DNA of 64,000 bases from Streptomyces sp. GS7 (GTDB lineage Bacteria; Actinomycetota; Actinomycetes; Streptomycetales; Streptomycetaceae), in contig NZ_CP047146.1 of assembly GCF_009834125.1 (NCBI RefSeq), forward strand, positions 3,403,501 to 3,467,500, written 5' to 3'. The translations under genes and the position numbers were made by a program. The notes beneath the pieces are model-generated. The model was not told the DNA's origin, did no database searches, and worked only from the letters and a program-made list of their open reading frames with translations. How positions within the stretch are numbered: the first letter of the stretch is position 1; each line of letters begins with the position of its first letter. This document shows, piece after piece, positions 1 through 64,000 of the stretch.

Positions 1-89
1 CGTAGGGGAGATTTCTGGCCGGGGAACGGGCGGCCGGATCGGGCCCCCGCGACGGCGCGGCAACCTCTTCACGTACGGGAGCTCTAACG

Positions 90-1118
90 GTGAAGGCACT
101 GGTCAAGCAGAAGGCGGAGCCGGGACTCTGGCTCACGGACGTGCCGGAGCCCGCGATCGGCGCGGGGGACGTGCTGATCAAGGTGCTGCGCACCGGCATC
201 TGCGGCACGGACCTGCACATCCGGTCGTGGGACGGCTGGGCCCAGCAGTCCATCAACGCCCCACTGACAATCGGCCACGAATTCGTCGGCGAGGTCGTCG
301 AGACCGGCCGGGACGTGGCCGAGATACACGCCGGGGACCTGGTCAGCGGCGAGGGCCATCTGGTCTGCGGCAAGTGCCGCAACTGCCTGGCCGGGCGCCG
401 CCACCTGTGCCGGGCCACGGTCGGGCTCGGCGTCGGCCGGGACGGCGCGTTCGCCGAGTACGTGGCGCTGCCGGCGGCCAACGTGTGGGTGCACCGGGTC
501 CCGGTCGACCTCGACATCGCCGCGGTCTTCGACCCCTTCGGCAACGCCGTGCACACCGCGCTCTCCTTCCCCCTGGTCGGCGAGGACGTACTGATCACCG
601 GGGCCGGGCCGATCGGGATCATGGCGGCGGCGGTCGCCCGGCACGCCGGCGCCCGCAACGTGATGATCACCGACGTCAGCGAGCAGCGCCTCGAACTGGC
701 CCGGAAGGTCGGCGTCAGCCTCGCCCTCGACGTCGGGCGGTCCTCGATCGCGGACGGCCAGCGCCAACTGGGCCTGCGCGAGGGCTTCGACGTCGGCCTG
801 GAGATGTCCGGCCGCCCCGAGGCGCTGCGCGACATGATCGGCAACATGACGCACGGCGGCCGGATCGCCGTACTGGGCCTGCCGTCCCAGGAGTTCCCGG
901 TCGACTGGTCCCGGATCGTCACCTCCATGATCACCATCAAGGGCATCTACGGCCGGGAGATGTTCGAGACCTGGTACGCGATGTCGGTCCTGCTCGAAGG
1001 CGGCCTCGACCTCGCACCGGTGATCACCGGCCGCTATCCGTACCAGGAGTTCGACGCCGCCTTCGCCGAAGCGGCCGGCGGCCAGGGCGGCAAGGTCATC
1101 CTCGACTGGGCCGCCTGA
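90..1118 (+). CDS. tdh: L-threonine 3-dehydrogenase
   Basis: Zinc-dependent medium-chain dehydrogenase that oxidises L-threonine to 2-amino-3-ketobutyrate with NAD+, in the cytosol. The 342 aa match the family length. Visible motifs are the catalytic zinc ligands in GICGTDLH and GHEFVGEV, the four-cysteine structural zinc loop [15 protein letters not shown], and a Rossmann glycine motif [10 protein letters not shown]. The start is GTG behind GGGAG. kbl follows 41 nt downstream on the same strand, so both enzymes of the threonine-to-glycine route are probably co-transcribed. The function is secure from motifs plus the neighbour; substrate preference itself is inferred from the pairing. Confidence 0.95.
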
Positions 1119-1159
1119 TCCCCGGCCCGGTCCCCCCAACGCACCCCTAAGGAAGGCCC

Positions 1160-2353
<1,194 letters not shown>

Positions 2354-2404
2354 AGCGACCGGTCCGCAAGGGAACAACCGGCCGCACCCTGCGAGACTGG
2401 AAGC

Positions 2405-3313
2405 ATGATCGAAGCACGCCGGCTGCACATCCTCCGCGCGCTGGCCGACCACCGCACGGTCACCGCCGCGGCAGCCGCGCTCTATCTCACGCCCTCGGCG
2501 GTCTCCCAGCAGTTGGCGGCCCTGGAGCAGGAGACCGGCCACCGCCTTGTGGAGCGCGGCGCCCGCGGTGTCCGGCTGACCGCCGCGGGCGACATCCTGC
2601 TGGGCCACGCCAACGCCGTCCTGGCCCAGCTGGAGCGCGCAGAGTCGGAGCTCGCCGCCTATGAGGCAGGGGAGGCGGGCACGGTGACGGTGGCGGCGTT
2701 CGCGACCGGCATCGGCCTGGTGCTCGCCCCGGCGATCACCGAGCTGGCCCGGTCCGCGCCCGGCATCCGCGTCCGCGTCCAGGACGCCGAGGGCGACGCC
2801 AGCCTGCTGATGGTGCTGGACCGGCAGGTCGATGTCGCGGTCGCGGTGGAGTACCGCGGCGCGCCGGGCGAGGACGATCCGCGGCTGACCCGTGTCCCGC
2901 TGTACGCCGAGCCGTTCGACGCGGTGCTGTCGCCCGGCCACCCGCTGGCCGGCGCGGAGCGGGTGCCGCTCGCCGGTCTGGCCAAGGACCCGTGGATCGG
3001 CCCGTACTCCGGCAACCCCTGCCATGACGTGGTCGTCCTGGCCTGCGAGTACGCCGGTTTCGAGCCGCGCCTGGAGCATTCCTCGGACGACTTCCGGGCG
3101 GTGGTGGCGCTCGCCTCCGCGGGGGCAGGCGTCGCGCTGGTGCCGCGCTCGGCGCTGCGCGGGATGGATCTGACGGATGCGGTGGTCCGCCCGGTCGACG
3201 GGGTCGCCCCCACCCGCCGGGTCTTCGCCGCCGTACGCCGCGGCGCCGAGGACCACCCGCTGCTGCGCCCGGTGCTCACGGCGCTGCGGACGGCGGCGGC
3301 CGCCCAGGGCTGA
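2405..3313 (+). CDS. LysR-family transcriptional regulator
   Basis: DNA-binding regulator of 302 aa. The N-terminal winged helix-turn-helix (residues 1-62) has the characteristic stretch AAAAALYLTPSAVSQQLAAL. A periplasmic-binding-like effector domain follows (about 90-295), including the late motif AGAGVALVPRSAL. It lies directly after kbl on the same strand, so it may sense a threonine- or glycine-related metabolite, but that is inference; Streptomyces LysR genes of this subtype are common next to unrelated genes. It converges with the PHP gene, the two stops being 13 nt apart. Confidence 0.85.
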   Translation: MIEARRLHILRALADHRTVTAAAAALYLTPSAVSQQLAALEQETGHRLVERGARGVRLTAAGDILLGHANAVLAQLERAESELAAYEAGEAGTVTVAAFATGIGLVLAPAITELARSAPGIRVRVQDAEGDASLLMVLDRQVDVAVAVEYRGAPGEDDPRLTRVPLYAEPFDAVLSPGHPLAGAERVPLAGLAKDPWIGPYSGNPCHDVVVLACEYAGFEPRLEHSSDDFRAVVALASAGAGVALVPRSALRGMDLTDAVVRPVDGVAPTRRVFAAVRRGAEDHPLLRPVLTALRTAAAAQG

Positions 3314-3326
3314 CCGGGCGGGGCGG

Positions 3327-4403
3327 TCAGCCGGCGGCCCGGTGCGGGGTCCGGCCGGTGCGGGTCCAGGTTGCCAGTTGGCGGGCCGTCCAGGTGGTGA
3401 TGACCCGCTCCGTCGGCACGCCGCACTCCTCGGCGCGGGCGCATCCGTAGATCTGCCAGTCCAGCTGGCCGGGCGCGTGCGCGTCGCTGTCGATGGAGAA
3501 GAGGGTACCGGCGTCGAGGGCCTGCCGCAGCAGCCGGCGCGGCGGATCGAACCGGTCCGGGCGGCAGTTGATCTCCACGGCCGTGCGGTGCTCGGCGCAC
3601 GCCGCGAAGACCTCCCCGGCGTCGAACTCCGACTCCGGGCGCGGCTTGCCGGTGATCTGCCGCCCGGTGCAGTGGCCCAACACGTCCACCAGAGGGTTGT
3701 GTACGGCCGCCAGCATCCGGCGGGTCATCGGGCCCTTCGGCATCCGCAGCTTGGAGTGGACCGAGGCGACCACCACGTCGAGTGCGTCCAGCAGCTCCGG
3801 CTCCTGGTCGAGCGAGCCGTCGTCGAGGATGTCGCACTCGATGCCGGTCAGCAGCCGGAACGGCGCCAGTTGCGCGTTCACCACCGCCACCAGCGCCAGT
3901 TGCAGCCGCAGCCGCTCGGCGGTCAGCCCGCGGGCCACGGTGAGGCGGGGGGAGTGGTCGGTCAGCACGCACCAGTCGTGGCCGAGGTCGCGGGCGGCCC
4001 TGGCCATCGCCTCCACGGGGCTGCCGCCGTCCGACCAGTCCGAGTGCAGATGGCAGTCCCCGCGCAGCGCCCGCAACAGCGCCCGCCCCTGCTCCCCTTC
4101 GACCAGCGGTCCGCCGGCCTCCTCCGCCAGCCGCGCCAGGTAGGCGGGCTGCCGCCCCGCGAGGGCCTCTTCGACGACCCGGGTGGTTTTCGGGCCGAGC
4201 CCTTTGAGGCGGCCCAGCGTCCCGTTCGCCGCCCGCTCGCGCAGTTCCTCCGCGGGCAGTTCGCCGACGACCGACGCCGCCGTACGGAACGCCTGCACCC
4301 GGTAGGTGACCGCGCCCTGCCGCTCCAGCAGGAACGCGATCCGCTCCAGCGCCGCCACGGGATCCACCTCCCCACCGTGCCCCAGCGGGGGACCGGCTGC
4401 CAC
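3327..4403 (-). CDS. PHP-domain protein with N-terminal helix-hairpin-helix region (PolX-type C-terminal half)
   Basis: Probable metal-dependent phosphoesterase of 358 aa. Residues about 15-100 resemble the HhH/8-kDa region of family X polymerases (RLKGLGPKTTRVVEEALAG). Residues about 115-335 are a PHP domain with metal ligands in CHLHSDWSDG, TDHSPR, GIECDI, SVHS, LGHCTGR and DSDAHAPGQLDW. No polymerase palm is present, so this is not a full PolX; similar proteins are annotated as PHP-domain or histidinol-phosphatase-like. The start is GTG with AGGGGAAG upstream. A DNA-repair or nucleotide role is plausible but unproven. Confidence 0.8.
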   Translation of the reverse strand: MAAGPPLGHGGEVDPVAALERIAFLLERQGAVTYRVQAFRTAASVVGELPAEELRERAANGTLGRLKGLGPKTTRVVEEALAGRQPAYLARLAEEAGGPLVEGEQGRALLRALRGDCHLHSDWSDGGSPVEAMARAARDLGHDWCVLTDHSPRLTVARGLTAERLRLQLALVAVVNAQLAPFRLLTGIECDILDDGSLDQEPELLDALDVVVASVHSKLRMPKGPMTRRMLAAVHNPLVDVLGHCTGRQITGKPRPESEFDAGEVFAACAEHRTAVEINCRPDRFDPPRRLLRQALDAGTLFSIDSDAHAPGQLDWQIYGCARAEECGVPTERVITTWTARQLATWTRTGRTPHRAAG

Positions 4404-5042
4404 CGCGGGCGGTGCCGCGAACTTCCCCTATCGCAGTTATGCGAATATGTCCGTTCTCTGGATAGTCGATCCGTTTCCACGGCAATGACGTATGGATCGG
4501 GGGATCATTTCGGTCATTACCACAGGGGAAGTCGCAGAGAATCATGTGCGGTTAAAGCCTCTGCAACATCCCGGGCGAGTGCCCGAAACACTCGCCGGAC
4601 TTCCCGTCGGGGTGCCGCGCTGTGGAGTCGTAAAGATCGGTGGCCTTCGGAAAATCTGCACACCGAATGCGCAGTCGGCACACGCCCGATGGTTTTGTGC
4701 CACAGCCCTGACCTGCGGTTCAGCGGTTTGGTGCGGGAATGTCCAGTTCGCTACGGAGCGCAACGACGGGTCTACGGAAAAGAAACCGCAGGAGATGTGA
4801 AGAAGCTGCCACCAACCCATGGACGCATGTACACGTCCGGTAATTCGGTGGGGCGTTGGCGTCCAGATGGGCGGTTGTCCGATTAGCAGGGCAACGGGCC
4901 TACATGCTTTGATCCTTCGCACCGCGGGAGTCACGGGGTTTCCCGAATTCGGGACTCCGACTACCGTTGCCGCGGCCGGGTCAACCCCACCGGACGGCCC
5001 GTTCGCGTGCTTTTTCTTGATATTGATCCGAAGGGAAACATC
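4404..5042. other. Long relatively AT-rich intergenic region upstream of the peptide gene
   Basis: About 640 bases with no convincing gene, and visibly lower GC than the flanks. Short open frames (for example 4492-4800) lack Streptomyces codon bias. It must hold the start signals of the PHP gene (leftward) and of the peptide/exporter operon (rightward). A nested dyad lies at 4927-4958. The ribosome-binding sequence GAAGGGA sits just before the ATG at 5043. Confidence 0.6.
4927..4958. promoter_or_regulatory. Nested inverted repeat upstream of the GG-leader peptide gene
   Basis: Outer arms GGAGTC (4927-4932) and GACTCC (4953-4958) enclose a perfect 12-base palindrome CCCGAATTCGGG (4942-4953). 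The centre is about 95 nt before the peptide start. It could be an operator or an RNA hairpin in the leader. Its role is unknown. Confidence 0.35.
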
Positions 5043-5258
5043 ATGAACAACGCCCAGGTTCAGACCCAGGAAATCTCCGACGCCGACCTGGACAACGTGT
5101 CCGGTGGCCTCGTCGGCGGCGTGCTGAGCACCGTCACCACCACCACCGACTCCGTCCCGCAGGTCGCGGGTGCGCTCACCACCGTCACCAGCCTGGTCCA
5201 GGGCGCCAGCGGCGTGGACCTGAACGGCACCGTCGGTGGCCTGACCGCTGGTCTCTGA
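5043..5258 (+). CDS. Double-glycine leader peptide precursor, Cys-free core, cargo of the NHLM-type exporter
   Basis: Small precursor of 71 aa. An acidic leader of 22 residues ends in ISDADLDNVSGG, the classic double-glycine processing site. The 49-residue core that follows is rich in Val, Thr, Gly, Leu and Ser (10 Thr). It has no Cys, Lys, Arg, His or aromatic residue and a net charge of about -2. A second Gly-Gly lies four residues into the core. The ATG at 5043 is chosen because GAAGGGA sits 5 nt upstream; an upstream in-frame ATG at 5007 has no such site. Such leaders are often labelled type A2 lantipeptide, but with no Cys no lanthionine can form and no LanM/LanB is encoded nearby. Downstream genes encode the matching adaptor and C39 peptidase-transporter. 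The activity of the mature peptide is unknown. Confidence 0.8.
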   Translation: MNNAQVQTQEISDADLDNVSGGLVGGVLSTVTTTTDSVPQVAGALTTVTSLVQGASGVDLNGTVGGLTAGL

Positions 5259-5263
5259 GCCCC

Positions 5264-5282
5264 TGTGCCGCTGAGCGGCACA
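5264..5282 (+). terminator. Hairpin after the peptide gene (partial terminator or mRNA stabiliser)
   Basis: TGTGCCGC and GCGGCACA form a perfect 8-bp stem around TGA, six bases after the peptide stop codon. No T-run follows. In peptide operons such hairpins usually limit read-through so that precursor mRNA exceeds exporter mRNA; that role is inferred here. Confidence 0.5.
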
Positions 5283-5356
5283 TCCGGCATCGAGCGGAGG
5301 TAACGGCACGTCGGCGCCCCCTCCTTGCCGACATGCCGGGCCGAGTGCCCCGGACA

Positions 5357-5374
5357 GCCCGGTTCCGACCGGGC
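5357..5374 (+). terminator. Second hairpin between peptide gene and exporter genes
   Basis: GCCCGGT and ACCGGGC form a 7-bp stem around TCCG, midway in the 215-base gap before the HlyD-like gene. With the hairpin at 5264-5282 it suggests attenuation or RNA processing in this gap. Confidence 0.4.
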
Positions 5375-5473
5375 CCCGGGGCGCCTGGCCGTTCGTCGCC
5401 CGGACATACCGTCGGCCGTCTGCGCCGTGCCATGATGTCCCGTACCACATCGTGCAGTTGAGGGAAGAGTGAC

Positions 5474-6280
5474 GTGCAGTTCCGCCAGCAGGCCCTTTCC
5501 AAGCTGCAGTCGCCCGAGGAGCTCGACCTGCCGGTGCGCTTCGCCCGGCCGCAGGGCTGGCTCGTCCTGATCGTCACGGTCCTCGTCATGGCCGGCGCCG
5601 CCGTCTGGGCGTTCGCCGGCACCGTCTCCTCGACCCTCGGCGCCCCGGCGATCCTCACCCACGGCCAGGGCAGCTACGTACTCCAGAGCCCCGTCGCCGG
5701 CCAGGTGACCTCGGTGCTCGCCGAGGAAGGCAAGCAGGTCGCCGCCAACGCGCCCGTCGTGAAGGTCCGTACGGCGCAGGGCACCACCACCGTCGTCCGC
5801 GCCATCGCCGCCGGACGGCTGACGACCCTGTCCGCCACCATCGGCTCGGTCGTCACGACCGGCGCGGACCTCGCCTCCGTCGAGAAGACCGCCGGCGCCG
5901 GGGACCGGCTGACCGCGACCCTCTACGTCCCCGCCGACAGCGCCGCCACCCTCCCCCTCGGCGCCGCCGTCGACCTCAGCGTCCAGTCCGCGCCGACCCA
6001 GCAGTACGGCGTACTGCGCGGCAAGATCGCGGCCATCGGCCGCAACACCCAGACCCGCCAGCGGATTTCCGCCTTCCTCGGCAGCGACCAGCTCGGCCAG
6101 CAGTTCTCCCAGCACGGCCAGCCGGTCGCGGTCCTGGTGACGCTCGACACCGCGCACACCGCCTCCGGCTACGCCTGGTCCACCTCGGACGGCCCGCCCT
6201 TCGCGCTGGACTCGATGACCCAGGCCACCGGCGCCGTCCACCTGGCCGCGCAGCACCCGATCGATTGGCTGCTCCCGTGA
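5474..6280 (+). CDS. HlyD-like adaptor, NHLM bacteriocin system secretion protein
   Basis: Membrane-fusion adaptor (268 aa) expected to sit with the ABC exporter and guide the peptide across the envelope. A single membrane segment lies near residues 30-52 (WLVLIVTVLVMAGAAVWAFA), followed by lipoyl-like halves (SYVLQSPVAGQVTSVLAEEG) and a beta-barrel region. The start is GTG with GGAAGAG upstream. It overlaps the next gene by 4 nt (GTGA), which implies translational coupling. It is shorter than Gram-negative HlyD proteins, as expected for a bacterium without a classical outer membrane. Confidence 0.85.
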   Translation: MQFRQQALSKLQSPEELDLPVRFARPQGWLVLIVTVLVMAGAAVWAFAGTVSSTLGAPAILTHGQGSYVLQSPVAGQVTSVLAEEGKQVAANAPVVKVRTAQGTTTVVRAIAAGRLTTLSATIGSVVTTGADLASVEKTAGAGDRLTATLYVPADSAATLPLGAAVDLSVQSAPTQQYGVLRGKIAAIGRNTQTRQRISAFLGSDQLGQQFSQHGQPVAVLVTLDTAHTASGYAWSTSDGPPFALDSMTQATGAVHLAAQHPIDWLLP

Positions 6281-8565
6281 CCGCCCCGAACGACTCCGCG
6301 GCACCCCCGCAGCACCTGCCGCCGGCCGGCCGCGGCCGGCACCGCCCCGAGCCCGCGCCGGCCGCCCGCCGCCGCAAGGGGCCGCCGCCCACCGCCAAGA
6401 CCGGGAAGGCCGGGAAGTCCGTCCGCACGCCCACCGTGCTCCAGATGGAGGCCGTGGAGTGCGGCGCCGCCTCCCTGGCCATGGTGCTCGCCCACTACGG
6501 GCGCCACGTCCCCCTGGAGGAGCTGCGAATAGCCTGCGGCGTCTCCCGCGACGGCTCGCGCGCCAGCAACCTGCTCAAGGCCGCCCGCAGTTACGGCCTC
6601 CAGGCCAAGGGCATGCAGATGGAACCGGCCGCGCTCGCCGAGGTCTCGGCGCCGGCCATCCTCTTCTGGGAGTTCAACCACTACGTCGTCTACGACGGCA
6701 TGGGCCGCCGCCTCGGCCGCCGCGGTGTGCACATCAACGACCCCGACAAGGGCCGCCGCTTCGTGGCCATGGAGGACTTCGACACCAGCTTCACCGGTGT
6801 CGCCCTGGTCTTCGAGCCCACCGACGCCTTCCGCAAGGGGGGCCGCAAGCCCAGCGTGCTCAGCGCCCTGCCCGCCCGGCTGCGCGGCACCACCGGCACC
6901 CTGCTGGCCGCGCTGCTCGCCAGCCTGTTGCTCGTCGGCGTCGGCGCCGCGGTACCCGCGCTCAGCCGTACGTACATCGACATGTTCCTGATCGGCAACC
7001 AGACCTCGCTGCTGGGGCCGCTGTTCGCCGCGATGACCGCGATGGTGGCGCTCACCGCCGTCCTGACCGGCCTGCAACAGGCCAACCTGCTGCGCGGCCG
7101 GATCATCTCCTCCACCCTCAGCAGCGCCCGCTTCCTGCGCCACCTCCTGCGGCTGCCGGTCACCTTCTTCGCCCAGCGCTCGCCCGCCGATCTCGTCCAA
7201 CGGCTCCAGTCCAACGACGCGGTGGCCGAGACCCTCGCCCGGGACCTCGCCGCGGCAGCCGTGGACGGCGTCGTCGTGGTCCTCTACGCGCTGCTGCTGT
7301 GGACGTACGACCCCCAACTCACCGTCATCGGCGTACTGATCGCGCTGCTCAACGTCGTCGCGATGCGGATCGTCGTCCGGCTGCGCGCCACTCACGTCCA
7401 GAAGCTGCGCGCCGACACCGCCCGGCTGACCAACACCTCGTACACCGGCCTCCAGCTCATCGAGACCATGAAGGCCACCGGCGGCGAGAGCGGCTACTTC
7501 CGGCGCTGGGCCGGCCAGCACGCCAGCACCCTGGAGGAACAGCAGCGGCTCGGCGTTCCCAGCGCCTGGCTGGCGGTCGTCGCCCCCACCCTCGCCACCC
7601 TCAACAGCGCCCTGATCCTGTGGATCGGCGGGCTGCGCGCGGTCGAGGGACATATCTCCATCGGCCTGCTGGTCGCCTTCCAGGCCCTGGTGACGCGCTT
7701 CACCGCGCCGGTCACCCGGCTCAACGGCGTCGCCGGCCGCATACAGGACTTCGCCGCCGACGTCGCCCGCCTCAAGGACGTCGAGAGCTTCCCCGCCGAC
7801 ACCCTGTACTCCCGCCCGGAGGCGGACGCCGGCACCCGCCGCCTCAAAGGCCATGTGACGCTGGAGGACATCACCTTCGGCTACAGCCCGCTCGACAAAC
7901 CGCTGCTCAGCGGCTTCTCCCTGGCCGTCGGCCCCGGCCGCCAGGTCGCCCTGGTCGGCGGCTCCGGCAGCGGCAAGTCCACCGTCTCCCGGCTGATCTC
8001 CGGCCTCTACGCCCCCTGGGAAGGCACCATCCGCATCGACGGACAGCGCCTGGAGGACATCCCCCGCAGCGTGCTGGCCGCCTCGGTCTCCTTCGTCGAC
8101 CAGGACATCTTCCTCTTCGAGGGCACCGTCCGGGACAACGTCGCCCTCTGGGACCCGTCGATCCCGGACGACGCGGTCATCGCAGCCCTCCAGGACGCCG
8201 CCCTCTACGACGACGTCATCGCCCGCCGCCCCGACGGCATCCACAGCCGCGTCGAACAGGACGGCCGCAACTTCTCCGGCGGCCAGCGGCAGCGCCTGGA
8301 AATCGCCCGCGCACTGGTACGGCGCCCCAGCATCCTGGTCCTCGACGAGGTCACCAGCGCCCTGGACGCCGAGACCGAGGCGGTCATCATGGACAACCTG
8401 CGGCGGCGCGGCTGCGCCTGCGTCGTCATCGCCCACCGGCTGAGCACCGTCCGCGACAGCGACGAGATCGTGGTCCTCGACCACGGCGTGGTCGTCGAAC
8501 GCGGCCGGCACCAGGACCTGGTCGCCGCCGGAGGCGCGTACGCCGAGCTGGTCAAGGAGCACTGA
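6277..8565 (+). CDS. NHLM-type ABC transporter with N-terminal C39 peptidase
   Basis: Exporter-protease of 762 aa that should cut the precursor after Gly-Gly and export the core. The C39 peptidase (about residues 45-185) has its catalytic Cys in VECGAASLAMVLAHYG (about C62), His in FNHYVVYD (about H135) and Asp in INDPDKG (about D155). A six-helix membrane domain spans about 200-500. The nucleotide-binding domain has Walker A GGSGSGKST, signature FSGGQRQR and Walker B SILVLDEVTSALD. The GTG start overlapping the upstream stop is preferred over an in-frame TTG at 6265. All catalytic residues look intact. Confidence 0.92.
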   Translation: MTAPNDSAAPPQHLPPAGRGRHRPEPAPAARRRKGPPPTAKTGKAGKSVRTPTVLQMEAVECGAASLAMVLAHYGRHVPLEELRIACGVSRDGSRASNLLKAARSYGLQAKGMQMEPAALAEVSAPAILFWEFNHYVVYDGMGRRLGRRGVHINDPDKGRRFVAMEDFDTSFTGVALVFEPTDAFRKGGRKPSVLSALPARLRGTTGTLLAALLASLLLVGVGAAVPALSRTYIDMFLIGNQTSLLGPLFAAMTAMVALTAVLTGLQQANLLRGRIISSTLSSARFLRHLLRLPVTFFAQRSPADLVQRLQSNDAVAETLARDLAAAAVDGVVVVLYALLLWTYDPQLTVIGVLIALLNVVAMRIVVRLRATHVQKLRADTARLTNTSYTGLQLIETMKATGGESGYFRRWAGQHASTLEEQQRLGVPSAWLAVVAPTLATLNSALILWIGGLRAVEGHISIGLLVAFQALVTRFTAPVTRLNGVAGRIQDFAADVARLKDVESFPADTLYSRPEADAGTRRLKGHVTLEDITFGYSPLDKPLLSGFSLAVGPGRQVALVGGSGSGKSTVSRLISGLYAPWEGTIRIDGQRLEDIPRSVLAASVSFVDQDIFLFEGTVRDNVALWDPSIPDDAVIAALQDAALYDDVIARRPDGIHSRVEQDGRNFSGGQRQRLEIARALVRRPSILVLDEVTSALDAETEAVIMDNLRRRGCACVVIAHRLSTVRDSDEIVVLDHGVVVERGRHQDLVAAGGAYAELVKEH

Positions 8566-8566
8566 C

Positions 8567-11455
8567 GTGGCATCCGTACACCCGTCCCCGGGCACGGGAC
8601 CCGGCGCGGGATCCACCGGCGGACCGGGCGAGAGCGACGCGGTGACGTACGCCCTGGGCGGCCTCGGCACCCCCGTCGACTGCACCGGGCTGCGCAACGT
8701 CCCCCTGGAAGGACCGCACGTCCTGTGGCTGGTCACCGGCGGCTTCCTGGACCTCTTCGCCGTCGACGCCGCCCAGGAGGGCCACTGGCACTTCCTCGGC
8801 CGCCTCGAAGCCGGCGCCCTGCTGCTCGGCCCCGTCGAAGGCCCCCAGCACACCCTCTTCGGCCGCCCCTCCCAGGACTGCGGGCTGCGCCGGATCGCGC
8901 TGCGCGAACTGCCCCGCCCCGACTACGCCGGCTACGGCGAGCAGGGCGAGTACGCGTACGGCTACGACGACACCTACGGCGGGCAGGCACCCTCCGCGCT
9001 GGAGCACGCCTTCGCGCTCGGCACCGCCCGCAGCCTGGGCGTGCTGTTCGAGGCACCGCTGGACGGCAGGCCCACCGACGAGGCGGTGGCCGACGACGAC
9101 ATCCTCTGGATGCCGGTACCGCCCGGCAGCGTCCAGTACGGCGCCTCCTACAGCGCCGAGGCCGCCGCCGACCTGCTCGTCGACCCCGCGCTGTGGCAGC
9201 GCATGGTCAACCAGCAGTACCGGTTGCTTTCCGCCGTCGACCGCTGGATCGAGCAGCTGGAGCGCGCCCACGAGGACCGCACCGCCGCCGGCATCAAGGC
9301 GGGCGAGGCCGTCCGCGAACGCGCCGACCAGGCGCTGCTCGCCTCCATCGGCAAGGACCGCTCGGGACGCTCCGCCGCGGGCCGCGACCGGGCCGGCGAC
9401 GACGCCACCTTCGCGGTCTGCCGCCAGGTCGCCGCGGCGGCCGGCATCACCCTGACCGAGCCCCCCAAGGGCGCCGCGGCCAACGACCGGATCAGCCCCG
9501 TCGAACGCATCGCGGTCAGCTCCCGGATCCGCACCCGCGCCGTACGCCTCGACGGGCGCTGGTGGCGCACCGACGCCGGCCCCCTGGTCGGCATGCGCGC
9601 CAAGTCCGGCGCGCCCGTGGCGCTGCTGTGGCGCCGCGGGGGCTACGAGGCGGTCAACCCCGCCTCCGGCCTGCGGATCCGCATCGGCAAGGACAACGCC
9701 GACGAGTTCGAGCCGCGCGCGGTGATGTTCTACCGGCCGCTGCCGGACCGCCCGATGAGCATGTGGCGGCTGATGCGCTTCAGCCTGCGCGGCACCCGCA
9801 TGGACGTGCGTAATCTCGCTCTCGGCGGCCTGGTGACGGTCGGCCTCGGCGCGCTCGTCCCGATCGCCACCGGCAGGGTCCTCGGCGTCTACGTACCGGC
9901 CGCCGAGCGCAGCCTGATCGTCCAGGTCGCCCTCGCCGTCATCGTCTCCGGCGTGGTGTCCGCCGCCTTCATGCTCCTCCAGAACCTCACCGTGCTGCGC
10001 ATGGAGGGCCGCATCGAGAGCACCCTGCAGCCCGCCGTCTGGGACCGGCTGCTGCGCCTTCCGACGAAGTTCTTCGCCGAGCGCTCCACCGGCGAACTGG
10101 CCAGCGCCGCGATGGGCATCAGCGCCATCCGCCGGGTGCTTGCCGGCGTCGGGCCGGTCGCGGTGCAGGCCACCACGGTCGGCGCCATGAACCTCGTCCT
10201 GCTGCTCCTCTACAGCGTCCCGCTCGCCCTCGCCGCGATCGCCATGCTGCTGGTGATCGGCGCGGTGTTCCTGGTCATGGGGCTGTGGGAACTGCGCTGG
10301 CAGCGCCGGCTGGTGACGCTCGGCAACAAGCTCAACAACCAGGCGTTCCAGACCCTGCGCGGCCTGCCCAAGCTGCGGGTCGCGGCGGCCGAGAGCTTCG
10401 CGTACGCGGCCTGGGCCCGCGAGTTCGCCCGCTCCCGCGAACTCCAGCAGAAGGCCGGCCGCATCAAGAACCTCACCACCGTCCTCAACGCGGTCTACCT
10501 CCCCCTCTGCTCCCTGGTCTTCTTCCTGCTGCTGGCCGGCCCCGCCCGCGGCAGCATGTCGGCCGGCTCCTTCCTGACGTTCAACACCTCGGTGACCATG
10601 CTGCTCACCTCGGTCACCCAGATCACCGGCGCGTTCGTCTCGACCGCCGCCGCCCTCCCGATGTTCGAGCAGATCAAGCCGGTGCTGGACGAGGCTCCGG
10701 AGGTCCGCGGCGGCAGCGCCCAGCCCGGCCTCCTCTCCGGCGGCATCGCGGCGCGCAAGCTCTCCTTCCGCTACACCGACGACGGCCCCCTGGTCCTCGA
10801 CGACGTCTCCCTCCAGGTCGAACCCGGCGAGTTCGTCGCCATCGTCGGCCCCAGCGGCTGTGGCAAGTCGACCCTGCTCCGCCTCCTCATCGGCTTCGAC
10901 AAGCCCTCCTCGGGCAGCGTCCTCTACGACGGCCAGGACCTCGCCGCGCTCGACCAGGCGGCGGTGCGCCGGCAGTGCGGTGTGGTCCTGCAGAACGCCC
11001 AGCCGCTCACCGGCTCCCTCCTCGACTGCATCAGCGGCACCGAGGCGTTCACCCAGGAAGAGGTCTGGGCGGCGGCCGAAATGGCGGGCCTGGCCGAGGA
11101 CATCAAGCGGATGCCGATGGGGCTGCACACCATGATCTCCGGTGGTGGCGCGATATCCGGCGGCCAGCGCCAGCGGCTGATGATCGCCCAGGCACTGGTC
11201 CGCCGCCCCCGCATCCTCTTCTTCGACGAGGCCACCAGCGCCCTCGACAACGAGACCCAGCGCATCGTCATCGACAGCACCCGCAAGCTCAGCGCCAGCC
11301 GCCTGGTGATCGCCCACCGGCTCTCCACCGTCATGGACGCCGACCGCGTCATCGTCATGGCCGACGGCCGGGTCGTCGAGCAGGGCGCCCCGGCGGACCT
11401 GCTCGCGGACACCGGCGGCCGGCTGCACGATCTGGTGCGGCGCCAGCTGGCGTGA
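8567..11455 (+). CDS. NHLM-type ABC transporter ATP-binding protein (no peptidase)
   Basis: Large ABC protein of 962 aa, the usual second transporter of NHLM secretion systems. About 400 N-terminal residues form a non-peptidase region unique to the family. A membrane domain (about 410-690) and a nucleotide-binding domain follow, with Walker A VGPSGCGKST, signature ISGGQRQRL and Walker B ILFFDEATSALD. It starts one base after the preceding stop and probably forms a heterodimer with that transporter. The N-terminal region could bind cargo or a partner; its function is not known. Confidence 0.88.
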   Translation: MASVHPSPGTGPGAGSTGGPGESDAVTYALGGLGTPVDCTGLRNVPLEGPHVLWLVTGGFLDLFAVDAAQEGHWHFLGRLEAGALLLGPVEGPQHTLFGRPSQDCGLRRIALRELPRPDYAGYGEQGEYAYGYDDTYGGQAPSALEHAFALGTARSLGVLFEAPLDGRPTDEAVADDDILWMPVPPGSVQYGASYSAEAAADLLVDPALWQRMVNQQYRLLSAVDRWIEQLERAHEDRTAAGIKAGEAVRERADQALLASIGKDRSGRSAAGRDRAGDDATFAVCRQVAAAAGITLTEPPKGAAANDRISPVERIAVSSRIRTRAVRLDGRWWRTDAGPLVGMRAKSGAPVALLWRRGGYEAVNPASGLRIRIGKDNADEFEPRAVMFYRPLPDRPMSMWRLMRFSLRGTRMDVRNLALGGLVTVGLGALVPIATGRVLGVYVPAAERSLIVQVALAVIVSGVVSAAFMLLQNLTVLRMEGRIESTLQPAVWDRLLRLPTKFFAERSTGELASAAMGISAIRRVLAGVGPVAVQATTVGAMNLVLLLLYSVPLALAAIAMLLVIGAVFLVMGLWELRWQRRLVTLGNKLNNQAFQTLRGLPKLRVAAAESFAYAAWAREFARSRELQQKAGRIKNLTTVLNAVYLPLCSLVFFLLLAGPARGSMSAGSFLTFNTSVTMLLTSVTQITGAFVSTAAALPMFEQIKPVLDEAPEVRGGSAQPGLLSGGIAARKLSFRYTDDGPLVLDDVSLQVEPGEFVAIVGPSGCGKSTLLRLLIGFDKPSSGSVLYDGQDLAALDQAAVRRQCGVVLQNAQPLTGSLLDCISGTEAFTQEEVWAAAEMAGLAEDIKRMPMGLHTMISGGGAISGGQRQRLMIAQALVRRPRILFFDEATSALDNETQRIVIDSTRKLSASRLVIAHRLSTVMDADRVIVMADGRVVEQGAPADLLADTGGRLHDLVRRQLA

Positions 11456-11544
11456 GGGGCAGGCCTTCCCGTAATCCCCCCGAACCGGCGCATAGGGTGC
11501 ACGGCAGTGCCTGCGCGGAGTGCCGGCGGCGGATGGAGGACGAG

Positions 11545-12012
11545 ATGCCCACGGTCAAGCACCTGTTCGATGCGATGCCCCCCGACCGGCGCCGGCGGCT
11601 GACCGAAACCGCCCAGGAGGTGTCCTTCCCCCGCGCCACCCGCGTCTTCGAGGAGGGCCGCAGGGCCGACCGCTTCTGGATCATCCGCAGCGGCCGGGTC
11701 GCCCTCGACCAGCGCGTCCCCGGCCGGCAGGCCGCTGTCGTGGAAACCCTCGGCCGAGACGAACTCCTCGGCTGGTCCTGGCTGTTCCCGCCCTACCTCT
11801 GGCACCTCGGAGCGGAGACCGTCAGCGCCGTGGAGGCCGTCGAGTTCGACGCCACCGTCGTCCGCGCCCTGTGCGAGTCGGACCCGGTGCTGGGCCGGGC
11901 GATGTACCTCTACGTCGCCGAGACCGTCGCCCAACGGCTGCACGGCACCCGCGTGCGGCTGCTGGAACTCTACGGGCCCCAGAGCGGCGGGACGGAGCAG
12001 ATGGAGCTCTAG
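11545..12012 (+). CDS. Cyclic-nucleotide-binding-domain protein without DNA-binding domain
   Basis: Protein of 155 aa made almost entirely of one Crp-like beta-roll (RATRVFEEGRRADRFWIIRS, then GRDELLGWSWLFPPYLWHLG), ending shortly after a helix where a Crp/Fnr regulator would continue into a helix-turn-helix. The ATG at 11545 has GGAGGA five bases upstream, so the short form is chosen over the ATG at 11533. It follows the transporter gene by 89 nt on the same strand, so it is probably part of the secretion locus. It may sense a nucleotide or a membrane signal and act by protein contact; that is inference. Confidence 0.75.
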   Translation: MPTVKHLFDAMPPDRRRRLTETAQEVSFPRATRVFEEGRRADRFWIIRSGRVALDQRVPGRQAAVVETLGRDELLGWSWLFPPYLWHLGAETVSAVEAVEFDATVVRALCESDPVLGRAMYLYVAETVAQRLHGTRVRLLELYGPQSGGTEQMEL

Positions 12013-12149
12013 GTGCGCTGTCCCGGCAGAGAGCCCAGGAGCCGGGAACCGGACGCGTGATCCGGCCGGCTACCTGTGCCGGGCCGCGAGCGTGCCCCCG
12101 CGGCCGGCCGGCCGACCGGCCGGTGCGTTGCAGGTAGGGGAGAAGGCCC

Positions 12150-12346
12150 ATGCGCCCTGGGAAGTCGTGCGGTGTCGCGATGCCGGTCGCGCTGACCGCC
12201 ACCGCGTGCGGTGGCGGCGGTGCCGGCGGTACGGGAAGCGGGAGCGGCGCCTCCGGGAGCGGCGGTTCCGGCTTCCCGGGAAGGCCGCCGACTGCAAGGG
12301 CGCCGAGACCACCTTCACCGCTCCACCGCGCAGGATCGTGACGATG
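12150..12346 (+). pseudogene. N-terminal remnant of an iron-siderophore ABC substrate-binding lipoprotein
   Basis: From an ATG at 12150 the frame gives a lipoprotein signal with a lipobox-like LTATACGG and a Gly/Ser linker. One base-shifted frame then continues with DCKGAETTFTAPPRRIVTM, the start of the periplasmic domain of FecB/siderophore-binding proteins. The match stops at about 12346, where a P450 remnant on the other strand begins. It is frameshifted and truncated, so non-functional. Confidence 0.65.
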
Positions 12347-12360
12347 CCGCGTTGCCGCGC

Positions 12361-12562
12361 GAGTGGTGCCTGCCCAGGCGGGGATCGGTCAGTGCCTGCT
12401 GCGCGGCGTCGTACCCCGTGACCGGCCAGGCGCACACCCCGCTGGGGAAAACCGCACCCGGTGCACCGGGCCGCGCGCCCGCAACGCGGCGTAGAGGGGA
12501 TACGGGTCACGCTTGCAGTCGGCGCCGTAGAGGTCGGTGGGGTGGGGGCGGGTGGCCTGGTC
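12361..12562 (-). pseudogene. N-terminal remnant of a cytochrome P450
   Basis: Reading leftward, DLYGADCKRDPYPLYAALRA and GPVHRVRF, then after a one-base frameshift PSGVCAWPVTGYDAAQQALT and DPRLG, match the first 60 or so residues of an actinobacterial P450. No in-frame start, no I-helix and no haem cysteine remain. The fragment ends at about 12361, directly beside the lipoprotein remnant. Confidence 0.7.
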
Positions 12563-12890
12563 TGGGCATGGGGGTCTCCTTCGGGGCGGGCCGGAACGGC
12601 TCGGCGTGTGAGAGGTCGGGCGGGAGGCGGACCGGGTTCCCGCCGAACCGGGAAAACCCCCCGCCCGGAGAAGGCGCGGGACGGGCCGAGCGGGCCCGGC
12701 CGCCTCACGGGGCCGACCGGGGTCGCGCCGGTCCGAGCAGCGCCGCACCGCTCCGAACGACGCCGCGGGCAAACCCAGTTAGTCGTCCCGCGACGGCCCC
12801 CGGTTCCCCTCCGGGAACGGGAGGAACCTCACGTCGCGAACACCCCGCGATCGTCCGCCCACCCCCGCTCCCACCTGCCACGATGACGCG
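12563..12890. other. Gene-free stretch between the remnants and the copper genes
   Basis: About 330 bases with no start-RBS-codon-bias combination on either strand. Open frames are antisense-like and Pro/Arg-rich. It presumably contains the promoter of the copper genes that begin at 12891; no copper-operator motif was recognised. Confidence 0.5.
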
Positions 12891-13226
12891 ATGACCACCC
12901 CCGCGACGTCCCCCGCGTCACCCCACCGCGAGCAGCGGACGGCCTCCCCCGCCGCCGCCCGCACACCGGCCCGTCCCCCGTTCCCCGCGCGGTTCCTGCC
13001 CGCCCGTCCGGTCGTCGGCTTCCTCGCCCTCCTGGCGCTGCTGTTCGCCCTCTCGTACGCGGTGGGAACCGCCGTCGGCCCCGTGGCACCCGGTCTGCAC
13101 CCCGCCGACCGCCCCCGCACCGGCACCACCGAACCCACCGGCGACGGAGGCATGGGCGGTATGCCCGGCATGGGCTCCATGGGAGCCCCGTCCCCCGGCC
13201 CGGTGACCGCGGGAGACCTGCGATGA
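12891..13226 (+). CDS. Small membrane protein with Met-rich C-terminus, first gene of copper operon
   Basis: A 111-aa protein with one membrane helix around residues 42-62 (VVGFLALLALLFALSYAVG) and a C-terminal tail containing GGMGGMPGMGSMGAP, a spacing of methionines typical of Cu(I) binding. The stop overlaps the ATPase start (ATGA), so translation is coupled. A copper-delivery or sensing role is inferred from the Met-rich tail and neighbour; no family was recognised. Confidence 0.75.
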   Translation: MTTPATSPASPHREQRTASPAAARTPARPPFPARFLPARPVVGFLALLALLFALSYAVGTAVGPVAPGLHPADRPRTGTTEPTGDGGMGGMPGMGSMGAPSPGPVTAGDLR

Positions 13227-15607
13227 CACCGGACCCCCACCCCCGCCGGACCCCGCCCGCACCACCCCGACCCAGCGCCGCCGACGCCGAATCCACCACC
13301 TCGACCCTCACCGTCGGGGGCATGACCTGCGCCGCCTGCGTGGGGCGGGTCGAGAAGAAGCTCGGGCGGATGGACGGCGTGACCGCCTCGGTGAACCTGG
13401 CGACGGGGCGGGCACGGATCACTCACCCCGCGGCGGTCTCCGTAGGCGAACTCATCGCCACCGTGGAGGCCGCCGGGTTCACGGCACGGCTTCCCGACCC
13501 CGTCGCACCGGAGCCCGACGGCACCCGGCGGCCGGCCGAGGACACCGGCCGCCACGACGACGGATCGCGCGCCGAGCGGCAGCGGCTGCTGCTGACCGCC
13601 CTGCTGTCCGTGCCGGTACTGGTGCTGTCGATGGTGCCGGGCTGGCAGTTCCGCAACTGGCAGTGGCTGTGCTTCGTGCTCGCCGCACCGGTCGCCGTAT
13701 GGGGCGCCGCGCCCTTCCACCTCCGCGCACTGCGGGGCCTGCGCCACGGCGCCGCGACCATGGACACCCTGGTCTCCCTCGGCGTCGCCGCGTCGTTCAC
13801 CTGGTCCACCTACGCGCTCTTCCTCGGCGGAGCCGGCGCGCCCGGCATGACGATGCCGTTCAGCCTGCTGCCCGGCGCCGGCGACGGGACCGCGCACCTG
13901 TATCTCGAAGCGGCCGTCGGCGTACCGCTGTTCGTCCTGGCCGGACGCCGGATGGAAGCCGGGGCCCGGCGGGGCACCGGCGCGGCGCTCCGTTCGCTGG
14001 CCGAACTCGCCGCGAAGGAGGTGGCGGTACGCGGCGAGGACGGCGTCGAGCGCCGTATCCCGGCCGATCGGCTGCGGGTCGGGGACCGGTTCCTGGTACG
14101 GCCGGGGGAGCGGGTCGCCACGGACGGCACCGTCGTCGCCGGCGGCTCGGCACTGGACCTCTCGCTGATCAGCGGTGAGAGCCGTCCGGTCGAGGTCGGG
14201 CCGGGCTCCGAGGTGGTCGGTGGCGCGGTCAACTCCGGCGGTCTGCTGGAAGTCCGGGCGGACGCCGTGGGCGGCGACACCCAACTCGCCAGGATCACCC
14301 GGCTCGTCGAGGACGCCCAGACCGGCAAGACCCGGGCGCAGCGCCTCGCCGACGCGGTGGCCGCGGTCTTCGTGCCCGCCGTACTGACCGTCTCGGTCAC
14401 CGTCCTGGGCTTCTGGCTCGGCGCCGGGGCCGATCCGCAGGCGGCCGTCACCGCGGCGGTGGCGGTACTCGTCGTCGCCTGCCCGTGTGCGCTGGGCCTG
14501 GCCACCCCGACCGCGCTGCTGGCCGCCACCGGACGCGGCGCCCAGCTCGGAATCCTGGTCAGCGGCCCGCGCGCCCTGGAACGACTGCGCCGGATCGACA
14601 CCGTCGTCCTCGACAAGACCGGCACCCTCACCACGGGGCGGATGACGGTCGGCGCCCTGACACCGCGGGCCGGCGGCCTCGGTCCGGAGGAAGCCGTCCG
14701 GCTCGCCGCCACCGTCGAGCAGGGCTCCGAGCACCCCGTGGCGCGCGCCATCACCGCGTACGCCCGCGACCGCACCGCGGACCGCCCCCTGCAACCGGCC
14801 GCCTCCGTACGCGACTTCACCGCCACCCCCGGCCTCGGCGTACGCGGTACGGCGGACGGGCACGAGGTGACGGTCGTCCGGCCGCCGGACGACCCCGGCG
14901 ACCTCCCGGCTCCGCTGCCGGACGCGGTGCGGGCGGCCGAGACCGCCGGCCACACCGCGGTCCTCGTCACCGTCGACGGAGTCCCGGAAGCGGTCATCGC
15001 CGTCGGCGACACCCTGCGCCCCGACGGGTACCGCGCGGTCGACCATCTGCGCCGCCTGGGCCTGCGGCCCGTCCTGGCCACCGGCGACCGCGCGGCCACC
15101 GCCCGCACGGTCGCCGGAGCGCTCGCCATCACCGAGGTCCACGCCCAGGCCGGCCCCCAGGACAAGGCAGCGCTGGTCACGACCCTCAAGGAGCAGGGCG
15201 GCCGGGTCGCCGTGGTCGGCGACGGCGTCAACGACGCGGCGGCCCTCGCGCTCGCCGACCTCGGCATCGCCATGGGCAGCGGCACCGACGCGGCGATCGG
15301 CGCCGCGGACGTGACCCTCGTACGCGAGGACCTCCAGGCCATCGCCGACGCCGTACGCCTCGCCCGCCGCACGCTCGGCACCATCCGCGGCAACCTCCTC
15401 TGGGCCTTCGGCTACAACCTGGTCACCGTGCCGCTCGCCGCGGTCGGTCTGCTCAACCCGATGCTCGCGGCAGCCGCGATGTCCGCCAGCTCCCTGCTCG
15501 TCGTCGGCAACAGCCTGCGCCTGTGCGCCTGGCGGCCCCCGGGCGCCGCACGCTCCGCCCGGCGCACCGACTCACCTCGCAACAAGGCCACTTGGGGGAC
15601 CTCATGA
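13223..15607 (+). CDS. copA: Copper-translocating P-type ATPase
   Basis: Heavy-metal P1B ATPase (794 aa) that exports Cu(I) across the cytoplasmic membrane. The HMA domain has GMTCAAC at residues 33-39. The actuator loop shows LISGES, the transmembrane metal site is CPCALG (about C420/C422), the phosphorylated Asp is in DKTGTLT (about D464), and later motifs are SEHPVA and GDGVNDAAAL. The length is normal. It is coupled by ATGA overlaps both to the upstream Met-rich protein and to the downstream PCuAC-like gene, forming a three-gene operon. Confidence 0.92.
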   Translation: MTPDPHPRRTPPAPPRPSAADAESTTSTLTVGGMTCAACVGRVEKKLGRMDGVTASVNLATGRARITHPAAVSVGELIATVEAAGFTARLPDPVAPEPDGTRRPAEDTGRHDDGSRAERQRLLLTALLSVPVLVLSMVPGWQFRNWQWLCFVLAAPVAVWGAAPFHLRALRGLRHGAATMDTLVSLGVAASFTWSTYALFLGGAGAPGMTMPFSLLPGAGDGTAHLYLEAAVGVPLFVLAGRRMEAGARRGTGAALRSLAELAAKEVAVRGEDGVERRIPADRLRVGDRFLVRPGERVATDGTVVAGGSALDLSLISGESRPVEVGPGSEVVGGAVNSGGLLEVRADAVGGDTQLARITRLVEDAQTGKTRAQRLADAVAAVFVPAVLTVSVTVLGFWLGAGADPQAAVTAAVAVLVVACPCALGLATPTALLAATGRGAQLGILVSGPRALERLRRIDTVVLDKTGTLTTGRMTVGALTPRAGGLGPEEAVRLAATVEQGSEHPVARAITAYARDRTADRPLQPAASVRDFTATPGLGVRGTADGHEVTVVRPPDDPGDLPAPLPDAVRAAETAGHTAVLVTVDGVPEAVIAVGDTLRPDGYRAVDHLRRLGLRPVLATGDRAATARTVAGALAITEVHAQAGPQDKAALVTTLKEQGGRVAVVGDGVNDAAALALADLGIAMGSGTDAAIGAADVTLVREDLQAIADAVRLARRTLGTIRGNLLWAFGYNLVTVPLAAVGLLNPMLAAAAMSASSLLVVGNSLRLCAWRPPGAARSARRTDSPRNKATWGTS

Positions 15608-16077
15608 ACCGCCCGCGCCTGGTGGCGGTCGCCGTACCGCTCCTCACCTGCCTGGCGACCCTCGGTACGCTCACGGCCTGGGCCGCGACCGGTAACGCGG
15701 GCACCCCCGCCCGGCTGACCGCCGGCGAGGGGCGCGTGCTGATCCCCGCCGGCGACGACGCCACCGCCGCGTTCTTCACCCTGCGCAACACCGGAACCGC
15801 GGACGACGTCCTGACCTCGGTCACCGGTCCGGCGGGCCACCGGACCATGCTCAGCCGTGACGTCCCCGCCGGCCGCAACGCCCGCACCATGGCGATGGTC
15901 CCCTCCGCGACCGTCCCGGCCGGCGGATCGCTGGCCATGACGCCCGCGACCCTGGACGTCATGATCAGCCCGCCGCCCCGGCTCACCCCCGGCGACCGCC
16001 TCACCTTCACCTTTCACTTCCGCGACAGCCCCCCGCTGACCGTGCGGGCCCGTGCGGTTCGCCCCGGCGAGCAGTAG
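15604..16077 (+). CDS. PCu(A)C-like periplasmic copper chaperone
   Basis: Exported 157-aa protein. An N-terminal signal/anchor (LVAVAVPLLTCLATLGTLTA) is followed by the DUF461/PCuAC fold with AAFFTLRNTGTADDVL, GHRTMLSRDV, MAMVP and LAMTPATLDVM, which carry the His/Met ligands expected for extracellular Cu(I) binding. The last His-x-Met pair of classic PCuAC proteins is not clearly conserved. The ATG overlaps the ATPase stop. It likely takes copper outside the membrane for storage or cuproenzyme assembly. Confidence 0.82.
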   Translation: MNRPRLVAVAVPLLTCLATLGTLTAWAATGNAGTPARLTAGEGRVLIPAGDDATAAFFTLRNTGTADDVLTSVTGPAGHRTMLSRDVPAGRNARTMAMVPSATVPAGGSLAMTPATLDVMISPPPRLTPGDRLTFTFHFRDSPPLTVRARAVRPGEQ

Positions 16078-16140
16078 GCGGCTCGCCCCGGCGATGCGGT
16101 AGGCGCTTCGCCCCGGCGAGCGGGAGGAGGAGCAGAAGGC

Positions 16141-16184
16141 GGAGCGGCAGGCGCTCCCGATCACACGGGAGCGCCTGCCGCTCC
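16141..16184. terminator. Perfect 19-bp hairpin between copper operon and sigma gene
   Basis: The arms at 16141-16159 and 16166-16184 are exact reverse complements (right arm CGGGAGCGCCTGCCGCTCC) around a 6-base loop. It lies between convergent genes, so it likely terminates both directions. There is no T-run, as is usual in high-GC actinomycetes. Confidence 0.8.
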
Positions 16185-16272
16185 GGGCTCCGAAGAACCG
16201 GTCGTCGCCGGGAAGTTCACGGACGGGCCACCGCCCGACCGTGAACCCGCCGCGGCGCCGGGCCGCGGACCG

Positions 16273-16992
16273 TCAGGCCACGGCGCCGGCGAGATCGCGC
16301 GGCTGCCGGTCACCCGGCCCCGGTCTTCCGAACGCCACGCTCCCCGGGCGGGAGGCCCGAAGCGCGCCCCCGCCGTCCGCGCCCCGCCGTTCGGTCTCCG
16401 CCTCGGTCCCGGCCGCGCTCCCCGCCTCGGCGTCCGCCAGCAGCGCGATCAGCGTCTCCCGGGCACGAGCCACCCGGGACCGCACCGTTCCCACCGGGCA
16501 GCCCATCACCCCGGCGGCCGCCGCGTACGGGAGCCCCAGTTGCTGCGTCAGCACGAACGCCTCCCGCCGCTGCGGGGTCAGCGCCGCGAGCAGTTCGGCC
16601 AGCGCGATCCCCTCGTCGAAGCCCGGAACGCCGCGCGGCTGCACCCGTTCCGCCGCCGTCTGCCAGTCGTCGGTCGCGGCCAGCCGCGGCCGTACCGCAT
16701 GGGAGCGGATGCGATCCGCCACCACCCGCCGGGCGATCGTCAGCAGCCAGGTCCGCGCCGACGACCGGCCCTCGAACCGCGGCAGAGCGCGCAACGCCCG
16801 TACATAGGTGTCCTGCACCAGGTCGTCGGCCGCCTGCGCCTCCCCGCTGAGGTGCGTCACATAGCGCCGCACATCGAGCTGCGTGGCCTTCACGAACTGC
16901 TCGACGGCCCGCTCGTCACCGGTGCGGGCGGCCAGCGCCCAGCCGGTCACCGACTCGTCGTCCCGCACACCGTCCCGTGCTCCGTCACGCAT
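16273..16992 (-). CDS. ECF RNA polymerase sigma factor
   Basis: Extracytoplasmic-function sigma factor of 239 aa. Region 2 contains DDLVQDTYVRALRALPRFEG and SARTWLLTIARRVVADRIRS. Region 4 contains LTPQRREAFVLTQQLGLPYA and a helix-turn-helix ending GTVRSRVARARETL. A 45-residue low-complexity tail follows. The start is placed at the ATG at 16992; a GTG 14 codons later is also possible. It is divergent from a zinc-finger anti-sigma gene across only about 50 bases, and lies beside copper genes, so control by copper or thiol stress is plausible. Confidence 0.88.
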   Translation of the reverse strand: MRDGARDGVRDDESVTGWALAARTGDERAVEQFVKATQLDVRRYVTHLSGEAQAADDLVQDTYVRALRALPRFEGRSSARTWLLTIARRVVADRIRSHAVRPRLAATDDWQTAAERVQPRGVPGFDEGIALAELLAALTPQRREAFVLTQQLGLPYAAAAGVMGCPVGTVRSRVARARETLIALLADAEAGSAAGTEAETERRGADGGGALRASRPGSVAFGRPGPGDRQPRDLAGAVA

Positions 16993-17041
16993 ACCGGGAC
17001 CGCCCCTCGCCGCGCATGAAGGCGTGATGGAGGATGGGCGC

Positions 17042-17434
17042 ATGCTCTGCTCGCGCATCCGTACGGCACTCTCCGCCCGCCTCGACGGCGAGGAGCTGCC
17101 CCCTGGGATCACCGCCCGCGGCCTCGACGGCCATCTCGCGGACTGTCCGGACTGCCGCGCATGGGACGCCCAGGCGCGAGCGCTGACGGCGGCCATCGAC
17201 CGCGCCGCCGCGCGTGCGGAAGGAGGCGGCCTCCGCACGCGTACCGCCGGCGCCGCGCCCTCCGACGCGGGCGCGCCGCCCTCCGACGGACGGGCACCCG
17301 CCGCCGGCGGGACCGTGGTTCCGCTCGGCGACCCGGCGGCCGTCGAGGCGCTGCTCGCCCGTGTGCGTCCGGTGCCCGCACCGGACGCCGCGCCCACCGC
17401 ACCGGTGGACGCGTCCGGCGGACGGACGCACTGA
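17042..17434 (+). CDS. Soluble zinc-finger (ZAS/zf-HC2) anti-sigma factor
   Basis: Anti-sigma protein of 130 aa. The zf-HC2 core lies at residues about 1-60, with H31, C35 and C38 in HLADCPDC and an early Cys at position 3, the ligand set of zinc anti-sigma domains. No membrane helix is seen; the remainder is an Ala/Pro-rich tail ending in a short VEALLARVRPV segment. GGAGG lies 7 nt before the ATG. The divergent ECF sigma gene is the obvious partner. A soluble ZAS domain usually means a cytoplasmic redox or metal signal; that is inference here. Confidence 0.8.
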   Translation: MLCSRIRTALSARLDGEELPPGITARGLDGHLADCPDCRAWDAQARALTAAIDRAAARAEGGGLRTRTAGAAPSDAGAPPSDGRAPAAGGTVVPLGDPAAVEALLARVRPVPAPDAAPTAPVDASGGRTH

Positions 17435-17516
17435 CCGACCGGCACACCCACCGGCCGGTCCCTCGGCGGGTGCCCGGTACCCGCTCTCACCCACCGCTGG
17501 GCCGGAAGGCACAACC

Positions 17517-17534
17517 GATACGGATACGGATACG
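17517..17534 (+). repeat. Three tandem copies of GATACG
   Basis: Exact hexamer triplication in the gap after the anti-sigma gene. Probably a slippage microsatellite; no function assigned. Confidence 0.7.
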
Positions 17535-17691
17535 GAGAGGGATATGGACGCGGGCGGCGGAACCGCCGGCATCCGGACAGGATTCGTCATCGGGAGTCCT
17601 CTGGAGTCCTTTGCGTGATCCGGTCATCGCGCGTACGGCGCGGGCGACCGGTGAATGCGAAGCCGGACGTCGGGGCACGCGGCGACGGCCT

Positions 17692-17711
17692 CCGAGGGCG
17701 AGCGCCCTCGG
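17692..17711 (-). terminator. Hairpin downstream of the Met/His-rich membrane protein
   Basis: CCGAGGGC and GCCCTCGG form a perfect 8-bp stem around GAGC, about 110 bases past the stop of the leftward gene ending at 17819. The rest of the 17435-17818 gap holds no credible gene. Confidence 0.5.
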
Positions 17712-17818
17712 GGCAACGGCCTCTCAGGGCGAGCCGTTTCGCAGGAGCGGCCGTTGTCCACCCCTGTGTGCGCCTGTGTGCCTCCGTGCCGGTCCGGCCG
17801 GGAAGTTCGACCGTGCTG

Positions 17819-18583
17819 TCAGACGACAGCCGGCTCACGCGGCGGGCCCCGCAAGGACATCGCATGGGCGAGCAGCAACCGGCGCACCGCACACCGCGGC
17901 TCCTGCCGGGCGGGGCGCGGGGCGGACCCCGCATCGGGCAGTACGACCCGCAACACCAGCACCAGGGGCGCGAACAGCCGGGCGGAAACGCTCCGTACGA
18001 GCCGGAACGCCGCCCGCTCACCGCCCCACAGCCACCACGCACTGAGCAGGGCGACCAGCAGGTGCGCGGCGAGCATGCCGCCGGCGCTGCCGCCGTGCAT
18101 GCCCGGATGCCCCGACGCCATGCCCGCCATCCCCGGCATGCCGCCCATGGCGTCCATCGCTCCCGGGGAATGCGCCGACCCCATGGGGCCCGCCGCCCCC
18201 ATCTGACCCATCTGCGACGCCATCCGCGCCGCGTCGATGTCGGCGGCCGACAGTCCCTGCCCGCCGCAGAGCCAGGTGTTGGCCCACTCCCGTGCCAGCG
18301 AGGCCCCTCGCCCGTCGGCGGGGGCGGCAAGCGCCTGCCCGAACGAGAAGGCGCTGTGCAGCCCCGCCTGGGTGGCCACGGTCAGCAACCCGACCAGTAC
18401 CGGCCCGCGTTCCCGGCCGGCGAGGCACCATGCCCCGGCCGCTGTCGGCAGACCGGCCGCGAGCAGCATCCAACCGGGCACCGCGGTTTCCGACATCACC
18501 ACGTGCCCCAGCGCAGCCAGGAGCACACAGACCGTCGCGAACACCGCGGCGCGCAGCCCCCTCAGAACCCGCCCCGCATCCAT
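17819..18583 (-). CDS. Multi-pass membrane protein with Met/His-rich loop, probable copper handling
   Basis: A 254-aa membrane protein. About five hydrophobic helices are visible: two near the N-terminus (AAVFATVCVLLAALGHVVM and WMLLAAGLPTAAGAWCLAG), others around 75-95, 180-200 and 215-235. Between them lies a loop dense in Met, His and Gly (MDAMGGMPGMAGMASGHPGM), like extracellular copper-binding loops. It resembles DUF5134-type actinobacterial proteins, but that assignment is tentative. The start is at MDAGRVL, just before the first helix. It sits in the copper/ECF island. Confidence 0.7.
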   Translation of the reverse strand: MDAGRVLRGLRAAVFATVCVLLAALGHVVMSETAVPGWMLLAAGLPTAAGAWCLAGRERGPVLVGLLTVATQAGLHSAFSFGQALAAPADGRGASLAREWANTWLCGGQGLSAADIDAARMASQMGQMGAAGPMGSAHSPGAMDAMGGMPGMAGMASGHPGMHGGSAGGMLAAHLLVALLSAWWLWGGERAAFRLVRSVSARLFAPLVLVLRVVLPDAGSAPRPARQEPRCAVRRLLLAHAMSLRGPPREPAVV

Positions 18584-18661
18584 GACAGCCCCATCGTCGC
18601 ACCCCGCCTCCGCGCGGGTCTCCGCACCCCCGTCGCAGGCGCCGCCCGCCGGGTTCGCGCG

Positions 18662-18850
18662 GGTGCCGGCCCCGGGCGGACGTCTGCCGCTCGCCTTCAC
18701 GACCGGCGACGAGCCGCACCACCTGGACCACGCCCACGGCCGTGAACTCCCGCTCGACGTCTACCGGCTCCCGTCCGACCGGACCGCCGAGCCGCTCGAC
18801 CAGGCCGGGCTCGCCGTGAACGCCCGGGCGGCACGCGGGCCCGAGGACAC
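18662..18850 (+). other. Coding-like segment without a clear gene, possible remnant
   Basis: A plus-strand frame reads RLPLAFTTGDEPHHLDHAHG then RELPLDVYRLPSDRTAEPLD, with almost every third base G or C, as in a real gene. The frame opens at an ATG at 18582 that would overlap the divergent start of the membrane protein. It runs through a terminator-like hairpin into sequence antisense to the MarR gene. No family was recognised. It may be a small gene or a gene fragment. Confidence 0.35.
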
Positions 18851-18867
18851 GAGAAGGGCCCTCGGGC
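18839..18867 (-). terminator. Hairpin after the MarR gene
   Basis: GCCCGAGG and CCTCGGGC form an 8-bp perfect stem around a 13-base loop, 19 bases past the MarR stop. Confidence 0.6.
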
Positions 18868-18885
18868 GTATCGGCGGGGCGCCCG

Positions 18886-19410
18886 TCAGAGGTCCCCGGC
18901 CATGCCCTCCCAGCGGTCGGCCAGGGATGACAGCAGGCGCATCAGGTCGGCGCGCTGCACGGGGTCGTACGGCTCCAGCAGCCGTTCGTCCAGCCGGCGG
19001 GCCCGTTCGTGGGCGCCGTGGAGGGTCCGCTTGCCCTCCTCGGTGAGGTACAGCAGCTTGCGCCGTCCGTCCGCGGCGTCGGCGCGGCGGACTATCAGGC
19101 CCCGGCTCTCCAGCCGCCGGGCCACATCCGCCATCGTGGAGGTGTCCAGCGCCACGGCCGAGGCCATCGACCGCTGATCCCGCCCCGGCGCCGCGTCCAC
19201 GGCCGTCAGCACCGCGAACTGCGGGCCGGTGAGCGTCGGATCGACCGCGCGCACCCACACCGCGAGATACGCCTGGTAGAGCCGGCGCACCTGGTACCCG
19301 GGAGCGGCCGTCAGGGCGTGCGGAATCCCGGATTCCGGTGCGCTGGACGCCGGTCCGGCGGGCGCGGACGCGGGGGATGCGGGCACGTGGGGCGCGGTCT
19401 CGTCAGCCAT
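18886..19410 (-). CDS. MarR-family transcriptional regulator
   Basis: A 174-aa regulator. The winged helix-turn-helix spans about residues 65-125 (LTGPQFAVLTAVDAAPGRDQ, then ALDTSTMADVARRLESRGL) and the wing is RRADAADGRRKLLYLTEEG. C-terminal dimer helices end with SSLADRWEGM. An Ala/Pro-rich 35-residue N-terminal extension precedes the fold. ATG at 19410 is chosen over a TTG 12 bases upstream. The nearest upstream sequence is the decayed hydrolase on the same strand, so its target is not evident. Confidence 0.85.
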   Translation of the reverse strand: MADETAPHVPASPASAPAGPASSAPESGIPHALTAAPGYQVRRLYQAYLAVWVRAVDPTLTGPQFAVLTAVDAAPGRDQRSMASAVALDTSTMADVARRLESRGLIVRRADAADGRRKLLYLTEEGKRTLHGAHERARRLDERLLEPYDPVQRADLMRLLSSLADRWEGMAGDL

Positions 19411-19422
19411 GGGGCCACTCAA

Positions 19423-20160
19423 TCACGGTGAGCCGGGCCGGCCACCGCGGACCGGCATCGCCATGCTCACATCACCATCATTCACGCCAGCACCGCCCAG
19501 CACCGCGCCACCGGCGCGCCCCGCCGACGGCGCCCACCCGAGCATCGGGCGCGGTGCCGCCCGCGGTGCCGCCGAGGGGGTGCCCCAGAGGATCATGTGG
19601 CCCGCGTCCGGCACCGCGGTGAACGAGGCCGACGGCAGCAGCGCCCGCGCCTCCTCGGCCCCCACCGCCGTGACCGCGGGGCTGTCCGCGCCGTACGGCA
19701 GCGCGGCGGGGCCGGGGACCGGGGGCCACCGGTCGAAGAAGTCCTCCGTCGCGAAACCGCGATGGGTGGCGACGACCGCCCGCCGCTCGCGGCTGGACGG
19801 CCGGCGGGCCCGCAACTCCTGCTCCCGGCGCGGTCGGCGCGGCCACGACCCGGCCACCGCGATCCGCCCGCCCGTCGAATGCCCGAAAAGCACCGGTCGG
19901 CTCGGCGCGAGTGCCGCGCTGACCGCCTCGGTGTCCTCGGCGTACGCCGCCAGGCCGTAGCCGCCGCCCCCGCCACCCGGGCCCGGGGACTCGCCGTCCG
20001 ACAGCCCCCGGCCGCGCACGTCGACCACCAACGGCCGTACCAGGTCCGTGAGTTCGCGTGCGACGAAGTCCATGGCCACGGCCGGACCGGTGATTCCCGG
20101 CAGGACCACCAGGGCGGGGCGCGGCCCACCGGCCGCGCCCCGCCGTCCTCGGGGGTCCGT
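19423..20160 (-). pseudogene. Decayed alpha/beta hydrolase
   Basis: Recognisable alpha/beta-hydrolase pieces are VVLPGITGPAVAMDFVAREL, VVDVRGRGLSDGE, the nucleophile elbow FGHSTGGRI, the Asp region YGADSPAVTAVGAE and the His region VPDAGHMILW. The frame has no normal start: it opens straight after the ferredoxin stop, with GTG at 20109 only a few residues before VVLPG, so the first 25 or so residues are absent. After GGRIAVAG it jumps directly to WPRRPRREQELRAR, so most of the cap region (about 45 residues) seems deleted. It is probably inactive, though it could be translated by coupling from the ferredoxin. Confidence 0.55.
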
Positions 20161-20388
20161 CTACGGCCGCGGCCCGATCACCCGCCCCTCGCCGTCCCGG
20201 ACCGTGATGGCCATCGCCGGACACACCTCCGCCGCGTCCAACGCGCGCTCGTCCGCTGCGATGTCCGTACGCACCGGCCGGGAATGCGCGCCGTCCAGCA
20301 CGAACAGCTCCGGCGCGATCCCGGCGCAGGCGCCGGAGGCGATGCAGAGCTGCGGATCGATCTCCACCTGCCAGGCCACCTCGCTCAC
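20161..20388 (-). CDS. [3Fe-4S] ferredoxin, redox partner of the adjacent P450
   Basis: Small electron carrier of 75 aa. The pattern CIASGACAGIAPELF followed by EVCPAMAI gives three cluster Cys, with Ala or Gly where a fourth would sit, as in the 3Fe-4S ferredoxins that serve Streptomyces P450s. The GTG start overlaps the P450 stop (GTGA), so the two are translationally coupled. No ferredoxin reductase is nearby. Confidence 0.9.
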   Translation of the reverse strand: MSEVAWQVEIDPQLCIASGACAGIAPELFVLDGAHSRPVRTDIAADERALDAAEVCPAMAITVRDGEGRVIGPRP

Positions 20389-21575
20389 CACCCCACCGGC
20401 ATGACGCGCGGCCCGCGCACCAGCATCTCGGTCTTCCACACCACGTCCCCGGCCAGATGGAGTTCCGGGAACCGGGTGACGAGGGCCAGGATCGCCTCCT
20501 GGAGTTCCAGCCGGGCCAGCGGCGCCCCCAGGCAGTGGTGGACCCCGTGGCCGAAGCCGAGGTGCTGGTTGCCGGCCCGCGAGATGTCCAGCGTCCCCGG
20601 CGCGTCGAACCGCAGCGCGTCCCGGTTGGCCGCGCCCACCGCGACCAGGACGGGCGAGCCGGCCCGGACCAGCGTGCCGCCGACATCGATGTCTTCCTTG
20701 GCGTAACGCGGCTGGCTCGCCCCGCTGCCGAGCGGTACGAAGCGCAGTAACTCCTCCACCGCGGTCCCGATCAGCTCCGGGCGCTCCCGCAGCTGCCCGA
20801 GCTGCCCGGGGTGGTCCAGCAGCGCCAGGACGAAGTTGGGAATCTGCGTGGCGGTGGTCTCGTGCCCGGCGACCAGGATCCCCACGCACAGATCGACCAG
20901 TTCGAGTTCCGACAGCCGGTCGTCGACATCCCGCGCATCGATCAGCGCCGTCATCAGGTCGTCCTGCGGTGCGCGCCGGTGCTCCTCGATCAACCCCCGC
21001 ATATACGCGCGGAGTTCTTCCTGGTTCGCGTCGAACTCCTCGGCGGTCAGCGAGCTGGTCGACAGGGCCGCGTCGCTCCACCGCCGGAACAGCGGGCGGT
21101 CCTCCGTCGGCACCCCCAGCAGCCGGCAGATCACCGCCACCGGAATCGGCAGCGCATAGCGGTCGACCAGGTCCGCCGGCGGCCCGGCGGCCTCCAGCTC
21201 GTCGAGCAGCTCCCGGGTCAGCTCCTTGACCTGCGGCCGGAGCTTCTCGACCTGACGGACCGTGAACGCCTTCGCCACCAAGGAGCGCAGCCGGGTGTGG
21301 TCGGGCGGATCCATGCCCAGGATGCCGCTGTCCCGGCGCCCCTCGGACGCCCGCGGTTCATCGTGCAGCGCTCCGTCGGCCCTGCTGAACCGCTGGTCGC
21401 CGAGGACGAGGCGGGCCTCGGCGTACCGCGTGACGAGCCAGGCCGGCTCGCCGTATGCCATCCGGACACGCAGCAGCCCGGGGCGGTTGCGGGCCCGCTC
21501 GTACTCCGCCGAAAGGTCAAGGCTCTCAGGGGTGTTGAAGGGATAGGTGAGTGGTGCCGTATCGGCTGTGGTCAC
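20385..21575 (-). CDS. Cytochrome P450
   Basis: Soluble bacterial P450 of 396 aa, normal length. The oxygen-binding I-helix is LVAGHETTATQI, the ExxR region is EELLRFVPLG with the following PRYAKEDI, and the haem loop is FGHGVHHCLGAPLARLEL with Cys at about 348. The GTG start has GGGAGG upstream. The promoter side carries a perfect palindrome at 21590-21607 shared with a divergent TetR gene, so expression is likely repressed by that protein. The substrate is unknown; similarity is to CYP107/CYP105-type enzymes by general look only. Confidence 0.93.
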   Translation of the reverse strand: MTTADTAPLTYPFNTPESLDLSAEYERARNRPGLLRVRMAYGEPAWLVTRYAEARLVLGDQRFSRADGALHDEPRASEGRRDSGILGMDPPDHTRLRSLVAKAFTVRQVEKLRPQVKELTRELLDELEAAGPPADLVDRYALPIPVAVICRLLGVPTEDRPLFRRWSDAALSTSSLTAEEFDANQEELRAYMRGLIEEHRRAPQDDLMTALIDARDVDDRLSELELVDLCVGILVAGHETTATQIPNFVLALLDHPGQLGQLRERPELIGTAVEELLRFVPLGSGASQPRYAKEDIDVGGTLVRAGSPVLVAVGAANRDALRFDAPGTLDISRAGNQHLGFGHGVHHCLGAPLARLELQEAILALVTRFPELHLAGDVVWKTEMLVRGPRVMPVGW

Positions 21576-21589
21576 GGTGACCTCCCTTG

Positions 21590-21607
21590 TGTAAGCACCT
21601 GCTTACA
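21590..21607. promoter_or_regulatory. Perfect palindromic operator between P450 and TetR genes
   Basis: TGTAAGCACCTGCTTACA is an exact inverted repeat (8-base arms, 2-base centre) starting 15 nt upstream of the P450 start codon. It is markedly AT-rich against its surroundings, the usual form of a TetR-family operator. The divergent TetR gene is the expected binder. Confidence 0.75.
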
Positions 21608-21781
21608 TCACCGTAGGGCGGTCTCCCGCGGCGGTCAACGATCATTTGTGGCCGTCATCGTGACGGGCTGTGGGATGTTGGGGACCGCGGTCCAGCACGG
21701 ATCATGGCGGGGTCAGGTCGGACGACGGCGGCCCGGGGCGGGCGGCGGAAAGGGGAGTGGCGCGTGGCGATGGGGGAGGCG

Positions 21782-22408
21782 ATGACGGAGTCCTCGCGCG
21801 GCGGCACCGGAGGCGAGCACCGCAGGGACGCGCAGGGCACCCGGCGGCTGTTGCTCGAAGCCGCTTCGGACCTGTTCGCGGAACGGGGCTACGAGCGCGC
21901 GACGGTACGCGACATCGCGGCCCGTGCGGGAGTCAACCAGGCCCTGCTGTTCCGCTACTTCGGCTCGAAAAAGGCCCTGTTCGGCGAGGTCATGGCGCGC
22001 GGCGGCCACGAGCAGCTGCGCACCACCCCCGCGGAGCGGCTGTTCGAGGTCGCGCTGCGCGGCATGCTCGGCGAGGGCCGCGGCCCCGGCGCCGACCGCT
22101 CGCTGGAGGTCTGCCTGCGCTCGATCGGCGGCAGCGACGAGATTTCCGAGGCCCTCAAGGGCCTGGGTGACGAGTACGCCGATGTGCTGGCCACCCTCTC
22201 CAAGGCCGACAACGGCGATCTGCGCGGCGATCTGGCGGTGTCCTGGCTGCTGGGCATCGGTCTGATGCGGGTGGTGGTCGGCAAGGAGCCGCTGGCCGGC
22301 GCCGACCCGGACGTGGTCTGCCGGCTGGTGGTGGGCGCGCTGGGCTCCCTGCTGGAGGGGCTGCCGGCGGACGGTGCGGGGGAGGGGGCGGCGGGAGCGG
22401 GCGGCTGA
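21782..22408 (+). CDS. TetR-family transcriptional regulator
   Basis: A 208-aa regulator. The N-terminal helix-turn-helix (about residues 18-64) shows LLLEAASDLFAERGYERATV then RDIAARAGVNQALLFRYFGS. The C-terminal ligand domain resembles TetR_C proteins with a VSWLLGIGLMRVVVGKEPL stretch. The ATG at 21782 with GGGGGAG upstream was chosen; GTG at 21764 and ATG at 21770 are in frame and possible. It is divergent from the P450-ferredoxin pair with a perfect palindrome between, so it is their likely repressor. Confidence 0.85.
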   Translation: MTESSRGGTGGEHRRDAQGTRRLLLEAASDLFAERGYERATVRDIAARAGVNQALLFRYFGSKKALFGEVMARGGHEQLRTTPAERLFEVALRGMLGEGRGPGADRSLEVCLRSIGGSDEISEALKGLGDEYADVLATLSKADNGDLRGDLAVSWLLGIGLMRVVVGKEPLAGADPDVVCRLVVGALGSLLEGLPADGAGEGAAGAGG

Positions 22409-22589
22409 CGGCGCGCCAGATCCCGGCGCCGCACCGGCCGCGGACACTCCCGTCCCCTGTCCCAATCCGTGCCGCGTTCCAGTGATCCTCCGGCGGGTCG
22501 CCGACGCTGTTGTCCAAGTTCCGCCTTAATTGTCCCGTATGCAGAGAATGCTCTTTCTTCTGCACATACAGCCGAGAAAAGGTGGAAGA

Positions 22590-23072
22590 ATGCTTCGTTC
22601 GATTCCTCGTGGGCTCGCGGTGGCCGGCCTGACCGCGGCTGCCCTGGCGGTGCCGATGACCGGCGCCGCGACCGCGGCCCCCCACGACCACGCGCACACC
22701 GCCATGTGCCACGCGCACAGCACGCACGCCCGCTGCCACCACACCCCGGGCCGCCACCACGGCCACGGCGGCAGCAGCGGCGAGAGCCGGCGCGATCACC
22801 TCCGCCGCGACGACGACTACGGCCGCCGTGGCGACCACCGCCGCTACGACGACGATGACCACGGCAGCCGTGGTGACGACGGGGGCCGCCGCAGTGACGA
22901 CGAGGGCCGCCGTGGCGGTGACGACGAGGGCCGTGGCGACGACGAGGGCCGCGGCAACGACCGCGGCAGCGACCGCGGCCACCGCGAGGACCTCGCCCGC
23001 CCCGAAGCGGCCGAAGGCAACGGTCTCGGCCGGGACGGCCTCCTCGGCCTCGGTGTCCTCGGCGTCCTCTAG
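22590..23072 (+). CDS. Secreted low-complexity protein, His-rich then Asp/Arg/Gly repeats
   Basis: Exported protein of 160 aa with a signal peptide (LAVAGLTAAALAVPMTGAAT, cleavage after ATAA). A His-rich stretch follows (HDHAHTAMCHAHSTHARCHH), then about 80 residues of Asp/Glu-Gly-Arg repeats such as GDDEGRGDDEGRG, and a hydrophobic end GLGRDGLLGLGVLGVL. The repeats are imperfect at DNA level (about 22850-22975). The start is ATG at 22590 with AAGGTGGA upstream. The upstream 180 bases are AT-richer and probably hold the promoter. The His cluster suggests metal binding; no family was recognised. Confidence 0.7.
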   Translation: MLRSIPRGLAVAGLTAAALAVPMTGAATAAPHDHAHTAMCHAHSTHARCHHTPGRHHGHGGSSGESRRDHLRRDDDYGRRGDHRRYDDDDHGSRGDDGGRRSDDEGRRGGDDEGRGDDEGRGNDRGSDRGHREDLARPEAAEGNGLGRDGLLGLGVLGVL

Positions 23073-24388
23073 CCGTCCCGTCGCGTCGTCGCGTCTGTGG
23101 GCTCGGGTCGACGACCCGGGCCCACAGGCATGACCGGGCTCCCCGCCCCGTCGCCCGACGGCGCCTCCGCCGTCGTACGGGCCCCGCCCTCCGGCCCGGA
23201 CACCTCGCCGGGTACGGCCGCGCCCGCCGCCCCCGCGCCCCGCTCCGTCCCCGTCACCGTCTTCAGGCTGCCGAGAATGGCCAGCCCCTGGCCGACGATC
23301 CCCGAGACGATGTCGTTCACCCCGTCCGTCCCGTTCAGCACCGTCAGCCGGGACCCGGAGATCCCCTTCGCCGCCGCCTCGGCCAGCGCCGGCAGATTCT
23401 CGACCGTGCGGTTCGCGGCGATCAGCTCCTGGTTGCCGTCCCGCAGCGAAGCCGCCAGCGCGCTGTTCGCGTCCGCGCGCGCCCGGGCGACCTCCCGTTC
23501 CGTGTACGCACGGGCATCCGCCTCGAACCGCACCCGGTCCCGCTGCGCCTCGGCCAGCGTGCGCAGCCGGTACGCCTCCGCGTCCGCCGGCCGCCGTATC
23601 TCGGCCTCCAGCCGCCTGGCGGCCAGCGCCGCCTGCCGCTCCGCCAGTGCCGTCTGCTCCTCGATGACCTCGTGCGAGGCCCTGGCCTGCGCCAACGGAC
23701 CGGCCTGCGCCGCCCGCGCGTTGTACTGCTCGGTCTCCGCCAGGAACCCGGCCCGCTTGATCGCGGTGTCCCGCTCGTACTGCGCCTTCAGCGCCGCCGC
23801 CTGCTGCTCCCGCTCGGTCGCCTCCTGATCCGCCTTGGCCTGTGCGATCCGCGCGGCGCTGGCCACCGCCGCGGCATGCGGCGCGGCGAGATTGGTGATG
23901 TAGCCGGAGGTGTCGCCGATCTCCTGGATCTGCAACGCGTCGACGACGATCCCGAGCTTCTCCATCTCCGAGTGGCTGCCCTCCTTGACCTCCTGCGCGA
24001 CCCGGTCCCGCTCGCGGATGATCTGCTCGACGGTCAGCCCGCCGACGATCGAGCGCAGATGGCCGGCGAAGATCCGCCCCACCAGCTCCTCCATGCTCCG
24101 CTGCTCGTCCAGGAAGCGCCGGGCGGCATTGGCGATGGACGCCTGATCGTCACCGACCTTGAACACGGCCACCGCCCGTACGGCGAGCCGGATCCCCTGC
24201 TGGGTGACGCAGTCCTCGGAGATCTCCGACTCCCGCAACGACAGCGACAGCACGCTGGCCTTCTGCTTGACGGGCATCACCCAGCACCCATGGCCGGTGA
24301 CGATACGGAATTGCGCGTCCCCGGCCCGGCGCTTCGAACCGGAGATCAACAGCGCCTCATTGGGCGCCGGTACATGCCAGAACAACAT
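23069..24388 (-). CDS. Flotillin-like SPFH-domain protein
   Basis: Membrane-associated scaffold of 439 aa. The SPFH/band 7 domain spans about residues 1-180 (VPAPNEALLISGSK, VKQKASVLSLSLRESE). A long charged coiled coil (about 185-320) is rich in Ala-Glu-Arg heptads (AEAQRDRVRFEADARAYTER). A flotillin end (ENLPALAEAAAKGISG) and a Pro/Gly/Ala tail follow. There is no clear N-terminal membrane helix, so it probably binds the membrane by a hairpin or with a partner. An NfeD-like OB protein is encoded just upstream on the same strand, the usual flotillin partner. Confidence 0.88.
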   Translation of the reverse strand: MLFWHVPAPNEALLISGSKRRAGDAQFRIVTGHGCWVMPVKQKASVLSLSLRESEISEDCVTQQGIRLAVRAVAVFKVGDDQASIANAARRFLDEQRSMEELVGRIFAGHLRSIVGGLTVEQIIRERDRVAQEVKEGSHSEMEKLGIVVDALQIQEIGDTSGYITNLAAPHAAAVASAARIAQAKADQEATEREQQAAALKAQYERDTAIKRAGFLAETEQYNARAAQAGPLAQARASHEVIEEQTALAERQAALAARRLEAEIRRPADAEAYRLRTLAEAQRDRVRFEADARAYTEREVARARADANSALAASLRDGNQELIAANRTVENLPALAEAAAKGISGSRLTVLNGTDGVNDIVSGIVGQGLAILGSLKTVTGTERGAGAAGAAVPGEVSGPEGGARTTAEAPSGDGAGSPVMPVGPGRRPEPTDATTRRDG

Positions 24389-24479
24389 CGCAAGGCTCCT
24401 GGTCTCGTCGGACCGGCCTCGGTCGGGGCGGGTGCACGGGGCGGTGCGGAAGGGCGCGCGGATGCCGCGCGCAGGGCGG

Positions 24480-24707
24480 TCAGGCGGCGGGCAGCGGCAC
24501 GACGATCACCGACCGCGCCGAGGTCCGGTCCGTCACGATCACCTGCGTGTGCCGGGCGATGGGCCGGCCGCCGGACCAGGCCGCGAACGCCTCGCTCCCG
24601 CCCCGTACGGGCAGCAGCACCTCGCCCGGTCCGTCGCTCGGGATCGAGACGGTCACCCGACCGATCACCCCGATCGGATTGAAGTCCACCTCATCCGTCG
24701 CGCTCAC
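24480..24707 (-). CDS. NfeD-like OB-fold protein, flotillin partner
   Basis: A 75-aa protein containing little more than the C-terminal OB domain of NfeD proteins: NPIGVIGRVTVSIPSDGPGE then VLLPVRGGSEAFAAWSGG and HTQVIVTDRTSARSVIVVPL. No membrane helices are encoded, unlike most NfeD proteins. GTG at 24707 has GGAGAG five bases upstream; an ATG at 24785 would add 26 low-quality residues. It is the first gene of a two-gene unit with the flotillin 91 nt downstream. Confidence 0.7.
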   Translation of the reverse strand: MSATDEVDFNPIGVIGRVTVSIPSDGPGEVLLPVRGGSEAFAAWSGGRPIARHTQVIVTDRTSARSVIVVPLPAA

Positions 24708-24989
24708 CCGAGCTCTCCGTTCTCGCCCGAAACCGTGACCATGACGCGAACCCGTCCCCGGCGCGGAAACCGGCCGTTTCCACACTTCAACGGTACTCCG
24801 GCCGGGCCCCGCGCAGGCCCGGCCGGACGGCGTCCCGACGCTGCGCCACGGCCCTCCCGGAGCGGGCGACGATCACGACGCCGGCGGTCCCCGGCCGTGC
24901 GCCGCGGCGGCCCCCGTGATCACCGCCCGCCGTTCACCGAGCGCGCGCGGCGGCACCGTACCGCGGCCGGCGGTGCCGCCGACGCACCG

Positions 24990-25400
24990 TCAATGGTGGA
25001 CGACCGGCCGCAACGGGCCGCGCGGCGCCGAGAGTTCGATGGAGAGGGACGGACCGGGCATCGGCCGGCGGGACGGCAGGACATCCGGCGCCCGGTGTGG
25101 ACGCAGCGCCGCCAGCGCGGTTTCCGTCTCCTCCATCAGCGCGCGGTAGGAGACCAGCCGCTGCCACTCCGGATCGGCGACTCCGGGCACCGTGGCGGAC
25201 CGCTCCGCCCAGATCTTCACCAGGCCCGCGTACACGGGCGTCTGTCTCAGGACTTCCGCGTTGATCCGTACCTCCGCGTTGATCCGCGGCGGTACGGGGA
25301 CGGGACCCGGAGCCGGGAGCGGCGGGTGGTGCATCACGGGGCTGGGGACGAAGGCGGTCTGACCGTGACCGGCGACAGTGACGGACGAGGGAGCACTCAT
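24990..25400 (-). CDS. Conserved-looking protein of unknown function
   Basis: A 136-aa protein not recognised. The N-terminal 40 residues are Pro/Val-rich. A short duplication RINAEVRINAEV (encoded by a 17-base direct repeat near 25253-25290) is followed by a folded-looking centre, LVKIWAERSATVPGVADPEW and QRLVSYRALMEETETALAAL. The tail is Pro-rich. It is divergent from the gene at 25576 across a 175-base AT-richer promoter region, and the two may be functionally linked. No signal peptide or membrane helix. Confidence 0.6.
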   Translation of the reverse strand: MSAPSSVTVAGHGQTAFVPSPVMHHPPLPAPGPVPVPPRINAEVRINAEVLRQTPVYAGLVKIWAERSATVPGVADPEWQRLVSYRALMEETETALAALRPHRAPDVLPSRRPMPGPSLSIELSAPRGPLRPVVHH

Positions 25401-25575
25401 GGCCGTAGAAACGATTCACTCCATCAGATGGTCACTGCAGACACCCTGGAGCACCTTCGGATGCTTCCCCGCATAACACCCCAAAGCTCCGTCCCCTTTG
25501 CAGGGAATATCACCTCTTACAGTGATCTCTCATCGATAACCGGACCAACATCGGCTATAAAACGTTGTCGCTGAC

Positions 25576-26595
25576 ATGGAACCGAGGGAGTTGTGGGAGC
25601 GCCACGCGGTACTCGCCCAGGCGTTTTGCAGCAGCGATGACGAGGTCCGCCGGACGCAAGGACTCCTCGACGAGGCCGAGGCGCGCCGCTCGCGGACCCT
25701 GGCCGCCTTCGCGGTGACCGTGGGCAGCGACGAGGTGGTGGCCGACCTGCTCGGACTCGACGCCCGCGAAGTGCGCCTGGCCCGCCGCACGGTCGGCAAG
25801 GACGACGCCCGCGCCGTGGCCAAGAGCCTGCTGGAGGAGTCCGCCCGCGAACGCCGCCCCGCCCCACCGGCCGAAGCTCCACAACCGGAGCCGGTGCTGT
25901 CCGCCGCGACGAGCGCCGCCGCATCCACCCCCAGCTCCGCAGCCGCCACCGCCAGAAGAGTCATGGCGGGTGCCGCAAGCGGCAGCCGCACGGGAACGTT
26001 CGCCGCCGGCCCGCCCACCGCCCCGCCCACCCCCGCCGACTCCGCCTCCTACGTCCCGCCCCGCCCCACCCAGCAGCCGTACGCCGCCGCCATGCACACC
26101 CCCGCCCCGGAACCGTCCTGGTCGCCCGCCCTGGACGCGGTCCTCGTGAACAGCCGGCACAGCGGCGTGGACCTCGGCGCGCTCGCCGCCGAACTCGGCC
26201 TGGACGTCTCCATCCTGGCCGCCCGCGCCCATCAACTCGCCTCCGAGCCACGCCTGCACCACCGCCCGCCCTCGGACCGCATCGGCCGCCACCGCCGGAT
26301 GACCGACGTCCCGCCCGTCCAGCAGCCCGACACCACCTCGCTGCCCCGTCAGGAACATCCGCCACTCCCGCCCTACGAGCCGCAGACCCCCTGGATGCCG
26401 CAGCAGCACACCGCCCCCTGGACACCGCACGATCCGCATGCCGCGTGGACACCCCAGCCGGCGCCGGTGCCCTCGCCCCCCACCTGGGATCCCAGCGCCG
26501 TCACTGTCACCCAGCACGACTGGGACGGCATCCTCAGCCAGTGGGAGGCCGCCAGCACGCCGTATCCCTCGACCCCCGGCCAGCCCGGCCCCTGA
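25576..26595 (+). CDS. Protein of unknown function, helical N-terminus and Pro-rich linkers
   Basis: A 339-aa protein not assigned to a family. Residues 1-90 are helical and include DEVVADLLGLDAREVRLARR, which looks like a small helix-turn-helix. Residues about 90-180 are an Ala/Pro linker. A second small helical unit at about 195-225 reads RHSGVDLGALAAELGLDVSI, again HTH-like. The C-terminal 110 residues are Pro/Gln/Trp-rich (TPWMPQQHTAPWTPHDPH). The two HTH-like units suggest DNA or protein binding; this is inference. The upstream sequence is AT-rich and shared with the divergent gene at 25400. Confidence 0.65.
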   Translation: MEPRELWERHAVLAQAFCSSDDEVRRTQGLLDEAEARRSRTLAAFAVTVGSDEVVADLLGLDAREVRLARRTVGKDDARAVAKSLLEESARERRPAPPAEAPQPEPVLSAATSAAASTPSSAAATARRVMAGAASGSRTGTFAAGPPTAPPTPADSASYVPPRPTQQPYAAAMHTPAPEPSWSPALDAVLVNSRHSGVDLGALAAELGLDVSILAARAHQLASEPRLHHRPPSDRIGRHRRMTDVPPVQQPDTTSLPRQEHPPLPPYEPQTPWMPQQHTAPWTPHDPHAAWTPQPAPVPSPPTWDPSAVTVTQHDWDGILSQWEAASTPYPSTPGQPGP

Positions 26596-26653
26596 CGGCG
26601 GTGGGGGCGCGGTGCCCCGTCGCACCGCCGTCGACCCGCGTCCGCCCATCGCC

Positions 26654-26659
26654 TAGAGT
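26654..26659 (+). promoter_or_regulatory. Possible -10 element of folD
   Basis: TAGAGT sits just before the riboswitch aptamer, at the right place for transcription to begin at about 26666. No good -35 was seen. Confidence 0.35.
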
Positions 26660-26661
26660 GG

Positions 26662-26745
26662 TCCCGAGCCGTGACTGGCGCTTGGGTGGAGTACCACCGG
26701 GGAGCGGCTCGGCCTCCGTGGTCCCTGCCGTGCGCCTGGGCGATT
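26662..26745 (+). ncRNA. ZTP (pfl) riboswitch upstream of folD
   Basis: The leader contains the conserved pfl-motif blocks in order: CCGTGACTGGCG, then a short stem TGGAGTACCA leading into CCACCGGGGAGC, and after a variable linker CCGTGCGCCTGGGCG, which supplies the pseudoknot. ZTP riboswitches sense the purine intermediate ZMP/ZTP, which builds up when 10-formyl-tetrahydrofolate is short, and they switch on one-carbon genes. Position directly before folD fits. Identification is by eye from the consensus. Confidence 0.88.
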
Positions 26746-26769
26746 CCCCGCGACGCTCAGGAGCAGCCC

Positions 26770-27642
26770 ATGCCGCAGACCACCGCACCCACCGCTCGCC
26801 TGATGGACGGCAGCGCACTCGCCCGCCGGATGGTCGAGCAGGCCGCCGAGCGCGCCGCGGCCCTCACCCGGCAGACCGGCCAGGCCCCGTGTCTGGCCAC
26901 CGTGCTGGTCGGTGAGGATCCGGCCTCCGTGACCTATGTGCGGATGAAGCGCGCCCGCTGCGAGAAGGCCGGCATCCGCTCCCGGCACATCGCGCTGCCG
27001 GCCGCCACCACGACGGCCCAGCTGGTCGACACGATCGGCGAGCTGTCGGACGACCCCGGCGTCCACGGGATCCTGCTCCAGCACCCGGCAGGTCCGCACA
27101 TCGACGAGCGCGCCGCCTTCGAGGCGATCGCCCCCGCCAAGGACGTCGACGGCGTGACCTTCCACTCCTTCGCCGGGATGAGCTTCGGCCTGGACGGCTT
27201 CGCGTCCTGCACACCCGGCGGCATCATGCGGCTCCTGGACCACTACGACGTCGACCTGACCGGCAAGCACGCCGTCGTCGTCGGCCGCAGCGCGATCCTC
27301 GGCAAGCCCGTGGGAATGCTGCTGCTCGGCCGCGACGCCACCGTCACCTACTGCCACTCCCGCACCACCGACCTCGCCGCCGTCACGCGGGAGGCCGATG
27401 TCCTGATCGCCGCGGTGGGCCGCCCCCGCTTCCTCCACGGGGACCACATCAAGCCCGGCGCGGTCGTCATCGACGCCGGCTACAACCCCGGCAACGTCGG
27501 CGATGTCGACTTCGACTCGGCGGTCACCCGCGCGAGCCTGCTCACGCCGGTCCCCGGCGGCGTCGGCCCGATGACCATCGCCACCCTCCTCACCCAGACC
27601 GTCGACGCGGCGGCCAGGCAACTGGGGGCGACGGCCCTCTGA
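26770..27642 (+). CDS. folD: Bifunctional methylenetetrahydrofolate dehydrogenase / methenyl-THF cyclohydrolase
   Basis: Makes 10-formyl-THF from 5,10-methylene-THF through NADP-linked oxidation and hydrolysis. The 290-aa length is normal. The catalytic Tyr and Lys are in YVRMKRARC, cofactor-domain motifs are VVGRSAILGKPVGMLL, and the C-terminal signature is TPVPGGVGPMTIATLL. The usual LPLP-HID loop reads LLQHPAGPHID, a known variant form. The ATG at 26770 starts 25 bases after the riboswitch. Control by ZTP makes this a folate-stress-induced copy. Confidence 0.92.
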   Translation: MPQTTAPTARLMDGSALARRMVEQAAERAAALTRQTGQAPCLATVLVGEDPASVTYVRMKRARCEKAGIRSRHIALPAATTTAQLVDTIGELSDDPGVHGILLQHPAGPHIDERAAFEAIAPAKDVDGVTFHSFAGMSFGLDGFASCTPGGIMRLLDHYDVDLTGKHAVVVGRSAILGKPVGMLLLGRDATVTYCHSRTTDLAAVTREADVLIAAVGRPRFLHGDHIKPGAVVIDAGYNPGNVGDVDFDSAVTRASLLTPVPGGVGPMTIATLLTQTVDAAARQLGATAL

Positions 27643-27760
27643 CAAGGGCTGACCAGGAGCGGGAGACGGGACTCGCGGCGGCGACGCCCCGGCGCCGTGG
27701 GTTCCGGGCCCGCGGCGGGGATACCGGCCGCTCGGGGCGCAACCTTCCGTCAGGACACCT

Positions 27761-28225
27761 TCAGGACACCTTGACCGTCACCCGCCAGGTGACGACCACG
27801 TGCGGGCAGACGTGCCCGTGACCGGCGCGGCAGGTGCGCCGCGCGCTGAGCCCGGCCGTTCCGCGGTGGCCGGCGCGGAAACGGCCGCCGGCGTCGCCGG
27901 TCGGTGTCGTGCCCCCGTCGGTCTGCCGCAGGACCGCGGAGTCGCCGGACCTCGGGGCGCTCCAGAAGAACGTGACGCCATGAGTGCGGCGGCCGTTGAG
28001 CCGGACGGTGACCGTCTCTCCGGGGTGCACGGTGACGGTGTGCCCGTTGTCGGCGCCGGTCAGCACTCTGCCCCTGCCGATGGGGACGGGGGCCAGGTGC
28101 GGTGGCCGTGCGGTGGTGGAGCCGGTGGCCGCGGGAGCCGCGGCGGCTCCCGTAGCCAGCACCGGTCCCGCGCCGAGCGCCAGTCCCGCGACGCAGGTGG
28201 CGGCCAGATATCGCACGGTCTTCAT
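27761..28225 (-). CDS. Secreted beta-rich protein, possibly chagasin-like
   Basis: A 154-aa exported protein. The signal peptide MKTVRYLAATCVAGLALGAG is followed by Ala-rich cleavage-site sequence. The mature part, GHTVTVHPGETVTVRL, then a WSAP segment, a glycine turn GGRFRAGHRGTAGLSARR and the end VVVTWRVTVKVS, follows the layout of small beta-sandwich proteins such as I42 chagasin-type inhibitors. That similarity is weak. Two Cys (RRTC...VCPH) could form a disulfide. It is flanked by a convergent folD and has no operon partner. Confidence 0.65.
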   Translation of the reverse strand: MKTVRYLAATCVAGLALGAGPVLATGAAAAPAATGSTTARPPHLAPVPIGRGRVLTGADNGHTVTVHPGETVTVRLNGRRTHGVTFFWSAPRSGDSAVLRQTDGGTTPTGDAGGRFRAGHRGTAGLSARRTCRAGHGHVCPHVVVTWRVTVKVS

Positions 28226-28515
28226 AGCTCTCCCAATGTCCCTGCAGTGCCTGCCACTTGAGCGGGGTCATGCTCCCATCGCGGGGCGAACCTTCGGTAT
28301 CAGTGAAAAGAGTGAAAAGAGAGGGAATCGGGAGGCCTCGGCCGGATCCGGCAACGGGGCACCGAAGCCACGACCCGGACGACGAGGGCATGTTGTGGCA
28401 ACTGGGGTCCGTGGCACCTCCCTGCGCGGGCTGAGCGCGCAGGTCATGGGCGAGGTGGATACGATGCGCTGCCGCAGCCGGCCCAAGTCGAAGTCTCCCG
28501 GGGGTTTGTTTTCAC

Positions 28516-29919
28516 GTGTTCGGAATCGTCAGGCCCTGTGCCCACCGCCTGTCCCAGGGGCTCAAGGCGGAGTGGATGGCCCATCTGTGCGGCCTCTGCC
28601 TCGCGCTGCGCGGCGATCACGGGCAGTTCGCCCGCATCGTCACGAACTACGACGGATTGATCGTCTCGGTGCTGACGGATGCTCAGTCCGGCCCGGCGGA
28701 CCTCCGGCGCCGTACCGCCGGGCCCTGCCCGCTGCGGGGTATGCGGACCGCGTCGGTGGCGAAGGGGGAGGGTGCGCGGCTGGCGGCGTCGGTCTCCCTC
28801 GTCCTCGCCTCGGCGAAGATACGCGACCACGTCGCCGACGGGAACGGAGTGCTGCGCCGTCGCCCGATGGCCGCCGCGGCGCGCCGGGTCGCCGCCGGAT
28901 GGGACCGGGCCGGGGCACGCACCGGTGCCACCCTCGGCTTCGACACCGCCGTGCTCGTGGACGCGGTCGACCGGCAGGTGGGCATCGAGGAACTGGCCGG
29001 GCCGGGCACGCCGCTGACGGTCGTCACCGAGCCCACCGAGACGGCGACCGCCGCGGCCTTCGCGCACACCGCGGTGCTGGCGGGCCGACCGGGCAACGCC
29101 GCGCCGTTGGCCGAAGCGGGGCGGCTCTTCGGGCGGCTGGCACACCTCCTCGACGCCGTGGAAGACCGGACGTCCGACGCCGCAGAGGGCGCCTGGAACC
29201 CGATCACCGCCACCGGCGCCGACCTCGCGGAGGCCCGCCGACTGTGCGACGACGCGCTGCACGGCATCCGACTGGCCCTGCGCGACGTGGAGTTCACCGA
29301 CTCGAAGCTGGTGCACGTCCTGCTGGTGCACGAGCTGCGCCGGTCGGTGGACCGCGCCTTCGGTACGGCCGGCTGCTCCCACCAGGGGTACGGGGCACCG
29401 AGCCCGTACGACGGCCCGGGCGGCAACCCGAACCCGTACGGGAACCCGAACCCGTACGGGAACCCCGGGAATCCCTACGAGAACCCGTACGGCAACGGGA
29501 ACGGATACGGCCAGCCGCCCCAGTACGGCCAGCCGCCGGCCGGTGGCCCGTACGACGGCCGGCAGAACCCGTACAACGGCCAAGGCCCCGTGCCGCCCGG
29601 TGGGCAGGGCGGCGGCTACGGCGGCGGACCGGGCGGCGGGGGCGGCGGGATGCCGCACATTCCGCAGGAGCCGAAGAAGCCCCGCGGCTTCTGGGAGGGC
29701 TGTGCGCTCGCCATCGGGCTCTGCTGCACCTGCAAGGTGTGCTGCTCCTCGGAGTTCGAGGGCCCGTGGTCGCGGAAGACGCGCGAGGGGTGCTGCCAAG
29801 CCTGTGACTGCTGTGACACCTGTTGCAGCACCAGTAATTGCAACAGTTGCAGCTGCTGCTGTGAATGCGCCAACGGCGGATGCGATTGCTGCGACTGCTG
29901 CAGCTGCTGCGACTGCTGA
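28516..29919 (+). CDS. DUF5685-type protein with glycine/proline repeats and Cys-rich tail
   Basis: A 467-aa protein in three parts. Residues 1-290 are a conserved helical DUF5685-like domain starting MFGIVRPCAHRLSQGLKAEW and HLCGLCLALRGDHG, with paired Cys that could bind metal. Residues about 290-385 are Asn/Pro/Tyr/Gly repeats (NPNPYGNPNPYGNPGNPY). The last 73 residues carry 27 Cys in CC, CxC and CxxC patterns, introduced by a short hydrophobic GCALAIGLCC. The start is GTG at 28516. No function is established. The tail could bind zinc, copper or a cluster, or be lipidated; all inference. The stretch before it (28226-28515) has no gene. Confidence 0.75.
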   Translation: MFGIVRPCAHRLSQGLKAEWMAHLCGLCLALRGDHGQFARIVTNYDGLIVSVLTDAQSGPADLRRRTAGPCPLRGMRTASVAKGEGARLAASVSLVLASAKIRDHVADGNGVLRRRPMAAAARRVAAGWDRAGARTGATLGFDTAVLVDAVDRQVGIEELAGPGTPLTVVTEPTETATAAAFAHTAVLAGRPGNAAPLAEAGRLFGRLAHLLDAVEDRTSDAAEGAWNPITATGADLAEARRLCDDALHGIRLALRDVEFTDSKLVHVLLVHELRRSVDRAFGTAGCSHQGYGAPSPYDGPGGNPNPYGNPNPYGNPGNPYENPYGNGNGYGQPPQYGQPPAGGPYDGRQNPYNGQGPVPPGGQGGGYGGGPGGGGGGMPHIPQEPKKPRGFWEGCALAIGLCCTCKVCCSSEFEGPWSRKTREGCCQACDCCDTCCSTSNCNSCSCCCECANGGCDCCDCCSCCDC

Positions 29920-29952
29920 CCGGCGGCCGGTCGGCCCCACGGCGCTCCGGCG

Positions 29953-31227
29953 CTACCGCACGTCCCAGGTGACGGGGAGCCGCTGGACGCCGTGGAGGGT
30001 GATGTCGGTGCGCAGCGGAACCTCCTCGGGTGGGACGGCGAGCCGCAGTGTCGGGAACCGGGTGAAGAGGGCCGGGAAGGCGACGCGCATCTCCACGCGG
30101 GCCAGTTGCTGCCCCAGGCACTGGTGGATGCCGTGGCCGAAGGCCAGATGGCCGGTGGCTTTGCGGTGCAGGTCGAGGGTGTCCGGGTCGGGGAAGCGGC
30201 GCGGGTCGCGGTTGGCCGCCTGGATCGCGAGGGTGACCGACTCTCCGGCCCTGATCAACTGGCCGTCCACCTCGACGTCTTCGAGCGCTGCCCGCAGGCC
30301 GGTGTGGGCGATGGTGAGGTAGCGCATCAGCTCCTCGACCGCCTGGTCGGCCAGGCCCGGATCGGCGCGCAGGGCCGCGGCCTGCTCCGGGTTGGTCAGC
30401 AGCGCGAAGGTGCCGAGCCCGATCATGTTCGAGGTGGTGTCGAGACCGGCGCCGAGGAGGAAGCTGCCGACACCGGACAGCTCGTCGTCGGTGAGGTCGG
30501 TGGTGGTCAGATCGCTGAGCAGGTCGTCGGTGGGCTCGGCGCGCTTCGCCACGACCAGCCCGCGGACGAACTCCTGAAGTGCGGCCAGCGCCGCGTACTG
30601 GTCGTCCACGGACCCGTCCGTGGCGGTCGCCGCCCTCGCGTGGTGCTGGAAGGAATCGCGGTCGGCGTAGGGCACGCCGAGCAGTTCGCAGATCATCAGT
30701 GCCGGGACGGGATGCGCATACGCCTCCACGAGGTCCACCGAGTCCGCCGTCGCGCGGCGGCGCTCCATGGCGTCCAGATGCTCGGCGGTGATCTCCTCTA
30801 CGCGGGTGGTGAGTTCGCGCATCCGCCGGACCGTGAACTTGCCCATGAGCAGCCGCCGGTAGCGGGTGTGCTCGGGAGCGTCGATCCCGGTGAGGTCGCC
30901 GACCGGCGCCGGGGGCAGGGTGACGCCCTCCGCTCCCGGGAAGGGGAGGTGCATCAGCTCGTAGCGCGAACTGAAGCGGGTGTCCGCGGCTATCGCTCGG
31001 GCGACGGAGTGGCCGGTGGCCAGCCAGCCCAGGTGCCCGTCCGGGTAGCGCATGCGGCGGAGCGGCTGCTCCTCGCGCAGGTGAGCCAGCTCGGCGGGCG
31101 GATCGAAGGGGCATCCGGTGGGGCGGGTCACCGGCATCTCGGAAAGGGGGGCCGGGTCGGAATGCCGTTCCGAGGCGGTCGCCGGGGCTGCCTGGGGGCT
31201 CGTCTCGGGCGTGGGTTCGTGGTCCAT
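29953..31227 (-). CDS. Cytochrome P450
   Basis: P450 of 424 aa. The I-helix is [14 protein letters not shown], the ExxR region begins [15 protein letters not shown], and the haem loop is [18 protein letters not shown] with Cys at about 370. The ATG at 31227 has GGAGGA upstream; longer open frame lies before it but lacks a start signal. No ferredoxin is adjacent, so redox partners must come from elsewhere. The 29920-29952 gap separates it from the convergent DUF5685 gene. The substrate is unknown. Confidence 0.92.
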
Positions 31228-31507
31228 GGTGTCCTCCGGTGCGGAGTGCGGGTGTGCAGGGATGCCGGCGTGCGGGATGCACGCGGGCAGGGGGCGGCGA
31301 CCTGCGGCGAGCCGGGTGGTGCCGCGGCGGGGCCAAGTGGCCGCCTTCGGGGCGCCGTTCAGCGCTCCGCCGTGCGGTGGAGGGCCGTCAGCGCCCGGAC
31401 GTGGCCGACCCGGACGTGGCCGACCACGGCGCGGCTGACCAGGGTCCGGATGACGCAGTTCGTGCCGGAGAACGGCGACGTACATGGCGTGAGGTCCATG
31501 ACGCCAT

Positions 31508-31530
31508 AATGGCACACGCTTGGCGCCATT
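31508..31530. promoter_or_regulatory. Inverted repeat AATGGC-N11-GCCATT
   Basis: Exact 6-base arms at 31508-31513 and 31525-31530 in an AT-richer pocket about 280 bases upstream of the P450. Possible operator; the binder is unknown. Confidence 0.35.
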
Positions 31531-31622
31531 GTTAGTGCCGTGGTGGTGTTATATGGCCCCGCGTATGGCGCTGATGGCTCGTCATGACAGGTGGAGCGCC
31601 GGTGAACTGCGGATTCTTCAGC

Positions 31623-31732
31623 TGCCCCGCTCTTTCACGTGCCCCGCTCTTTCACGTGCCCCGCTCCCTCACGTGCCCCGCTCCCTCACGTGCCCCGCTC
31701 CCTCACGTGCCCCGCTTCCTTGAGTGCCCCGC
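31623..31732. repeat. 17-bp tandem repeat array, about 6.5 copies
   Basis: The unit TGCCCCGCTCYYTCACG begins at 31623, 31640, 31657, 31674, 31691, 31708 and, partially, 31725. The first two copies have TT, the next three CC, and the sixth is degenerate. Each joint makes the palindrome CACGTG. There are no spacers, so it is not a CRISPR. It lies between the P450 and cupin genes, outside any gene. Confidence 0.9.
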
Positions 31733-31809
31733 ACCGGCCTCCGGTTGACGGGGCGCGACCGGGCCCACGGTGCCGGTCGCATTCCGCCCAGGCGGGCGCC
31801 CATCGGCTC

Positions 31810-31835
31810 GCCCGACGGGCCACCGCCCGTCGGGC
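31810..31835 (-). terminator. Perfect 11-bp hairpin after the cupin gene
   Basis: GCCCGACGGGC and GCCCGTCGGGC pair exactly around CACC, six bases past the cupin stop codon. Confidence 0.8.
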
Positions 31836-31840
31836 ACCGT

Positions 31841-32266
31841 TCAGCCTTCGGGGTAGAAGACGAACAGCGTGCAGCCGGTCGTCGTCTGCGGGACGTGCCA
31901 GGAACCCGCGGGCGCGTGGATGAACGACCCGGCCGGGTAGTCCCGTTCGCCGTCGTGGAAGACCCCCGAGACCACGTAGACCTCCTCGGGTCCGGGTTCG
32001 TGGACGTCGATGCCCTCCCAGCAGGAGTGCGGGTCCATCTCCAGTACCTGGGCCTTCGCGCCGTCGTCCCCGGTCCACAGCGGACGGACGCGGATGCCGG
32101 GGAAGATCTCCCGTACCGGGGCGTCCCGTACGGCGGACCAGACGTAGCCGGGCACCTGCTCCCGTGTCCGCGCCGCCGTCCGTCCGGCCGTCCCTTCCGC
32201 CGCCGGCCGCTGTGCGGGGTGCGGTGTCTGCTGCTGCGTCTGCTGGCTCGTCTGCTGGTTCGTCAT
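31841..32266 (-). CDS. Cupin-domain protein
   Basis: A 141-aa cytosolic protein. The first 35 residues are Gln/Thr-rich. The cupin fold follows with metal-site motifs DVHEPGPEEVYVVSGVFHDG and YPAGSFIHAPAGSWHVPQ, and the end TGCTLFVFYPEG. It resembles ChrR-like cupins and quercetin-dioxygenase-like sensor proteins. It is divergent from a GlxA-type AraC regulator across 71 bases, which probably controls it. Catalysis has not been shown for most such proteins. Confidence 0.82.
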   Translation of the reverse strand: MTNQQTSQQTQQQTPHPAQRPAAEGTAGRTAARTREQVPGYVWSAVRDAPVREIFPGIRVRPLWTGDDGAKAQVLEMDPHSCWEGIDVHEPGPEEVYVVSGVFHDGERDYPAGSFIHAPAGSWHVPQTTTGCTLFVFYPEG

Positions 32267-32337
32267 GAGGACCAGCCTGGTCTGCCGCCGCCGACCCGCC
32301 GAGTGTCAGAAAAGACATCCTGAGGTATTTTCCTGCC

Positions 32338-33285
32338 ATGCATCATGTGGTCGCGCTCGTCCATCCACCGCAGTCGACCTTCGAACTCGGCTGCGCGGCC
32401 GAGGTGTTCGGGATCTCCCGGCGGGGAATCCCGGCCCGGTACGCCTTCGGGGTGTGCACGGAACACCCCGGTCCGGTGCCGACCCTCGCCGGGTACGACA
32501 TGCTCGTGACCGACGGGCTGGAGGCACTCGACCGCGCGGACACCGTCGTCGTCCCCGGGTGGCTGCCCACGGAGCAGCCGCCCTCGCCCCCGGTCGTCGC
32601 GGCCCTGCGCCGCGCACACGGGCGCGGAGCGCGGGTGGTCAGCATCTGCTCCGGCGCCTTCGCGCTGGGCCACGCCGGGCTGTTGGACGGGCGGCGGGCG
32701 ACCACGCACTGGGCGCGGGCGGGCCAACTCGCCGACCGGTTCCCGGCCGCGCGGGTGGACCCGGACGTGCTGTACGTGGACGACGGTGACGTGGCCACCA
32801 GCGCGGGCTCCGGCGCGGGCATCGACCTCTGCCTGCATCTCGTCCGCGCGGACCACGGCGCCGGGTACGCCGCGCAGGTGGCCCGCAGCATGGTCATGCC
32901 GCCGCACCGGGAGGGCGGGCAGCTCCAGTACTCGGCGCCGCCGCACCCCGCCCAGATCGACGGTACGCTCGCGCCCCTGCTGGAGTGGATCACCGGACGG
33001 CTCGACGAGCCGCTCACCGTCGACGAACTGGCCGCGCACGCAGGGGTGTCGGCCCGTACCCTCGCCCGTCGGTTCGCCGATCAGCTCGGCGCCAGTCCGG
33101 GGCGGTGGCTGCTCGCGCAGCGCATCGCCACCGCCCGCGAACTGCTGGAATCCACCGACCTCCCCCTGGAGGCCGTCGCGCGTCGCGTCGGCCTCTCCTC
33201 GGCCGTCAATCTCCGCAGGCGCTTTCTGCGCGCCGTGGGGACGACGCCGGGTGCCTACCGGCGCGCGTTCCGCGCCGAGCCGTGA
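32338..33285 (+). CDS. GlxA-type AraC-family transcriptional regulator
   Basis: A 315-aa regulator joining a DJ-1/PfpI-like domain (residues 1-190; nucleophile-elbow Cys in VVSICSGAFALGHAGLLDGR) to an AraC DNA-binding domain (about 215-312: LTVDELAAHAGVSARTLARR and LPLEAVARRVGLSSAVNLRR). The start is ATG 71 bases from the divergent cupin gene, the likely target. Homologues respond to small metabolites or formaldehyde-like stress in some bacteria; the ligand here is not known. Confidence 0.9.
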   Translation: MHHVVALVHPPQSTFELGCAAEVFGISRRGIPARYAFGVCTEHPGPVPTLAGYDMLVTDGLEALDRADTVVVPGWLPTEQPPSPPVVAALRRAHGRGARVVSICSGAFALGHAGLLDGRRATTHWARAGQLADRFPAARVDPDVLYVDDGDVATSAGSGAGIDLCLHLVRADHGAGYAAQVARSMVMPPHREGGQLQYSAPPHPAQIDGTLAPLLEWITGRLDEPLTVDELAAHAGVSARTLARRFADQLGASPGRWLLAQRIATARELLESTDLPLEAVARRVGLSSAVNLRRRFLRAVGTTPGAYRRAFRAEP

Positions 33286-33342
33286 CGGCGGCAGCGGGGT
33301 CGGGGCAGGGGGAGGTCGGTCCTCCGTAGGCGAGCCCGGCCG

Positions 33343-34332
33343 TCAACCGGGCAGGTTCGCCAGCCACTTGGTCAGCAGCTGGTCGACCTCGTCGCGGCGC
33401 TCCTGCTGGATCCAGTGCCCGCAGCCTTCGAGGAGGTGCGAGGCGACCAGACCCGGCATGGTGGTGGGGAACGCCGTGATCGCGTCGGCCAGCCAGCCGA
33501 GGGTGGCGTCCTGGCTGCCGCCGATGAACAGGGACGGCTGGGTGAGCGGGGCGCCGGCGAGGTCGGCGAGGTCCTCCCAGTCCCGGTCCATGTTCCGGTA
33601 GCGGTTGAGGGCCCCGCTCATGCCCGTACGCTCGAACTCCCCTGCGTAGACGTCGAGATCGTCGTCGCTGAGCCAGGCGGGGCGCCGGCCGGCGGGGAAG
33701 CGGTCCCGGAGCCTGCCGCCCGGGCTCACGAGGAACGGGGGCGGGGCGTCGGGCGCCGGCATGGTGTCGGCGGAGAGGGCGGCGTAGATGCCGGCCAGCC
33801 AGCCGCGGACGTCCGGTTCGATTTCGGCCTCGGCCCGGCCCGGCTCCTGGAAGTAGCTCACATAGAACTCGTCGTCCCCGCCGATCCGGGCGAAGACCTC
33901 GCTGGGCCGGTGGCCGCCGCGGGGCGTGTAGGGCACGCTGAGCAGCCCGACCGCGCGGAAGACGTCCGGCCGCAGCAGCGCGGAGTGGGCGGCGATGGGC
34001 GAGCCCCAGTCGTGCCCGACGACCACCGCGGTCCGCTCGCCGAGGGCGTGCACCACGGCGACGTTGTCCTCGACGAGGTTGCGCATACGGTAGGCGTCCA
34101 CGTTCGCGGGCCTGGACGAACGCCCGTAGCCGCGCACGTCGATGGCGACCGCGCGGTACCCGGCGGCGGCCAGCGTCGCCATCTGGTGGCGCCACGAGTA
34201 CCACGACTCCGGGAACCCGTGCACCAGCAGGACGAGCGGTCCGCTGCCCTGCTCCACGAGATGGATCCGGCCCGCGGGGGAGGGGACCAGACGATGGGTG
34301 CGGCCGGCGGCCTGGGTGGCGGACTGGGACAT
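33343..34332 (-). CDS. Alpha/beta hydrolase, epoxide-hydrolase-like
   Basis: A 329-aa hydrolase. The oxyanion motif HGFPESWYSWRHQ, the nucleophile Asp in VVGHDWGSPIAAHSA and the catalytic His in LLEGCGHWIQQERRDEV define the epoxide hydrolase/haloalkane dehalogenase type, where Asp attacks the substrate. Between strands 6 and 7 the expected cap domain is present. The ATG at 34332 has CAGGAGG upstream. The neighbour is a zinc alcohol dehydrogenase on the same strand 190 bases upstream, which could act in the same detoxification route. Confidence 0.87.
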   Translation of the reverse strand: MSQSATQAAGRTHRLVPSPAGRIHLVEQGSGPLVLLVHGFPESWYSWRHQMATLAAAGYRAVAIDVRGYGRSSRPANVDAYRMRNLVEDNVAVVHALGERTAVVVGHDWGSPIAAHSALLRPDVFRAVGLLSVPYTPRGGHRPSEVFARIGGDDEFYVSYFQEPGRAEAEIEPDVRGWLAGIYAALSADTMPAPDAPPPFLVSPGGRLRDRFPAGRRPAWLSDDDLDVYAGEFERTGMSGALNRYRNMDRDWEDLADLAGAPLTQPSLFIGGSQDATLGWLADAITAFPTTMPGLVASHLLEGCGHWIQQERRDEVDQLLTKWLANLPG

Positions 34333-34523
34333 GCATCCTCCTGGGTCGGGACGAGCGTGCACCGGCGGCGGGGCGGCCGGCGGTCGAGCCGCGCCCCGGC
34401 GTCGATATCCGTGCGGTGGTGGGCGGTCGGGGTCGGTCGCGGGCGGTTCGGGGCGGCGGAACGCGCTGCGGCGCAGGACGGTCGGGGTACCCTTCCGTCC
34501 TGCGCCGGACCGGCGCCCGTTCC

Positions 34524-35546
34524 TCAACCGCCGGTCAGCACCATCCGGAACCGCGCCGCCCCCGCCAGCATCTTCCCGTATGCCTCGTTGGCCTGCTCCA
34601 GCGGCATGCTCTCGGTCATCGGGCGGATGCCGTGCAGCACGCTGAACTCCATTGTTTCTTGGACGTCTTGTGCGGTACCGGACGGGTGGCCGCGGACGAC
34701 CCGGGCGCGCATGAGGAGCTGGGTGGGGTTGATCCCCAGGGGTTCGGTGTCCGCGCCGATGACCACCAACTCGCCGCGGTGGGCCAGCCCGTCCGCGGTC
34801 GCCGTGATGGCACTGGAGTTGGCGGCCGTCGCCAGGACGACCCTGGCGCCGCCGAGGGACTGCAGCGCGTCCGCGACGCCGGTCTTCGCCGTGCTGTCGA
34901 TGTAGTGGTGCGCGCCCAGCTGTTTGGCGAGGTCCCCCTTGTCGGCGCCGCGGGCGATCGCCACGACCTCGAAGCCCATCGCGACCGCGTAGCGCACGCC
35001 CAGGTGGCCCAGGCCGCCGATGCCGAGCACGGCGACCAGGTCGCCCGGCCGCCCCGAACTGCGCCGCAGCCCGTTGTACGTCGTGACCCCGGCGCACGCC
35101 AGCGGCCCGGCGTCGGGCGCCGCCAGCCCGTCGGGGATCCGGGCCAGCGCGTCGGCCGGCGCGACCATCATCTCCGCGAAACCGCCGTCGTACGCCCACC
35201 CCGGCACCTTCAGCTGCGGGCACACGATGAAGTCGCCCTGCCGGCAGGGCGTGCAGTGCCCGCAGCTGCCGCCGAACCATCCGACCGCGACCCGGTCGCC
35301 CACCCGCCAGCCGCTGTACGTCCCCTCGCCGACCGCGTCGATGCGCCCGGCGACCTCATGCCCGGGGACCACCGGGAACCGGACACCCGGCACCATGGCT
35401 CCCACGAACATCGCGTCGCTGTGGCAGACCCCGCAGGCGTCCACGGCGATCCGTACGTGGCCGGGGCCCGGCTCCGGCACCTCCCGCTCGACGATCTCGA
35501 ACGGCGCGCCCACGGCGCCGGCCTGCGCGACTCGGTAGCTGCTCAT
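34524..35546 (-). CDS. Zinc-dependent alcohol dehydrogenase
   Basis: Medium-chain dehydrogenase of 340 aa. Catalytic zinc ligands lie in CGVCHSD and GHEVAGRIDAVGEG, the structural zinc loop is CGHCTPCRQGDFIVC, and the nucleotide motif is VLGIGGLGHLGVRYA. The C-terminal signature SMPLEQANEAYGKMLAGAAR suits the AdhP-like class. The ATG at 35546 follows a leader holding a perfect 17-bp inverted repeat. The function on a particular alcohol or aldehyde cannot be read. Confidence 0.92.
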   Translation of the reverse strand: MSSYRVAQAGAVGAPFEIVEREVPEPGPGHVRIAVDACGVCHSDAMFVGAMVPGVRFPVVPGHEVAGRIDAVGEGTYSGWRVGDRVAVGWFGGSCGHCTPCRQGDFIVCPQLKVPGWAYDGGFAEMMVAPADALARIPDGLAAPDAGPLACAGVTTYNGLRRSSGRPGDLVAVLGIGGLGHLGVRYAVAMGFEVVAIARGADKGDLAKQLGAHHYIDSTAKTGVADALQSLGGARVVLATAANSSAITATADGLAHRGELVVIGADTEPLGINPTQLLMRARVVRGHPSGTAQDVQETMEFSVLHGIRPMTESMPLEQANEAYGKMLAGAARFRMVLTGG

Positions 35547-35610
35547 CTGGATCTCTCCCCGGATGTGGATCTCCCGCCACGGACTTCCCCCACCAGAAGA
35601 GCAGCTCCGG

Positions 35611-35654
35611 CCGGATCCCGCGCGCCGAACGGGGGTACGGCGCGCGGGATCCGG
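35611..35654. repeat. Perfect 17-bp inverted repeat in the leader of the alcohol dehydrogenase
   Basis: Arms CCGGATCCCGCGCGCCG (35611-35627) and its exact complement (35638-35654) enclose a 10-base loop, 65 bases upstream of the dehydrogenase start. It could be an RNA attenuator, an operator, or the terminator of a lost gene. The rest of 35547-35984 has no credible gene. Confidence 0.8.
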
Positions 35655-35984
35655 CGCCCGGCCGCGCGCGGTGCGACGGCACGACCGGGACGACGGGGAC
35701 ACGGAAGGGAGACGAGCGCACGCTCGGCGATCCGGCGACGCCCCTCCGTGACGATCACCGCGCGACCCCGCTCCGTCACGTCGCGTGGTGCGGGGCGGAG
35801 GAATCGGGCGACGTGGCCTGATGGCGCCGCAGGTGCGCCCGTGGCCCGGCGGTGTCCGTTGCCCGCACAGTGAAAGCCGTTACCCTGGCCGCCGCGCGTG
35901 GACCGGCCGGGCCGGGCGGGAGGGTCGGCCTGGCCGGTCGCCGCTGCAAGGTTCGGCACGTACCGGGAAGAGGACACGCTCACC

Positions 35985-37433
35985 ATGCCACTCAAGCGAC
36001 CCCACCAGCACCGCGACGCCAGCCCCCATCTCACCGTGAACCCGGTCTTCAGCCGGGAGCCGCTCAAGGTTCCCCGGTTCGAGCTGCCGGGGGAGGGGAT
36101 GGACCCGGACACCGCGTATCAGATCGTCCATGACGAGTTGATGCTGGACGGGAACGCCCGGCTGAACCTGGCCACCTTCGTCAGCACCTGGGCCGAGCCG
36201 CAGGCGCAGCGGCTGATGGCCGAGTGCGCCGAGAAGAACATGATCGACAAGGACGAGTACCCGCAGACCGCCGAGATCGAGGCGCGCTGTGTCCACATGC
36301 TCGCCGACCTCTGGAACGCCCCCGACTCGCATGCGGCGGTGGGCTGTTCGACCACCGGATCGAGCGAAGCGGCCATGCTGGCCGGACTGGCGCTCAAGCG
36401 CCGCTGGCAGCACCGCCGGCGCGCCGAGGGCAAGTCCACCGAGCGCCCCAACATGGTGATGGGCATCAACGTCCAGATCTGCTGGGAGAAGTTCGCCGAC
36501 TACTTCGAGGTCGAGCCGCGGTACGTCCCGATGGAAGGCAACCGCTTCATCCTCTCCGCGGAAGAGGCCGTCAAGCTCTGCGACGAGAACACCATCGGTG
36601 TCGTCGCGGTCCTCGGCTCCACCTTCGACGGCGCCTACGAGCCGGTGGCCGAGATCGCCGCGGCACTCGACGACCTTCAGGAGCGCACCGGCATCGACGT
36701 GCCCGTCCACGTGGACGGCGCCTCCGGCGCGATGATCGCCCCGTTCCTCGACCCCGACCTGGCCTGGGACTTCCGGCTGCCGCGCGTCGCCTCCATCAAC
36801 ACCTCCGGCCACAAGTACGGACTGGTCATGCCCGGCGTGGGCTGGGCCCTGTGGCGGGACGCCGCGGCGCTGCCCAAGGACCTGGTCTTCCACGTCAACT
36901 ACCTGGGCGGCGACATGCCGACCTTCGCGCTGAACTTCTCCCGCCCCGGCGCCCAGGTGATCGCCCAGTACTACAACTTCCTGCGGCTGGGCTTCGACGG
37001 CTACCAGGTCGTCCAGCAGACCTGCCGGGACGTCGCCACCCGGCTCGCCGCCGAGGTCGCCGAGCTCGGGCCGTTCACGCTGATCACCGACGGCAGCGAA
37101 CTCCCCGTCTTCGCCTTCCGGGTCAGCGACGACATCACCAACTTCACCGTCTTCGACGTCTCCGCCGCGCTGCGCGAGCGCGGCTGGCTGGTGCCGGCGT
37201 ACACCTTCCCCGCCAACCGCACCGACCTCGCGGCGCTGCGCGTCGTGATCCGCAACGGCTTCGGCCACGACCTCGGCGACCTGTTCCTGGAGGACCTGCG
37301 CCGCGTCCTGCCCCGCCTCCAGGCCCAGCAGCAGCCGCACCGCGACGCGGACGACGCCGGTTCCTTCGCGCACGGCGCCGAGACCAAGACCGCCGGCCGC
37401 CCGGCCATCCCGGAGCAGGTGGCGCGCGGATAG
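35985..37433 (+). CDS. gad: Glutamate decarboxylase
   Basis: PLP enzyme of 482 aa that converts L-glutamate to GABA and CO2. The PLP lysine is in INTSGHKYGLVMPGVGW (about K277, matching K276 of E. coli GadB). VHVDGASGAMIAPF and GCSTTGSSEAAMLAGLALKR are family landmarks. The ATG lies 9 bases after GGGAAGAGG. No GABA antiporter adjoins, so acid resistance is not directly indicated; nitrogen or redox metabolism is also possible. It is divergent from the alcohol dehydrogenase across about 440 bases. Confidence 0.95.
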   Translation: MPLKRPHQHRDASPHLTVNPVFSREPLKVPRFELPGEGMDPDTAYQIVHDELMLDGNARLNLATFVSTWAEPQAQRLMAECAEKNMIDKDEYPQTAEIEARCVHMLADLWNAPDSHAAVGCSTTGSSEAAMLAGLALKRRWQHRRRAEGKSTERPNMVMGINVQICWEKFADYFEVEPRYVPMEGNRFILSAEEAVKLCDENTIGVVAVLGSTFDGAYEPVAEIAAALDDLQERTGIDVPVHVDGASGAMIAPFLDPDLAWDFRLPRVASINTSGHKYGLVMPGVGWALWRDAAALPKDLVFHVNYLGGDMPTFALNFSRPGAQVIAQYYNFLRLGFDGYQVVQQTCRDVATRLAAEVAELGPFTLITDGSELPVFAFRVSDDITNFTVFDVSAALRERGWLVPAYTFPANRTDLAALRVVIRNGFGHDLGDLFLEDLRRVLPRLQAQQQPHRDADDAGSFAHGAETKTAGRPAIPEQVARG

Positions 37434-37723
37434 CGCGGCTCGCCGCTCCGTACCACGGGTGCCCCGTCCCGCCCACGCGCGACAGGGCACCCGCCGTATG
37501 GACGGGCCCCCGATGAGCGTGCTCACGGCGGGTGCACCCGCACCGCACGGTGAGCGCTCGGCGCCTGCCTGCGGCGTCTGCACGGTGCCGCCTCCCGTGG
37601 GGGAACGCCGAGCGCGCCGCGGTCGAAGAGCCCGGCGGGAAGGGGCCGAACAGCCCTGGTCCGCCCGCGCCGCCCGGGTCAGGCTGGGAGTGTCGTTCCC
37701 CCTGCGGGAAGGAGCTGACCGTC

Positions 37724-38458
37724 ATGGCAACGCTCGCGGAGGAGTGCCGGCCGGTGCGCATCGAGGCGGAGCTGGACGAGCCGCTGTCGCGCTGGCTCTG
37801 GGCGGTGAAATGGCTGCTGCTCGTGCCGCACCACATCGCGCTGACCGTGCTGGGCATCCTGTTCCTGGCCGCGAGCGCGCTCGCGTTCGTCTCCCTGCTC
37901 TTCACCGGGCGGTATCCGCGTGTGCTGTTCCGCTTCACCACGGGGGTGCTTCGGTGGACGTGGCGGGTGGCCTACTACTCCTACGGGGCGCTGGCCACGG
38001 ACCGCTATCCGCCCTTCAGCCTGGGCGCCGTCCCCGACTACCCGACCCGTCTGTACATCGACGGTCCGCCCCGGATGCCGCGCGGCTGGCGGCTGGTGGC
38101 GTCGTGGCTGCGCGCCCTTCCGGTGTACCTCCTGCTCGTGCTGGTCGCCCTGATCGTCCGGCTGGTGTGGTGGCTCGGCGGGCTCTCGGCGCTGCTGATG
38201 GTGGCCGCCGTGGTGGCCCTGGTGTTCACCTCTCCCGCGGGCATGCTCGTGTGGACCGGCCACTATCCGCGGCGCCAGTTCCGCGGGCTGATGGTCTGCT
38301 ACCGCTGGCTGGCGCACGTCCTCGCGTACTTCTTCCTCCTCACCGACGTGCTTCCGCCGCTGCGCCCGGAGAAGTCCGGCAGGCGGCTGCAGTTCCACCG
38401 GCACCGCCGCGCCTCGACGGGCCCGCGCCACGGGGTGCGTCCGCGTCCCGGCGTGTGA
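37724..38458 (+). CDS. DUF4389-type membrane protein
   Basis: A 244-aa integral membrane protein. Helices are visible near residues 24-60 (WLLLVPHHIALTVLGILFLA), 125-145 (ALPVYLLLVLVALIVRLVWW) and 150-175. Landmarks WAVKWLLLVPHH, FTGRYPRVLFRFTTGVLRW and DRYPPFSLG are typical of DUF4389 proteins. The ATG has GGAAGGAG upstream. The preceding 290 bases carry no gene. The function of the family is unknown. Confidence 0.82.
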   Translation: MATLAEECRPVRIEAELDEPLSRWLWAVKWLLLVPHHIALTVLGILFLAASALAFVSLLFTGRYPRVLFRFTTGVLRWTWRVAYYSYGALATDRYPPFSLGAVPDYPTRLYIDGPPRMPRGWRLVASWLRALPVYLLLVLVALIVRLVWWLGGLSALLMVAAVVALVFTSPAGMLVWTGHYPRRQFRGLMVCYRWLAHVLAYFFLLTDVLPPLRPEKSGRRLQFHRHRRASTGPRHGVRPRPGV

Positions 38459-38585
38459 CGGCGCCGAGGCGGACGGGCAACTCCCGCCGCCGGAGCGCCA
38501 CTTGGTCCGCAGCGTGGCCCGCCGGTAGGCCGCGGTCGCGCGCTCCCCGCCCCACCCGCGCTCCTGCCCCGGCTCCGCACCTCAC

Positions 38586-38645
38586 TTGAACGCGTTCAAA
38601 AACAGGTCTACAGTCGCCACCGTCAACGTTTTTGAACACGTTCAA
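38586..38645 (+). promoter_or_regulatory. Promoter with twin palindromic operators of the TetR operon
   Basis: Operator 1 is TTGAACGCGTTCAA (38586-38599, perfect). Operator 2 is TTGAACACGTTCAA (38632-38645, one central mismatch). A promoter fits exactly: -35 TTGAAC inside operator 1 and -10 TACAGT (38609-38614) with 17-base spacing. Operator 1 therefore covers the -35 and operator 2 lies just downstream of the start point. The TetR protein encoded third in this operon is the natural repressor. Confidence 0.8.
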
Positions 38646-38659
38646 GAAGGAGTCGGGAC

Positions 38660-39079
38660 GTGGACCTCTCCGTCGTCGCCTACGCCATCTACCTGCTCGT
38701 CAGCATCGGCCTGACCATCTGGGTCGCCCGCACCCTCAGCCGCAACGGGCGGATCTTCCTGGCGGACGTCCTGCACGGGAACGAGAAGCTGGCGGACGCC
38801 GTCAACCACCTGCTCGTGGTCGGGTTCTACCTCGTGAACCTCGGCCTCGTCGCGCTGTACCTCCAGGACGACGGCACCGTCGACACCTCCCGGCAGGTGT
38901 TCGAGGCGCTGTCGCGCAAGCTCGGCGTGGTGCTGCTGGTGCTCGGGCTGATGCACCTCGGCAACGTCTTCGCGCTCAACAAGTTCCGCCGGCGCGGGAT
39001 CATGGACCGTGAGCAGACTCCGCCGGTGGCGCCGCAGGGGTACACCCGGCCGGCGCCCGCCGGGCAGGTGCAGGGATGA
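38660..39079 (+). CDS. Small membrane protein of TetR-controlled operon
   Basis: A 139-aa membrane protein with three helices: residues 1-22 (VVAYAIYLLVSIGLTIWVAR), about 50-70 (VVGFYLVNLGLVALYL) and about 88-106 (LGVVLLVLGLMHLGNVFAL). The C-terminus is a Pro/Gln tail. The start is GTG, 14 bases after operator 2. It overlaps the next gene by ATGA. No function is known; the partner thiol-type protein suggests membrane stress or electron transfer. Confidence 0.78.
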   Translation: MDLSVVAYAIYLLVSIGLTIWVARTLSRNGRIFLADVLHGNEKLADAVNHLLVVGFYLVNLGLVALYLQDDGTVDTSRQVFEALSRKLGVVLLVLGLMHLGNVFALNKFRRRGIMDREQTPPVAPQGYTRPAPAGQVQG

Positions 39080-39576
39080 CGGCGACCGCCGTCGCCGCGG
39101 ACCGGGGCGCCACCGGCGTCCCGGTCCGCCGGCTCACCGTGCTGTACGACGCGCAGTGCCCGCTCTGCGCCTTCCTCCGCGACTGGCTCGGCCGGCAGCG
39201 TCAGCTGGTGCCGCTGGAGCTGGTGCCGGCCGGTACGCAGGAGGCCCGGCGGCGCCTGCCGGAGCTGGACCACACCACCACACTGGAGGAGATCACCGTC
39301 GTCGGGGACGGCGGGCAGGTGTACCGCGGCCCGGCCGCCTGGGTCGTGTGCCTGTGGGCGCTGGACAGGTACCGGCCACTCGCCCACAAGTTCAGCACCC
39401 CCTCCGGACTCCGCTTCGCGCGTGGCGCGGTGCTCGCCGCGGCCAGGTACCGCGAGTCGCACCGGGGCCCACGGCCCGCCGGCCGGGCGGTTCACGCCCC
39501 CGGCAACGGCTGGGCCGCCCCGGCGGATTCCGCCGCCCCGCAGGGCTGCCGCAGTGGCTGCGCGGTGCCCGATTAG
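39076..39576 (+). CDS. DCC-family thiol-disulfide oxidoreductase (DUF393)
   Basis: A 166-aa protein with the family signature LYDAQCPLCAFLRDWL (normally DxxCxxC). The following pattern VPLELVPAGTQEARRRLPEL, ITVVGDGGQVYRGPAAWVVC and LWALDRYRPLAHK is typical. The two Cys of CPLC form the presumed redox pair. It is translationally coupled to the membrane protein before it and lies 9 bases from the TetR gene, so the three form an operon. The biochemical role of the family is poorly known. Confidence 0.82.
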   Translation: MTATAVAADRGATGVPVRRLTVLYDAQCPLCAFLRDWLGRQRQLVPLELVPAGTQEARRRLPELDHTTTLEEITVVGDGGQVYRGPAAWVVCLWALDRYRPLAHKFSTPSGLRFARGAVLAAARYRESHRGPRPAGRAVHAPGNGWAAPADSAAPQGCRSGCAVPD

Positions 39577-39585
39577 GCTCTGACC

Positions 39586-40329
39586 GTGCCAGCAGAGAAC
39601 CCGCCCCGACCGGCCAAGAGCGAGCAGACCCGCACCCTGATCCTGGAGACGGCCATGCGGCTGTTCCAGGAACGGGGCTACGACAAGACCACCATGCGGG
39701 TCATCGCCAAGGAGGCCGGGGTCTCGGTCGGCAACGCGTACTACTACTTCGCGGGCAAGGAGCACCTGATCCAGGGCTTCTACGACCGGATCGCCGCCGA
39801 GCACCAGGCGGCGGTCCGCGACGTACTGGACCGGGAGACGGACCTGGAGGCGCGGCTCGCCGGGGTGCTGCGCGCATGGCTGGACATCGCCGCGCCGTAC
39901 CACGAGTTCGCGGCCCAGTTCTTCAAGAACGCCGCGGACCCGGACAGTCCCCTCAGCCCCTTCTCGGCCGACTCCCGGCACGCACGCGAAGCGGCCATCG
40001 ACGTGCACCGCGAAGTGCTGGCGGGCTCGAAGGCCAAGGTCCCGCCCGAACTCGCCGACGTGCTGCCCGAGTTGATGTGGCTGTCGCAGATGGGACTCGT
40101 CCTGTACTGGGTCTTCGACCGCTCGCCCGGCCGTGAGCGCAGCCGTCAACTGGCGGGCCGCGGCGCCCGGCTGACCGCCCGTGGGGTGTCCCTGGCCCGC
40201 TTCCGGGTCCTGCGCCCGCTGGTCCACGAAGTGCACGAGCTGTTCGCCGACTTCCTGCCCGGTATGGCCCAGACGGCGGTCGGGCGCAAGAAGGCAGCGG
40301 ATCCGGGGCCGACCGGCGCCGGATCCTGA
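39586..40329 (+). CDS. TetR-family regulator, probable self-repressor of its operon
   Basis: A 247-aa regulator. The helix-turn-helix (about residues 12-58) shows TLILETAMRLFQERGYDKTT then MRVIAKEAGVSVGNAYYYFA. The C-terminal half includes LMWLSQMGLVLYWVFDRSPG, common in Streptomyces TetR proteins linked to lipid or membrane genes. The start is GTG. It is the last gene of the operon whose promoter carries two TTGAAC palindromes, so autorepression is expected. Confidence 0.88.
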   Translation: MPAENPPRPAKSEQTRTLILETAMRLFQERGYDKTTMRVIAKEAGVSVGNAYYYFAGKEHLIQGFYDRIAAEHQAAVRDVLDRETDLEARLAGVLRAWLDIAAPYHEFAAQFFKNAADPDSPLSPFSADSRHAREAAIDVHREVLAGSKAKVPPELADVLPELMWLSQMGLVLYWVFDRSPGRERSRQLAGRGARLTARGVSLARFRVLRPLVHEVHELFADFLPGMAQTAVGRKKAADPGPTGAGS

Positions 40330-40392
40330 CGGCCCCCGGTTCCCGGCGGGCGTGTCGTGTGCGGCGCTCGCCCGCCGTGGGGCGCGCCGGTG

Positions 40393-41154
40393 TCAGCCCG
40401 TGGCGATGCGCGCCGCCACGCAGGGGTCCTCGTTGCGGTAGCCGAGGCGGGTGTAGAGCCGCTCGGCGGGGGCGTTGTCGGCCAGCTGCCACAGGGTGCA
40501 GAAGCCGTGGTGGCGGATCGCGTAGCGGGTCAGCCAGGAGGTCAGCGCCGCGCCGAGCCCCTGGCCGCGCTGTGCGGCGTCGGTCGCGACCGACGCCATC
40601 AGCGGGGCGCCGCTGTCGCGCAGACTGCTCAGCGCACCGCACGCCACCAGCCGCCCGCCCGTGCCGCGGATCCCGGCCCAGAGGCTGACCGCCGAGGAGC
40701 CGGGGCCGGTCGAGTGGGCCGGGCTGTGTTCGGTGAGGAAGGCGAGCAGCTCGTCGTGGTGCGCCTCGCCGAGGACCACCACCCGCTCCTCGGCCCGGTG
40801 GACGGGGGGCTCCTGGACCGTCCAGCGGAAGACCCAGGCGATGGCGTCGGTCACCGGCAGGTGCCGGCCGAGCAGCGAATCGGTCCCTCGGGGTCCGGTG
40901 AACTCCGTGACGCGGCCCGGAAGTTGGTGCGCGGCGCGCAGTACGAGCCCGGCGGCGGCGGTGGCGTCGCCGACGCTCCACACATGGCCGCGCGGCTCGT
41001 CGAGCCAGGCGGCGGCACCGTCGCCGGACCAGCTGATCCGGTGGGCCGGACGCTGCCGCGCGGCGCCGAAGCGCAGCAGGGCGGAGCCGGCCTGCCGCTC
41101 CAGGCCCTGGTCGAAGAGGTCCGCGGTCCGGGGGACAAGGGTCGTTGCCTGCAT
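40393..41154 (-). CDS. GNAT-family N-acetyltransferase
   Basis: A 253-aa acetyltransferase. The acetyl-CoA loop is VATDAAQRGQGLGAALTSWL, and the last helix-strand is LWQLADNAPAERLYTRLGYR near residue 230. The first 120 residues form a divergent N-terminal half. The ATG at 41154 has no strong ribosome site. The substrate is unknown. Confidence 0.85.
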   Translation of the reverse strand: MQATTLVPRTADLFDQGLERQAGSALLRFGAARQRPAHRISWSGDGAAAWLDEPRGHVWSVGDATAAAGLVLRAAHQLPGRVTEFTGPRGTDSLLGRHLPVTDAIAWVFRWTVQEPPVHRAEERVVVLGEAHHDELLAFLTEHSPAHSTGPGSSAVSLWAGIRGTGGRLVACGALSSLRDSGAPLMASVATDAAQRGQGLGAALTSWLTRYAIRHHGFCTLWQLADNAPAERLYTRLGYRNEDPCVAARIATG

Positions 41155-41660
41155 CGCTCTCTGGGGAAGGACGTGAGGGGGCGGGGACGATCCGGGCGTG
41201 CGCAGGGCGCGGCCGGGGCCGTTGTACGGGGTATGAGGGAGGGGCATCCCGACGGGTCCCGCGCGCGGCGGCGCCCGGTCGGCAGGCTCACTGTGGCATA
41301 CCGCCCCCGACCCGGGGCAAATCCGCGGCGCGGGCCGGAGCGGACGTCCCGCGACCAGGGGCGAATGGTGACGGACGGGGCGCGATCCGTGACCGGAACG
41401 CAGGCGCGGTCCGCGTAGGTCGCCCCGATGGGATCCACACCGTCCGTACCGGCTCCGCACCCCGCCTCCGGGTGGCGAACCGGGCCTGGCCGGGCGGTAG
41501 CCGCACCGCCCGGCGGGTGCCGATCAGCGGCCCCTCCCCGCCGCGGCGGCGGCAGCCTCCTGTGGGATGTGAAGCGTGCCAACGGGGGTGCCGCGCGGGC
41601 GCGTTCGGTGGTGTGCCGGCTGCCCGCCGTCCCGCGAGGGCGTCGAGCGCGTTCCCGCCC
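41155..41660. other. Gap without a recognisable gene
   Basis: About 500 bases. Open frames are shadow-like, without start signals or a protein family. Presumably it contains the promoter of the leftward acetyltransferase gene and the 3' end of the monooxygenase transcript. Confidence 0.5.
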
Positions 41661-42830
41661 TCAGCTGGAGCGCATCCCCTCCAGGTCGGGGAAGAGCACC
41701 TCTTGCGCGTCGTCCACGGTGATCATGCGGTTCAGGCCCTCGCCGCAGGCTGTGGCGTGCTCGGCGGAGCGGGGGAGCATGACGTCCTCGTAGGCGCGGA
41801 CGGCGCTGTCGAGGGTCGGTTCGGTGACGAGGGCCCGGGCGAGTTCGGCGCCGTCGAGCAGGGCGAGGTTGGCGCCGACGCCGAGCGGGGGCATCAGGTG
41901 GGCGGCGTCGCCGAGCAGGGTGACGCCGGGGAGGTGGTCCCAGGTGTGCGGTACGGGCAGGGCGTGCAGGGGGCGGTGGACGAAACCGCCGTCGTTGTCG
42001 CGGAGGAGGGCCAGCAGGCTCTCGTCCCAGCCGTCGTAGCGGCCGAGCAGATGGGCGCGTACCGCCGCGTCGTCGGTGAGGTCGAGGGCGGTGTGCCAGT
42101 CCTGCGGCGCGCGGAAGGCGCTGTAGACGCGGATGTGGCCGTTGCTGTTGCGCTGGGCGGTCAGGGCCTTGCGGCTGCCCTTCGCCGTCATGCTGCCGTG
42201 CCCGACGAGCCGGGCGATCCCGGGGTGGCGGGTGTCGCAGTCGTCGAAGGAGGACTCGACGAAGGTGACGCCCGTGTAGCGGGGGCGGGCGGCGGAGAGT
42301 GCCGAACGGACCCGTGACCAGGCACCGTCGGCGCCTATGACCAGGTCGAAGTCGTCGGTGGCGCCTCCGGTGAAGTGGACGCGGCAGGTGCCGTCGTCGA
42401 GCGGAGCGACCGCGTCGACGCCGGCGCCCCATCGGACGGTGCCCGGGGTGAGGGAGTTCAGGAGGAGGTCGCGGAGCTGGCCGCGGTCGATCTCCGGCCG
42501 GTCGGCCTCGTTCTCGGGCAGGAGGCGGCGCACCACGGTGGCGGTGTGGTCGAGCATGCGGATCTCCTGGCCCTCCGGTCGGGCCAGGGCACTGAATGCG
42601 TCGAACAGGCCGGCGGCCCGCAGCGCTTGCTGGCCGGTGTCGGCATGGATGTCGAGGGTGCCGCCCTGCGACCGGGCCTCGGGTGAGGGCTCGCGCTCGT
42701 AGACGGTCACGGTGCGGCCGTGACGTTGCAGGACGCGAGCACAGACGAGGCCGCCGAGACCGCCGCCGACGATCGCGATACGGGGGCTGCGGCGGTCTGC
42801 GGGGGTGTGCGTCACGTGCTGTGCGGACAT
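41661..42830 (-). CDS. FAD-dependent monooxygenase (TetX/PHBH-like)
   Basis: Flavoprotein hydroxylase of 389 aa. The FAD motif is AIVGGGLGGLVCARVLQRHG, the middle motif is FDLVIGADGAWSRVRSAL and the late FAD motif is GVTLLGDAAHLMPPLGVGAN. This arrangement fits PHBH-type single-component aromatic hydroxylases, including TetX-like enzymes. The ATG at 42830 has AAAGGAG upstream. It is divergent from a TetR gene across about 160 bases, so it is probably inducible by a small aromatic or drug-like compound. No resistance claim can be made from the sequence. Confidence 0.9.
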   Translation of the reverse strand: MSAQHVTHTPADRRSPRIAIVGGGLGGLVCARVLQRHGRTVTVYEREPSPEARSQGGTLDIHADTGQQALRAAGLFDAFSALARPEGQEIRMLDHTATVVRRLLPENEADRPEIDRGQLRDLLLNSLTPGTVRWGAGVDAVAPLDDGTCRVHFTGGATDDFDLVIGADGAWSRVRSALSAARPRYTGVTFVESSFDDCDTRHPGIARLVGHGSMTAKGSRKALTAQRNSNGHIRVYSAFRAPQDWHTALDLTDDAAVRAHLLGRYDGWDESLLALLRDNDGGFVHRPLHALPVPHTWDHLPGVTLLGDAAHLMPPLGVGANLALLDGAELARALVTEPTLDSAVRAYEDVMLPRSAEHATACGEGLNRMITVDDAQEVLFPDLEGMRSS

Positions 42831-42992
42831 GGCGGATCGCTCCTTTGTGGAGGGCACGGTCGGGAGGGTGGAAGGGACGGTGCGGCGGTGTGCCGGCGGA
42901 CCGTCCTGCCTCACCCAGAAAAGCACAGCAGCTAAATAAGTGCAACAACTCAACTTTCGTATCCGGTCAACCGTTGCGGTAGGGTGGACGGC

Positions 42993-43577
42993 ATGACAGA
43001 AGCGATGGGGCGTCGCGAACGCAAGAAGGCCCAGACGCGCAAGGCGCTGGCGGACGCCGCGCTACGGCTCTTCCTGGAGCGCGGCTACGACGACGTCGGC
43101 GTCAGGGAGGTCGCGGAGGCGGCCGACGTGTCGGTGACCACGCTGTTCAAGCACTTCCCCGGCAAGGAGGCCCTGGTCTTCGACGAGGACCAGGACCACG
43201 AGGCCGCCCTCGTCGCGGCGGTCCGTGACCGGGCTCCCGGCCAGTCCGTCCTCCACGCTCTGCGCGATCACCTGGTGGGTATGCGGGCCGCGTTCCGCGG
43301 CGACGATCCGGAATTCCGCGCCTTCCGGCGGATGGTGGAATCGACCCCCGTTCTCCAGGAGTACCAGCACCGCATGTGGCTCCGGTACGAGACCGCCCTG
43401 GCCGCCGCCATCGCCGAGGCGACCGGGGCGCCCGAGGGGGACCTCAAGTCCGCCGCGCTGGCCCGCTTCACCTTGGAGAGCCGGAATCTGCCGGGCACTC
43501 ACGAGGACCCTGAGCGCGCCTTCCGTGAGATCTTCGACCTGCTGGAACACGGCTGGGGCCATGGGTTGGGGCGGTAG
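42993..43577 (+). CDS. TetR-family transcriptional regulator
   Basis: A 194-aa regulator. The helix-turn-helix is LADAALRLFLERGYDDVGVR then VAEAADVSVTTLFKHFPGKE. The C-terminal part ends with a helix EIFDLLEHGWGHG. The ATG at 42993 has AGGGTGGA upstream; a GTG 9 bases earlier is possible. The upstream gap includes AT-rich sequence with small dyads such as CGGTCAACCG, but no clear operator. It is likely the repressor of the divergent monooxygenase. Confidence 0.87.
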   Translation: MTEAMGRRERKKAQTRKALADAALRLFLERGYDDVGVREVAEAADVSVTTLFKHFPGKEALVFDEDQDHEAALVAAVRDRAPGQSVLHALRDHLVGMRAAFRGDDPEFRAFRRMVESTPVLQEYQHRMWLRYETALAAAIAEATGAPEGDLKSAALARFTLESRNLPGTHEDPERAFREIFDLLEHGWGHGLGR

Positions 43578-43586
43578 GACCCCGGG

Positions 43587-43882
43587 TCAGCTCAACCAGC
43601 CGTCGTCGTCCGGCAGTTGGAAGCCCTTCTCGAAATGACCGCCCTGGAGATCGGTATCGCGGTTGCCGATGCCGGCGGTCAGCGTGAACCCCTTTTCTCG
43701 TCCCCGATCCGGCAGTTGCGCTTCACCTCCGCCTTTCCCGCCGCACTGCCGTCCGGCCTGAGGCAGAGGCGGTCGACGGGATATCCGGCCCGCTTCAGCT
43801 CGGCCACCGTGTCGTCGTGGGCGTCCTGGTGCGGTCGCGCTCCGGCAGCCTCAACCGCAACCTGACCTCGTTGGAACCCCAC
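43587..43882 (-). pseudogene. C-terminal remnant of a HAD-family acid phosphatase
   Basis: Leftward reading gives ELKRAGYPVDRLCLRPDGS in one frame and, after a shift, GFTLTAGIGNRDTDLQGGHF and EKGFQLPDDDGWLS then stop. This is the typical end of secreted class-B-like acid phosphatases (GN-x-x-TDLxGGH, FKLPDYDG). The catalytic DxD N-terminal half is missing. Upstream to 44129 nothing coherent remains. Confidence 0.65.
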
Positions 43883-44129
43883 GCCCTGCGGTCCCCCGCC
43901 CCGCGTCCGCGCTGGTCATCGAGGTCGAACTCCGGCCCTTACGGGATCCCCCCTACCTCGCCTACGGGGCGGCCCCGACCGGTCCCTGACGCAGGATCAC
44001 TCCGGGTCTCGTCCGCGGGGGCGACGTAGGGGCGGCGATCGGGCCGGATGCTGGGAGCAGCCGTCCGGACAGGGCGGTGCCACCGCTTCGACCGCCGCCG
44101 CGGTCCGCATCGCCAAGGAGACGACCAGC

Positions 44130-44582
44130 ATGAACGCCCGGAGCCCGCGCCCTGCCGCGCTGTCCGAGGAAGACCTCCAGCATCCGCGCAGCCAGGCTGC
44201 GTTCCGCGGGACGAAGTGGCTCGCTGGCGGCTACCTCGGCATCAGTGTGCTCACCCTCGTCGCCATCGTCGCGCTGCGCAACGACGCCGCGGTGGTGAAC
44301 GAAGCGGTGTGGGTGCGTGGCGCCGTCGTCGCCGCCAGCGCGCTGCTGACGTTCGCGTTCGCCGTCCGGACGGCCCGCGGCTCACGCGGGGCGTACCGCA
44401 GGCTGCGGATCGTCTCCGCCGTCATGATCGCGGCCATTGCGGCCGTCATCGCGCTGCCGGGCACCTTCCCGATATGGCTGAAGGTCGAGCAGGGCGTCTG
44501 CGGGCTCGCGCTGATCGGGGTCGCCGTGCTCGTCAACGGGAAGCAGCTGCGGTCGGTGTTCGCCGCCCGGCGGCTCGGCTAG
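44130..44582 (+). CDS. Four-helix membrane protein of unknown function
   Basis: A 150-aa integral membrane protein with hydrophobic segments at about residues 30-48 (LAGGYLGISVLTLVAIVAL), 62-82 (GAVVAASALLTFAFAVRTA), 92-112 (RIVSAVMIAAIAAVIALPG) and 118-136 (VEQGVCGLALIGVAVLVNG). AAGGAGA precedes the ATG. No family is recognised. It converges with the SEDS gene. Confidence 0.75.
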   Translation: MNARSPRPAALSEEDLQHPRSQAAFRGTKWLAGGYLGISVLTLVAIVALRNDAAVVNEAVWVRGAVVAASALLTFAFAVRTARGSRGAYRRLRIVSAVMIAAIAAVIALPGTFPIWLKVEQGVCGLALIGVAVLVNGKQLRSVFAARRLG

Positions 44583-44688
44583 ACCGGGGCCCGAACGGGC
44601 CCCTCGCCGCACACGCCGCCGGCTCCCGGGAATTCCTCCCCGGGAGCCGGCGGCGTACCGCACGGGGTGAGCCGGTCCGCGGCCCGGC

Positions 44689-45912
44689 TCAGGCCGACAT
44701 CACCCGCTGGACCTTTATCGATTGCAGCAGGCCGATGGCGACCCACCCCGCGAACATCGACGACCCGCCGTAGCTCACGAACGGTAGTGGCAGTCCGGTC
44801 ACCGGCATGATGCCGAGGTTCATGCCGATGTTCTCGAACGCCTGGAACGCCAGCCAGCCGACGATCCCGGCCGCGACCACCGTCCCGTACAGGTCGGGGC
44901 AGCTGCGGGCGATACGGCAGGCGCGCCAGAGCACCACGCCGATGAGGGCGATGATCAGGCCCGCACCGAGGAAGCCCAGTTCCTCGCCGGCGACCGAGAA
45001 GACGAAGTCGGTCTGCTGCTCGGGGACGAACTGGCCGTTGGTCTGGGCCCCCTGGAAGAGGCCCGACCCGGTCAGCCCGCCGGCGCCGATCGCGATCCGC
45101 GCCTGGCTGGTGTTGTAGCCGACGCCGGAGGGGTCGAGCGCGGGATCGGCGAACGCCGCGAACCGGTTGATCTGGTACTGGTCCAGCAGATGGAACTGCC
45201 AGACCGCCAGAGCGCCCACCACTCCGGTCCCCACCAGCCCCAGGACCCACCGCTTCGGTGCGCCCGCCGCGATCAGCATGCACAGCACGATCGCCACGAT
45301 CCCGAGCACCTGCCCGAGGTCCGGGGTGAGCAGGATCAGCAGCGCGGGGAAGCCGCCCAGGGCCAGTGCCCGGATGATGCCGCGCTGGTCCGGGCCGGCC
45401 AGGTCGCCCGCGTCCACTCTGGCGGTGAGGACCACCGCCATCGCGATGATGATCGAGACCTTGACGAACTCCGCGGGCTGGATGGACAGCCCGCCGCCGA
45501 TCACGATCCACCGCCGGGAGCCGTTGATCGTCGCGCCGACCGGCGTCAGTACCAGCGCGACCAGCACCACCGTGAGGACGTAGAGGATGGCCGCGGTGTC
45601 CCGCAGCCGCCGGTGGCCGTACCAGAGGGTGAGGGCCCCGAGGGCGAGGCCGATCCCGGTGTTGATGATGTGCCGCAGCACGAAGAAGTACGGGTCGCCC
45701 TGGTTCAGCTCCATACGGCCGCGGGTCGCGGAGTACACGAGCACCGCGCCGATGGTCGAGAGGGCGAAGGCCGATCCGAACAGCATCCAGTCCAGCCGCC
45801 GGATGATCGAGCCCCGCCCGAGGACTCTGCCCCAGGCCGACTTCGCACGAGTGGTCCCGCGCACGGGGTAGCTGACTGCGCTCACCTCGGCCTCCCGCCT
45901 GTACCGAGCCAT
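44689..45912 (-). CDS. SEDS-family peptidoglycan polymerase (RodA/FtsW type)
   Basis: A 407-aa membrane glycosyltransferase of the shape, elongation, division and sporulation family. About ten helices are visible. Signatures are INGSRRWIVIGGGLSIQPAE and FVKVSIII, LTPDLGQVLGIVAIVLCM, FVPEQQTDFVFSVAGEELGF and PFVSYGGSSMFAGW. This is a RodA-like pattern. No paired class B penicillin-binding protein is adjacent, so it is a stand-alone copy, perhaps active in spore wall or stress-specific growth. Confidence 0.9.
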   Translation of the reverse strand: MARYRREAEVSAVSYPVRGTTRAKSAWGRVLGRGSIIRRLDWMLFGSAFALSTIGAVLVYSATRGRMELNQGDPYFFVLRHIINTGIGLALGALTLWYGHRRLRDTAAILYVLTVVLVALVLTPVGATINGSRRWIVIGGGLSIQPAEFVKVSIIIAMAVVLTARVDAGDLAGPDQRGIIRALALGGFPALLILLTPDLGQVLGIVAIVLCMLIAAGAPKRWVLGLVGTGVVGALAVWQFHLLDQYQINRFAAFADPALDPSGVGYNTSQARIAIGAGGLTGSGLFQGAQTNGQFVPEQQTDFVFSVAGEELGFLGAGLIIALIGVVLWRACRIARSCPDLYGTVVAAGIVGWLAFQAFENIGMNLGIMPVTGLPLPFVSYGGSSMFAGWVAIGLLQSIKVQRVMSA

Positions 45913-46390
45913 GACACGCAGACAGTACCTTCAATGGTGAGCAACCTCTAAAGCTATCTGCGTGTCGGGATGCGTTGCGGTAGAACCGCGGCGTATTCGG
46001 CCGACGACTGCGATCCGCCCGGTGACGGCTGGTCCGTGGGCTGCGCCACCGGGGGGTGCCGGGCGATCGCCCGGGCCCCGGTCCCGGCTCGTGCGGCGAA
46101 GTTCCGGGCCCCCTCCTCGAAGGAGGCGATGGCCGCGCCGTCATCCTTCCGGGTGAGCGGCTTGTCGCGCCGGCTCTCCCGCTCGCCGCCGGAACCGGCC
46201 GCCGGCGCCCGGCGCGGCCCGTCCCTGTGGCCCCTGCCGCCGAGCGCGTGGTGGCGCCGGGCTTCGGGGACGGCCGGATACGCGGCGCGTGCGGCGGCCC
46301 CGTTCCCGTTCGTCCGGTCGGTGGGCCGGCGTCAACGGAGGCCAGGGGACGGGCGGTTGAGGGAGGCGCGCTGCGCACCGCGGAAGGGCT
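45913..46390. other. Gap without a recognisable gene
   Basis: About 480 bases between the methyltransferase and SEDS genes. A leftward frame near 46140-45965 reads KDDGAAIASFEEGARNFAAR with protein-like composition but no start and no known family; it may be a gene fragment. Part of the gap must carry the SEDS promoter. Confidence 0.45.
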
Positions 46391-47137
46391 TCACCGACCG
46401 GTCGCGTCGCGCCGGAACAGGGCCGTCCAGAGGAACGGTTCGCCGTAGCGGCCGGACTCGGGGGATTCGTCGTGCATGCGGCGGAGTTCGAGCTCGGTGA
46501 GGCCGGCGAAGATGTGGCGCAGCGACTCGGGGGTGTAGGCCAGGCCGCCGTGGAGGCGGGACTGGCGGTAGAAGTCGGCGTCGGGGAGTTCGGATCCCAT
46601 GCCCTGGTCACCGGCCGCGAAGCAGACGAGGGCGAGATGGCCGCCGGGAGCCAGGGCGCGGTCGAGGAGGTCCAGGTAGCTGAGGCGGCGGTGCGGCGGC
46701 AGGTGGTGGAAGCAGCCGGAATCGTAGATCAGGTCGTAGGGGCCGCGGAGTTCGGTGCCGACGAGGTCGAAGGCGTCGCCGCAGTGGAACCGGACCCCGG
46801 CCTGTGCCTCGCGGGCCCGGTCGGCGGCCCAGGCCACGGCCGTGGGGGAGAGGTCGACGGCGTCCACGGTGAAGCCCCGTGCGTCGAGGTGGAGGGCGTT
46901 GCGGCCCGGGCCGCAGCCCAGGTCGAGGGCGCGGCCGGTGGTGATCAGACCGCGGTCGAGGTACGAGACCAGGTTCTCGTCGGGCTTCGCGACGAAGAAC
47001 GGCACGTCTTTGGTGCGGTCCGCGTAGAACCCGTCCCACCAGGAGGCCCCGGTCTCCGACCAGCGGTCGGCGTCCGGAGTGAACAGACCGTCCAGGAGCC
47101 TGAGTACGTCGTCCACGGTGCGTATGCTGCGGTCCAT
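46391..47137 (-). CDS. Class I SAM-dependent methyltransferase
   Basis: A 248-aa methyltransferase. The SAM-binding motif I is ALDLGCGPGRNALHLDARGF, motif II is FTVDAVDLSPTAV, and YDSGCFHHLPPHRRLSYLDL is the later motif. The N-terminal WWDGFYADRTKDVPFF resembles thiopurine or tellurite-type methyltransferases. The ATG has GAAGGGGGA upstream. The substrate cannot be read. Confidence 0.87.
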   Translation of the reverse strand: MDRSIRTVDDVLRLLDGLFTPDADRWSETGASWWDGFYADRTKDVPFFVAKPDENLVSYLDRGLITTGRALDLGCGPGRNALHLDARGFTVDAVDLSPTAVAWAADRAREAQAGVRFHCGDAFDLVGTELRGPYDLIYDSGCFHHLPPHRRLSYLDLLDRALAPGGHLALVCFAAGDQGMGSELPDADFYRQSRLHGGLAYTPESLRHIFAGLTELELRRMHDESPESGRYGEPFLWTALFRRDATGR

Positions 47138-47201
47138 CCGGTCCCCCTTCGAGGATCTTCCCCGTTCGGGTGATTCTATGATCCCGAGGGCGGTTTCGCA
47201 C

Positions 47202-48851
47202 TCATCGTCCGGTCACCACCTCCACGGACCCGATGTACTCCTGCGTCTGGGGGGCCGGCAGTCGCACGGAGTGCGCCCAGAAGTAGATGGCCAGGCTGAA
47301 CACCGCGATGAGGGCGATGTCCCACCACAAGGGGAGGGCGTCCGTCGCGCCGCAGGAGACCTTGGATGCCGGGCCCGTACTGCAGAAGCCGCCCTGCCAG
47401 GAGATGACGCCCATGCCCACCAGGTACACCGGCAGCCACTGCGCGTTCCGCCAGTTCGGCTGCGGGGCCCTGGGGTTGAGCCTGAGCAGCGCCGAGCCGC
47501 CGAGGAGCAGGTAGCCGAGCACGATCGCCACGCCGAGGCGCCACAGGGTGTCCCAGCCGGTCCAGTAGATGATCAGGTTCGCGACGACGAAGGCCACCGG
47601 GGCCCAGAACAGTCCGCCGGGCAGGCGGTACGGACGCGGCCGGTCCGGGTCCTGCTTGCGCAGGCAGCCGAAGGCGAGCGGGGCGCCCGCGTACATCAGC
47701 ACGCTGGCGGAGGTGACGAAGCCGACCAGCTTCTGCCAGGTGGGGAACGGCAGGAAGACGATCAGCCCGATGGCGAACGCGAAGAGCAGGCCGAACCACG
47801 GGACACCGCCCTTGCTGGTGCGCTCGAAGACCTCCGGCACATAGCCGTTGCGGGAGAGGCCGTACGAGATGCGGGAGGTGGCGGTCGTGTAGATCAGGCC
47901 GGTGCCGGTGGGGGAGATGACCGCGTCCACGTACAGGAGGGTGGCCAGCCAGCCGAGGCCGATGGAGCCGGCGAGTCCGGCGAACGGGCCCGCCTTGCCG
48001 CTGAACGAGAGGTCGGCCCAGCCGCCGTGGGCGAACGCGCTGTGCGGGAGGGCGCCGATGAACACCACCTGGAGGCCCATGTAGATGAGGACGCCGATCA
48101 GGATCGAGCCGATGACCGCGCGGGGGATGTCGTGGGCCGGATTCCGGCTCTCGCCCGCCAGTTGGTCGGCCTGCTCGAAGCCGAGGAGGGCGAAGATGAC
48201 GCCGCTGGTGCTGATCGCGGAGAGCACGCCCTTGGCACCGAACGGGGAGAAGCCCCGGTAACCGAAGTTGCCGGCCCGGAAGGTGGCGGCGGCCATCACC
48301 ACGATGGTGAAGACCGGGACCGCCACCTTCCACCACGTCGCCACGCTGTTGGTGTGCGCCAGCCACTTGACGCCGAAGAAGTTGACGACGACGAAGAACG
48401 CCATGAAGGCGACGGCGAGACCGTAACCGGCGCCGGTGAGATGGTTCTTCTCGGTCTGGACCCAGGGGACGTGCACGCTCAGGTAGTTCAGCGACGCCAT
48501 GACCTCGATGGGCGCCACGGCGACCGCCTGCAACCACGAGAACCAGCCGAAGGACGCCCCGGCCGCGCTGCCGAACGCGTAGTGCGGAAAGCGCGCGGTG
48601 CCGCCCGCGACCGGGTACATCGCCCCCAGCTCGGCGTGCACGAACGCCAGGATGATGATGGCGACGGCGCCGATGCCCCAGGAGACCAGCGCCGCGGTGC
48701 CGGCCGCCTGCGCGGCGAACAGGGCGCCGAACAGCCACCCGGATCCGATGATGGACCCTTCCGAGGCCCAGATCAGTCCGATCAGCCCGATGTCCCGCTT
48801 GAGGCCGGGATTCCTGGGCGCGGCCGGGGCGGCCGGCTGGTGCATCTCCAT
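47202..48851 (-). CDS. APC-family amino-acid permease
   Basis: A 549-aa membrane transporter with about 12-14 helices. The first helix region reads IGLIWASEGSIIGSGWLFGA, with the unwound Gly-rich motif that binds the amino-acid carboxylate in this superfamily, followed by GIGAVAIIILAFVHAELGAM. It probably imports an amino acid by proton or sodium symport or by exchange. It is 64 bases upstream of the methyltransferase on the same strand. ATG at 48851, or 6 bases later, could be the start. Confidence 0.9.
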   Translation of the reverse strand: MEMHQPAAPAAPRNPGLKRDIGLIGLIWASEGSIIGSGWLFGALFAAQAAGTAALVSWGIGAVAIIILAFVHAELGAMYPVAGGTARFPHYAFGSAAGASFGWFSWLQAVAVAPIEVMASLNYLSVHVPWVQTEKNHLTGAGYGLAVAFMAFFVVVNFFGVKWLAHTNSVATWWKVAVPVFTIVVMAAATFRAGNFGYRGFSPFGAKGVLSAISTSGVIFALLGFEQADQLAGESRNPAHDIPRAVIGSILIGVLIYMGLQVVFIGALPHSAFAHGGWADLSFSGKAGPFAGLAGSIGLGWLATLLYVDAVISPTGTGLIYTTATSRISYGLSRNGYVPEVFERTSKGGVPWFGLLFAFAIGLIVFLPFPTWQKLVGFVTSASVLMYAGAPLAFGCLRKQDPDRPRPYRLPGGLFWAPVAFVVANLIIYWTGWDTLWRLGVAIVLGYLLLGGSALLRLNPRAPQPNWRNAQWLPVYLVGMGVISWQGGFCSTGPASKVSCGATDALPLWWDIALIAVFSLAIYFWAHSVRLPAPQTQEYIGSVEVVTGR

Positions 48852-49047
48852 GGTGCGTGCCCTTGTTCTGCCGGGGATGGGTGCGACGGGCGCAGTGAGC
48901 TATGCGCGGTTACGGGAGGTTTGCACCCATACTTCAGGAAGGACGCGGGGGAGAACGGCAGCGCCGCGCCGGGGTGTCGGCGCGCGGTCCCCCGCGATGG
49001 GCGCGCGAGGGGTGCGCGCCACCAGGGGCCCGGGTTGGCGGCGGCGG

Positions 49048-49986
49048 TCAGTCGCCGGGCCGGGCGAGCAGGTCGGTGATGGCCTGGAGTACCGCGTCCG
49101 GGCGCTCCTCGTGCGGGAAGCCGTGGCCGGCGTCGTCGAGGACGCGGTGTGCGCCGCGCGGTACGGACGCGGCCAGTTGGGCGTGCAGGGCGCACTTGCC
49201 CCTGTTGATCTCGCGGAGGGTTTCCTCGGACCAGAGCTGGGACTGGGTGGCGTCGTAGCCGGTCGCGCTGAGCACGATCAGCGGGACGTCGGGGAGGGCA
49301 GGGGCGTGCCGGAGCTCGTCGGCGACCTCGTCGTAGACGTTCCTGCCCTCGCGCAACGCGGTCCGCCAGGCCGTGAGGTGGTAGTCGACGAGCGGTTCGC
49401 GCACGGTGTCCGGCCATGCGGCGAAGAGCGGCGCGATCTGGGTGCGGGCGGTGTCGAGCTGCTCCCGGGTGGGCTCCGGCGGCTCCTCCTGGCCGGTCAT
49501 CAGGGCGAGCTTCTCCCGGACTTCGCGGGGTGCGCGGTCGCGGATGTCCTCGTGGAAGGGGTCGAGGAGGAGCAGGCCGGCGACCTCGTCGGGGAAGCGC
49601 TGGGCGAAGTGGCGCGCATAGGCCCCGCCGAGGGAGTGGCCGACCAGGACGTACGGGCCGGGGACCGCGGCGGTACGCAGGAGACCGTGCAGCTCGCCGA
49701 CGACGTCGGCGGCGGTGCGGGGAAGGCCGACCGGTGAGCTCCAGCCGGTGCCGGCCCGGTCGTAGAGCACGCTCGTGGTCAACTCGGCCACCCGGTCGTG
49801 GGTGTTGAGGAAGTCCAGGCCGATGAGACCGGCACCGGGGAGGAAGACCACGGTGGGTCCGCCGGTGCCGGAGCGGTGCAGCATCAGCCGGCGGCCGGGC
49901 GCGACCTCGTACAGGTGGCCCAGGGGCGGCTCGGTGGTCGGGGTGACGGCGGTTCCGGGGCGGCCGTCGGTCGGCTGGAGTGGCAT
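49048..49986 (-). CDS. Alpha/beta hydrolase
   Basis: A 312-aa serine hydrolase. The nucleophile elbow is LVGHSLGGAYARHFAQRFPD, the oxyanion region VVFLPGAGLIGLDFL, the acid Asp is likely in DVPLIVLSATGYD and the His is in RVLDDAGHGFPHEERPD. The substrate is unknown. It is divergent from an HTH regulator; the 64-base gap is filled by repeated half-sites, so this gene is the likely target. Confidence 0.88.
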   Translation of the reverse strand: MPLQPTDGRPGTAVTPTTEPPLGHLYEVAPGRRLMLHRSGTGGPTVVFLPGAGLIGLDFLNTHDRVAELTTSVLYDRAGTGWSSPVGLPRTAADVVGELHGLLRTAAVPGPYVLVGHSLGGAYARHFAQRFPDEVAGLLLLDPFHEDIRDRAPREVREKLALMTGQEEPPEPTREQLDTARTQIAPLFAAWPDTVREPLVDYHLTAWRTALREGRNVYDEVADELRHAPALPDVPLIVLSATGYDATQSQLWSEETLREINRGKCALHAQLAASVPRGAHRVLDDAGHGFPHEERPDAVLQAITDLLARPGD

Positions 49987-50002
49987 GGGGGCTCCCTCGT
50001 TC

Positions 50003-50046
50003 GAATGTTCTCAACTTTGAGAAACGTATCCGACGTGAGAACATTC
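50003..50046. promoter_or_regulatory. Operator cluster between hydrolase and HTH regulator
   Basis: TTCTCAACTTTGAGAA (50008-50023) is a palindrome with exact 7-base arms. In addition GAATGTTCTCA (50003-50013) and TGAGAACATTC (50036-50046) are exact complements 22 bases apart. The three TGTTCTCA/TGAGAACA half-sites span both promoters, and the last ends four bases before the regulator start codon. Likely site of the regulator at 50051. Confidence 0.75.
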
Positions 50047-50050
50047 GTCC

Positions 50051-50635
50051 ATGGACAGCGTCGAACTGCTTCTGCACCCGGTGCGGCTGCGCATCGTGCA
50101 CGCCATGTCCGGCGGGCGGACGCTCACCACGTCCGAGCTGTGCGCCCTGCTGCCCGACGTGTCCAAGGCCACCGTCTACCGGCACGTCGGCACGCTGGCC
50201 GACGGCGGCCTCCTCGAAGTGGTCGGCGAACAGCGGGTGCGCGGCTCGGTCGAACGCCGCTACCGGCTCCAGCGGGCGCGGGCGGTGGTCGACGCGGAGA
50301 CCGCGGCCGCGGTGCCCGTGGAGGACCACCGCCGGATCTTCGCGGTGGCGATGGCCGCGCTGCTCGCCGAGTTCGACGCCTACCTCGACCGGGACGGGGC
50401 CGACCCGACCGCCGACTCCGTGGGCTACCGGCAGCACGCGGTCTGGCTCAGCGAGGAGGAACTGGCCACGCTGATCGGCCAGATGCGCGCGGCGATCCTC
50501 GGGCAGCTGGCGAACGAGCCGTCGCCGGACCGCAGGCGGTATCTGCTCAGCCCGATCCTGTTCCCGGCGGAGCAGGTGCCGACCGCTGCGCCTGACGGCC
50601 CGCGGCGGGATGATCCTCAAGACCCGGGGAAGTAG
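50051..50635 (+). CDS. ArsR-like winged-helix transcriptional regulator
   Basis: A 194-aa protein. The N-terminal winged helix (residues 1-75) shows LLLHPVRLRIVHAMSGGRTL, then LCALLPDVSKATVYRHVGTL and a wing with VVGEQRVRGSVERRYRL. The C-terminal helical region (about 95-165) has WLSEEELATLIGQMRAAIL. The ATG lies four bases after an operator half-site, so the mRNA may be nearly leaderless and autoregulated. It probably represses the divergent hydrolase. Confidence 0.85.
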   Translation: MDSVELLLHPVRLRIVHAMSGGRTLTTSELCALLPDVSKATVYRHVGTLADGGLLEVVGEQRVRGSVERRYRLQRARAVVDAETAAAVPVEDHRRIFAVAMAALLAEFDAYLDRDGADPTADSVGYRQHAVWLSEEELATLIGQMRAAILGQLANEPSPDRRRYLLSPILFPAEQVPTAAPDGPRRDDPQDPGK

Positions 50636-50705
50636 GGTGGGTCCGGTGGCGCGCCGCCGGACCCCTCCGCCGACTCACCCGCCGGAACCCGTAACGGAGT
50701 TGACG

Positions 50706-51263
50706 ATGAGCACCAGCGGTCCGCGCAGAAGAGCCGAACTGTTCGTCGACGAGGAGCGGGACGACCGGCTCGACGCGCCCACCACCGGCGACGAACGCGC
50801 CGTGCTCGCCGGCTTCCTGCGCGCTCAGCGCAGGACCCTGGAACTGAAGTGCTCCGGCCTGGAAGCGGAGCTGGCGCGCCGCTCCGTCGCACCCTCCACG
50901 CTCTCGCTGCTCGGGCTGGTCAGGCATCTCGCCGACGTCGAACGCCGCTGGTTCCGGTACGTCCTGGCCGGCCAGGAGGCGCCGCGGCTCTTCTCCTCCA
51001 CGGCGCACCCGGACGGCGACTTCGACGGCGCCGTGGCCGACCCCACCGTCATCGCCGCGGCATGGGAAGCCTGGCGCGCCGAGGTGGCGTTCGCCGATGC
51101 CTTCGTCGCCGCGGCGCCCGGACTCGACGTCGCGGGCGACGACGGCTGGCGCGGTCGGGTGTCGCTGCGGTGGGTGCTCATCCACATGATCGAGGAGTAC
51201 GCCCGGCACAACGGGCACGCCGATCTGCTCCGTGAACGCATCGACGGGGCGATCGGCGTGTGA
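50706..51263 (+). CDS. DinB-family protein (DUF664)
   Basis: A 185-aa four-helix protein. Metal-binding His positions fit LVRHLADVERRWFRYVLAG and LRWVLIHMIEEYARHNGHAD, the hallmarks of DinB/mycothiol-dependent-enzyme-like proteins. Many actinobacterial members use mycothiol or bacillithiol as a thiol cosubstrate. Which reaction it runs is unknown. It lies 70 bases after the HTH gene on the same strand. Confidence 0.85.
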   Translation: MSTSGPRRRAELFVDEERDDRLDAPTTGDERAVLAGFLRAQRRTLELKCSGLEAELARRSVAPSTLSLLGLVRHLADVERRWFRYVLAGQEAPRLFSSTAHPDGDFDGAVADPTVIAAAWEAWRAEVAFADAFVAAAPGLDVAGDDGWRGRVSLRWVLIHMIEEYARHNGHADLLRERIDGAIGV

Positions 51264-51297
51264 CCGGGCGCGGGAGTACGGGAACCGCCGAGGGGCG

Positions 51298-51933
51298 TCA
51301 GGGCCGCGGCCCCAGGACGACGCCGCGGCCCGCGTAGACCCGGTCGAAGGTCTCCCAGGGCACGCGGGCGAACTCCTGCGAGTGCGCCGGGAGTCCGGAG
51401 GGGTTGTGGACGACGAGATGGTCGTCCGTGCTGCCGACGGCCAGCACCAGGTGACCTCCTCGGTGCGGCGGCCGGGGGTCGGCGTCCCGGATGGACGGAT
51501 GCACCGAGAGCAGCGGCAGCCTGCCGGCGGCGACGAGTCCGGGGATCTCGCTCCGCGGGAGATCGGGCCGGGACTGCGCGGTCAGGCCCCAGCGGCGCTC
51601 GACGTAGGCGGCGAACGGCGCGTAGACCAGACCGTGCAGGCCCTCGTCGTGCCGCACATAGGCACCGGCCTCAAGGCACTCGGCCGCCAGCTCCATCGCG
51701 GTCGGTGCGGCGTCCCGCCAGTACGCGAGCGCCATCCGCAGGCACGCCACACCGCACAGCCGCCAGGACCACCACGCGTACTCCTCGGGGCTCCGGGCCC
51801 CGTACGCCGACCAGCGCGGATCCTCCGCCGCCGACATCGCCCCGCTGAGGATCGCGGGAACGAGCTCCGGGGACGCCCACTGCGAGTGGTACGGGACCGG
51901 GTGAACACGTGCGGAGGTGCGGGAGGTCGCCAT
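51298..51933 (-). CDS. C39-like cysteine peptidase domain protein, stand-alone
   Basis: A 211-aa cytoplasmic-looking protein. The catalytic Cys is in WRLCGVACLRMALAYW, the His in RGGHLVLAVGSTDDHLVV and the following Asn in VHNPSG. The first motif VHPVPYHSQWASPELVPAIL is typical of the peptidase_C39_2 group. No signal peptide is seen. A bacteriocin-processing role is not supported because no transporter is attached; the substrate is unknown. Confidence 0.8.
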   Translation of the reverse strand: MATSRTSARVHPVPYHSQWASPELVPAILSGAMSAAEDPRWSAYGARSPEEYAWWSWRLCGVACLRMALAYWRDAAPTAMELAAECLEAGAYVRHDEGLHGLVYAPFAAYVERRWGLTAQSRPDLPRSEIPGLVAAGRLPLLSVHPSIRDADPRPPHRGGHLVLAVGSTDDHLVVHNPSGLPAHSQEFARVPWETFDRVYAGRGVVLGPRP

Positions 51934-52043
51934 GCCCCGCAGTCTGCCGCAACGGCCGCGGCGGGGCGGGCCCGGACGTGCCGCGGGGCGCGGTCCGGGC
52001 GGCGACCCCGGCCCGTCGGCCCCCCGGAACTGCCGGACCGGCC

Positions 52044-52745
52044 CTAGCTGAAGGAGTGCGGCGAGAGCGCCGTGAACCAGAGCAGCACGACGGTGGCGAC
52101 GCCCATGATCGGGGTGAGTATCTCGGTCTCCAGCTTGTTGCCGCTGTGCTTGATGATGACGATCTCGTAGCGCGTCTTCAGCGGCCAGAGCCACGGTGCG
52201 CCCTGCTTGGTGATGGAGTCCCCGAGCAGGTGGGCCAGGCAGCCGAGCCCGATCGCGTACGGCAGCCAGCCTGGGGCCGAGGGGATGAACTTGGCGATGA
52301 CGCCGGTGCCGATGCCGGCCATGGCGACGATCGTGCTCCAGGCGGAGAAGCCGTGGCCGGGCGGGCAGAGGTTGAGGGCGCGCACCGCGAGGGCCAGCAG
52401 GAAGAAGGTCATGACGAGCGTGAAGGGCCGGCCCAGGTACGTCACCCCGGCCCAGGTGCCGGCCGTCATCAGGGCGATGAAGAACAGCGAGTGGGTGGCG
52501 TGCCGGTGGCCGCCGGAGATCCACGCGACGAAGCGGCACAGGACCTTGGAGACCGGGCCGAGGAAGTTGGCGATGGTGCCGTCGTGGTGGTCCAGGTCGG
52601 GCAGCAGCGCGGCACCGGCGCACAGCACCGTGCCCATCAGGATCTCCTGCGGCGTCAGGTGAGTGTGCATCAGCAGCGGCGGCAGAAAAGGTGCGGTGCC
52701 CGCGAAGAGCAGGGCGCCGCTCACCGCGTGCGAGTGGCCCATCAT
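52044..52745 (-). CDS. Membrane-bound metal-dependent hydrolase (YdjM/LexA-regulated type)
   Basis: A 233-aa membrane protein. The N-terminal His motif MMGHSHAVSGALLFAGTAPF, the metal aspartates in LLPDLDHHDGTIANFLGPVS, the His in WISGGHRHATHSLFFIALM and GCLAHLLGDSITKQGAPWLW are family signatures. About five helices are present. The double Met at 52745 is preferred to an ATG ten codons upstream. GGGGAGG lies about 10 bases before. Its biochemical role is not known. Confidence 0.83.
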   Translation of the reverse strand: MMGHSHAVSGALLFAGTAPFLPPLLMHTHLTPQEILMGTVLCAGAALLPDLDHHDGTIANFLGPVSKVLCRFVAWISGGHRHATHSLFFIALMTAGTWAGVTYLGRPFTLVMTFFLLALAVRALNLCPPGHGFSAWSTIVAMAGIGTGVIAKFIPSAPGWLPYAIGLGCLAHLLGDSITKQGAPWLWPLKTRYEIVIIKHSGNKLETEILTPIMGVATVVLLWFTALSPHSFS

Positions 52746-53008
52746 GGTGGGTGTGTCCTCCCCGTTCGGTGGCATGCCGGTGACATGCCCTCAACATCGG
52801 CGGAGACGCTATCAGCGTGATCGCATCAGGTGGGCGGGGGGCCGGTGGTCCTGGCCACGGGGAGTGGACCGCGGAACGGTACGGAGGAGGCGCGGACGCG
52901 GACGCCGGCGCATCCGAATCGCGGCGTCCGCCGCCGCGGGGACGGCGGCGCGGGATGCGAGACTCGCCCGAGACGGTCGCCGCTCACCGAGACAGGGAGG
53001 CCACCCCC

Positions 53009-53542
53009 ATGCAAGGACCGCGCCGACTGGTCGTCCTCCGGCACGCCAAGTCCGCCTGGCCGCCGGACGTCGCCGACCACGACCGCCCGCTGGCCGGGCG
53101 GGGCCGGCGTGACGCGCCGGCCGCGGGACGCTGGCTGCGCGACGCCGACTGCGTACCCGACCTGGTGGTCTGCTCCACCGCCGCCCGCGCCCGCGAGACG
53201 TGGGAACTCGCCGCCGCGCAGCTCCCGGCCCCGCCGCCGGTCCGCCACGACCCCCGCCTCTACGCCGCGGAGCCCGCCGACGTCATCACCGTCGTCCGGG
53301 AAACCCCCGACGACGTAGGGACGTTGCTGCTGGTCGGCCACAACCCGGCCGTCCAGGACGTGGTGCTGCGGTGTGCCGCCCAGGCTCTGGGCGACGCCCT
53401 GGACCGTGCCCGGGAGAAGTTCCCGACCAGCGCGATCGCGGTCCTCGCGCAGCGCGGCACCTGGTCGGCGGCCGGCCCGCGGACGGCTCTGCTCACCGAC
53501 TTCGCCGTGCCCCGCGGGACACGGCCGTCCGACGCCGGGTAG
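53009..53542 (+). CDS. SixA-type histidine phosphatase
   Basis: A 177-aa phosphatase of the RHG superfamily. The phosphate-accepting His is in VVLRHAKSAWP (about H12), with CSTAARARETWELAA and VGHNPAVQDVVLRCAAQ supplying the remaining active-site Arg and His. The lack of a C-terminal extension fits SixA. AGGGAGG lies before the ATG. It may dephosphorylate a His-phosphorylated or small substrate; no partner is visible. Confidence 0.87.
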   Translation: MQGPRRLVVLRHAKSAWPPDVADHDRPLAGRGRRDAPAAGRWLRDADCVPDLVVCSTAARARETWELAAAQLPAPPPVRHDPRLYAAEPADVITVVRETPDDVGTLLLVGHNPAVQDVVLRCAAQALGDALDRAREKFPTSAIAVLAQRGTWSAAGPRTALLTDFAVPRGTRPSDAG

Positions 53543-53650
53543 CGCGTCCGGCCCGTAGCGGAAGCGGGAGTTGCCGCTGGGGGAGACGGGCCGGAAGCAA
53601 GGGGCGGGAGTGGACACCGGGCGGCGCACGGCCGCAATAGGCTGATAACC

Positions 53651-54460
53651 ATGCAGCAGCGTCAGCTCTCCTCGCACCGTGGCCACCCCGCCCTCTCGTA
53701 CGTCGACTTCGGCGGCAGCGGAACACCGCTACTGCTGCTCCACGGCACCTTCGGCAGGGGAGCGATCTTCGCGGAGCTGGCGCGGGGGCTCGTGGCGCAC
53801 GCCCGGGTCATCGCCCCGGACCAGCGCGGCCACGGTCTGAGCGACCGCACCGACGGCTATGCGCGCGAGGACTTCGTCGAGGACGCCGCGCATCTGCTGC
53901 GGGCGCTGGGCCTGGGGCCCGCGGTGGTCCTCGGGCACTCGTCGGGCGGTGTGACGGCTTTTCAACTCGCCACGCACCACCCCGATGTGGTGCGCGCGCT
54001 GGTCATCGAGGACGCCGGTCCGCTGATGCGCCGGCCGGAGATCGCCCATCCGGTGCTGGACGTACGGGGCTGGCCCGCCTCCGCCCCCACGAAGGAGGAA
54101 CTCGCCCGGCAGGTGGCGGAGGCGGCCGGCATGGCGGACGTCGGCTACTTCCTCCAGAGCGCGGTCCGGGACGAGGAACGGGGCCGGTGGCGCTTCCTGT
54201 TCGACTGGGACGACATGATGGCCGTCCAGGAGGGCAACACGGGGGAGTGGTGGGCCGACTGGCTCGGCTCGACCTGCCCCGCCCTGGTGCTCCGCGGGGG
54301 CGGCAGCACCATGCTGCCCGCCGACCTGGCCCGGGAGATGGTCGACCGCCGGGCCGATACGCACCTGGTCTCCTTCCCGGACGCCGGGCACTGGATTCAC
54401 GACGACGATCCGGCGGGCGTCGCCGCCGCGGTGACGGAGTTCCTGCGCCGGGTGGGGTGA
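53651..54460 (+). CDS. Alpha/beta hydrolase
   Basis: A 269-aa serine hydrolase of normal length. Landmarks are LLLHGTFGRGAIFAELARGL, VIAPDQRGHGLSDRTDGYA, the nucleophile VVLGHSSGGVTAFQLATHHP, and the terminal His in VSFPDAGHWIHDDDPAGVAA. The Asp is likely near RRADTHLV. The substrate is unknown. It is convergent with the PIG-L gene. Confidence 0.88.
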   Translation: MQQRQLSSHRGHPALSYVDFGGSGTPLLLLHGTFGRGAIFAELARGLVAHARVIAPDQRGHGLSDRTDGYAREDFVEDAAHLLRALGLGPAVVLGHSSGGVTAFQLATHHPDVVRALVIEDAGPLMRRPEIAHPVLDVRGWPASAPTKEELARQVAEAAGMADVGYFLQSAVRDEERGRWRFLFDWDDMMAVQEGNTGEWWADWLGSTCPALVLRGGGSTMLPADLAREMVDRRADTHLVSFPDAGHWIHDDDPAGVAAAVTEFLRRVG

Positions 54461-54510
54461 GGGGTGGCTGGTGGCGCAACTGTCGTACCGGGACCTGGCG
54501 TTGCCTGCGG

Positions 54511-55299
54511 TCATTGTGCGCGCTGTTCGGCGGTGGGTGGCCGGTGTGCCGGCCGTAGGGCCACCTCGGTGAACCATTCCCGGCCCAGCAGCAGTCCGAA
54601 GAGTGGGGCGGGTAGGCGGATCAGCGTCCTCATCACCGGGGCCAGCCGACCGTTTCCGGTGACCTGGGAGCGGTGTGCGGCCAGTGCCGCCCGCTTCTGC
54701 CGGGCGAAGCGCCGGACGTCGAGGGTGTGGGTGATGGCGGAGCGCGGGCTGTAGGCGGTGCGCAGCGCTTCCGGGTCGTAGCGGAACGGGATCCGCAGGA
54801 CGCGGATCAGGCGCACCGTGAGGGCGATGGTCTCGCGCGGCATGGTGGCCTCCAACAGGCGTGGCGTAGCGGCCAGTTCGACGGCGCGCCGAGCCACCTG
54901 GTGCACCTTGACGTGGTCGCGGTGGCCGTAGCCGCCATGTGCGTCGTAGCTCAGGAGCAGGTCGGCGTCCTCCTCGCGCAGCAGGGCGGCGAGGCGTTCG
55001 GCGGCCTCCTCCGTGTCCGCCCGTGCGAAGCGCGTCCGGCCCGGCGGGTCGGGGTAGAGCACCGGGCCGTGGCCGCTGTCCGCGTATCCCAGGTGGACGA
55101 CCCGGTGCGCGCCGAGGACCTCGGCGCTCGCCCGGAGTTCGCGCAGCCGGGGCGACTCGGTGTGCGGGCCGGCGGCCAGGTGGTCGGTGGCGACCGCGAT
55201 CACCACCCGGTGGCCTTCGGCGGCGGCACGGGCGAGCGTGCCGCCGGTCATCAGCACTTCGTCGTCGGGGTGTGCGTGGAACGCGAGGACGGTTGCCAT
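54511..55299 (-). CDS. PIG-L family deacetylase (LmbE-like)
   Basis: A 262-aa zinc deacetylase. The zinc motif is FHAHPDDEVLMTGGTLARAA near the N-terminus, and the second His lies in SYDAHGGYGHRDHVKVHQVA. Members remove acetyl groups from N-acetylglucosamine-type sugars, as in mycothiol or glycopeptide pathways. No sugar-pathway neighbours are present, so a mycothiol-type or detoxifying role is only possible. Confidence 0.9.
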   Translation of the reverse strand: MATVLAFHAHPDDEVLMTGGTLARAAAEGHRVVIAVATDHLAAGPHTESPRLRELRASAEVLGAHRVVHLGYADSGHGPVLYPDPPGRTRFARADTEEAAERLAALLREEDADLLLSYDAHGGYGHRDHVKVHQVARRAVELAATPRLLEATMPRETIALTVRLIRVLRIPFRYDPEALRTAYSPRSAITHTLDVRRFARQKRAALAAHRSQVTGNGRLAPVMRTLIRLPAPLFGLLLGREWFTEVALRPAHRPPTAEQRAQ

Positions 55300-55335
55300 G
55301 GGGCCATTGTGCGGGAGGCGTCCGGGCGCGCCCGC

Positions 55336-55653
55336 TCAGGAGGACGCGGGCGGGAACGGGATGCCCGCCCCGGTGCGGTTGTCGTCGTAGATGACGTGGG
55401 TACTGGCCGAGCCCTTGCCCAGGACCAGGAGGCCGATGAGACAGACGACGGTGACGACCACGAGCACCATGGTGGCGATGAGGGCCTTGCGGTGGTAGGC
55501 GCGGCGGCGCCAGTGGGCCTGGCCCTTGCGGTACGCCTGGGGAGGGGCCGATACGGAACAGGCGAGCTCGTCGAAGGCCCGGCGGAGCCAGTCCTCTTCC
55601 TCGTCCATCGCGGGCTCCGCCTTCTCGCTTGCGGGGTGTGCCTTGTCGATCAC
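55336..55653 (-). CDS. Small single-helix membrane protein coupled to ECF sigma factor, putative anti-sigma
   Basis: A 105-aa protein. A cytoplasmic N-terminal half (MDEEEDWLRRAFDELACSVS after a short lead) leads into one membrane helix, ALIATMVLVVVTVVCLIGLL, and a short outside tail. The GTG start overlaps the sigma stop (GTGA), so the two are translationally coupled. This arrangement is typical of membrane anti-sigma factors, but no known domain is seen. Confidence 0.7.
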   Translation of the reverse strand: MIDKAHPASEKAEPAMDEEEDWLRRAFDELACSVSAPPQAYRKGQAHWRRRAYHRKALIATMVLVVVTVVCLIGLLVLGKGSASTHVIYDDNRTGAGIPFPPASS

Positions 55654-56255
55654 CGGAGGGCACCCCGCAGCACGCTCTTGAGCTTGGTCATGCCGCGTGC
55701 GGTGTGCGACTTCACGGCCCCGGGCGAGATGCCCATGGTCGCGCTGATCTCCGATTCGCTCAGGTCCAGCCAGTACTTGAGGACGAGTGCCTGGCGCTGG
55801 CGCGCGGAGAGCGAGCGCAGCGCCGCGACGAGGGCGTGGTGGTCGTCTTGGAGGAGTACCTGGTGCTCGGCCGAACTGACGTGTTCGTCGACCTCGCGGT
55901 GGGCGTGGCGGCGGGCGACGCGCAGGTGCCGGATCCGCATCCGCGTGAGGTTGCAGACGATGGAGCGGAGATAGCCGGCCGCGGCCTCCGGTGTCTTCAA
56001 CTTGGGCCAGCGCCGGTGCAGTTGGTAGAACGCCTCGGAGACGATGTCCTCGGCGTCGGCGTCCGCGCCGAGGAGCACCGCCAGCCGCAGCAGCTGGGTG
56101 TAGTGGGTGTCGAAGAGATGGGCGATGGCGGCCTGCCGGTCGGCGTCGCTCAGGTCGAGGGCGAGCGGGGTGAGGCGGGCCGGCGGGGCGGTGCCGACCG
56201 GGGCGGGGCCGGGCTGCGGTGCGGGAGGGGTCTTCGTGGTGGTGTCGCACGTCAT
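55650..56255 (-). CDS. ECF RNA polymerase sigma factor (SigE-like)
   Basis: A 201-aa sigma factor. Region 2 shows HLFDTHYTQLLRLAVLLGAD and AEDIVSEAFYQLHRRWPKL. Region 4 shows SLSARQRQALVLKYWLDLSE, SEISATMGISPGAVKSHTAR and GMTKLKSVL. The N-terminal 35 residues are Pro/Thr-rich. It lies 17 bases after the symporter gene on the same strand, so sigma, its partner and the symporter may be one unit. Confidence 0.9.
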   Translation of the reverse strand: MTCDTTTKTPPAPQPGPAPVGTAPPARLTPLALDLSDADRQAAIAHLFDTHYTQLLRLAVLLGADADAEDIVSEAFYQLHRRWPKLKTPEAAAGYLRSIVCNLTRMRIRHLRVARRHAHREVDEHVSSAEHQVLLQDDHHALVAALRSLSARQRQALVLKYWLDLSESEISATMGISPGAVKSHTARGMTKLKSVLRGALR

Positions 56256-56272
56256 GGTGGTGGCGTCCTTGG

Positions 56273-57811
56273 TCAGTCGACGATGACGGTGTATTTGGAT
56301 CCGCGTCGTTCCAGGGGCGGGCCGGAGAGGGTGGAGTCGCTGTTGCGGGGGATGCCGAGGCGGTCCAGCACGGGCGTGAGCACCGCGGAGACGGCCAGGT
56401 TGAGGGCGAGGGCCGTCAGCGCCGCGTAGACGGAGGCGTGCAGCGGGCCGAGGGAGAGGTTCACGACGGACGAGAAGTCGTGCAGGCACAGGAGCGCGGT
56501 GCCGGCCGCCATCCCGGCGGCCCAGCCGGCGATCAGGGCGCGGTGGTGGAACCAGCGGGTGAAGAGCGAGATCGCCACGGCGGGCAGGGTCTGCAGGATC
56601 CAGACGCCGCCGAGGAGATGGAGGTTGACCGCGTCCTGCGGGTGCAGGACGAGGGCGAAGAGCACCGCGCCGGCCATGATGCACAGGGAGCTGGTGCGGG
56701 CGATCCGCACCTCGTGCTTGGGGGTGGCGGTGGGGTTGAGGTACTCGGTGTAGATGTTCCGGACGAGCAGTGTGGCCATGCTCATGGACATCACGCAGGC
56801 GGGCAGCAGGGCGCCGACCGCGAGGGCGCCGAAGAGGAGCCCGGTCAGCCAGTCGGGGGTCAGGGTGCGGATCAGGAGGGGGACGGCGAGTTCGGCGTGG
56901 CCGGGCCGGGCCCGTACGCCCGCGGCCAGGGCGGCGACGCCCAGCAGGGCGGTCAGGGCGAGCGAGGCGGCCCAGAGGGGGAGTGCGGCGGTGGCGGCGT
57001 GCAGCCGACGGCGGTCGCCGGCGGCCAGCGCGACCGTCACGATCTGCGGGTACATCGGCTGGGCGAGCGCCGTGCCGAGGGCGAGGGTGGCGTAGGCGAA
57101 CGCGGACTGCGGCGGGACGACCAGGGCCAGTCCTTCGCCGGAGAGCCGGTGGCCGGCGGCGGCGAAGACCGCGCCGGGGCCGCCGAGGCGGGTGATGGCG
57201 AGGACGAGGGTGACGGCGAGCGCGGTGGTGGTCAGCAGCGCTTTGACGGGGGCGATCCGGGCGGTGGCGCGCAGTCCGGCCGGCTGGGTGGCCGCGGCGC
57301 AGAGCCCGAAGAGCAGTGCCAGGCCGAGGCAGCCGGCGGCGGTGCCGGCCGGGAGGCCCATCGCGTCCAGCAGGGTGGCCATACCGATGACCTGGAGGGC
57401 CAGGTACGGCATGGTCGCGAGGATTCCGGTGAGGGCCACGGCCAGCGCCAGCGCGTGCGATCCGTGCCGGGCGCGTACGTAGTCGGCCGCGGTCACCATG
57501 CCGTGCCGGGCCGCGACGCGGTGGAGCCGGGGCAGTACCAGCGTGATCAGCGGGGTGAGCAGGAGGAGGTAGGTGAGTGCGTAGAGCGCCAGCCCGCCCG
57601 CGCCGAACATCAGCCCCGGGACGGCCACATAGGTGTAGGCGGTGATGACCGTGCCGCCCATGAGGAAGCCGGTGGGCAGCGTGCCCAGTCGTCCGCCGCC
57701 CAGTGCCCAGCCTCTGGGGTGCGGAAGTTCTCGGGACGGCCGGCCGGCGACCCCGACCAGCACCGCCCCGCACACGACGAGCGCGAACGGGACGAACAGT
57801 GCCGCGTTGAT
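56273..57811 (-). CDS. Sodium:solute symporter family protein, start codon unclear
   Basis: A membrane transporter of about 512 aa with some 13 helices. Motifs include GTVITAYTYVAVPGLMFGAG, VTAADYVRARHGSHALALAV, LVPPQSAFAYATLALGTALA and ALLPACVMSMSMATLLVRNI, typical of SSS proteins for monocarboxylates or amino acids. The first helix (INAALFVPFALVVCGAVLVG) begins at 57811, but no ATG/GTG/TTG lies before it in frame. GAGGGGG stands 5 bases before an ATC codon at 57811. The first normal start (GTG at 57775) falls inside the first helix. Either ATC is used or the N-terminus is altered. Confidence 0.8.
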   Translation of the reverse strand: MNAALFVPFALVVCGAVLVGVAGRPSRELPHPRGWALGGGRLGTLPTGFLMGGTVITAYTYVAVPGLMFGAGGLALYALTYLLLLTPLITLVLPRLHRVAARHGMVTAADYVRARHGSHALALAVALTGILATMPYLALQVIGMATLLDAMGLPAGTAAGCLGLALLFGLCAAATQPAGLRATARIAPVKALLTTTALAVTLVLAITRLGGPGAVFAAAGHRLSGEGLALVVPPQSAFAYATLALGTALAQPMYPQIVTVALAAGDRRRLHAATAALPLWAASLALTALLGVAALAAGVRARPGHAELAVPLLIRTLTPDWLTGLLFGALAVGALLPACVMSMSMATLLVRNIYTEYLNPTATPKHEVRIARTSSLCIMAGAVLFALVLHPQDAVNLHLLGGVWILQTLPAVAISLFTRWFHHRALIAGWAAGMAAGTALLCLHDFSSVVNLSLGPLHASVYAALTALALNLAVSAVLTPVLDRLGIPRNSDSTLSGPPLERRGSKYTVIVD

Positions 57812-57909
57812 GACTACCCCCTCGATCGGCGGGCGGTCCCTCTCCGTGGCGGCCCCGGCGGACGGGCGGGCGGCGACGGGGCAGGCGAGAGACCCCCACT
57901 CCCACCTTC

Positions 57910-57930
57910 ATATTCCATAATGTGGAATAT
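57910..57930. promoter_or_regulatory. Palindromic operator between symporter and dehydrogenase genes
   Basis: Perfect arms ATATTCCA (57910-57917) and TGGAATAT (57923-57930) around TAATG. A further TTCCA half-site follows at 57934-57938, giving a second dyad, TGGAATATGAATTCCA. It is strongly AT-rich within a GC-rich genome. Arrangement and spacing fit a GntR/IclR/TetR-like dimer site. No regulator gene lies beside it, so the binder is encoded elsewhere. Confidence 0.65.
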
Positions 57931-58056
57931 GAATTCCATGCACTGATACCCTAGGGATTGCCCCACGGGCCGTCAAGGCTCTTTTGCCCGCACCGCGGGC
58001 GGCCGGCCCGGGAGATGAAATGGCCCCTTTCTGAAGGCAGTTATGCGGAGGTCTGT

Positions 58057-58797
58057 GTGAGTGAACAACGCGTTGCCCTCATCACCGGTTCGTCCTCGGG
58101 AATCGGCGCCGCCGTCGCGCGCCGTATGGCGGACGCCGGACTGCGCGTGGTGGTGAATTCGGCCTCGTCGGTCCGTGCCGGTGAAGAACTCGCCGCCGCG
58201 CTGCCGGACGCGGTCTACGTCCAGGGCGATATCTCCGACCCGGCCGACGCCCGGCGTATCGTCGAGACCGCGGTCGAGGCGTTCGGCCGGCTCGACATTC
58301 TGGTCAACAACGCCGGCCGCACCCGGTTCATCCCGCTCGGCGACCTGCCGGCCGCCGGACCCGCGGTCTGGCGCGACATCTTCGACGTCAACGTCTTCGG
58401 CACCTGGCAGGTGATCACCGCGGCCGTGCCGCACCTGAAGGCGACCGGGGCCGGATCGATCGTCAACATCTCCTCGGTCTCCGGCAGCCGGGCGATGGGC
58501 AGTTCGATCCCCTACGCCGTGAGCAAGGCCGCCGTCGACCACATGACGCGGCTGCTCGCCGCCACCCTCGGCCCGGACGTCAGGGTCAACGCGGTAGCGC
58601 CCGGCCTGGTCGACACCGCCTGGTACGACGGGGCCCAGGAGGTGTGGGAGGGCTCGCGGGACTGGATCACCGCCAACACCCCGCAGCGCCGGGTCGGTAC
58701 GCCCGAGGACGTCGCCGAGGCGGTGCACGCGGTGGCCCACGCCGCGTACACCACGGGCGAGGTGCTGCTGGTGGACGGTGGCCGGCATCTGGTGTGA
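58057..58797 (+). CDS. Short-chain dehydrogenase/reductase
   Basis: A 246-aa NAD(P)-dependent oxidoreductase of normal length. The cofactor motif is ALITGSSSGIGAAVARRMAD, with LDILVNNAGRTRF, the active-site Ser in VNISSVSGSRAMG and the Tyr-Lys pair in IPYAVSKAAVDHM, ending with EVLLVDGGRHLV. GTG at 58057 is chosen: GGAGG precedes it by five bases. It is followed by a strong hairpin and then the NRPS genes on the same strand, so it may supply or modify a precursor. That link is inference. Confidence 0.9.
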   Translation: MSEQRVALITGSSSGIGAAVARRMADAGLRVVVNSASSVRAGEELAAALPDAVYVQGDISDPADARRIVETAVEAFGRLDILVNNAGRTRFIPLGDLPAAGPAVWRDIFDVNVFGTWQVITAAVPHLKATGAGSIVNISSVSGSRAMGSSIPYAVSKAAVDHMTRLLAATLGPDVRVNAVAPGLVDTAWYDGAQEVWEGSRDWITANTPQRRVGTPEDVAEAVHAVAHAAYTTGEVLLVDGGRHLV

Positions 58798-58845
58798 GCG
58801 AACGGTTCACGCCTGAGGCGGGGTGTCCGGAACGCGTCGGCCGGA

Positions 58846-58876
58846 GAACGGGTCGGTCCCTGGGGCCGGCCCGTTC
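58846..58876 (+). terminator. Hairpin after the dehydrogenase
   Basis: GAACGGGTCGG and CCGGCCCGTTC pair over 11 positions with one G-T wobble around a 9-base loop, 48 bases past the stop codon. Confidence 0.6.
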
Positions 58877-59307
58877 GCGTCGTGGCGCGCGGTACGGAGT
58901 GGCGCAGGTCACTCCAAGAGGTGCGGCCGGGGCGTAAACCGAACGGGATTCCCGCGCAACTCATGACTGAAAGCCACCGGCGATCGCACGGTGAGAGGAC
59001 GGCGCAAGCGCGATGGGGCGCCTGCGCGCATTTTCCTCTGGGACGTCCACGTCTTCTTTCGCTGCCGGTTTTCCAGTTTCACGGGGCGGGGGTTTCCTTC
59101 GGCTGCGGTCGCATTCGGCCGCCGGTGTGGTGCACGCGCCGGCGCCGCGCGATTCCGCATGCCCGGGTGCCGGGGCGGATGTTTTCCCGCGCCTCATTCC
59201 CCTTACCAGCGCGGCGGTTGCCGTGCGGCGGTCCGGCATGCCCTGCCGGAAGCCGTGGTGTGCCCGCGCGGACCGCGTTCCACGAATTCGACCTGAGGAA
59301 TTGAGCC
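58877..59307. other. Gap carrying the NRPS promoter region
   Basis: About 430 bases with somewhat lower GC. No MbtH-like or other small gene was recognised. GAGGAA stands before the NRPS start at 59308. Confidence 0.5.
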
Positions 59308-61167
59308 ATGGGTATGTATGCGCACGCTGCCGCCCCCCGGGCCGGTGCACGCGGGGTGCACCACATCGTCGCCGACCGCGTCCGGGAGTACCCCGACGCC
59401 TGTGCCGTACGCGAGCCCGGCGGCACCGAATTGACCTACCGTCAGCTGTGGTGGCGGGCCGGCCGGCTGGCCGCCGCCCTGGCCGCACACGGCGTGCGGG
59501 CGGGCGAACCGGTCGCCGTCGACCTCGCCCGCGGCGCCGACCTCGTCGTCGCCCTGCTCGGCATCGCGCGGGCCGGCGCCGCTTACGTGCCGCTCGACGC
59601 CCAGGCGCCCGCCGGACGCGTGGCGACGATCCTGGCCGACGCACGGGTCCGCACCCTCGTCGCCGACGGGAACGACACCGCACGGGCCGGCCGGACGGCC
59701 GCGGTCGACGGGCTGCGGCGGCTGTCCGTGCCCGCAGGCGAGGGCGAGGGCGAGGCCGGGGCGGAGGCCGGCGAGGCCGCGGTCCCGGATTCGGCGGTGA
59801 CGGACGACAGTCCCCTGTACGTCGGCTACACCTCGGGGTCCACCGGCGCACCCAAGGGCGTCGTCGTACCGCACCGCGCCGTACGCCGGCTGGTCACCGG
59901 CGCCACCTTCTGCACCATCGCACCCGGCGACCGGGTCGGGCAGGCCGCCAACCCCGCCTTCGACGCCACCACCTTCGAGGTCTGGGGCGCGCTCACCGCG
60001 GGCGCCACCCTCGTCGTCCTGCCGACCGTCGTCGACCTCGCCCTGGACCGCTGGGCCGCCCTCCTGCGGGACGAGGGCATCACCACCCTCTTCCTGACCA
60101 CCTCGCTCTTCCACCTGGTCGCCCGCAGCAGCCCCGGCGCACTCGCGTCGCTGCGCACCCTCGTCGTCGGTGGCGAGCAACTGGAACCGGCCGCGGTGCG
60201 CGCGGTGCTGGCCGCCGGCGCCCCCGGGCGGCTGGTCAACGGCTACGGGCCGACCGAGACCACCGTGTTCGCCACCTTCTTCGACTGCACCGACGCCTCG
60301 CTCGCCGGACGCGACCGGATCCCCATCGGCCGGGCCATCCAGCAGACCCGGCTCGCGGTGCTGGACGAGGCGCTGCGGCCGGTGCCACCCGGGCAGCCCG
60401 GCGAACTGTGCATCGGCGGCCCCGGCGTGGCGCTCGGCTACCTGGGCCGGCCGGAGCGGACCGCCCGCTCCTTCGTCCCCGAGCCGGGCACCGCCGGACT
60501 GATGTACCGCACCGGCGACCTCGTACGTCAACTTCCCGATGGAGAACTGGAGTTGATCGGTCGGGCGGATCGCCAGGTCAAGCTGCGCGGCTTCCGCGTC
60601 GAGCTGGAGGAGATCGAGCGCGCGGCGGTCGCCACCGGCCGCACCGAGGCCGCCTTCGTGGTGAAGGTGGGGGAGGGCCCGGCGGCCCGGCTGGCCGGGG
60701 CGTTCCTGGCGTCCGGTCCGCCCGCCGGCGCGGACGAGCAGATCGCCGCGCTCACCGCCGAGTTGGCCGCGTCGCTCCCGGCGTACATGCTGCCCGGCCG
60801 CTGGACGCCCCTGGAGAGCCTGCCGCTGCACTCCACCGGGAAGGCCGACCGGCGGAGCATCGAAGCCCTGATCGCCGCGGACGCGGAGTCCGCCGGTACG
60901 GGCCCGGTCCCCGCGGGGGAGGGGGCCGCGGGCACCGAACCCGCCGATGTCCTGCGCGGCATCTGGGCCGAGCTGCTCGGCGTCCGCGTCATCGGCCCCG
61001 CCGACGACTTCCTCTCGCTCGGGGGCACCTCGCTGCTGGCCGCCCAGGCCGCGTCCCGGATCCGCGAACTGCTCGCTGTCGACCTCGAACCGTACGACGT
61101 CCTGCTCGCCGCCGGGATCGACGAACTCGCCGAGCGCGTCGCGGAGTCGGCGCCGAGCCTGCCGTGA
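59308..61167 (+). CDS. Nonribosomal peptide synthetase, adenylation + peptidyl-carrier (A-PCP)
   Basis: A 619-aa loading module. The adenylation domain (about 20-520) has A3 YTSGSTGAPKGVVVPHRA, A4 FDATTFEVWGAL, A5 NGYGPTETT, A7 YRTGDL, A8 GRADRQVKLRGFRVELEEIE and A10 STGKADRRSI with the catalytic Lys. The carrier domain (about 545-612) carries the phosphopantetheine Ser in FLSLGGTSLLAAQ (about S575). Hand-aligned specificity residues read D-A-F-F-V-G-G-V-F-K, which resembles valine/isoleucine codes. There is no condensation domain, so it should load the first residue or act in trans. The 61168-61360 gap is not coding. Confidence 0.93.
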   Translation: MGMYAHAAAPRAGARGVHHIVADRVREYPDACAVREPGGTELTYRQLWWRAGRLAAALAAHGVRAGEPVAVDLARGADLVVALLGIARAGAAYVPLDAQAPAGRVATILADARVRTLVADGNDTARAGRTAAVDGLRRLSVPAGEGEGEAGAEAGEAAVPDSAVTDDSPLYVGYTSGSTGAPKGVVVPHRAVRRLVTGATFCTIAPGDRVGQAANPAFDATTFEVWGALTAGATLVVLPTVVDLALDRWAALLRDEGITTLFLTTSLFHLVARSSPGALASLRTLVVGGEQLEPAAVRAVLAAGAPGRLVNGYGPTETTVFATFFDCTDASLAGRDRIPIGRAIQQTRLAVLDEALRPVPPGQPGELCIGGPGVALGYLGRPERTARSFVPEPGTAGLMYRTGDLVRQLPDGELELIGRADRQVKLRGFRVELEEIERAAVATGRTEAAFVVKVGEGPAARLAGAFLASGPPAGADEQIAALTAELAASLPAYMLPGRWTPLESLPLHSTGKADRRSIEALIAADAESAGTGPVPAGEGAAGTEPADVLRGIWAELLGVRVIGPADDFLSLGGTSLLAAQAASRIRELLAVDLEPYDVLLAAGIDELAERVAESAPSLP

Positions 61168-61208
61168 CCGCCGGCCGTCGGAGCCGGGCCGTCCCGGCGC
61201 CCGCCCCG

Positions 61209-61238
61209 CTGCCGTTCCCGTTCCCGTTCCCCGTCCCC
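61209..61238 (+). repeat. Short tandem CCCGTT run
   Basis: Three to four hexamer copies in the gap between two NRPS genes; slippage-type repeat, no known role. Confidence 0.6.
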
Positions 61239-61360
61239 ACGCCCCTGCCACCGCTCCCGCTCCCGCTCACGGGAGGTCGCCGAAACCCGGGCACAGCCCG
61301 AGAAACCACCGAGACACGGCCCGCGAAAGGGCCCGAGAACGACCCGAGAAAGGGGTCCTG

Positions 61361-62827
61361 ATGGCGCGGCTCCCCTCGCCCCCGCTGACCCGTCGCCACG
61401 CCGCGACCGCGCCGCTGTCCCGCGCGCAGGAGCGGCTGTGGTTCATCGACGCCGCGGCGCCCGGATCGGCCGCCTACAACGTCCCGCTCCTCACCCGCTG
61501 GTACGAGCCGCTCGACCCCCGCGCGCTGGCGTCGGCGCTGGCCGCCGTCGTCGAGCGCCACGAGATCCTGCGCACCACCTATGGACTGCGCGACGGCCGC
61601 CCCGTCCAGCACGTCGGCGCGCCGGGTCCGGTACCCCTGGAGGTGACGGCCCGGCCGCCGGAAGGGGACGAGGAGCTGGCCCGGCACGCCCGTGCGCCGT
61701 TCGACCTGGCGGCGGGGCCGCCGCTGCGCTGCGCCGTGTGGCAGGGCGGCCCGGACGGCGATCTGATGCTGCTGGTGGTGCACCACATCGCGGTGGACGG
61801 CTGGTCGCTCGGCGCGCTGTACGAGGACCTGGCCGCGGCGTACGGCCAGGCGCTCGGCGGCGGCGTCCCGCGGCTGCCCGAACTGCCGCTCCAGTACACC
61901 GACTTCGCCGAGTGGGACCGGGAGGTCTCGGCCCCGTCGGCGACGGCCGAGCGGGTCGGCGCCCGGCTCGCGCAGCTGCGGGGTGCCTCCGGCGACCTGG
62001 CGCTGGGCAGCTGCCCGCCCCGCCCCCAGGTCCCGGAGGGGGACCGCCGGGGAGCCCAGCACCTCTTCACCGTGCCCGGCGAACTGTCCACCGCGGCCGA
62101 GGAGTTGGCGGCGGAGCTGCGGGCCACCCCGTTCGTCGTCCTCTTCGCCGCCTTCCAGGCCGTGGTGCAGCGCTGGACCGGCCGGGAGGAGTTCCTGCTC
62201 GGGACCGTCGCCGCCAACCGTGCGCACCCGGCCGTCGAAGGGCTGATCGGGTTCTTCGTGAACACCGTGCCGCTGGTCTGCCGGCCCGAGCCGGACCGGC
62301 CGTTCGCGCGGCTGTGCACCGAGGTGCGCGGCGAGGCGTTCCGGTCGCTGTCCCATCAGCGGCTGCCGTACGAGCAGTTGGCGGCCGCGGCGGGCGCGGA
62401 CCGCTTCCGTGAACCGGGCCCGCTGGTCAGCGTCGGCTTCGTCCTCCAGAACGCGCCCGCGCCGCGGCTCGGCGACCGGCCCCGGTTCGGCCCGCCCCGA
62501 CTGCTGCCGACCGGCACCACCAAGCTCGATGTCACGCTCACGCTGGAGTACGGCGACGACGGGCTGCTCGGCACCGTCGAGTACGACCTCGACCGTTACG
62601 GCGAGTCCACCGCCCGGCAGCTCGCCGGGAACTTCACCACGCTGCTCGCGGCGGCGGTCGCCGCTCCGGGTACCGCGCTGCGCGCGCTGCCCCTCACCGA
62701 GCGGACCGCCGGCCGGCCGCCGGTGACCGTACTCGACGGCGGGCGGCGGGACCTGGCCGCGCACTACCGGCAGCGGATCGGCGCCGTGACCGGCGGCCGG
62801 GACGTCTCACGAGAGGGAGAGGCATGA
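61361..62827 (+). CDS. Nonribosomal peptide synthetase, stand-alone condensation domain
   Basis: A 488-aa condensation domain on its own polypeptide. C1-like PLSRAQERLWFIDAAAPGSA, C3 catalytic HHIAVDGWSLG (HHxxxDG at residues 141-147), YTDFAEWDRE, IGFFVNTVPLV and SHQRLPYEQL are visible, the pattern of an L-type peptide-bond-forming domain. No carrier or adenylation part is fused. GAAAGGGG lies before the ATG. Its stop overlaps the next NRPS gene (ATGA), so they are coupled. It should join the residue on the A-PCP protein to that of the next module. Confidence 0.92.
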   Translation: MARLPSPPLTRRHAATAPLSRAQERLWFIDAAAPGSAAYNVPLLTRWYEPLDPRALASALAAVVERHEILRTTYGLRDGRPVQHVGAPGPVPLEVTARPPEGDEELARHARAPFDLAAGPPLRCAVWQGGPDGDLMLLVVHHIAVDGWSLGALYEDLAAAYGQALGGGVPRLPELPLQYTDFAEWDREVSAPSATAERVGARLAQLRGASGDLALGSCPPRPQVPEGDRRGAQHLFTVPGELSTAAEELAAELRATPFVVLFAAFQAVVQRWTGREEFLLGTVAANRAHPAVEGLIGFFVNTVPLVCRPEPDRPFARLCTEVRGEAFRSLSHQRLPYEQLAAAAGADRFREPGPLVSVGFVLQNAPAPRLGDRPRFGPPRLLPTGTTKLDVTLTLEYGDDGLLGTVEYDLDRYGESTARQLAGNFTTLLAAAVAAPGTALRALPLTERTAGRPPVTVLDGGRRDLAAHYRQRIGAVTGGRDVSREGEA

Positions 62828-64000
62828 GGAGTACACCGGCCGTGAACGGTCCGGGCGCAACCGCGGTGGAGCTGCTGGAGCTGCGGTTCGCCGCCGAGGA
62901 GGCCGCCGACGGCGGTACCCGCACCGCGGTGCGCTGCGCCGGGGCCGACCTGAGCTGGCGGCAGCTGGACGACTGGTCGCGCCGGGTGGCCCGGCACCTG
63001 GTGGCGCACGGTGCGGGGCCCGGCGCCTTCGTGCCGGTGCTCGCCGCCCGCGGCGGGGCCCTGGTGGCGGGCTGGCTGGGCGTACTGCGCGCCGGAGCCG
63101 CGTTCGTACCGCTGGCGATGGACACCCCGCCGGCCCGCATCCGCTACGTCCTGGAGGAGACCGGGGCCGCCTCGGTGCTGGTGGACGAGGCGGGCGCGGA
63201 GCTGCTTCGCGGGCTGGACACCGCGGCAAAGCCGGTCGCGCTGGAGGAGATCCGGGCGCTGCGGCAGGCTCCGGCCTCCGGGGCCGCGATGGAGCCCCTC
63301 GACGCCGGGCGCCCCGGTCTGGAGGACCCGGCCGTGGTGATCTACACCTCCGGAACCACCGGGCGCCCCAAGGGCGTCCTGGTCCCGCACCGCGGTCTGC
63401 TCAACACCGCCCTGTGGTGGGCCGACGACTGCGCGCTGGACACCGCCGACCGGCTGCTGGTGACCGCGGGCACCGCCTTCGACCCCGCCGCCTTCAACGT
63501 CGTCCAAGGGCTGCTCGCCGGGGCCCGGATCGTCCTCGCCGACGATGTCGAACGCCGCGATCCGGCCGCGCTGCTGCGGCTGATCCACGGCCCGGAGGGC
63601 GCCACGGTGGCCGGTTCGGTCACCCCCAGCCTGCTGCACGCGATGCTCGAAGCGGCTGACGCGGCCGATGCCGACAGGGCGGGCCCGGGTGCCCCGTCCT
63701 CGCTGCGGGTCGTCTACTCCGGCGGCGAGGCGCTGCCGCGGTCCCTGGCCACCGCCTGCACCCGCCGGTGGGGCGCCGAGGTGCGCAACGTCTACGGCCC
63801 CGCCGAGGCGTCCTGCAACAGCACCCGCGCGGTGGCCGACCCCGGCGACGACCGTGCCCCGGCCATCGGCCGGCCGCTCCCCAACACCCGTGCCTACGTG
63901 CTGGGTCCGCACGGCGAGGAACTGCCCGCCGCGGTGCCCGGTGAGCTGTACGTCGCGGGCACCGGGGTGGCGCTCGGCTACCTCGGGCAGCCGGAGCGCA
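62824..64000 (+). CDS. Nonribosomal peptide synthetase with N-terminal adenylation domain (cut by window end)
   Basis: The first 392 residues are visible, with no stop before the edge. It opens directly with an adenylation domain: LSWRQLDDWSRRVARHLVAH, A3 IYTSGTTGRPKGVLVPHRG, A4 FDPAAFNVVQGL, A5 NVYGPAEASCNS, then ELYVAGTGVALGYLGQPER. Specificity residues read by eye are about D-P-F-S-Y-G-V-C-N, an unfamiliar set with Pro at the second place. With the preceding C domain on another polypeptide, this completes a split C / A... extension module. Carrier and later domains must lie to the right. Confidence 0.92.
   Translation, partial: MRSTPAVNGPGATAVELLELRFAAEEAADGGTRTAVRCAGADLSWRQLDDWSRRVARHLVAHGAGPGAFVPVLAARGGALVAGWLGVLRAGAAFVPLAMDTPPARIRYVLEETGAASVLVDEAGAELLRGLDTAAKPVALEEIRALRQAPASGAAMEPLDAGRPGLEDPAVVIYTSGTTGRPKGVLVPHRGLLNTALWWADDCALDTADRLLVTAGTAFDPAAFNVVQGLLAGARIVLADDVERRDPAALLRLIHGPEGATVAGSVTPSLLHAMLEAADAADADRAGPGAPSSLRVVYSGGEALPRSLATACTRRWGAEVRNVYGPAEASCNSTRAVADPGDDRAPAIGRPLPNTRAYVLGPHGEELPAAVPGELYVAGTGVALGYLGQPER

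Follow-up and report, generated by a model that had tools for sequence, protein, structure and literature searches.

The closest described counterpart of the locus analyzed here is SCO0753–SCO0756 of Streptomyces coelicolor, published in 2019, in which a 77-aa hydrophobic peptide, noted as being without cysteine, is encoded in the same order with an HlyD gene and two ABC genes, and which is stated to be conserved in many Streptomyces (PMC6629963). In the same report, sco0753 is the most overexpressed gene in a two-component mutant of S. coelicolor showing dispersed growth, with sco0754–sco0756 also upregulated; the available portions of that account mention no dispersed precursors, shared promoter or leader family. 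The NHLP and N11P systems (Haft et al. 2010, PMC2887384) employ the same transporter families (TIGR03794, TIGR03796 and TIGR03797) with cleavage after GG, and the portions available describe 1–12 NHLP copies per genome, conservation that stops at the GG, and a phylogenetic profile linking precursor to transporter. However, their leaders resemble nitrile hydratase or Nif11 and have greater length (Table 3 of that paper gives 69 residues for N11P), and the clusters shown there adjoin TOMM or LanM enzymes, whereas the Streptomyces peptides have leaders of about 20–25 aa, no enzyme, and cores that are mostly Cys-free and anionic. ComA and PCAT-type transporters (8hf7, 4ry2) are alike in the C39–TMD–NBD architecture over nearly the full length and in GG-leader processing, but the operon considered here adds an HlyD-like partner and a second ABC protein, and its substrates are of many divergent types genus-wide. 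SapB and the chaplins are likewise small hydrophobic peptides secreted to the hyphal surface, where the Streptomyces GG peptides would probably act as well. SapB is modified by RamC and the chaplins leave through Sec, whereas the peptides of the exporter family carry a GG leader.

The operon itself is not new, SCO0753–SCO0756 being the same system, and a sequence-only reading of the present locus, which took the nature and role of the peptide to be unknown, is not supported on this point, since the Cys-free S. coelicolor version was already in print (PMC6629963). From the sequence alone, that reading had no means of recognizing the peptide as one of five in its genome and a member of a dispersed family. 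Comparison of genomes shows the operon, the lack of a conserved linked enzyme and, as features new relative to the published locus, the leader family, the dispersion of its genes, their co-occurrence with the exporter and the sharing of a promoter.

The exporter operon and its resident precursor

The features of the locus within the window, that is, the whole 64,000-nucleotide stretch of DNA analyzed, are collected in Table 1.

Table 1. Features of the exporter locus, in window coordinates.
Feature	Position	Strand	Description
Precursor upstream region	4797..4914	+	GTGAAG box, with the extended -10-like element TGCTTTGATC some 110 nt further downstream
GG-leader precursor	5043..5258	+	71 aa; leader MNNAQVQTQEISDADLDNVSGG and 49-aa core
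Hairpin, 8 bp	5264..5282	+	directly 3' of the precursor stop, 5' of hlyD
HlyD-like adaptor	5474..6280	+	268 aa; PF13437, 42.6 bits
ABC1, C39 peptidase–permease–ATPase	6277..8565	+	762 aa; TIGR03796, 1017.7 bits; PF03412, 121.3 bits
ABC2, second NHLM ABC permease/ATPase	8567..11455	+	962 aa; TIGR03797, 884.6 bits, above cut-off
CNB-domain protein	11533..12012	+	PF00027, 42.4 bits; accessory, in some relatives only

The order precursor–HlyD–ABC1–ABC2 is kept in all 20 sampled exporter regions, and because precursor homologues also occur in many Streptomyces, the arrangement is more than chance. The observation with which the analysis began, namely a precursor accompanied by an HlyD-like adaptor, an intact C39 transporter and a second NHLM ABC protein of an already known transporter family, is confirmed by this conserved order, by the linkage found on searching Streptomyces genomes and by the TIGR03796 and TIGR03797 scores, both over their cut-offs (853.3 bits for TIGR03796); its interpretation is partly supported. 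The end of hlyD and the start of ABC1 share the letters GTGA, and 1 nt separates ABC1 from ABC2. ABC1 retains Q56, C62, H135 and D155 as its C39 catalytic residues, together with intact Walker A, signature and Walker B motifs, and it can be aligned over residues 54–760 with the peptidase-containing bacteriocin transporter 4ry2 and over residues 56–760 with ComA 8hf7. Every one of the 20 exporter regions has the Q/C/H motif; only one of the two search patterns demanded the D. A Pfam scan gave no C39 match in ABC2, and the HlyD protein, a short version, finds its best match in TIGR03794 at 135.9 bits, under the cut-off of 156.2.

In the resident precursor the GG stands at residues 21–22, giving a leader of 22 aa. 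The core (T10 V9 G9 L7 S4 A4 D2 Q2 P1 N1) is devoid of C, K, R, H, F, Y and W, with a computed pI of 4.05 and a computed unmodified monoisotopic mass of 4554.43, so that the earlier description of a Cys-free, non-cationic core with ten Thr and no aromatic residue is borne out; its unlikeness to lanthipeptides and cationic bacteriocins also holds, there being no Cys, no adjoining LanM and no net positive charge. For this core an anionic amphipathic helix is predicted; of 2000 shuffled versions, none attains the hydrophobicity power that it has at 105 or 110 degrees. The predicted structure of the precursor is of low confidence (pLDDT 58.9) and was rejected as a basis for fold searches, and the single PDB match was non-significant (E 0.25). 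PF04604 (L_biotic_typeA) matches the precursor at 21.9 bits, against a cut-off of 21.7, over residues 3–32, covering only the leader and the first core residues; no nitrile-hydratase-like or Nif11-like leader was matched in NCBIfam up to E 0.1. Stems of at least 8 pairs (G–U allowed) occur within 60 nt downstream of 19 of 25 local precursors, those beside an exporter, and 53 of 102 dispersed ones.

The CNB-domain protein, which had been counted as part of the locus, is present, but it was rejected as a core part of the system: its gene turned up in one of the 20 exporter regions sampled and in seven of the 80 named loci, some of them incomplete, which were the best 80 of 211. It thus lies outside the core system as a clade- or lineage-specific gene. 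Beyond the four operon genes, none was common to more than 13 of the 20 exporter regions; an immunity gene too small for the gene caller, which asks for at least 70 aa and for a GC3 signal, could have escaped. Lanthipeptide, radical SAM and YcaO enzymes were absent among the window genes at 90–4403 and 12891–26592, in keeping with the claim that no tailoring gene adjoins the precursor, and no modifying enzyme is conserved across the 20 exporter regions. A P450 gene lies at 20385–21575, 8 kb past the CNB gene. No Rfam element was matched at 4400–12400 up to E 1.

Leader family, dispersed genes and shared promoter

As judged from its leader, the resident precursor is a member of a family whose genes are dispersed. 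Four further precursors lie 0.5–4.8 Mb off in the same genome, and all five (p1–p5) match model A1, which was built from those same five, at E-values of 1.2e-23 to 7e-29, the next match standing at 0.0127. The genome has one C39-ABC exporter; its other C39 match, a frame of 214 aa next to a D-Ala-D-Ala ligase-like gene, has no ABC domains. A methyltransferase gene is found about 0.9 kb upstream of p2. Among the 83 multi-precursor genomes surveyed (a tally set apart from 103 single-precursor genomes), 188 precursors divide into 84 beside the exporter and 104 elsewhere, 44 of the latter on the exporter's contig at distances of 204 kb to 9.2 Mb and the other 60 on other contigs.

GG leaders are in general short, with hydrophobic residues at −12, −7 and −4 and GG at −2/−1, and direct export through C39 ABC transporters. 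The 127 precursors analyzed (25 local and 102 dispersed, G242:C7:20518 and G245:C1:4586874 being left out of the 104) follow the consensus T-x-E-I-S-D-x-D/E-L-D-x-V/I-S/A-G-G, with I/L/M/V at −12, L/M at −7 and V/I at −4 in 127 of 127; the individual counts (L −7, 126; D −6, 123; D −10, 122; E −13, 118; V/I −4, 127; G −2, 126; G −1, 127) are a description and, except for the resident precursor, not an independent test, because members were found by leader similarity. For the same reason the contrast between leaders (local-versus-dispersed identity 0.67) and cores (0.26, against 0.24 for shuffled cores) is partly built in; this comparison, like that of periodicity, grouped two precursors of the exporter locus L207 with the dispersed ones. 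The dN/dS ratio is lower in the leader than in the core in four of five groups, rising to 1.39 in variable cores. Local cores measure 47–62 aa, and cores inside one genome are very diverse. Cys is found in none of the 25 local cores and, as a single residue, in 20 of the 102 dispersed ones; Trp is lacking, the mean net charge is −2.56 (local) and −2.28 (dispersed), and one core of the 127, not the resident one, is net cationic. Many dispersed cores show β-strand alternation, types B, C and D being without a clear 160–170 degree peak.

A neighbor gene common to all dispersed precursors was sought in 23 and then 80 loci and rejected, none being found. In the 23 dispersed loci, two neighbor groups extend across core types, namely protein-kinase-like proteins (L129, L008, L120) and P-type ATPases (L009, L011), both common families; in the 80 further loci, which include the two exporter loci L182 and L207, the widest group is a gene of about 110 aa without a Pfam match, convergent with the precursor in 8 loci.

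Sequence upstream of the precursors suggests that the genes mostly share one promoter type. The pair of GTGAAG box and −10-like element, at −246..−128 from the ATG of the resident precursor, is present upstream of 95 of 127 precursors versus 0 of 317 control genes, drawn from a limited set of the examined regions only, in which the box alone occurs 11 times. In random windows of the same loci, which can overlap precursor upstreams, GTGCTTTGAT was found in 6 of 750 and TGTGAAG in 4 of 750. The strict form of the pair (88–112 nt spacing) has one match in the genome, at the resident precursor; of p1–p5, the pair is carried by p1 and p5 only, p2 and p3 having the box only and p4 neither.

Precursor and exporter occur together. 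Among 247 Streptomyces genomes, 185 have both, 57 neither, four the exporter only and one a split exporter gene; the exporter is over the cut-off in 189, and the 58 under the ABC1 cut-off, picked by E-value, agree in number with this tally. A peptide gene lacking its exporter in most relatives would have spoken against the sequence-only reading, but this is not what the survey shows: of the 186 genomes with a precursor, 185 encode an exporter scoring above the cut-off, and in the remaining one the exporter gene is split in two. The exporters of the four genomes without a detected precursor score lower (861–943 bits). The Fisher p of 5.6e-50 is too small because the genomes are related.

A probable single-exporter regulon and competing readings

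We consider it probable that the locus stands at the center of a secretion regulon in which one exporter handles anionic hydrophobic peptides, probably unmodified, which would act as surface-active or coat-type peptides on hyphae. In the predicted mechanism, the C39-ABC exporter, with HlyD and ABC2 as its partners, would recognize the one conserved leader, cut after GG and export the core, probably without modification. The resident precursor would be one substrate among several, the others being orphan genes across the chromosome in which the leader and, in most cases, the promoter have been retained and the cores have become diverse; ABC1 would process these dispersed members as well. The surface role, which appears the most likely one, is deduced from composition and from an expression correlation in another species. 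If all of them depend on one exporter, deleting it would eliminate an entire class of secreted peptides in about three-quarters of the surveyed Streptomyces (189 of 247), their part in pelleting, aerial growth or competition could be tested directly, and the retention of orphan precursors without a biosynthetic cluster would be explained.

It is unlikely that the peptides are instead unmodified class II-type bacteriocins with immunity conferred by an unlinked or very small gene. Class II bacteriocins are arranged in this way, with a C39-ABC transporter and a GG leader, dN/dS values of up to 1.39 in the variable cores would fit competition, and the peptide has been termed bacteriocin-like in print; however, the anionic mean charges, the single net cationic core and the lack of Trp argue against this, as does the lack of a fifth gene common to more than 13 of the 20 exporter regions, from which genes below about 70 aa can escape. 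Peptides that combine a GG leader with a ComAB-type exporter frequently act as pheromones. Secreted signals perceived by a two-component system, for instance the relative of SCO5282/5283, would accord with the dependence of sco0753 expression on SCO5282/5283 (PMC6629963), but the length of the local cores (47–62 aa) and the diversity of cores within one genome, together with the want of a further gene common to more than 13 of the 20 exporter regions, make this improbable. The least probable reading makes the core a RiPP on which an enzyme encoded elsewhere acts in trans, such as the orphan LanM at 3.667 Mb (TIGR03897, 362.2 bits) by Ser/Thr dehydration. It could draw on the L_biotic_typeA match of the leader, which barely exceeds its cut-off, on the LanB/LanC pair and two RamC-like proteins of the genome and on the methyltransferase gene near p2. 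However, local cores lack Cys, and LanM is unsupported as an unlinked partner: at E 1e-40 it goes undetected in 138 of the 186 genomes with a precursor, and it is relatively commoner without the precursor (26 of 61 versus 48 of 186).

Extending the proposed single-exporter regulon to the whole genus, we tentatively speculate that one C39 exporter might serve a secretome of anionic peptides, dispersed, co-regulated, diversifying and free of modification. With at least two folds among them (a helix in the resident, β-alternation in the dispersed ones), they might together form a modular hyphal coat or matrix by a third route beside those of the chaplins (Sec) and SapB (lanthionine). The label of type A2 lantipeptide, which homologues widely carry in annotation, is contradicted by their own sequences.

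Dispersed precursors and a single exporter

A search with the precursor that adjoins the exporter in the window (the local precursor) returned four further precursors in the same genome, at 0.069, 3.957, 5.031 and 8.239 Mb, with cores very unlike each other (e.g., PGLP repeats versus GHHGHH repeats). The profile model built from these five recovers them, by construction, at E 1.2e-23 to 7e-29, and the next match in that genome stands at E 0.0127. The only C39-ABC exporter of this genome is that of the window, the second C39 match being a short frame without ABC domains. Among 247 Streptomyces genomes (completeness ≥95%), the leader model (E ≤0.001) found 291 precursors in 186 genomes: one in 103, two in 67, three in 12, four in 2 and five in 2. 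For the 83 multi-precursor genomes, 188 precursors were placed, 84 adjoining the exporter (one per genome, except two in genome G138) and 104 elsewhere (dispersed). Of the dispersed ones, 44 share a contig with the exporter, 204 kb to 9.2 Mb away from it, and the remaining 60 sit on different contigs; sequence was examined for 102 of the 104. Tandem pairs occur at loci L126 and L207, the latter (G138) with both members beside the exporter.

The C39 peptidase-ABC exporter (ABC1) scored above its cut-off in 189 of the 247 genomes and the leader model matched in 186, with both in 185, the exporter only in 4, the precursor only in 1 and neither in 57 (Fisher p 5.6e-50, ignoring the relatedness of the genomes). 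The peptide without the exporter in most relatives, which would have counted against the sequence-only reading, is not what the survey shows: 185 of the 186 precursor genomes have ABC1 above cut-off. The sole precursor-only genome, G173, carries ABC1 in two pieces (G173:C2:9709804-9711947; L147, L140) next to a local precursor that is intact; two further, dispersed precursors lie elsewhere in this genome, and the split is either a loss of the exporter in nature or an error of sequencing. The four exporter-only genomes (L131–L134; G181, G113, G036, G026) have lower ABC1 scores (861–943 bits) with no precursor of this leader family detected, and their exporters possibly belong to a second such NHLM system within Streptomyces. 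In a class-wide sample of 296 genomes the leader was found in 25, every one Streptomyces; a scan of named genomes placed it also in records titled Actinacidiphila and Kitasatospora.

The best-supported mechanism is that one exporter would serve many substrates, which it would recognize by their leader and whose genes would be driven by related promoters. Since precursors occur in the survey only in genomes with exporter genes, and the window's genome has no other C39-ABC, these genomic patterns argue strongly that the exporter would handle the dispersed precursors.

The export locus and its relatives on record

Translation of the precursor frame confirmed the proposed GG leader and a core rich in Thr (ten residues) and devoid of Cys, basic and aromatic residues. 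Two structures in the PDB, ComA and a peptidase-containing bacteriocin transporter, can be aligned with almost the full length of ABC1. Scanned neighbors encode a LysR regulator, PHP-domain protein, aminotransferase, zinc-type dehydrogenase, heavy-metal P-type ATPase, MarR, P450, TetR and Band-7 proteins.

Features of the 9.07-Mb single-contig genome in and around the export locus (window positions unless a contig is named)
Feature	Position	Remark
GG-leader precursor, 71 aa	5043-5258	22-aa leader ending in GG, 49-aa core
Hairpin	5264-5282	directly after precursor stop
hlyD	5474-6280	TIGR03794 135.9 bits, under its cut-off
ABC1, C39 peptidase-ABC gene	6277-8565	TIGR03796 1017.7 bits
ABC2, second NHLM ABC gene	8567-11455	TIGR03797 884.6 bits
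CNB-domain gene	11533-12012	downstream of ABC2
P-type ATPase gene	13223-15607	
P450 gene	20385-21575	8 kb past CNB gene; no tie to locus seen
Orphan LanM gene (L025 / L349)	G000:C1:3667128-3669731, minus	3.667 Mb

The operon and its Cys-free peptide were previously known and are no discovery, since the S. coelicolor equivalents of the four genes, SCO0753–SCO0756, are on record in the available text of PMC6629963, and many homologues bear the NCBI label type A2 lantipeptide. That label is carried despite the absence of Cys from the local cores examined here; what Pfam matches as L_biotic_typeA is the leader together with the start of the core. SCO0753 is listed among the genes upregulated in an aor1 mutant (PMC5733086, available text). 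What is new is the dispersed leader family in Streptomyces, of which no description was found in titles and abstract openings, most subscription papers lying outside the search; multi-copy precursors with conserved leaders are already known elsewhere for the same transporter families (PMC2887384, available text).

The hairpin ahead of hlyD could keep exporter expression lower than that of the peptide, a situation likened to the log2 changes of 6.3 (peptide) versus about 4.3 (exporter genes) in S. coelicolor (PMC6629963, available text). Stems of at least 8 pairs lie 3′ of the precursor stop at 19/25 local and 53/102 dispersed precursors.

Shared leaders and promoters

Across the 127 precursors the leader is near-invariant (−13 E, −10 D, −7 L, −6 D, −4 V/I, GG). 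When local members are compared with dispersed ones, identity averages 0.67 over the last 18 leader residues and 0.26 over the cores (shuffled cores, 0.24), a contrast that is partly built in, because members were found via their leaders. Less affected in this respect are rough within-group dN/dS estimates (5 to 16 members each), which put the leader below the core in four groups out of five (0.30 vs 0.79, 0.53 vs 1.07, 0.26 vs 0.74, 0.39 vs 1.39) and on a par with it in the remaining one (0.70 vs 0.69). Such a pattern would be expected if the members shared a processing partner.

A promoter pair, consisting of a GTGAAG or variant box followed 40–115 nt later by TGnT(T/C)nnAT(C/G), which we take to resemble an extended −10 element, precedes 22/25 local and 73/102 dispersed precursors as against 0/317 other gene upstreams, counts uncorrected for relatedness; the box by itself occurs in 11/317. 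The form GTGnTTnnATC is found at 91/127 precursors and in none of the 317 controls. In twelve other genomes with both kinds, the pair is present at 11/12 local and 11/14 dispersed precursors; in the window's genome it is present at the local precursor and one of four dispersed ones, the strict form occurring once, at the window's precursor. Co-regulation, or common descent of gene and promoter together, would give the same picture.

Neighboring genes, modification and the cores

The precursor and the three export genes are the only ones common to all 20 exporter regions compared; the next commonest groups lie upstream in 13 and 10 regions (GAF-domain and trypsin-like proteins in L092), and in 6/20 a Ppx-type gene comes after ABC2, matching the Ppx-type annotation of SCO0757 (PMC6629963, available text). 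Among 23 dispersed loci, two neighbor groups, one of kinase-like genes and one of P-type ATPases, extend across core types; the ATPase proximity (the window, L009, L011, L180) is probably chance in a common family. In 80 later loci, neighbors are shared by a few loci at a time; the most widespread is a short gene (about 110 aa, SDLALPL..., no Pfam match) that stands near the precursor in convergent orientation at eight dispersed loci of two core types (L163, L168, L186, L195, L198, L199, L205, L232). From this comparison, no tailoring enzyme common to the family as a whole was found in the 20 exporter regions and the 23 + 80 further loci, a methyltransferase gene near p2, one of the five precursors of the window's genome, aside.

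LanM modification as a family-wide property is not supported, LanM (E ≤1e-40) being present in 48/186 precursor-bearing genomes versus 26/61 others. Modification in trans by the orphan LanM is conceivable in the window's genome, not as a family property; no GG-Cys precursor was recognized beside it in a stretch of 19.5 kb, and the genome has the window's C39-ABC as its only such exporter. We hold with moderate confidence that the cores are unmodified.

Local cores (n = 25) contain no Cys and have a mean net charge of −2.56, none positive; dispersed cores (n = 102) have a mean of −2.28, one positive, and 20 hold a single Cys. Trp is absent from all 127. With sets reduced to 60% identity, hydrophobicity in local cores (n = 9) has its maximum at 100–110° (z 7.8 and 9.5), and the window's core has a power at 105° or 110° reached by 0/2000 shuffles; the resident peptide is accordingly read as an amphipathic helix, while AlphaFold on the precursor gives helices at a pLDDT of only 58.9. 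The mixed remainder of dispersed cores (n = 34, L207 cores in the pool) has its maximum at 160–170° (z 8.2 and 11.4), so that many, not all, dispersed cores are read as beta-type: type D (9 cores) has no 160–170° peak, and the two cores of type B and two of type C give weak peaks at 150° and 180°. Composition, the predicted amphipathic helix and the S. coelicolor dispersed-growth link suggest, with weak to moderate confidence, that the cores may act at the hyphal surface. The single Cys of the 20 dispersed cores often precedes A/G and a D/E, and a TT(S/G/M)(L/V/I)-like tail ends dispersed cores of several types (24/91 scored; e.g., L162, L167, L187, L196, L222, L231).
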